From a virus, in the IMG/VR virus record IMGVR_UViG_3300002231_000003, positions 14,521 through 37,432 of that record: a stretch of 22,912 nt of DNA; one strand, given 5' to 3'. Made by a program: the position numbers and the translations under genes. The stretch's first letter is position 1; every line of letters starts with the position of its first letter. The notes below the pieces were generated by a model, which was not told the DNA's origin, did no database searches, and saw only the letters and a program-made list of their open reading frames with translations. Of the stretch, positions 1 to 22,912 are shown in pieces.

Positions 1-999
1 TTTTTGCTGGACACCGTTGCGCCAGGGACGCAGAACATCACAGATTCTATAGCAGATTCTTCTTTGATACTGGGACGACTTCTGTCCCTGTCGCTTGCAA
101 GTAGCCCCCCGATTTATCGAAGTGTGAATGGAGAGTTCATCCAGTTAGGCGGCAAGTATATGACAGAGGTTGCCGGAAACTTCTACCTGGCCAACGGAAG
201 TCGCGTATACATCTCCGGACAGGGAGATCCGCATGGCTATGATCCACTAAACTTCCGTGAGTTCGATGATGAGGTCACAGGGATTGCTCGGCTGGTCGGT
301 GGAGTGCTGGTATTTACCGCTAACCGGGTCCACCGCCTGTCTGGTACTACGTTGGCCGATTCAGAGCAGATACAGATCCCCGTACAGCAGGGGTGTCCGA
401 ACTGGCGCACGATCACCTATCTGCGCAACCGGCCTATCTGGCAGTCCTATGACGGTGTGTGTGGCTACAGTCCATACGACCAACGAGAAGGCGAGCGCGT
501 GGAGATCATAACCGAGAACAAATACGACTTCTCTCGGCAGGGCGACTTCGCTTTTGTTGTGGAGGACACGCTCTTTCTGATGTTCAGCAATGAGGCGGTG
601 TGTATCGACTTCCGTAGCGGAGACATATACCGACGCACCGTGACCGGCAAGTGGTCATGGTACGACAAGGTAGCTGACAAGATGTACTTGTCTTCCGGGG
701 GTGGTGGGTACACTCTGCTTGATGGTGGCGTTGACCGTAAATGGGTTTACGAGTCGCCAGACATCTTGGGTGACAGCTTGAATACCCTGAAGGATTTCCG
801 CAGGATTTGGTTGGACAATGACCAGGATGTTGTCGTCAACTTGATTGTGGATGATAAGAAGGTGAATTCCGTTACGGTGTCCCCGGCAAGAAAGCCTGTG
901 TATCTGCCGGCGGGGACCATTGGCAAAAGGTTACGTCTTAGGTTGCAAGGTGAAGGCACACTCCAAGGCGCTACGTTACAATACAACAAGTTGAGGTGA
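1..999 (+). CDS. Tail nozzle/stabilisation-like virion protein, C-terminal part (5' end outside window)
   Basis: The reading frame is open from the first base, and the only early start is a TTG at base 4 without a visible ribosome binding site, so the gene very probably begins upstream. The 331 visible residues are beta-rich, with repeated short blocks such as FYLANGSRVYISG, VLVFTANRVHRLSG and DTLFLMFSNEAVCIDF. This pattern is typical of beta-propeller phage tail proteins (P22 gp10 or T7 gp12-like). There is no signal peptide or TM segment. The following genes look like T7 internal core proteins, which supports a tail nozzle or tube role at the portal-distal end. The family is inferred from pattern and gene order; a different beta-rich virion protein is possible. 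Confidence 0.55.
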   Translation, partial: FLLDTVAPGTQNITDSIADSSLILGRLLSLSLASSPPIYRSVNGEFIQLGGKYMTEVAGNFYLANGSRVYISGQGDPHGYDPLNFREFDDEVTGIARLVGGVLVFTANRVHRLSGTTLADSEQIQIPVQQGCPNWRTITYLRNRPIWQSYDGVCGYSPYDQREGERVEIITENKYDFSRQGDFAFVVEDTLFLMFSNEAVCIDFRSGDIYRRTVTGKWSWYDKVADKMYLSSGGGGYTLLDGGVDRKWVYESPDILGDSLNTLKDFRRIWLDNDQDVVVNLIVDDKKVNSVTVSPARKPVYLPAGTIGKRLRLRLQGEGTLQGATLQYNKLR

Positions 1000-1002
1000 C
1001 GC

Positions 1003-1470
1003 ATGGGCGGCTATAAAGCACAATTCAGTAAATCGCGCGACAAGGAATCCCAACTGTCGCTGGCCCAGACCAGTATTCTGAAAAACAGAGAAAAGCTTTT
1101 CAGGCGAGAGTTCCTTCCGCTGTTCAGCCAATTGCAGGCTGATGTTGAAGCAATCGGTACAAGCCAAGATCTTCAGCAGAGGTCGGTCGATGTTCAACGC
1201 GCTGCACAAAAGGCAACCGGCAACCTCCAGCGAGGTCTCGCACGCCGCGGCCTTGGCGAGAGCGGTTTGGCTGTCACTGGGCAGGCGGCAATCGAGGCTG
1301 CGCAACTCCGGGGGCTGGCCGCAATTCGACCACAGGCTGATGAACAGCAGTTCCAGCGCAGGGCAGGCTTGGCGCAGATGGCGCAACAGCTTGCTCCTCA
1401 GACGACAACTCAAGCAACCAACCCTGTACCAAATCAAGAGGACAAAGGGCGGTGGGTGGGCACATCATGA
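1003..1470 (+). CDS. Small Gln/Ala-rich virion-associated protein (internal-core-like)
   Basis: This encodes 155 residues. The ATG follows GAGGTGA, which overlaps the stop of the tail gene. The protein is hydrophilic and helical with many Gln, Ala and Arg, including NLQRGLARRGLGESGLAV in the middle and a Gln/Thr-rich C-terminus. The glycine-containing centre flanked by helices recalls small ejected proteins that sit between tail and core genes in T7-like phages (gp14 is of similar size), but I see no diagnostic motif. The stop overlaps a downstream ATG as ATGA at 1467, implying translational coupling to the GNAT-like gene. A role as an internal virion or membrane-penetrating protein is inferred from position only. 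Confidence 0.6.
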   Translation: MGGYKAQFSKSRDKESQLSLAQTSILKNREKLFRREFLPLFSQLQADVEAIGTSQDLQQRSVDVQRAAQKATGNLQRGLARRGLGESGLAVTGQAAIEAAQLRGLAAIRPQADEQQFQRRAGLAQMAQQLAPQTTTQATNPVPNQEDKGRWVGTS

Positions 1471-1969
1471 GCGAAGGGCGGGGGGCGATAGTATCATTAT
1501 ACCATTTCTTGATGCGCATGGATGGGAGACACTGTTTCTGCAATTCCGCATGAGCGAAAGGATGTTGAAATGGGTGCCGGATGAATATAGAAGATTCAGG
1601 TACATTCGAGATGAAGTATCAAGTGACAAGTGGAACACCGGAGAGAAACTCGGGTGGTTTGTCTGTACTGATTTTGGACTTGGTTGCATCTGGGGCGAGA
1701 AGCTTGACAACGAGTTCTTTGCAAATTGGATCTTCGATGAACGTGTTCCAGGCAGAGAGAAAGTTGGAGGATCGCTGGCAGTGATCGTCGAGATTGCGAA
1801 AGCAGGATGCGACAGCGTGTCGGGCATTATCCGTTCGGACAATGTTCGCAGTTTGGCTCTTGCGCGTTACATAGGATTCAACCCGGTTGAGTCGATTATT
1901 GAATTGTGCAATGGTGAAAATGTAGAGTTCAAGAAGGTGATCAAGCATGGCATTGGAAAACTCAGTTGA
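1467..1969 (+). CDS. GNAT-like acetyltransferase, frame disrupted at a G6 run
   Basis: The convincing protein lies in one frame up to 1969. It contains a GNAT-like C-terminal pattern: GGSLAVIVEIAKAG, then IRSDNVRSLALARYIGF. Its natural start is the ATG at 1467, overlapping the upstream stop as ATGA, but that ATG is one frame off and stops at 1551. A single added G in the G6 run at 1480-1485 would join both parts into about 167 residues beginning MSEGRGGDSIIIPFLDAHGW. Without this, translation would have to begin at the ATG at 1550, which lacks a good Shine-Dalgarno. Similar small GNAT-fold proteins sit among tail genes of podoviruses (T7 gp13 is in this position). Function in the virion is unknown. 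The base composition looks more AT-rich than its neighbours. Confidence 0.5.
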
Positions 1970-2204
1970 TTCTGGCGAGCAGCGCCCCAGCATCCCAATA
2001 AGTGGGACGACAAATGTTAAGAAACAGGTGGTAATGCCCCAACCACGGCGAGCCATGGCGGCTTCAACAACGCAAGGGCAGAAACCAGGAGCACAGTTAC
2101 CGCCGGGATTCACAATTGACGAGCACACGGGCGAAGAGAGAATAATGAATTTCGGCGACTACCTTGAGGAGGAGATCAGTGGCGAATCCAAATCAGAGCA
2201 ATGA
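1947..2204 (+). CDS. Small hydrophilic protein of unknown function
   Basis: This encodes 85 residues. The ATG at 1947 lies inside the end of the GNAT-like gene and is preceded by AAGGTGA, so translational coupling is likely. The first half is Ser/Gln/Pro-rich and probably disordered. The second half carries PPGFTIDEHTGEERIMNFGDYLEEE, an acidic segment that looks like a short ordered motif. Its end overlaps the ribosome binding site and GTG start of the next gene. I do not recognise a family. Its place between tail and internal-core genes suggests a small virion or assembly protein, as inference only. Confidence 0.6.
   Translation: MALENSVDSGEQRPSIPISGTTNVKKQVVMPQPRRAMAASTTQGQKPGAQLPPGFTIDEHTGEERIMNFGDYLEEEISGESKSEQ
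2167..2172 (+). promoter_or_regulatory. Ribosome binding site deciding a GTG start
   Basis: AGGAGG lies six bases before GTG at 2179. It favours that start over the in-frame TTG at 2164, which would place the Shine-Dalgarno inside the gene. Confidence 0.7.
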
Positions 2205-3945
2205 AGAAGCATTGGCAGACATCCCTACCGTTCCTCGCCAGGGTAGAGTAGGCTTTGGCCGCATGATACTGCAAGAGTTGGGGTTTGCTCCTACAGAGAG
2301 CGAACAGTTGCGTTTGGAAGCGCGCAGGTTGAACAACTTCATCCTGAGATCCCAGGCTTCGCTTATACCAACACAACAGAAGGCATCGCAACAGTCGCTA
2401 GAGAACCAGAGACGGCAGGGGCAACTGCTTGAGGCAAATGTCCAAAACATTGGTAGCCGTAAGCAACTGCTACAAGCGGATGTAGCAAATATTCCCACGG
2501 CCCAGAAGAGTGCCATGCTTGGGGTTGAGCAGCAACAGGTCACCCTTGATGCAGCAAAGGACGTTGCGAAGAAACGCGAGGTAGACCTCGGCGCCGCTGA
2601 GGTCCAGGACTTCGTGAACACCACTTCTGTTCTAAATGTGAAGAACCGATCGGCGATAAACAACTTTGTGAAAGAGAAGTTCGATTCTCTTGGAATCCAG
2701 ATGACCGACAAAGCTCAAGCCGCCATCGTTGGCGACAAGTCGTACCAACGCGCCATCGACATAAACGAACTGATCAACCAGTTCCCGGTGGCCCGTTCTG
2801 CGAAGTCGGGCAGTCGGCAGGAGATGCTTGCCAAGGCCAGGATCGGACAATTGCTCTCAGCAGTCGGAGGACGACCGACAGACTTGGACGGTGACGGGAT
2901 CCCTGAGAAGGTATTGCTCGATATCAATGGAGAGATCAAGGAGTTGCCTGCTGACGGTGAAACCGGATTGATGATGCGCGATAAGATCATGCGCGATATG
3001 GCCAAGGTCGTTTCATCAGAGGTTGCCGCCGACTTAATGTCCGACCACAATCTAGGCCGGCAGGTGAACAAGATGAGGGACCAGATGATAAGGAGTGGAG
3101 TCCCCCGGATGGAAGCGCAAGCAGTTGCAACCAGTACTATGTCTGAGCAGTCACCTGCTTTCCAGTTCAACACGGCAGTATTGTCAGAGGTAGACGACTT
3201 GAAGGAGCACCTTGCCGCTGGAGAGACACCGACCAAGGAACAAATCTCACGGAAGGATGTCATTGTCCCAGAGATGAAGAAAGTGAACAATTGGGACTTC
3301 CTTGCTATAAACATGAACGATCCAGACAAGTCTCTGTTCCATGCCGAGGGGGATCCTGAGGGACAAATGAATGTCCTCGGAGACTGGCTGAGAGACGTTA
3401 AGAACGAACGTGATGCTGTAGCTAAAGAGCAGGTGGGCATTTGGAACAGTCAGCGCGTGATCCAAGAGAGCAACGAGGCCAACAGGCAGTACAACCTGTT
3501 CATCAAGCAGGCCGAGGCGGTCAACGAAACGAAGAAACCAACATCGGTCGCTGCCAAGACCGAGTGGGACAACGTGTTGAAATCTGAACCGAAGGCCCTG
3601 ACGAAAGTTCGCAACTGGGCGATCGCATCAGGATTGGCCAAGGACGAGGAACTGTTTGCATTTAAAAAGGCAGGGATGCCATTGGGTAGCATTCCCCCGG
3701 CGGCATATCTCGGATGGTGGAGTCACTTCCAGAAGTCCAAAAAAGGGGAGAATGGTGAAGCGTTCGAAAAGTTGGCGAAGGCCACAGATCGCGTTGACGC
3801 ACTTAACTCTGTTTGGGCTGATGTACTCGAGGAAGAGGATGCCGCGCAGGAGAAGGTCGGCAAGAAACCACCCCGTCAGCGTCAGCCTGGAACCACCGGA
3901 TCGGCAGATGAAGCCCTTAAGAGAGTGATGGAGCGACTCAAATAA
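2179..3945 (+). CDS. Internal virion protein, T7 gp15-like by position
   Basis: This encodes 588 residues from GTG, chosen because of the AGGAGG six bases upstream. It is almost entirely charged and helical, with a Gln/Ala-rich probable coiled coil at about residues 50-150 and no signal peptide or TM segment. Near residue 235 there is a DLDGDGIPE stretch, an EF-hand/thrombospondin-3-like DxDxDG calcium loop. The C-terminus is basic and Gly/Pro-rich before an amphipathic tail (ADEALKRVMERLK). Gene order and the giant protein that follows fit the inner-core, ejected protein class (T7 gp15 is 747 residues). Sequence similarity to gp15 itself cannot be judged by eye. The stop overlaps the next start as TAATG. 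Confidence 0.6.
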   Translation: MANPNQSNEEALADIPTVPRQGRVGFGRMILQELGFAPTESEQLRLEARRLNNFILRSQASLIPTQQKASQQSLENQRRQGQLLEANVQNIGSRKQLLQADVANIPTAQKSAMLGVEQQQVTLDAAKDVAKKREVDLGAAEVQDFVNTTSVLNVKNRSAINNFVKEKFDSLGIQMTDKAQAAIVGDKSYQRAIDINELINQFPVARSAKSGSRQEMLAKARIGQLLSAVGGRPTDLDGDGIPEKVLLDINGEIKELPADGETGLMMRDKIMRDMAKVVSSEVAADLMSDHNLGRQVNKMRDQMIRSGVPRMEAQAVATSTMSEQSPAFQFNTAVLSEVDDLKEHLAAGETPTKEQISRKDVIVPEMKKVNNWDFLAINMNDPDKSLFHAEGDPEGQMNVLGDWLRDVKNERDAVAKEQVGIWNSQRVIQESNEANRQYNLFIKQAEAVNETKKPTSVAAKTEWDNVLKSEPKALTKVRNWAIASGLAKDEELFAFKKAGMPLGSIPPAAYLGWWSHFQKSKKGENGEAFEKLAKATDRVDALNSVWADVLEEEDAAQEKVGKKPPRQRQPGTTGSADEALKRVMERLK

Positions 3946-6900
3946 TGCCCGAACAGGATCTACTCTACTGGGATGAGATCTCAAACACCCCCGAGTACCA
4001 AAAGGCCGACAAGCAGAAGCAGGGTGCGGCGAAGCGGGAGTGGGCGGGGTACATGCACACCACCATGTCCAACCGCTTTGGTGATGAGTGGGATGCAAAT
4101 GCGTTCAATCGTGAACTATTCGAGAAGGACTTCTTCGAGTTGCGCGAGGGGCTTTCTGACACGGCAGGTCGCTATGTTCATGCACTGATGAACACGACCC
4201 AAGAAGGAAACGTGCCAGCATGGGTTCGCCAGTCAAGACTCTTCCCTGAAGCCGTAATAGACATATGGCAGAACGAAGGGAAGATCGGGTTCTCCGAAGG
4301 CGTAATCAGGGGAACAGTCGAGGAAGCGAGAGGCGTGAGACTTCTGCCGTTTATGGGATCAATGATAAAATCCCTGGACAACCAATTCACGAAAGATGCA
4401 ATGGAGCGCCTCCAGGCAAATGAATACGAAGATATTGTTAATGCTAAAGCTCCACGAATTCAAACGACATTCCCGGCTGGTCCACCTATGGGGACGTTCT
4501 CGATAAGCGCGAAAGCACAGCGCGATAGGGATATGGAGATAGCCACAAACTTTTTCTCGCGCGTTGCTGAGGAGCAAATACGTGGCCGGACAACTATGGG
4601 CAGTGTTTCTGGTGGGATACTTGAATTGCCTGGGTATGCTATTGAGTTCCTTGCATCGGCTGGGATGGTGGAGGGGATTAAGGAGGGGATAACCAAGTTT
4701 GCCACGAAGAAGCTTGGTGAGGATATGATGGAGAAGAGTGGCGGTACAAGGCGAGGGGTCGGGCTGGCTGGCGTAGTTGCTGGTGCCGGGGCGCGTACTG
4801 CGACTGCGCTTGCGCCACGAGTAGCAGATGAATATTCCGAGCGCGTCATGCCGAAAGGGTTTGCGATAACAGAGGAAGGCCAAGCAATCGTGGCCGAGGG
4901 GCAGAACAAGCCGTGGACGGCACTTGGGAAGGCCATCGGCAGTGTAATGCTTTCTGCACTCGCAGAGGATTCCGGAGAGGCTCTATCACTGGGAGCCAGC
5001 AAGGCATTCCCTTCTTTGACACCAGGCGCTCAGAAGCTGGCACTGAGGGCGAAGACCTTCTTCCAGCGTGCGTCGACTCCATCAGGACGTAGCATCACCC
5101 AGATCCTAAAGCAGTCTGGATGGAACGGCGTGCTGGCAGAGTTCGGCGAGGAGCGGCTTGAAGCTATACTCCGGCCACTAGTGAACCTGGACGACAAGGG
5201 CGGTACTACGATAGACCGTATCATGCGTTCGTGGACTGCTGCCACAGATGCCCGTCAGATGCTGGTTGAGGGTTTGGTTGTTTCCGCGGTTCCGATTGGC
5301 CGCGCAGGGGTGGGAGCCGTCACAGGTGGACCAGTCGACATTAAGGAGCAATTGACCAATGAGCTTGCCCTGAAGAAGGTTGACGAAGAAGGCATGAGCG
5401 TTGACAAGGCGATTGAAGCTGCTGGCCAGGAAATAGATGAAGTTGTGCAGGCCGATTCAGAGATAGCTCGCATGATGCAACAGCACGGGACGGAGATTAA
5501 GCAGGAAAAGGAAGATCAGAAGAAGGCGCAGGAAGGCGATGAGTTCACTATAGAGGATGTTGGAGAACTCACTCCGAAGAATGTGCAGGAAACCTTATCG
5601 AAACTTTCTGATGATGATGTGCAACAGATCTTCGATCAGAGGAGTCTCCACCAGGAATCTCTCCGGATGGACCGCAGAGGGATGGTCGGTGAGATCGTCA
5701 AAGATGTTGTGCTGGAGTCTGGTGAAGAAGCACCGCAAGCAGGTACACCAGAGCAACAGGATGCGGCGAAGAGGCTGACGGTGCAACTCCAGCAACTGGA
5801 CCGTATGAAGGATGATGACAGCGTTACCGTTGTCGAGCCGTCAGAAGCACAGCGGAAGTTGTCTGACGATGTGAAATCTGAGTTTGGTCAAGATGTTGTA
5901 TTCATGACATCTAAGAGTGGAAACGTTGTCTTGCCGAATGGCGTGACTCGAGTTCCCGGTGCTGAGAACACCATCTTTTTGGACATCAACAGCGACCGGC
6001 CATATACAGAGGTAGGCAGTCACGAGATTGCACATCTGATCAAGAACGAACACCAAGACCTATGGGACAAGCTGACAAACTCCATTGAGAATGTTGCCGG
6101 CCGGCGCAGGATCAACCGCATGGCGAAGGACATGGCCGCGGTCGCCCAATCGAAGGGGAACAAGGACTTCGACGTTGAGGCTGGCAAGGAAGAGATTATC
6201 TCCGATCTGGCCGCGAGGTTCCTGACAGACCCCATCGAAGGAATGCGCTACATTCAGCGGTTGCCGAAGGGCATGGTCGCTACGTTCCTCGACACGGCTG
6301 ACGGCGTTAGCCGAGCACTCCGGGGTAAGGTGTCAAAGACATCAGAGGACTTCGACGCGCTTCTCGCTGCGCGCGATGTGATTGATGATGCATACGAACA
6401 GTTTGGATTGCGCCGTGGTGAGTCACTTGACGTTGACCAAGAATCGGAGCAAACCGTGCCAGTTGCAGAACCAGCAGAATTGGCACCGGCGCCGCGCGTG
6501 GCGCAGCAGGATGACCTCGCCCAAGTCACGCAGAATGATGTAGAGTTGTTGCGAGCAGAAGAGCGGCTGGCCCAGGAACAAGAGCAAGCCGTTGCCGAGC
6601 CGTGGGGAAGTGTCGAGAACAGGCGAAGGGCCGACAAAGCTCTGCGCAAGTTCGAGAGGATGAACACGACTATAGATGCATTGGAAGATCCGAACTTCCG
6701 CGCGAAGAACGAGGCGCTCCTCCAAGAGATCAACGAAGCCCTGGACAACAAGAACGCCGGACGATTGGTAGAGAAGCTGAACGTGATGACGAAGAAGGTG
6801 CGCAGTTGGAAGAGCAAGCAACCGAAGTTCAGCGACAAGGAAGAGGCACCGCGGCAGACGCTGGGAGAGATGTTCGATCAAGATATCCCGATTCAGGAGA

Positions 6901-9782
6901 TAGAGGACAGAGTACGCAATAGGATCCGTTTCTCCGACAAGGTCGAAGAGCCAGTTCGCCAACCTGGAGAGGTAGCTATCCCCGTCGATGCCGATCCTGA
7001 GGTGCGCGCCGAGGCCCGTCGTCAGCGGATGAAAGCCCGCGAAGAAGGATTTACCAAGGTCATTCTTGCTGGTGGCCGACCGACAATCGAACAGATCGAT
7101 GACATGGAAGTCGGCCAGTTGCGGTCGATGGCCACAGTCTTGGTCGATAAGGATCCCGAGGGAGAGCGAGCGCGCCTTTCCACACAGGGTATCCGTAACG
7201 CACTTGACGCACAGATCTACCGTGAGGCGTTCGAGGGGAACTACGACTTGATGCAACGTGATACCGGACGGCTGGCTGAAGATGAGAAGATCATGTCTGA
7301 GTACGATCGGTATATGAGATCTACCTCGCGTGCGCTTGTGATGGGCAGGGATCCCCGAGAGCCGAACGATCCGCGACGAAGCAACCGGGAACTGTACGAA
7401 CGGATCTACGGTCTTCCCGCGAAGGAACGCAGCAAGATGGACAAATTGCGCGAGAAGAAGACGCAGGACGCGGGGAAGAAACGGGAGAAAATTCTCCAAC
7501 GTCAGCAGGAGCGGATCAACTTCATCATCAACGAGGTTCAGCGGCTGACCAACAAAACGAACATCGAGGACATGAACGCGATCGACCGGGCGCGGATCCA
7601 CCGCCTGATTCAGTACCGTGACGGAACGATACGGGATGCCATCCGGGAGTACCGCGTTGCCGCACTGCTCTCGTTCCCAGCAACACCGGCAGTAAACACT
7701 GGTGCGACTGGTGCATATGTAGCGTACAACATCTTCATACGCAGGTTCCTGACGGCTGCTGTCAATAGCGCGGCGAAGAAGGTTGGCGTTGGAGACCCAA
7801 CTGCGCCAACGTTGTCCGAGATTCCCATCCTTGTCGACGCAATGCTATGGGGAAGCGAGGCTAATGACATGAAGACGGGAGTAACCAGGGTAGCGCCGCA
7901 ACTAGACGAGGCATTCAAGAACGCATTAAAGGCCGGTTGGTACGGCATCAGCTTCTATAATGAAGCTATGGGGACATCAGCAGAGAAGTTTGATCTAGGG
8001 AATGCAGGTATAGAGGCCGGTATTGGGAAGATAACCCGCCCCATTGCTGCTGGCGCGAAAAAGCTTGGTGTTGACCTTGGGAGTGCTCCGTATCAGTTCG
8101 CTCGCTATCTTGGCGGGACCGTTCGCATTCCAATCTCATGGGGCGCACTGGCATCAGATGACATGTTCAAGACGATCATGCACCGCGGCGAGGCCGCGGC
8201 CCTGGCACATCGTTATGCCGTAGGGCATGGACTCAAGCCGGGGACAGAAGATTATGCCAACGCAGTAAGCAATGCAGTTCTTGACCCGAACTCCGTTGTC
8301 AACCAGCAGGCCATACGGTCTGCCTTAGATGTAACGTTTCAGACAGAACTTGGCGGGATTGGCAAACTCGCTCTACAGGCGAGACAACTGCCGGCTGGAT
8401 TAGGTTTCATTTGGGAGATGTTCGTTCCGTTCGTCACCACTCCCGGCAACCTACTGAAGAAAGGTGCGCTAGAAGGTACTCCTATTGGAGTATTAAGGAC
8501 TGGGTTGAAGGCAGCAAATACTGCTTTCGCTAAAGTGTCTCCCGAAAGCAATGGATGGGTATACGAGGAGCGAGATGGTGGGAAGGCCATGCAGGATGCC
8601 GTAGATGCCGGGATAGTCATTGCAACAACATTTGCACTATCGTCCATGCTTGACACTGGAGATGAAGACGAACCTGAACGTCCATGGATCACTGGCGCAC
8701 CAGAGGGATTGCGAGGATCTCCGCAACGTGCCCAGCAGACTAGAGTCGCCCCAGCAATGAGTATCAACCCGCATCTCCTGTTTAAGAGAATGGGATTCGA
8801 CACAGCGCAGGGATTGTTCCCAGACGAATACATTTCATACGACCGCCTTGACCCATTTGCCACTGGCATCGCATCGATGGTAGACTCAAACCGAACGATA
8901 AGGGACATCTGGCATCGAGGTCAGGACGCTACTGAAGCCGTAGCTGAAATGATACTGAAGCAGGTTCGTGCATTGGAGAATAAGACCTACCTGCCGATGG
9001 TCAGCGATTTGTACCGGGCGATCACTGGTGGGAGTGAGGGACTTCTTATCTCCATCGGTAGCACGTTCGCTGCGTCTTGGGTTCCGGCCATCTATCGTGG
9101 ATCGGCGACCAACTTCCGCGATACGATCCCAGACTATTACACCGCGTCGACCGACGGGATTATGTCGCGCATTGCCCAGGTATCTTATGAGAAGGCCGGG
9201 TTCGACACGCCAGGTGAGCGCATCGGACTTAACGGAAAACCAATAGTGAAGGAAACGCGCGATTCAATGGTGGCAAACTTCATTGAGCGTATAGCAGGTC
9301 CATACCGCGTTCTCGCCAGCCGGGACAAGCGCGATCTGTTCACCGACACGATGGATATGATCTGGCGCTGGAACGACCGCATACCAGCCCGCCGGCAACG
9401 TGGCATCGAGGAGAACGACGAACGAGCGCAGATTTACGTGCCGACCAACGTGGACACCAACTATCGTGTGAAGTGGGGCAACGAGGACGAACCACCGTCC
9501 TTTCGAAAGTTTGCCCTGACCAGAGAGCAGAAGACAGAGTTCGAGAAAGTGCGTGGCGCAACTCTTGAACGCGCACTGGAAGACCTTGACAAAATACGTC
9601 CATTCAGCAAATACAACCCAGAATGGATCGACATTGTGCAGTTCAAGCACGCTATGAATGTGGCAGGGCAGTACGCACAAGAAGCTGTGATCGATCGCAT
9701 CAAACAAGAGCGCACCATGGAAGAAGCAAATAAGCGTGCTGAAAGAAGCTACCAAGAAAAGATAAATCAGAATTTCGACTGA
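3945..9782 (+). CDS. Giant ejected/polyvalent virion protein with HEIAH metallopeptidase motif
   Basis: This encodes 1945 residues. The start overlaps the previous stop (TAATG). Visible landmarks are Gly/Ala-rich hydrophobic stretches around residues 210-300 and 440-465, then a zincin motif at residues 693-697 (HEIAH). A second acidic element EEIISD at 749-754 fits a third metal ligand in gluzincin-type peptidases. Residues about 830-1050 form a charged coiled-coil-rich linker carrying two FSDK motifs (F962 and F996). The C-terminal part has hydrophobic segments near 1235, 1482 and 1555, including FVPFVTTPGNLLKKG, a pattern I associate with large phage polyvalent proteins. Position and size match T7 gp16 (1318 residues), but I see no transglycosylase motif. 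It is inferred to be ejected with the DNA and to form or traverse an envelope channel, with possible proteolytic activity or self-processing. Confidence 0.75.
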   Translation: MPEQDLLYWDEISNTPEYQKADKQKQGAAKREWAGYMHTTMSNRFGDEWDANAFNRELFEKDFFELREGLSDTAGRYVHALMNTTQEGNVPAWVRQSRLFPEAVIDIWQNEGKIGFSEGVIRGTVEEARGVRLLPFMGSMIKSLDNQFTKDAMERLQANEYEDIVNAKAPRIQTTFPAGPPMGTFSISAKAQRDRDMEIATNFFSRVAEEQIRGRTTMGSVSGGILELPGYAIEFLASAGMVEGIKEGITKFATKKLGEDMMEKSGGTRRGVGLAGVVAGAGARTATALAPRVADEYSERVMPKGFAITEEGQAIVAEGQNKPWTALGKAIGSVMLSALAEDSGEALSLGASKAFPSLTPGAQKLALRAKTFFQRASTPSGRSITQILKQSGWNGVLAEFGEERLEAILRPLVNLDDKGGTTIDRIMRSWTAATDARQMLVEGLVVSAVPIGRAGVGAVTGGPVDIKEQLTNELALKKVDEEGMSVDKAIEAAGQEIDEVVQADSEIARMMQQHGTEIKQEKEDQKKAQEGDEFTIEDVGELTPKNVQETLSKLSDDDVQQIFDQRSLHQESLRMDRRGMVGEIVKDVVLESGEEAPQAGTPEQQDAAKRLTVQLQQLDRMKDDDSVTVVEPSEAQRKLSDDVKSEFGQDVVFMTSKSGNVVLPNGVTRVPGAENTIFLDINSDRPYTEVGSHEIAHLIKNEHQDLWDKLTNSIENVAGRRRINRMAKDMAAVAQSKGNKDFDVEAGKEEIISDLAARFLTDPIEGMRYIQRLPKGMVATFLDTADGVSRALRGKVSKTSEDFDALLAARDVIDDAYEQFGLRRGESLDVDQESEQTVPVAEPAELAPAPRVAQQDDLAQVTQNDVELLRAEERLAQEQEQAVAEPWGSVENRRRADKALRKFERMNTTIDALEDPNFRAKNEALLQEINEALDNKNAGRLVEKLNVMTKKVRSWKSKQPKFSDKEEAPRQTLGEMFDQDIPIQEIEDRVRNRIRFSDKVEEPVRQPGEVAIPVDADPEVRAEARRQRMKAREEGFTKVILAGGRPTIEQIDDMEVGQLRSMATVLVDKDPEGERARLSTQGIRNALDAQIYREAFEGNYDLMQRDTGRLAEDEKIMSEYDRYMRSTSRALVMGRDPREPNDPRRSNRELYERIYGLPAKERSKMDKLREKKTQDAGKKREKILQRQQERINFIINEVQRLTNKTNIEDMNAIDRARIHRLIQYRDGTIRDAIREYRVAALLSFPATPAVNTGATGAYVAYNIFIRRFLTAAVNSAAKKVGVGDPTAPTLSEIPILVDAMLWGSEANDMKTGVTRVAPQLDEAFKNALKAGWYGISFYNEAMGTSAEKFDLGNAGIEAGIGKITRPIAAGAKKLGVDLGSAPYQFARYLGGTVRIPISWGALASDDMFKTIMHRGEAAALAHRYAVGHGLKPGTEDYANAVSNAVLDPNSVVNQQAIRSALDVTFQTELGGIGKLALQARQLPAGLGFIWEMFVPFVTTPGNLLKKGALEGTPIGVLRTGLKAANTAFAKVSPESNGWVYEERDGGKAMQDAVDAGIVIATTFALSSMLDTGDEDEPERPWITGAPEGLRGSPQRAQQTRVAPAMSINPHLLFKRMGFDTAQGLFPDEYISYDRLDPFATGIASMVDSNRTIRDIWHRGQDATEAVAEMILKQVRALENKTYLPMVSDLYRAITGGSEGLLISIGSTFAASWVPAIYRGSATNFRDTIPDYYTASTDGIMSRIAQVSYEKAGFDTPGERIGLNGKPIVKETRDSMVANFIERIAGPYRVLASRDKRDLFTDTMDMIWRWNDRIPARRQRGIEENDERAQIYVPTNVDTNYRVKWGNEDEPPSFRKFALTREQKTEFEKVRGATLERALEDLDKIRPFSKYNPEWIDIVQFKHAMNVAGQYAQEAVIDRIKQERTMEEANKRAERSYQEKINQNFD

Positions 9783-9849
9783 GGTGTGGTAAATGGGTTG
9801 AACCCAGTGTACCCTTTAAGCATAGAATAAGTATAAAAGGAGGCTCACA
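9783..9849 (+). promoter_or_regulatory. Short intergenic spacer with palindrome and weak promoter-like boxes
   Basis: The spacer contains the 13-bp palindrome TGGGTTGAACCCA (9794-9806). A TTGAAC box at 9798 and TAGAAT at 9823 are 19 bp apart, longer than ideal for a sigma70-type promoter. It ends with AAAAGGAGG, the ribosome binding site of the next gene. It is the clearest gap between the core-protein and adsorption genes, so a promoter is plausible but unproven. Confidence 0.25.
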
Positions 9850-10113
9850 ATGGCCGCGAAGAACGCAGACGGAATCACCTACAAGCGGTGCGATACGATC
9901 ACGCCAAACGACACTGATGTCCAGGCCGGCCCCGCCGGCAACGGCATACAGGCCATCAAGGTGACTGACGACACCAGTGGAAACATTGTGTCCTGGGTTG
10001 ACGATGAAGGGAACCAAACCGACGACTACTGCATCAAGGGTGTCATCTATCCCATTGCCCCGAAGATCGTCCACACCGACACCACCGCAGACACCGTGAT
10101 CGGATACGAATAA
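9850..10113 (+). CDS. Small spike-base-like structural protein
   Basis: This encodes 87 residues with a strong AAGGAGG seven bases before the ATG. The order DTITPNDTDVQAGPAG, then IQAIKVTDDTSGNIVSWVDDEG, then IYPIAPKIVHTDTTADTVIGYE resembles the small all-beta phage proteins annotated as spike base proteins. These typically end with a pi-P-.rV.atgTTa..ivgly pattern. No TM or signal peptide is present. It directly precedes two modular adsorption proteins, each with its own ribosome binding site, so it may be an adaptor or base for the spike. Family assignment is by pattern only. Confidence 0.5.
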   Translation: MAAKNADGITYKRCDTITPNDTDVQAGPAGNGIQAIKVTDDTSGNIVSWVDDEGNQTDDYCIKGVIYPIAPKIVHTDTTADTVIGYE

Positions 10114-10125
10114 AGGAGGTGCGCC

Positions 10126-11100
10126 ATGCACGGCATGTTCCTTGGCGCAAACATCCATAACGCCAATATGGCGATTTCTGGTGGTGGTTTGGCAGACTCT
10201 ATTGCCGCAGAACCTACTGTGAATGCTAGTGCTGCAGTGTGGAGCTCTGTCACGCAGACGACCGCTACGATAAGCTGGACTCCAGGTGACGGGACGTATA
10301 CTCTGGTAGGGGTGTATGAAGGCGCGTCCACTCAGTTATCCCCTGTCGATGAAGTTACTTACGCAGTGGACACGGTATTCGGTGGTGGCGACGGCATAGC
10401 TGAGACATCGTCCAGTTACGGGGTATACAAATCCACCGGATCTACCGTGAACATAACAGGACTAACCGCCGGTAAGACCTACGGGGTGATGCTGGCATCG
10501 TTCAACTCTAACGGCGATGGGACCGAGAATTATATGGGGTGGACTACTCCGGTGGAGACTTCTACTCTTACCGCCGCTGTATGGCACTCATTGTTGACTT
10601 GGGACATCAGTACGCCGATCTCCGGCATCAACGTAGACTGGAGCGCCTACGCTGGGGTTTACGACTGCTTCGAGGTGCGGGTGACGAATCTTGTTCCCGG
10701 CACGGACAATAACAACCTACGCTACTATCCGATTATCTCCGGTTCCCCGGTCAGCACGAACATGGACATGCACCTTATGACGAGCAAGTCTACATCGGCG
10801 GGTTACGCGGCTTTTGCATACGATGCCAACGCTCTGTCAATCATCAGCAACTCTGCTGGGTCCGATACTGGCGAGAGCGGCTCCATGGTCCTTAGATTCT
10901 ACGAACCGGCCAATGCCTCCTATTACAAGTGCGCGAATGTCAGTGGTGCGGCTATAACTACGGCCGCAGACGTGTCGCTAGGGGAAGGCGGGTATCTATA
11001 CGAAGGCGCTGCGAGTGCAATAGATGGAGTCAGGCTCTACATGGGGTCGGGGAATATCGGATCGGCTACCGTGACACTGCTCGGAAGGAACGAGGTTTAA
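10126..11100 (+). CDS. Adsorption/tail-spike protein with FN3-like domain and C-terminal beta-sandwich
   Basis: This encodes 324 residues. AAAGGAGG lies six bases before the ATG at 10126. Residues about 32-150 look like a fibronectin type III domain: TQTTATISWTPGDGTYTLV, later NITGLTAGKTYGVMLASFNS. Residues about 155-324 form a Ser/Gly/Thr-rich beta-sandwich ending in IDGVRLYMGSGNIGSATVTLLGRNEV, a C-terminal pattern seen in many phage receptor-binding or tail proteins. The same kind of module occurs twice in the next protein. No signal peptide is seen. A role as a host-surface-binding fibre or spike component is inferred from architecture and from the position after the ejected core proteins. 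Confidence 0.65.
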   Translation: MHGMFLGANIHNANMAISGGGLADSIAAEPTVNASAAVWSSVTQTTATISWTPGDGTYTLVGVYEGASTQLSPVDEVTYAVDTVFGGGDGIAETSSSYGVYKSTGSTVNITGLTAGKTYGVMLASFNSNGDGTENYMGWTTPVETSTLTAAVWHSLLTWDISTPISGINVDWSAYAGVYDCFEVRVTNLVPGTDNNNLRYYPIISGSPVSTNMDMHLMTSKSTSAGYAAFAYDANALSIISNSAGSDTGESGSMVLRFYEPANASYYKCANVSGAAITTAADVSLGEGGYLYEGAASAIDGVRLYMGSGNIGSATVTLLGRNEV

Positions 11101-11101
11101 T

Positions 11102-12772
11102 ATGTGGACAGAATCTAGTACATCATCTCCAGCCGCTGCCGCCAGCACGACCTTGTCCCTTGGGTCTGCGAAGCTCTATCGCATCACCGGGAGAACGATC
11201 CGCTCGTCATCAGACAACGACAATCTACGGCTCACTGTAATATCTGGCAGTGAACAGACATCAGGGTATGCCTACCACTGGACGAACTTAAAGAGCAGCT
11301 CCACCAGTTATGCCGCTGGGTGGGCAAGCGGTGCTGCTGGATACATCGAACTGTTTACTGCTGCCGGCGCAGCTTCTTACGAAAGCGCCAGCTTTGAGAT
11401 ATTCATTGCCGACCCAAGTGATACCGCCAAGGACAAGGTGATATGGTGGATCGCTACCGTAAGGCAATACCAAAATTACACAATGACCGTGCGGGGGTCT
11501 GGGAGGTGGACGGGAGGAACGGGAGCCATAACAGGGCTTAAGCTGGCGTATGCGTCTGGGAACACAACCGGAACCTTTACAGTTGATGAACTAACAACTG
11601 ACGACGGGAGTGACGGGTGGGAGTACCTGGCATCCGATACGTTGAGTGGCGCTACCACAGAGATATCCCTCGGCGGGTCATATGAAGCACATGCCGTAGT
11701 CGTCGTCAATGCGCAACCGGCAACAGACGGCTCGGCCCTGTCCTTGAAAGTCAATTCTGGGGGCATCCAGTCCAGTTCTTACGCCTACCACGAGGCGTAC
11801 CCATCCAGTTCTGGGAATGTATATTCGGCTGCGGTCGCCGGGGCTGGAGGTGCCCTCCCGTTGACGGGGAATATCGGTAACGCATCTAATGAGGTCGCCT
11901 CTGGCATACTGTTGATATCAAAAGTGGATGGGACTAGCCTGTACAAACCCGTGTCATGGCAAGGCGCGGGAGTCTCGTCTGTACCTGCATCTACACTGCA
12001 GTTGACTGCAGGGGTGTGGAAAGGAGGCACTGGGGCAATTACGGGCCTCCAGTTTTCCATGTCCAGCGGGAACCTTGCCGGTGGTACAGTCTACATATAC
12101 GGTTTGAAGGAGGGAACGGCGACTAATGCCTACCAGTTGCTGCTGCATTGCGACGGCACTGACGGCAGCACTTCGTTCCCCGACTCTTCAAGCGGAGGCC
12201 ATACGGTCACTGCATACGGAGATGCGCAGGTAGATACGGCGCAATCAAAGTTCGGCGGGGCCAGTGCGCTGTTCGACGGCAGCGGAGACTACCTGGGGGC
12301 ACCCAACAACAGCGATTTCGACTTAGGTTCTGGAGACTGGACGATCGATTTTTGGCTGCGGGGTTCCAACGCAGCCACGTTCCAGACACTCCTCACGCTG
12401 GACAACAGCAATTCCCACGGGGCAACTGGATACGCAGTGGATATCTTCAGTTCCTCATCCGAGATCTTTTGCTACGTGTCTGATGGGTCTACCCAACAGT
12501 ACGCATCCAAGAGCAGGGACATCATGGACAGTACGTGGCGGCACATAGCTGTCGTCCGTAACGGCGCGAACTTGACACTGGCTGTGGACGGTACGTTTGG
12601 AACACCGACCAGCATTGGCGCTGGGACATCCCTCCTGTCGGGCCAGGCGTTTCGGGCCGGCGCAAGGAACGCTGGGGGTGACCCGTGGTCTGGGCACCTC
12701 GATGAGATTCGGATCCTCAAAGGGACCGCAGTGTGGACATCTAACTTTACCCCGCCGACCAGTCCCTATTAA
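11102..12772 (+). CDS. Adsorption protein with two beta-sandwich repeats and C-terminal LamG/concanavalin-like lectin domain
   Basis: This encodes 556 residues with GAGG eight bases before the ATG. Two diverged copies of the beta-sandwich module occupy about residues 10-155 and 170-340. They share the identical block GGTGAITGL near residues 136 and 308. From about residue 344 there is a typical LamG/concanavalin A-like jelly roll: LLHCDGTDGSTSFPDSS, then KFGGASALFDGSGDYL, WTIDFWLRG, WRHIAVVRNG, and HLDEIRILKGTAVW near the end. Such C-terminal domains commonly bind surface glycans. It is adjacent to, and module-sharing with, the FN3-containing protein, so the two probably form one adsorption apparatus. 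The glycan target is unknown. Confidence 0.75.
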   Translation: MWTESSTSSPAAAASTTLSLGSAKLYRITGRTIRSSSDNDNLRLTVISGSEQTSGYAYHWTNLKSSSTSYAAGWASGAAGYIELFTAAGAASYESASFEIFIADPSDTAKDKVIWWIATVRQYQNYTMTVRGSGRWTGGTGAITGLKLAYASGNTTGTFTVDELTTDDGSDGWEYLASDTLSGATTEISLGGSYEAHAVVVVNAQPATDGSALSLKVNSGGIQSSSYAYHEAYPSSSGNVYSAAVAGAGGALPLTGNIGNASNEVASGILLISKVDGTSLYKPVSWQGAGVSSVPASTLQLTAGVWKGGTGAITGLQFSMSSGNLAGGTVYIYGLKEGTATNAYQLLLHCDGTDGSTSFPDSSSGGHTVTAYGDAQVDTAQSKFGGASALFDGSGDYLGAPNNSDFDLGSGDWTIDFWLRGSNAATFQTLLTLDNSNSHGATGYAVDIFSSSSEIFCYVSDGSTQQYASKSRDIMDSTWRHIAVVRNGANLTLAVDGTFGTPTSIGAGTSLLSGQAFRAGARNAGGDPWSGHLDEIRILKGTAVWTSNFTPPTSPY

Positions 12773-12811
12773 ACACAAAAAGCAAGCCATAAACACGGGA
12801 GGCACACTACG

Positions 12812-13196
12812 ATGCCACGACGAGCAGATTTAGCAGCACTGGCGCAGATGCGGTCCGAGCAGGCCGCAAAAACATCAAGCCGACAAGGATGCGAAGAAAC
12901 CTCTGTACGAGTACGATGGGCCAAAGAAGGTCAAGCTGACTGCTGCCAAAAGGGACAAGCAGTATCAAGACTGGATAGACGAATTGACAAAACCGCGCAA
13001 GAGGCGTTTCGAGATTGTTCGCTTCTTGACCGTCGGACAGCGCAAGATCGTCGTAGACTGCATTCGAGAAGATTTCGACGGGGTTCCGTTGACCGACCTG
13101 GCCCCCGCAACTCGTACCGCTATCAGAAACAAGTTGTCGATGCGGGATGCGGCTGACGGATTGACAACTGAGATTGTCCCTTACGGCGAAATCTGA
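12812..13196 (+). CDS. Unknown small basic protein, frame broken at an A5 run
   Basis: GGGAGG lies nine bases before ATG 12812. The first 20 residues (MPRRADLAALAQMRSEQAAK) read well in that frame, then the frame becomes Arg/Gln/Cys-rich and implausible. The adjacent frame is open from 12834 and reads ADKDAKKPLYEYDGPKKVK through to FDGVPLTDLAP and ends VPYGEI at 13196. Removing one A from the run at 12868-12872 joins both into about 127 residues. The protein is charged and helical with no TM segment. I do not recognise a family. It sits between the spike genes and a DUF1353-like gene. Confidence 0.5.
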
Positions 13197-13206
13197 CAGG
13201 TAACCC

Positions 13207-13660
13207 ATGCAGTACCTACCGCTAGTACAGGAGTGGGATCAATGGCTGGAGAACCCAGACAACGCCTTACGGATGCGCCTGACAGCGCCCGATCTGGAAA
13301 CGTACAGCATGGATCGCTCGTACCTGGGGCCAAGCTGGACACCAGAGCGCATTACCGCCCCGCTGTTCGTCCCTTGGATGCTCGTTCGGATTATCGCTTG
13401 GTTGGTCCCCGACTCCCTCTTGGGCATTCGTATCGCATACGCCGGCTTTTGGCACGACAGGCTTTACTTGGATCGGGGGAGGGCCGCGCAGGCGGTGGCG
13501 AGCAGATCGCATCTTCTTGTTAATCATCTGGGACCAAATCCAAAAAAGTGCCGCAGCACATTGGCGTAGGTCAGTTGCGTATCTATGTTCCCCTATATTC
13601 TTCTTGGCCGTCATGTTGATCGGCTGGACCTGTTTCAAGTACACCAAAAGGAGTAAGTAG
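13207..13660 (+). CDS. DUF1353-like phage protein, frame broken at a G5 run
   Basis: Starting at ATG 13207, one frame runs through a hydrophobic core (LFVPWMLVRIIAWLVPDSLLG) to AYAGFWHDRLYLDRG. This matches the HD-x-LY signature of DUF1353-type proteins. The expected continuation is in the next frame: RRRWRADRIFLLIIWDQI, then a hydrophobic C-terminus ending FKYTKRSK with TAG at 13658. Deleting one G from 13475-13479 gives about 150 residues with the RxxADxxF pattern in the right place. DUF1353 genes are common next to phage lysis genes; their function is unknown. If the frame break is real, the first part would end at 13569. The upstream Shine-Dalgarno is weak. Confidence 0.5.
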
Positions 13661-13663
13661 ACA

Positions 13664-14413
13664 ATGACACGCCTCACCATCGCCTTCGTTCTGATCGTAT
13701 TCACCGGCTGCGGAACCCTGACCAAGAGGGCACAGACCAACCTGTCAGAGACAGACACCCAGGCGCGGCGCAACGCGGAGCGCGTAGACCTGGCCGCGAT
13801 CCAGGCCGGACAAATCGACAAGCTGCTCTCCAGCGCCACGCAGAACATCGACAAGGGGTTGCGCATCCAGGACTCGGGGAAAGACCTCGCTCGACTGCCA
13901 GACGGGACTCCGGTCATGCTCACCGTGCAGACAGCCGCCGGCCCGGTCACTACTCCGATCTACTCTGAGTGGACCTACGAGGCCAGTCTGTCCAGCTACG
14001 TGGACCTGACCAGTGGCGGCATCGAGGGGTTGGAACTAGATGTGGGCAAAGTCGTAGAGGCCGTAGGCGGCAACCTGGGACTATCGACCGTACCAAAACG
14101 TGACGGCCTCAGCCTGTCAATCGTTAAGGCCGGCGGCTCCACTACCAACTCTGACGCGATACGTGCCCTCAAGGGCGGTCAGGCTGATAACAAAGCTGCT
14201 GCCGGGGTAGCCGTGGCCGAGGCCGTACAGATCGACCTGGCAGGCAAGCTGGAGATCGTGGACGGGGTTGCGCGTCTGATCGACTCCACAGGCAAGGCGA
14301 TCGAGGGGGTATTGGTCGCCATCAACCCGGTAGCCGCCGGCGCGAACCTGGCAGAGGTTATTCTCAAGACAGAAAGCGGAGAAGTAGTTAAGAGAATAAT
14401 CCCGAAGGAATAA
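13664..14413 (+). CDS. Phage-encoded lipoprotein of unknown function
   Basis: This encodes 249 residues. AAAGGAG lies before ATG 13664. The N-terminus MTRLTIAFVLIVFTGCGTL is a signal sequence with lipobox FTGC, so the cysteine at position 16 is the likely lipidation site. The mature part begins helical and charged (KRAQTNLSETDTQARRNAE) and is otherwise Gly/Ala/Val-rich with beta tendency. Its neighbours (DUF1353-like upstream, single-TM protein downstream) suggest a lysis or envelope role, for example an outer-membrane component. The mature domain is much larger than classic Rz1 spanins and I recognise no family. Superinfection exclusion or an envelope-associated role is equally possible. Confidence 0.6.
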   Translation: MTRLTIAFVLIVFTGCGTLTKRAQTNLSETDTQARRNAERVDLAAIQAGQIDKLLSSATQNIDKGLRIQDSGKDLARLPDGTPVMLTVQTAAGPVTTPIYSEWTYEASLSSYVDLTSGGIEGLELDVGKVVEAVGGNLGLSTVPKRDGLSLSIVKAGGSTTNSDAIRALKGGQADNKAAAGVAVAEAVQIDLAGKLEIVDGVARLIDSTGKAIEGVLVAINPVAAGANLAEVILKTESGEVVKRIIPKE

Positions 14414-14417
14414 GGTC

Positions 14418-14705
14418 ATGGCTTGGACGAACGAGGAGAGCATACGCTTTGGAAAGCTGGAGAACAAAGTGGGCAAGAGCGGCGAGGACTTGGCGTACAT
14501 CCGAGCACGTATCGACAACATGACCCCACAGGGGACATGCGCCGAGCACGGGGCAAAGATCACGGCCAACGGAAAAGGCATTGAGGAGAACGGGCGCAAG
14601 GTCACGCGGAATCTCGCCGCCATCTCCTGTTTGGCCGTCGCCGGCGCTTTAGCAGTCATCGCGATCATTATCTACATGAAGACCGGAGAGGTACACATAC
14701 CGTAA
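14418..14705 (+). CDS. Single-TM membrane protein, candidate holin
   Basis: This encodes 95 residues, with ATG five bases after the lipoprotein stop and AAGGA/AAGG just upstream. The N-terminal part is charged and probably coiled (FGKLENKVGKSGEDLAYIRARID). One hydrophobic segment follows at about 66-87 (LAAISCLAVAGALAVIAIIIYM), then a short tail. This layout, a cytoplasmic coiled region followed by one C-terminal TM, is seen in XhlA-like phage holin-associated proteins. No endolysin is recognisable next to it, which weakens the call. The stop overlaps the next start as TAATG. Confidence 0.5.
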   Translation: MAWTNEESIRFGKLENKVGKSGEDLAYIRARIDNMTPQGTCAEHGAKITANGKGIEENGRKVTRNLAAISCLAVAGALAVIAIIIYMKTGEVHIP

Positions 14706-15586
14706 TGGCTGATCCACCGAACAGGCAACCTGGAATCGACCGATCGATCCACTGGGTAGCGATCAAGAAGTACCTGAAGGATATTGCGAGTGAAGTTGAG
14801 ACCATTAAGCTGAACTCCGCGGGTTTTGGATTACAGGTCTCCCTCGGCAATGTTGCTGGATACCGCAAGATAAACAAATACGGACAGGCCCTCGACTGCG
14901 ATTCAGGGGTGGAAACTGACATATGGGATGGGGCAGACGGGTCAACGTCCACCGACGAATGGGTTGCTCCCACCCAGGCACGGGTCCACAATTTGACATC
15001 GGCATCTGCAAATGACGCGAGTGCTGGCACTGGCATGAGGACATGCCAAGTGTACGGACTTACCGACTGGGGGAGCCTTGAGACATCGGAGATTGTCACC
15101 CTTGACGGCACCAATGATGTGGCGACGGTCAATGAATATCTGATCATCCACCGCATAAAAGGCTTGACGTTTGGCAGTACTGGAAGCAACGAGGGGATCA
15201 TCACGGCCACAGCAGTCACAGACGCTACCATTACAGCGGCAATCCAAGTGGGAGAAGGCCAGACACAGATGGCGATATATGGTGTGTCAAGCCAAGAAAC
15301 CATACACATCGCGCAATTGCGGGTCGATGCATTACGCGACTCGCCCACTGGCGTATCTGCTAATGTATATCTCATGGTGAAGGAAAACGCAGATCAATCA
15401 GATAGTGGATTCGTCCACAAAGAAGATTTCCAATGCACGGACGAACTTCCCATAAACCGCACATATTACCCAATATACAAATCGTTCTCCGGTCCATGCA
15501 TTATCAAGTTGCAGGTAGTTACGGATGCTGACAATAGTATGTTCACCGGCAGCTTTGATGCCTTCGTCGTGACTAACGGTGCATAG
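14705..15586 (+). CDS. Phage virion structural protein
   Basis: This encodes 293 residues, overlapping the previous gene as TAATG. The pattern VAGYRKINKYGQALDCDSGVE, VETDIWDGADG, SANDASAGTGMRTCQVYGL, ETSEIVTLDGTNDVAT, EYLIIHRIKGL and SNEGIITATA resembles a beta-rich virion protein family of marine and other environmental phages. In that family NKFG, D-W, SxxxxDxxAGTG and LNG blocks recur in this order. The protein has no signal peptide or TM segment. It is the last gene before the terminator-like hairpin, so it likely ends the structural module. Its exact place in the virion (head decoration, tail or fibre) is not clear. Confidence 0.65.
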   Translation: MADPPNRQPGIDRSIHWVAIKKYLKDIASEVETIKLNSAGFGLQVSLGNVAGYRKINKYGQALDCDSGVETDIWDGADGSTSTDEWVAPTQARVHNLTSASANDASAGTGMRTCQVYGLTDWGSLETSEIVTLDGTNDVATVNEYLIIHRIKGLTFGSTGSNEGIITATAVTDATITAAIQVGEGQTQMAIYGVSSQETIHIAQLRVDALRDSPTGVSANVYLMVKENADQSDSGFVHKEDFQCTDELPINRTYYPIYKSFSGPCIIKLQVVTDADNSMFTGSFDAFVVTNGA

Positions 15587-15724
15587 GACAATTCACAGAC
15601 TTCTTGGATTATTCACAGAATCTCCGGACTTCGCTTGACCTGTGTCACAATCCGATCCACAGTAGACTCGACATTCGATTGGACTACAACCCGCCAAAGG
15701 ACTACGGCACTTTCGAACATCCAC
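15587..15724 (+). other. Non-coding leader region with spaced direct repeats
   Basis: No convincing gene lies here. ATTCACAGA occurs at 15591-15599 and 15611-15619, exactly 20 bp apart (about two helical turns). A TTGACC box is at 15635-15640 and the short palindrome TGTGTCACA at 15641-15649, but there is no good -10 box at standard spacing. The stretch separates the structural and recombination modules and could contain a promoter or operator. Confidence 0.3.
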
Positions 15725-15782
15725 GGCCCTGCCGTCCTCAGTAGTCCGGGGACAGGCTAGTCACCAGGCAGGGCCTCTTTTT
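15725..15782 (+). terminator. Rho-independent terminator-like hairpin, possibly an attenuator
   Basis: GGCCCTGCC (15725-15733) and GGCAGGGCC (15767-15775) form a perfect 9-bp GC-rich stem with a 33-nt loop, followed by TCTTTTT. It follows the structural module, as expected of a terminator. However, it ends only about 10 nt before the next gene's Shine-Dalgarno, leaving no room for a downstream promoter. Inside, GCCGTCC (15731-15737) can pair with GGACAGGC (15750-15757, one bulged A), an alternative that competes with the 5' arm. Confidence 0.7.
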
Positions 15783-15804
15783 CACCATGCGGGAAGGAGG
15801 AATC

Positions 15805-15912
15805 ATGTGGGTAGCTTACCTCATTTACAGCCTGATGGGCATGTGCTTCACTGGGCTTGTGCTCTTCACCGCCGTTTACCTCTACGATGAACAAACTAAC
15901 ACAGGAGACTGA
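15805..15912 (+). CDS. 35-residue single-TM membrane peptide
   Basis: GGAAGGAGG lies just upstream of ATG 15805, which gives a strong initiation site. The 35 residues start MWVAYLIYSLMGMCFTGLVLF, with hydrophobic residues up to about 27, then a short polar tail DEQTNTGD. It is one TM helix with no other motif. It is the first gene after the hairpin and is immediately followed by the recT-like gene, whose Shine-Dalgarno lies inside its 3' end. It may be a small membrane effector or a leader peptide coupling translation to the next gene. The function is unknown. Confidence 0.55.
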   Translation: MWVAYLIYSLMGMCFTGLVLFTAVYLYDEQTNTGD

Positions 15913-15913
15913 G

Positions 15914-16792
15914 ATGCCAGGAGAAACCACAACAGCAATCCAATGCTTTAACCCATGCGAGAGTGCCGACCGGATGTCGGCCATCGAGCGCCTGGGCGAG
16001 ATCATTGCCAAGTCAACCATGCTCGGTTGCGACAATAAAGAACAGGGCATGCTGATCGCCGCAACCTGCGCCATGGAGGGACTGACACCGTTGGACTGGA
16101 AGCGCAAGTACCACATCGTGAACGGCAACGTAGCGATGCGCAGTGACCGGATGGGGGCAGAGTTCCGTGGCCGCGGGGGGAAGTACAAGATCCTGCAACT
16201 GGACCGTGAAACCTGCGAAGTCGAGTTCACCTTTGAGAAGCAGAAGCTTTCGGTGAAGATCACGATGGACGACGCGAAGAAGGCCGGGTGGGCACTGGCG
16301 AAGAAGGGGGTACTCAAGGACAACTGGAAGCGCACCCCGGACGACATGCTCTTCGCCCGCGTCATCAGTAAAGGTGTAAGGCGCTTGTGCCCGGAAGCGG
16401 TCGCTGGTATCTATACGCCGGAAGAGGTCGCTGACTTCGTTGAGGTCCGGACGAGCGAACCGCCCGCGCCCAAAACCCCGCCGATGACGGCTGAGAAGGC
16501 GACGAAGACCATCACCGAAACCGCGCCCCCGTCCAAGGTCGAACCGGCTGAGGACATCGAGGATGCGGAGATTGTCGAAACGTCCGACGAGGAAGAAGGT
16601 CAGGCCGGGATCGACATCCTTCTCTGCCCGGTAGTCGGCAAGGCATTCGGCAAGCCGTGGGGAGAGTTCAGCACCGACGCGCTTCACGCAATCCTGACCA
16701 GCACTCAGGATCGTGTGACCAAGGCCATGACCAACGACCACCGCAACGAGGTCAAGTCCGAGATCGCTCGGCGGGAGGTGGCAGGTGAGTAA
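15914..16792 (+). CDS. recT: RecT-family single-strand annealing protein
   Basis: This encodes 292 residues from ATG 15914, chosen because AGGAG lies six bases upstream; upstream in-frame starts overlap the membrane peptide. The core at about residues 15-190 follows the RecT pattern: a helical start (ERLGEIIAKSTMLG), MLIAATCAMEGLTPLDW, KYHIVNGNVAMRSDRMGAEFRGRGG, a beta region, W-K-R-TPDDMLFARVISKGVR, and CPEAVAGIYTPEEVADF. The C-terminal third has an acidic/Pro linker and a small helical domain (GKPWGEFSTDALHAIL). RecT proteins anneal complementary single strands during phage recombination. The SSB-like and nuclease genes nearby fit that role. No RecE or lambda Exo-type exonuclease is seen here. 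Confidence 0.8.
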   Translation: MPGETTTAIQCFNPCESADRMSAIERLGEIIAKSTMLGCDNKEQGMLIAATCAMEGLTPLDWKRKYHIVNGNVAMRSDRMGAEFRGRGGKYKILQLDRETCEVEFTFEKQKLSVKITMDDAKKAGWALAKKGVLKDNWKRTPDDMLFARVISKGVRRLCPEAVAGIYTPEEVADFVEVRTSEPPAPKTPPMTAEKATKTITETAPPSKVEPAEDIEDAEIVETSDEEEGQAGIDILLCPVVGKAFGKPWGEFSTDALHAILTSTQDRVTKAMTNDHRNEVKSEIARREVAGE

Positions 16793-17420
16793 CGTAACCC
16801 TGATCAAACTGCCCGAGTTCCCCGATGAGGTCAAGATCTCCGAGGACTGGTATGTATCCCGCGACGAAGTGTTGGCTCTGTCCACCGAGGTCACAGTGGT
16901 CGATGGTGATAACTACGACCGCGCTGCGAAGCACCTCAAGGCCGTCACCGCGTCCAGTAACGAGGTAGAAACCCTGCGCAAGAAGTTGGGTAAGCCCTAC
17001 CTGGATGCGTCCAAGGAGATCAAGCGCGTGTCGGACGAGGCTCGCGCACCGCTGGAGGACGAGAAGAAGCGCCTGAAGAAGATGATGGGAGACTACCAGA
17101 TGGAGGTCGATCGTCTTCGACAGGAAGCGGAACGAAAGGCGCAGGAAGAGGCGATGGCGCAGGCCGATCTGGACGACATCCTCGGCGAAGACGAATCCAG
17201 TACGGTTGACATGCGCGCGCAGATGCCGGAGAAGGTCGCCGCGCGCGGTTCATCTGTGTCCTGGGTGTACGACTTCGAAGTCATCAACCACCATGAGATC
17301 CCCCGCGAGTGGCTTGTACTGGACGAGGCCGCGGTTCGCAAGCATGCACGGGAGCAGAAGGACAATGCGTCCATCCCCGGCATCAAGTTCACCAAACGAG
17401 CAAACGTGAAGGCACATTGA
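16785..17420 (+). CDS. Coiled-coil protein of the recombination operon
   Basis: This encodes 211 residues from GTG 16785, with GGGAGG about seven bases upstream. It overlaps the end of recT by eight bases. Residues about 55-125 form a strongly charged coiled coil (ETLRKKLGKPYLDASKEIKR; KKRLKKMMGDYQMEVDRLRQ). After an acidic Ser-rich linker, the C-terminal part reads WVYDFEVINHHEIPREWLVL, then DEAAVRKHAREQKD, then IPGIKFTKRANV. This is a pattern I associate with phage proteins encoded next to RecT or SSB genes. Function is unknown; a scaffold or partner of the annealing protein is an inference from neighbourhood. Confidence 0.6.
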   Translation: MSNVTLIKLPEFPDEVKISEDWYVSRDEVLALSTEVTVVDGDNYDRAAKHLKAVTASSNEVETLRKKLGKPYLDASKEIKRVSDEARAPLEDEKKRLKKMMGDYQMEVDRLRQEAERKAQEEAMAQADLDDILGEDESSTVDMRAQMPEKVAARGSSVSWVYDFEVINHHEIPREWLVLDEAAVRKHAREQKDNASIPGIKFTKRANVKAH

Positions 17421-17433
17421 GGGAGACTACAAA

Positions 17434-17733
17434 ATGGCAAAGAGAAACATGAAACCAGTTATCGTGTGCTGCGGTACAAACGGCCGAGCCGTTATCTTTG
17501 GATGGTCTGAGGACGAGCCTGTTGCTGGGCAACCGGTAAAGATGAATGATGCTCGCATGGTTCTGTACTGGAGCGCAGAGTGTGGCGGGTTGCTCGGCTT
17601 GGCAGCGAACGGGCCAAAACCAGGCACCAAGATGACCGCTGTTGTGGAATGCCATGGCGACGAATGTGTACGCCAATGGGTTTCCGTCAGTAAGTTGGCA
17701 GCGAAGGAGATGGACGAATGGAAAGCGTGCTGA
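17434..17733 (+). CDS. DUF6948-like small phage protein
   Basis: This encodes 99 residues. GAGGGAG lies upstream of ATG 17434. The order KPVIVCCGTNGRAVIFGWSE, then VKMNDARMVLYWSAECGG, then LLGLAANGPKPGTKMTAVVE, then W near the end resembles the small phage family annotated DUF6948. That family has a beta-rich start, an AR..(Y)W motif, and a G-x-x-G-LA-x-xGP motif. Function is unknown. Its last 16 bases overlap the start of the Gly-Tyr repeat gene, so the two are probably translationally coupled. Confidence 0.55.
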   Translation: MAKRNMKPVIVCCGTNGRAVIFGWSEDEPVAGQPVKMNDARMVLYWSAECGGLLGLAANGPKPGTKMTAVVECHGDECVRQWVSVSKLAAKEMDEWKAC

Positions 17734-18065
17734 AAAGCTCTGGCTCTGGCTATGGCTATGGCTATGGCTATGGCTATGGCGATGGCTATGGCGATGGCTA
17801 TGGCTATGGCTATGGCTATGGCTATGGCTATGGCGATGGCGATGGCTCTGGCTATGGCTATGGCTATGGCTATGGCAAAAAAATCGCAGAGATTGCCGGC
17901 TACGCCGTCAATCTCATTAAGTCTTTTGGAGTTCTGGTTGTTGGGTGCCAAGCGCATACAATCGAACGCTGGAAGAAGATATGGGAAACGGTTGCGCGAG
18001 AAAACGGAAGGTCAGTAACCGCAGTCCAAGTAGAATCAATATTGGAACTTTGTGGAGATAAATAA
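17718..18065 (+). CDS. Gly-Tyr repeat protein encoded by a hexanucleotide array
   Basis: This encodes 115 residues. AAGGAG is nine bases before ATG 17718. After MESVLKS, residues 8-53 are 23 dipeptides of Tyr-Gly, Asp-Gly or Ser-Gly. The C-terminal domain follows (KKIAEIAGYAVNLIKSFGVL, VVGCQAHTIERWKKIWETVA, VESILELCGDK), a compact alpha/beta-looking region with VGCxxHTIExW. Low-complexity G(Y/D/S) N-termini fused to small domains occur in several phage accessory proteins. The repeat is probably a flexible, aromatic and possibly self-associating tail. The stop precedes the SSB-like gene by three bases. Function is not known. Confidence 0.65.
   Translation: MESVLKSSGSGYGYGYGYGYGDGYGDGYGYGYGYGYGYGDGDGSGYGYGYGYGKKIAEIAGYAVNLIKSFGVLVVGCQAHTIERWKKIWETVARENGRSVTAVQVESILELCGDK
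17739..17876 (+). repeat. Hexanucleotide tandem repeat, 23 units of (TAT/GAT/TCT)GGC
   Basis: There are twenty-three back-to-back hexamers: 16 TATGGC, 4 GATGGC and 3 TCTGGC. The unit keeps the frame, so copy-number change would alter tail length without breaking the protein. The GGC codon is invariant, consistent with slippage expansion. The array also keeps other frames and the opposite strand open, which creates spurious ORFs. Confidence 0.95.
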
Positions 18066-18068
18066 GAC

Positions 18069-18530
18069 ATGGCATTCATCCAACGCGAAGAGAAGAACAT
18101 CCCCGTCACCATCGAAGAGGTGTGGCCGTCGTCCGGCAAGAACGACTCGGTCATCATCTGCTTGAAGCTGGCCGACAACCAGGGTGACACCATCACCGAG
18201 TACAAGCACATGAACGAGACCATCATAAAGGGTGGCCAGAACCGCGGCAAGACGAATTGCGAGGTAAACGTCGAACTGCTCAAGTCCCTCGGCTGGAACT
18301 CGGCCCCCGACTGCACCAAGCTCGGCGAACTGAACGGTCAGGAATGCTCGATCACGACCGAGATCGAAGACGGTAAGTGCCGGGTGAAGTGGCTGAACCC
18401 CAAGCAGCAGCGGCTGGGCGAGGACGAGGCCAACCGGCGACTGTCGGCGATCCTCGGCGGGACGCCACCTCCCCCGGCCCCGCGCAAGGTGGATGATGAC
18501 ACCGATGATATGGGAGAAATTCCCTTTTGA
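18069..18530 (+). CDS. SSB-like single-stranded DNA-binding protein
   Basis: This encodes 153 residues, starting three bases after the previous stop. The N-terminal part (NIPVTIEEVWPSSGKNDSVI, ICLKLADNQGDTITEYKHMN) looks like an OB-fold/DUF669-type phage protein. A second block includes LKSLGWNSAP and LNGQECSITTEIEDGKCRVKW. The C-terminus is Pro-rich then acidic and ends DDDTDDMGEIPF, very like the DDDIPF tip by which bacterial SSBs recruit partners. Location between recT and the nuclease genes fits a single-strand-binding role in recombination or replication. Fold and binding are inferred; the tip is seen directly. Confidence 0.65.
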   Translation: MAFIQREEKNIPVTIEEVWPSSGKNDSVIICLKLADNQGDTITEYKHMNETIIKGGQNRGKTNCEVNVELLKSLGWNSAPDCTKLGELNGQECSITTEIEDGKCRVKWLNPKQQRLGEDEANRRLSAILGGTPPPPAPRKVDDDTDDMGEIPF

Positions 18531-18592
18531 AACGGGATATCTCCTTGACATTCCGTTCTAACTCATCATCTTGTGATAAAGGAGGTGCCTTT
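18531..18592 (+). promoter_or_regulatory. Spacer with perfect -35-like box and strong RBS before the HNH gene
   Basis: A consensus TTGACA is at 18545-18550. The nearest -10-like sequence, TGTGAT (18572-18577), is 21 bp away, so promoter function is doubtful. AAAGGAGG at 18578-18585, seven bases before ATG 18593, is a strong Shine-Dalgarno and decides that start. Most neighbouring gene junctions in this operon overlap or are a few bases long, so this spacer stands out. Confidence 0.35.
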
Positions 18593-19051
18593 ATGCAAAA
18601 AATATGCAAGAGGTGTCAAAGGAACTTGGATATATCTGAGTTCTACAAGCACAAGATGATGGGCGATGGCCACCTTAGCTTCTGCAAGGAATGCACAAAG
18701 AAGCGAGTAAAGAAGCACAGGGAAAACAACCTTGAACGGATACAGGAGTACGACCGTTCTCGCGGGATGAACACCGAAAGGGTTGCGGCCAGGGAAGAGT
18801 ACAGAAAAACGGAATCAGGCAAGCAGGCTTTTGCAAGAGCACGTAGAAAATACAGGACCAAATACCCTGACCGCAATGCGGCAAGGGGGTTTGTTTACAG
18901 AGCGATCCGCAGTGGAAAGATCACAAAGCCGGATTGCTGTTCTGAATGTGGTGCAACTGGAAGGATCCACGGTCACCACGAGGACTACACCAAGCCTCTT
19001 GATGTAGTTTGGCTCTGCCCGGCCTGCCACACAAGGAGACACCGTGGATAA
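18593..19051 (+). CDS. HNH-type (homing-like) endonuclease with zinc ribbon
   Basis: This encodes 152 residues from ATG 18593, set by AAAGGAGG upstream. The N-terminal zinc-ribbon-like part has CKRC then FCKECTKKRVKKHREN, a common start in phage HNH-type proteins. A long basic middle region follows (REEYRKTESGKQAFARARRK). The C-terminus has CSECG, GRIHGHHEDYTKPLDVVWLC and PACHTRRH. Paired CxxC motifs with HH and a terminal H are characteristic of HNH endonucleases with a structural zinc. It probably nicks or cuts DNA and may be mobile. It sits between the SSB-like and ERCC4 genes, and its codons look more AT-rich than its neighbours, supporting later insertion. Its 3' end carries the Shine-Dalgarno of the next gene. 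Confidence 0.75.
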   Translation: MQKICKRCQRNLDISEFYKHKMMGDGHLSFCKECTKKRVKKHRENNLERIQEYDRSRGMNTERVAAREEYRKTESGKQAFARARRKYRTKYPDRNAARGFVYRAIRSGKITKPDCCSECGATGRIHGHHEDYTKPLDVVWLCPACHTRRHRG

Positions 19052-19478
19052 ACTCCACATCATCATCGACACGAGGGAACAGCGCCCGTGGTCATTCCTG
19101 CCACACCTGGCCGACTGCGAGCGCGGAACCCTCCAAACCGGCGACTACGCGCTCCATGGTGACGGTGACAACTTCGCCATCGAGCGCAAGTCGCTTAACG
19201 ACTTCGTCAGCACCATCGGCGCCGACTGGGACCGCTTCCAGCGAGAGATCAACCGGATGCGGGGCTGGCCGGCGCAGGTGGTGATTGTCGAGGCCAACCT
19301 GATCGACATCGTGGACGAGCGATACAACGGGACCATGCAACCCAGCTTCATCTGCAAGCGGATTGCGCAGCTGGCCATGCAGGGCGTGTGCGTGCTGTTC
19401 TGTGGCGACGTTGAATGCGCGGCCGGGATGGCATACAAGGTGCTCAAGGAACGAGCGAAACAGAAGGGACTACAGTGA
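19044..19478 (+). CDS. ERCC4/XPF-type structure-specific nuclease
   Basis: This encodes 144 residues from GTG 19044, with AAGGAG about six bases upstream, overlapping the HNH stop. Catalytic elements of the ERCC4 nuclease fold are visible: IIIDTREQRPW (residues 6-16), TGDYAL (32-37), and IERKSLNDF (46-54), the ERKxxxD signature. A beta strand follows (AQVVIVEAN), with helical C-terminal parts. The protein consists of little more than the nuclease domain. In XPF/Mus81 enzymes this domain is joined to helix-hairpin-helix repeats; here an HhH-like protein is encoded by the next gene. It likely cleaves branched or flap DNA in recombination or replication. Metal and substrate preferences cannot be told. 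Confidence 0.85.
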   Translation: MDKLHIIIDTREQRPWSFLPHLADCERGTLQTGDYALHGDGDNFAIERKSLNDFVSTIGADWDRFQREINRMRGWPAQVVIVEANLIDIVDERYNGTMQPSFICKRIAQLAMQGVCVLFCGDVECAAGMAYKVLKERAKQKGLQ

Positions 19479-20336
19479 ATGGAGAAGCTTAGAGTCAAGG
19501 TCAAGCGCGTCCTGTGGCCGAAGACCCCGCAGGAGAACAACGCCTGGAAGCTGTTGCTGACTGACATGGGCAAGGCGGCTGGAAAGGTTGCGTGGGAGAT
19601 CAACCCCGGAGACGAGTTGTGGCTAAACGGCGACTGGGAGTTTCGCAACTGCGAGCGCCAGTTCTCGTTCACCACGGCGCAGGCTTACATCCCGGCCAAC
19701 CCGATGGCGAAGCTGGACCTGGCCGCGGAGCAGACCAAGGGAATCGGCCCGTCGCTGACCAATCGGATCAAGTCCATGTACGGCGACGAGTGGGAAGGCT
19801 GTCTCCACGTAGGTACGGTCCCCGGCCTGTCGCAGAAGCTTTGGGACGCGCTACAGGACACTCTCCGGCGCATGGCGCAGTCGGGTGCAGCCAGCGAGGC
19901 AATTGCGTGGCTGATGGGACTCGGTTGCACGATAAACATGGCGCAGAAGGCATGGGCGCTGTGGGAGATGGACACAATGGGGAAGGTGAACGCGAACTGC
20001 TACGTGCTCGCGGGGTTGCCGAACTACGGGTTCTGCCACATTGACAAGGCCATCCGGCGCAACTTTGGGATCGAGGACAATGACCCGCGTCGGATCCGGG
20101 CCGCGCTTGAGTACTCGATCAAGCAACTGACCGCCGGCGGTAGCGACTGCGCAGAGTGGTCGGAGATCGTCGGGCGTGCGATCAGCGAGACCGGGGGAGT
20201 CACGCGCGATCTTATCATTCAATACTCCGAGTCTATGTTCGAGGCGGGCACGTTGGTCGTTGTCCCTGAGACCTCGCTCGTCGCGTTGGGGGTGGACTAC
20301 AAAAACAGTGAGGAAATTGCATCATGGATCGACTGA
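19479..20336 (+). CDS. RecD2 N-terminal-like protein lacking the helicase domain
   Basis: This encodes 285 residues, with its ATG overlapping the nuclease stop region. Residues 1-70 look like the OB-type start of RecD2-like proteins (GKVAWEINPGDELWLNGDWE, RNCERQFSFTTAQAYIP). A helix-hairpin-helix motif TKGIGPSLTNRI is at 86-97 and a second HhH-like region at about 143-165. Then N..CYVLAGLPNYGFCHIDKA (171-191), DPRRIRAALEYSI (202-214) and SEEIASWI at the end follow, in the order of the RecD2 segment just before its Walker A helicase core. No Walker motif is present. It probably binds branched or single-stranded DNA, perhaps targeting the adjacent ERCC4 nuclease. The similarity is by pattern and should be regarded as strong but untested. 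Confidence 0.7.
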   Translation: MEKLRVKVKRVLWPKTPQENNAWKLLLTDMGKAAGKVAWEINPGDELWLNGDWEFRNCERQFSFTTAQAYIPANPMAKLDLAAEQTKGIGPSLTNRIKSMYGDEWEGCLHVGTVPGLSQKLWDALQDTLRRMAQSGAASEAIAWLMGLGCTINMAQKAWALWEMDTMGKVNANCYVLAGLPNYGFCHIDKAIRRNFGIEDNDPRRIRAALEYSIKQLTAGGSDCAEWSEIVGRAISETGGVTRDLIIQYSESMFEAGTLVVVPETSLVALGVDYKNSEEIASWID

Positions 20337-20512
20337 ATGAAAAGCTTACCGAGGCCACGAGACGAATGCGCAGATTGCAGAAGAACTACTTCCGGCAACG
20401 GGATCCCGAGACACTGAAGAGCGCGATGCGCGCCGAGCGCGAGGTCGATCTACTGCTGGAGAACATCGGACAGCCGGATCTGTTTGCGGTGGAGGGCCGG
20501 TACAATGACTGA
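20324..20512 (+). CDS. Small charged helical phage protein
   Basis: This encodes 62 residues, with ATG 20324 overlapping the end of the RecD2-N-like gene by 13 bases. It is almost entirely helical and charged (EATRRMRRLQKNYFRQRDPE; MRAEREVDLLLENI) and ends EGRYND. Small phage proteins with an EREVDxLLxE-type helix are common in early regions; the function is unknown. The last codons and stop belong to a 22-bp sequence repeated at 22057-22078, where a different protein also ends in EGRYND. Confidence 0.6.
   Translation: MDRLNEKLTEATRRMRRLQKNYFRQRDPETLKSAMRAEREVDLLLENIGQPDLFAVEGRYND
20491..20512 (+). repeat. 22-bp gene-junction repeat, copy 1
   Basis: Identical to 22057-22078. It encodes the end EGRYND-stop of one gene, GGAGGG as ribosome binding site, and ATGACTGA, where the next gene starts inside the previous stop. 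Confidence 0.9.
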
Positions 20513-20816
20513 GCAGGAACGAGGACAAGCACATTTGGCCAGTGGTTTCAGATCTGCTGATATTCGAAGGCGCAACGATTTTATGGCAGGTGCAGAATGG
20601 GGCTACGCCGCCGCCATGCCGAAATGGATTCCGGTGGGGGAGAGGTTGCCGGAAGTGGGCGTGACAGTGCAGATTGTTCACGGGCGTTCGGTAACATGGG
20701 CGTGGTATGCTGGATCTTACTGGCGCAACCACTCATACAAGATAATGGATTCGGTAACGCATTGGGCACCATTCATGCCCTTGCCCAAACCGCCAGAGAA
20801 GGAGGTATCGAAATGA
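20505..20816 (+). CDS. DUF551-domain protein, copy 1
   Basis: This encodes 103 residues from ATG 20505, inside ATGACTGA at the end of the previous gene, with GGAGGG upstream. After an N-terminal helix (MTEQERGQAHLASGF) and GYAAAMPKW, it has the DUF551 pattern: WIPVGERLPEVGVTVQIVHG, two Trp-rich strands (VTWAWYAGSYW) and SVTHWAPFMPLPKPPEKE. DUF551 proteins are widespread in tailed phages and prophages and have no established function. The C-terminal PPEKE is encoded by the 16-bp element that also supplies the next gene's Shine-Dalgarno. The gene is a paralogue of the one at 22071. Confidence 0.8.
   Translation: MTEQERGQAHLASGFRSADIRRRNDFMAGAEWGYAAAMPKWIPVGERLPEVGVTVQIVHGRSVTWAWYAGSYWRNHSYKIMDSVTHWAPFMPLPKPPEKEVSK
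20790..20805 (+). repeat. Coding/Shine-Dalgarno repeat CCGCCAGAGAAGGAGG, copy 1
   Basis: It encodes PPEKE in the DUF551 gene and provides AAGGAGG seven bases before ATG 20813. Exact copies are at 22413 and 22635, with a one-mismatch copy at 21053. Confidence 0.9.
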
Positions 20817-21076
20817 ATTGGCTACGGGAGGCGATGCGACAGTACCTGGACCGCAACGGGTACGACGGCCTCTGGTGCGACGGGGTGCCGTGCGGTTGCC
20901 TCAATGATGACCTGATTGCCTGTGGTGGTGCGCCGTGTTCCGACTCCATACACGACTGTTGCGAACCTGGATACCGACGCGAGTACAGGGCAGACGACGA
21001 ATGCGGGTGTGACTGTCAGGGCATGGATCACTGGCACGTTGGGCCAGATAAGCCGCAAGAGAAGGAGGGGGAGTGA
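20813..21076 (+). CDS. Cys-rich small phage protein
   Basis: This encodes 87 residues from ATG 20813, overlapping the DUF551 stop as ATGA and preceded by AAGGAGG. It begins MNWLREAMRQYLDRNGYDGL and continues WCDGVPCGCLNDDLIACGG with ten cysteines overall. This resembles a common phage family with the order yLxxnGYDGL..C.C...DL..C...C.PG. Metal binding, probably zinc, is likely from the Cys spacing. The function is unknown. The C-terminus PQEKEGE is encoded by a one-mismatch copy of the 16-bp coding/Shine-Dalgarno repeat, and its stop overlaps the next start. Confidence 0.65.
   Translation: MNWLREAMRQYLDRNGYDGLWCDGVPCGCLNDDLIACGGAPCSDSIHDCCEPGYRREYRADDECGCDCQGMDHWHVGPDKPQEKEGE
21053..21068 (+). 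repeat. Coding/Shine-Dalgarno repeat, copy 2 (one mismatch)
   Basis: It reads CCGCAAGAGAAGGAGG, encoding PQEKE at the end of the Cys-rich protein and providing the ribosome binding site for the next gene. Confidence 0.85.
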
Positions 21077-21336
21077 GTATGGGGAGCAGAGCAGACAGAC
21101 GCATAGCGACACGGCGCAAGGTCAACGAGATGAAAGCTCGGTTTTTCGATGCGTGGTCCAATGTGCAAGACCCCGTGACGAAAGAGAAGATCGCAAACGC
21201 AGGAGAAAGGATGTATCTCAAGCTACGGAGAGAGAACCCGGCGCAGGATGCCCACTTGGTCAGACAAGCCATGAACGAATCTGCTGCCGATCTCATAGCG
21301 TTGTGTAACAACCCAAAGGAGTCCCCCGATGCCTGA
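21073..21336 (+). CDS. Small basic helical protein of unknown function
   Basis: This encodes 87 residues if it starts at GTG 21073, which overlaps the previous stop as GTGA; ATG 21079 is an alternative with longer spacing from AGGAGG. It begins Arg-rich (GSRADRRIATRRKVNEMKAR) and continues as amphipathic helices (DPVTKEKIANAGERMYLKLR; HLVRQAMNESAADLIALCNN). There is no Cys-rich, TM or signal feature. I do not recognise a family. Its 3' end overlaps the start of a short CPFCG-containing frame at 21329, in keeping with the overlapping style of this array. Confidence 0.55.
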   Translation: MSMGSRADRRIATRRKVNEMKARFFDAWSNVQDPVTKEKIANAGERMYLKLRRENPAQDAHLVRQAMNESAADLIALCNNPKESPDA

Positions 21337-21377
21337 CAAACTGAAAGCGTGCCCGTTCTGCGGCGCGGAATATCTAA

Positions 21378-21394
21378 CAATGAGATAGCGCGAA
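21378..21394 (+). repeat. 17-bp repeat containing the in-frame TAG, copy 1
   Basis: CAATGAGATAGCGCGAA occurs here and at 21716-21732. In the second copy it is read in another frame, as NEIAR inside a zinc-ribbon protein; here the frame of the Lar-like gene reads ATG AGA TAG. Confidence 0.9.
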
Positions 21395-21583
21395 ATGTAT
21401 AAGGACCGTACACTGTTTAGTTGCCAGTACTGTGGGAAGGATATCGCAGCGGACGGGCTGGATGATATGCCTAAGCTACGTTGGGCGGAGCGTAATGGGA
21501 TGCCCGATACGGCATCTGTAGAATGGCGATGCCCATCCTGCCAAAACTGGGTCAGCGAAGAGGAAGAATACTGTGACAGATAA
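21395..21583 (+). CDS. Small two-CxxC zinc-ribbon protein
   Basis: This encodes 62 residues from ATG 21395 with only a weak upstream GAGA. It carries CQYCGKDIAADG near the start and CPSCQNWVSEEEEYC near the end, so one zinc site with four cysteines is likely. It is in frame with the CPFCG fragment upstream, so it may be the downstream half of a Lar-like gene rather than an independent one. The end contains the GAGGAA that could serve the next GTG start. No function can be assigned. Confidence 0.5.
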   Translation: MYKDRTLFSCQYCGKDIAADGLDDMPKLRWAERNGMPDTASVEWRCPSCQNWVSEEEEYCDR

Positions 21584-21755
21584 ACGACTCAATCAGGAGA
21601 CGAAATGCTGCCGGTGCGGCAAGACCAGTGCGGGTTATGTGCCGGAAATCGTAGACGGCTGCGGTAACGTGAGTTATGAGTGTTGGGATTGCCGAGACAA
21701 GCATAATGTGTCCAGCAATGAGATAGCGCGAATAGAGGAGGCAGACCGTGACTGA
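21573..21755 (+). CDS. Small Cys-rich zinc-ribbon protein
   Basis: This encodes 60 residues from GTG 21573, overlapping the previous stop by 11 bases, with GAGGAA about nine bases upstream. It has CCRCGKTSAGYVPEIVDGCG and then CWDCRDKHN, two CxxC knuckles typical of a small phage zinc ribbon. The C-terminus SSNEIARIEEADRD is helical and acidic and includes the 17-bp repeat shared with 21378-21394. Its last codons hold AGGAGG for the next GTG. Function is unknown. Confidence 0.55.
   Translation: MTDKRLNQETKCCRCGKTSAGYVPEIVDGCGNVSYECWDCRDKHNVSSNEIARIEEADRD
21716..21732 (+). repeat. 17-bp repeat, copy 2
   Basis: Exact copy of 21378-21394, coding for NEIAR in the zinc-ribbon protein. It is probably the intact, ancestral context because it lies within a continuous reading frame. 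Confidence 0.9.
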
Positions 21756-22078
21756 GCGAGAAGGACACTACATGAGCAAGCATACACCGGGACCGTGGGA
21801 AGTTGGACCCAATGGGCCTTTACATCTTCGGTCCAAACCATGAGATGATCGCCGATCAGCCCTTGGATTGCGAGGAGTCTCCGGGGGCTATCGTCCGGGC
21901 GAGGGGCGGCGGCGGTCGCTTGCCGACTCGGGCCAACATGCACCTCATTTCCGCAGCGCCCGAACTGTTTCGCTACCTCAAAGAGGCGCGTATTGCGTTG
22001 CGGCAAGACATCAACGTGAGCCTGTGCGCCGACATAGACAGGACAATCGCTAAAGCGGAGGGCCGGTACAATGACTGA
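21748..22078 (+). CDS. HTPGPW-family phage protein, frame broken near the start
   Basis: GTG 21748 has AGGAGG six bases upstream and gives MTEREGHYMSKHTPGPWEVG. An in-frame ATG at 21772 with AGAAGGA is an alternative. The frame then stops at 21843, while the next frame reads LYIFGPNHEMIADQP, then ANMHLISAAPELFRYLKEAR, to EGRYND at 22078. Removing one G from GGG at 21814-21816 joins them into about 109 residues. This matches the widespread phage family with HTPGPW at the N-terminus and AN..LI.AAPEL in the C-terminal half. Function is unknown. It ends in the duplicated 22-bp junction. Confidence 0.6.
22057..22078 (+). repeat. 22-bp gene-junction repeat, copy 2
   Basis: Identical to 20491-20512, again joining a protein ending EGRYND to a DUF551 gene starting within ATGACTGA. 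Confidence 0.9.
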
Positions 22079-22658
22079 TCAGCAACGCAAGCAGGTAGAG
22101 GAGGCACTAGATAGGTTTCCGACTCGCGACGACAAGACGGTGGATGATTACCGCTACCTCGTTGGACGGTCAGGTTACACATTTAACGAGTACGAGGAGG
22201 AACTGGCAACGGGGTTTGCTTTGGGCTACGCCGCCGCCATGCCGCGCTGGATTCCGGTGGCTGAGAGGTTGCCGGAGGAAGGCCAGCTTATCGTCGTGTT
22301 CGATGGCAAGTTTTACGAAGTCGGCAACAGGTTCGGCAGGCTGTTTCTCGGTGCCGAATCTGGTGTTTTCACAGAGGACTACATCAAGTGGATGCCGTTG
22401 CCCTTGCCCGCGCCGCCAGAGAAGGAGGGGGAAGACCCACTTACCCGTCTGTGTGTTGAAACCACGAAGCGTAACATGCGGATTAATGGCGGGATGAGCG
22501 CCCCCAGCGACGACGGCGGGGGAGGGGAGGTCAAGTGGTGCGTTCATCAAGGCGATGAGTTGGAGACGTTCTGTAATCTTGGCGGGGCAAGCGTCAATAA
22601 AGCGTTCTGTGACGAGTGCGAGAAGAAACAACCACCGCCAGAGAAGGAGGGAGAGTGA
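22071..22658 (+). CDS. DUF551-domain protein, copy 2, fused to a Cys-containing C-terminal module
   Basis: This encodes 195 residues from ATG 22071, with GGAGGG upstream inside the junction repeat. Residues about 50-125 carry the DUF551 pattern: GYAAAMPRWIPVAERLPEEG, then VVFDGKFYEVGNRFGRLF, then YIKWMPLPLPAPPEKEGE. Where copy 1 reaches its end shortly after PPEKE, this one continues DPLTRLCVETTKRNMRINGG into VKWCVHQGDELETFCNLGGA, CDECEKKQPPPEKEGE. The second module ends with the same PPEKEGE, so this looks like a fusion of two formerly separate genes. The Cys pairs (C..C, CDEC) suggest a zinc-binding tail. The function is unknown. Confidence 0.7.
   Translation: MTDQQRKQVEEALDRFPTRDDKTVDDYRYLVGRSGYTFNEYEEELATGFALGYAAAMPRWIPVAERLPEEGQLIVVFDGKFYEVGNRFGRLFLGAESGVFTEDYIKWMPLPLPAPPEKEGEDPLTRLCVETTKRNMRINGGMSAPSDDGGGGEVKWCVHQGDELETFCNLGGASVNKAFCDECEKKQPPPEKEGE
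22413..22428 (+). repeat. Coding/Shine-Dalgarno repeat, copy 3 (internal, no gene start follows)
   Basis: CCGCCAGAGAAGGAGG here encodes PPEKE in the middle of the 195-residue protein. The stop and start codons that follow in the other copies are absent. Confidence 0.9.
22635..22650 (+). repeat. Coding/Shine-Dalgarno repeat, copy 4
   Basis: Exact copy encoding PPEKE at the end of the 195-residue protein and giving AAGGAGG upstream of ATG 22658. Confidence 0.9.
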
Positions 22659-22762
22659 TGGAACTTTGTTGGGTATCAAGACAACAAGACGCGGCAGAAG
22701 CATACAACGCCAAGGCTAAGGAGGTGCATGGTGAGTTCGCACGACTCAACAAGATTGCTTAA
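22658..22762 (+). CDS. 34-residue phage peptide (YNAKAKEVHGEFARLN type)
   Basis: ATG 22658 overlaps the previous stop as TGATG and has AAGGAGG upstream. The 34 residues MELCWVSRQQDAAEAYNAKA followed by KEVHGEFARLNKIA form one amphipathic helix. Very short phage proteins with QQDAA..YNAKAKE.HGEFA.LN are a recognisable recurrent type in early regions. The function is unknown. The next gene begins inside it, using its AAGGAGG as ribosome binding site. Confidence 0.6.
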   Translation: MELCWVSRQQDAAEAYNAKAKEVHGEFARLNKIA

Positions 22763-22912
22763 TTGCCCGTTCTGCGGAGAAAGCAATATGCAGGAGGTAG
22801 ATGTAGACGGCCTGTTCATATCGGAGACGAGAAACGGTTGGTCTGTTGGTTGTCGATCATGCGAGACGTTTCGCAGCTGGTATATAACGCGGCAGGACGC
22901 AGTACGCTCATG
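22731..22912 (+). CDS. Lar-like zinc-ribbon protein, 3' end outside window
   Basis: AAGGAGG at 22718-22724 is six bases from GTG 22731 and only three from ATG 22728, favouring the GTG. The visible part reads DSTRLLNCPFCGESNM, then WSVGCRSCETFRSWYITRQD. CPFCG plus a second CxxC fits the Lar restriction-alleviation-like zinc-ribbon family common in phages. The frame is open to the window end. It is a second Lar-like gene besides the interrupted one at 21329, so it may be the intact paralogue. The 5' end overlaps the 34-residue peptide gene. Confidence 0.6.
   Translation, partial: MSSHDSTRLLNCPFCGESNMQEVDVDGLFISETRNGWSVGCRSCETFRSWYITRQDAVRS

Follow-up and report, generated by a model that had tools for sequence, protein, structure and literature searches.

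The window analysed here is a stretch of 22,912 nucleotides that covers positions 14521–37432 of a 45,090-base IMG/VR phage contig (record IMGVR_UViG_3300002231_000003). It is framed by single ambiguous bases (N), starting right after the one at contig position 14520 and stopping right before the one at 37433; single Ns are also present at 38529 and 40322. P22-type portal and capsid genes are found on the contig upstream of the window, and the structural region inside it contains a very large ORF (positions 3945–9782) encoding 1945 amino acids, which is probably a virion protein. The genes that concern us are the following (window numbering unless stated otherwise):

15857–16792, plus strand: RecT-family annealing protein, the start of the recombination block (PF03837, 25.8 bits, cut-off 24; phrog_561, E 1.3e-26)
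18069–18530, plus strand: SSB-like protein with an acidic tail, DDDTDDMGEIPF (no family match; weak similarity in L080)
18527–19051, plus strand: HNH/endonuclease-VII-like gene, overlapping the start of the ERCC4 gene (phrog_2340, E 8e-45)
19044–19478, plus strand: ERCC4-type nuclease, 144 aa, GTG start (PF02732, 48.2 bits, cut-off 24; PHROG 'ERCC4-type nuclease', E 2.6e-16)
19479–20336, plus strand: RecD2 N-terminal chain, 285 aa (PF14490 HHH_RecD2, 54.7 bits, cut-off 27)
20324–20512: small ORF at the start of the spacer, PHROG-15937-like protein
20337–22912, plus strand: the part of the spacer between the two RecD2 genes that falls inside the window, with small ORFs, several of them DUF551-like and zinc-ribbon-like
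contig ~37937–39092 (23417–24572 in continued window numbering), plus strand, outside the window: RecD2 motor gene (PHROG 4412, 3e1s, Pfam)
contig 39089–41422: primase gene, directly after the motor gene

The HNH/endonuclease-VII-like gene is not seen within the conserved block of the related contigs described below, and is likely a free-standing mobile (possibly homing) endonuclease that does not belong to this block.

The ERCC4 and 285-residue genes abut, with the TGA of one followed by the ATG of the other at 19476–19481, and the RecT-family and SSB-like genes are located upstream, an arrangement that the initial annotation described correctly. The same annotation took the first of the two genes for a nearly bare ERCC4 nuclease, and the family matches bear this out: the GDYAL...AIERKSLND motif is complete, and the chain, which according to Pfam ends with the nuclease domain, contains neither an HhH nor a helicase domain. 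Judged from its sequence, the protein is an ERCC4-domain nuclease and not an XPF. It shares with XPF, MUS81 and Hef the nuclease domain with the GDxnERKx3D signature but lacks the C-terminal (HhH)2 that is part of the same chain in XPF and MUS81, and the adjoining helicase is an SF1B enzyme of the RecD2 type, whereas that of Hef is of the SF2 type. The signature is intact in 17 of the 19 related contigs, the window's included, and AD replaces GD in the remaining two (L073 and L081).

The 285-residue protein consists of an OB fold (residues 1–72, as identified by structure comparison), HhH-like helices (approximately 75–147), the HHH_RecD2 domain (138–221), a winged-helix-like region (225–272) and a C-terminal helix (271–284), and has no Walker motif. 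It matches Deinococcus RecD2 in a PDB sequence search (3e1s, E 3.3e-7) and positions 130–298 of PHROG 4412. In the AlphaFold model (mean pLDDT 89.6), residues 136–285 align with residues 154–313 of RecD2 3gp8 with a Z score of 14.7, and among the Foldseek matches the HhH protein RuvA ranks below RecD2. Thus, the proposal that this protein is a RecD2 N-terminal module, running through the OB, HhH and pre-helicase regions and free of a helicase domain, stands, including the structural match to the RecD2 N-terminus that was named as a check. PF14490 was matched in all 15 members scanned. A scan of viral contigs with the single sequence gave no matches, so that alignments were needed; the 15-member alignment of these N-terminal chains (hereafter N chains) offered no stretch conserved enough for scanning, and a four-member alignment retrieved known members only, each of which also has the motor gene.

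Within the N chain, the GFxxVD motif holds a phenylalanine, F185, that is invariant in all 15 aligned sequences. In one RecD2 protein from Bacillales, the corresponding phenylalanine of GFxxVD precedes the Walker A lysine by 160 residues, which is the distance separating F208 from K368 in B. anthracis RecD2; by this spacing, F185 would correspond to F208. The F208A variant of B. anthracis RecD2 is impaired in vivo, with a sensitivity to mitomycin C equal to that of the catalytic mutant, and the N-terminal region of about 280 residues, which is described as uncharacterised, is proposed to hold a second DNA strand and to bring about strand switching (PMC12143592).

Where, then, is the motor? It was missed initially because it is located outside the window, 3.08 kb downstream of the 285-residue gene and in the same orientation. 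The product of this gene matches positions 356–739 of the 743 positions of PHROG 4412 (E 1.9e-66), which complement those matched by the N chain, as well as 3e1s (E 6.2e-36). It contains the SF1B motor motifs (AAA_30, 94 bits; UvrD_C_2, 58 bits) and, in the expected position, a putative RecD-type SH3 domain (PF18335) that scores 31.8–35.2 bits, under the cut-off of 41. HHH_RecD2 and the RecD-type SH3 are each matched only once in the 45-kb record. The gene starts with a GTG behind an AGGAGG, immediately before the Q motif (VNYSDEQRTAIHDA). A G run in its Walker A codons (contig 38023–38026; about 1024–1027 in L007) contains a frameshift that may reflect a sequencing error, a real mutation or recoding, and because of it the motor copy on this contig may be broken or misassembled; in the motor genes of the relatives, the Walker A codons are intact. 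Rfam detects no intron in the window or in the downstream stretch, and the spacer within the window contains no gene recognised as an endonuclease. A split intein was rejected on inspection of the end of the N chain and the start of the motor chain, which show no extra sequence. An assignment to a defence system was rejected as well: PADLOC matches the motor chain to RecD/UvrD-type helicase models only, and the other two proteins match nothing.

After further scans, the shared block was found in 19 contigs including that of the window, all of them metagenomic or uncurated. RecD2 is divided between two genes in 11 of these and encoded by one gene in 8; the divided genes overlap by up to 11 nt or stand as much as 3.08 kb apart:

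Two genes separated by a gap: window, 3.08 kb; L010, 2.7 kb; L078, 1.73 kb; L081, ~0.7 kb; L080, ~0.2 kb; L069, 0.16 kb; L011, 13 nt
Two genes overlapping: L073, about -1 nt; L066 and L072, -4 nt; L062/L065, -11 nt
One gene (fused): L009, L058, L079, L060, L067, L070, L071, L075

The fused genes occupy the same place, between ERCC4 and the primase, as exemplified by L009, which was reached via the ERCC4 protein and in which RecT, ERCC4, a full-length RecD2 of 695 residues and the primase follow each other in the same order. The boundary of the split is constant, given that the N chain terminates behind a conserved helix with the consensus ...E..IW.FI, and that the motor chain opens a few residues ahead of the Q motif (with starts such as MNLDPSQ, MGIKLDESQQ, MQLNDDQ, VNYSDEQ, MNFDASQQ and MELDPTQ), often behind an AGGAGG/GGAGG-like, that is, ribosome-binding-like, site. 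The split point falls on a low-confidence linker (residues 301–313) in the model for L060, a fused protein that as a whole chain matches 3gp8 with E 2.6e-32. The split is found with intact ORFs in 10 contigs other than the window's, among which the proteins have diverged to roughly 30–50% identity, and none of the related contigs has the N-terminal module without a motor. This persistence, together with the intact ORFs and the ribosome-binding-like sites, makes the split look functional. Mapped onto a joint tree of the two parts, the split and fused states require three changes, and as the deepest branches of the clade lack resolution, one fission and two re-fusions are as economical as three fissions. 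Separate N and C ORFs, mostly close together, are present also in nine more distant phage loci (L087, L092, L094, L098, L112, L117, L119, L121, L134), as called from stop-to-stop ORFs by automatic profile matching, without curation of the individual loci; splitting here is therefore recurrent, or old, in phages.

Considering the motor gene on the same contig, the recurrent split in the relatives and the distant loci, the 285-residue protein most plausibly represents the N-terminal chain of a two-gene RecD2-type SF1B helicase, an interpretation that we regard as quite probable. Since the N-terminal region and the motor reside in two polypeptides, we refer to a split variant of RecD2 rather than to a standard member. 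As in the RecD2 proteins of Deinococcus radiodurans (3gp8/3e1s) and Bacillus subtilis, the same OB/HhH N-terminal region with HHH_RecD2 is combined with an SF1B motor in which the putative RecD-type SH3 and UvrD_C_2 come in the same order, but the phage version differs from the standard one in being encoded by two genes, cut before the Q motif, and in its location in a recombination block beside ERCC4. Subunits of a single enzyme are not usually encoded 3 kb apart, and this gap counts against the two-chain interpretation. A comparable arrangement is known from the ribonucleotide reductase NrdA of Aeromonas phage Aeh1 and the DNA polymerase 43A/43B of phage 25, in which a replication enzyme that is normally a single chain is encoded by two genes with other DNA between them, and the split halves work together (PMC2988022). 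In these precedents, homing endonucleases or an intercistronic insert accompany the split, which in NrdA of Aeh1 falls in a functionally critical region (PMC2988022). The phage RecD2, by contrast, is cut at a domain boundary, and the window's spacer has no recognised endonuclease.

In mechanistic terms, the two RecD2 chains would reassemble into one helicase without a covalent link, such that the motor chain would translocate in the 5'->3' direction and the OB/HhH chain would meanwhile hold on to single-stranded DNA or to the other arm of a fork; the N chain would thus contribute an additional point of contact with DNA, in line with the proposal for the N-terminal region of RecD2 (PMC12143592). 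The split RecD2 would work within the phage replication-recombination block, alongside RecT, the SSB-like protein, ERCC4 and the primase, where, as the conserved gene order suggests, it would most likely open forks or recombination intermediates for cutting by ERCC4. The broader implication is that phages cut RecD2 exactly between the N-terminal region and the motor and keep both as separate proteins. The split being natural, the role of the N chain becomes directly testable by adding or withholding it in a helicase assay, with no need for artificial truncation.

The gene order itself is conserved: each of the 19 contigs carries an ERCC4 gene upstream of RecD2 and on the same strand, the two abutting or overlapping in 12, so that the expected conservation of the two genes as neighbours is confirmed. 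Some of the relatives were found through ERCC4; most members came from a scan with just the motor domain as query, and hence the presence of ERCC4 in 19 of 19 is not a product of the search. In L010, L072 and L073, the N chain is 1.1–3.3 kb away from ERCC4, and in the latter two it touches the motor gene. Outside this group, ERCC4 is located just upstream of RecD2 in 5 of the 30 cellular loci with a fused RecD2 (L162, L166, L169, L176 and L207, of which L169 and L176 are near copies) and is absent from all 50 cellular loci of the 'motor only' kind; it is also found beside or near RecD2 in the phage loci L083 and L100. In the bacterial loci read, which come from unrelated bacteria, the block comprises an AAA_24 ATPase, DUF669, ERCC4, fused RecD2 and a DnaG-type primase, with the families confirmed in L166 and L207 only, and the near copies suggest that it is a mobile element. 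Such conservation of order speaks for the nuclease and RecD2 being functionally linked, which is not in itself a demonstration of a complex, and the recurrence of the ERCC4-RecD2-primase order suggests that nuclease and helicase act as partners in phages and in mobile elements of bacteria. A search of papers available without subscription found none on a split RecD2 or on the ERCC4-RecD2 pair.

So could the nuclease be a third subunit? From the gene arrangements, a physical complex of ERCC4 with RecD2 is possible, and the two-chain interpretation could be extended to a Hef-like or RecBCD-like machine of three chains in which the N chain bridges ERCC4 and the motor. Such a machine would, like RecBCD, be a helicase-nuclease of several chains with a RecD-type motor, but neither RecB nor RecC is recognised here and the nuclease is of the ERCC4 type. 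The constant upstream position of ERCC4 and its recurrence beside RecD2 in the bacterial and phage loci just listed speak for this extension, and RecD offers a parallel in that its shorter N-terminal domain binds RecC (PMC12143592). Against it, the argument is one of gene order, no fusion of ERCC4 with RecD2 was seen, the spacing reaches 3.3 kb in some contigs, and in 44 phage loci whose ERCC4 is more distant, the stretch read had no RecD2. On balance, we view the three-chain machine as a tentative option that is rather less likely than its absence. The still bolder scenario, in which a three-protein helicase-nuclease of this kind, linked by the N chain, comes with an ERCC4-RecD2-primase set that has been disseminated among phages and mobile elements of bacteria, has to be held more tentatively yet.

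Alternatively, an insertion might have interrupted RecD2 and left the 285-residue ORF as a dying fragment. The Walker A frameshift in the motor gene of this contig and the unrelated small genes in the 3-kb spacer fit such decay, but the identical split with intact ORFs in 10 diverged contigs, the retention of key residues and the motor gene's own start with a ribosome-binding-like site render it improbable.

Slightly more improbable, in our opinion, is the possibility that the N-terminal module of RecD2 was recruited to bind DNA on behalf of ERCC4 and functions without a helicase, which comes close to the original idea of a two-subunit, XPF-like nuclease with a subunit borrowed from RecD2. HhH domains are the usual DNA-binding partner in nucleases of the XPF family, the two genes abut in the window, and every member has ERCC4. 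This reading is largely refuted by the presence of the motor half on the window's contig and in every relative found; moreover, the N chain is distant from ERCC4 in three relatives, in two of which it adjoins the motor gene instead, and RecD2 is fused at the same place in 8 relatives, with an intact, full-length RecD2 directly after ERCC4 in L009, L060 and L058, an outcome that the initial annotation had itself named as speaking against its proposal.

Finally, a chimeric assembly of the spacer or of the order of the halves, for which the single Ns in the contig might be invoked, is highly improbable given that the order of RecT, ERCC4, RecD2 N chain, motor and primase is repeated in L010 and L078, with gaps of 2.7 and 1.7 kb.

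Two minor features of these genomes are worth recording. In L010, a LAGLIDADG-like ORF (10498–11067; no Pfam match) directly follows ERCC4, and a DNA-methyltransferase-like ORF sits between the two RecD2 genes. In the window, upstream of the SSB-like gene, an array of 23 copies of the hexanucleotide GCTATG (17737–17876) is translated as a Gly-Tyr repeat by an ORF for a 115-aa protein (17718–18065).
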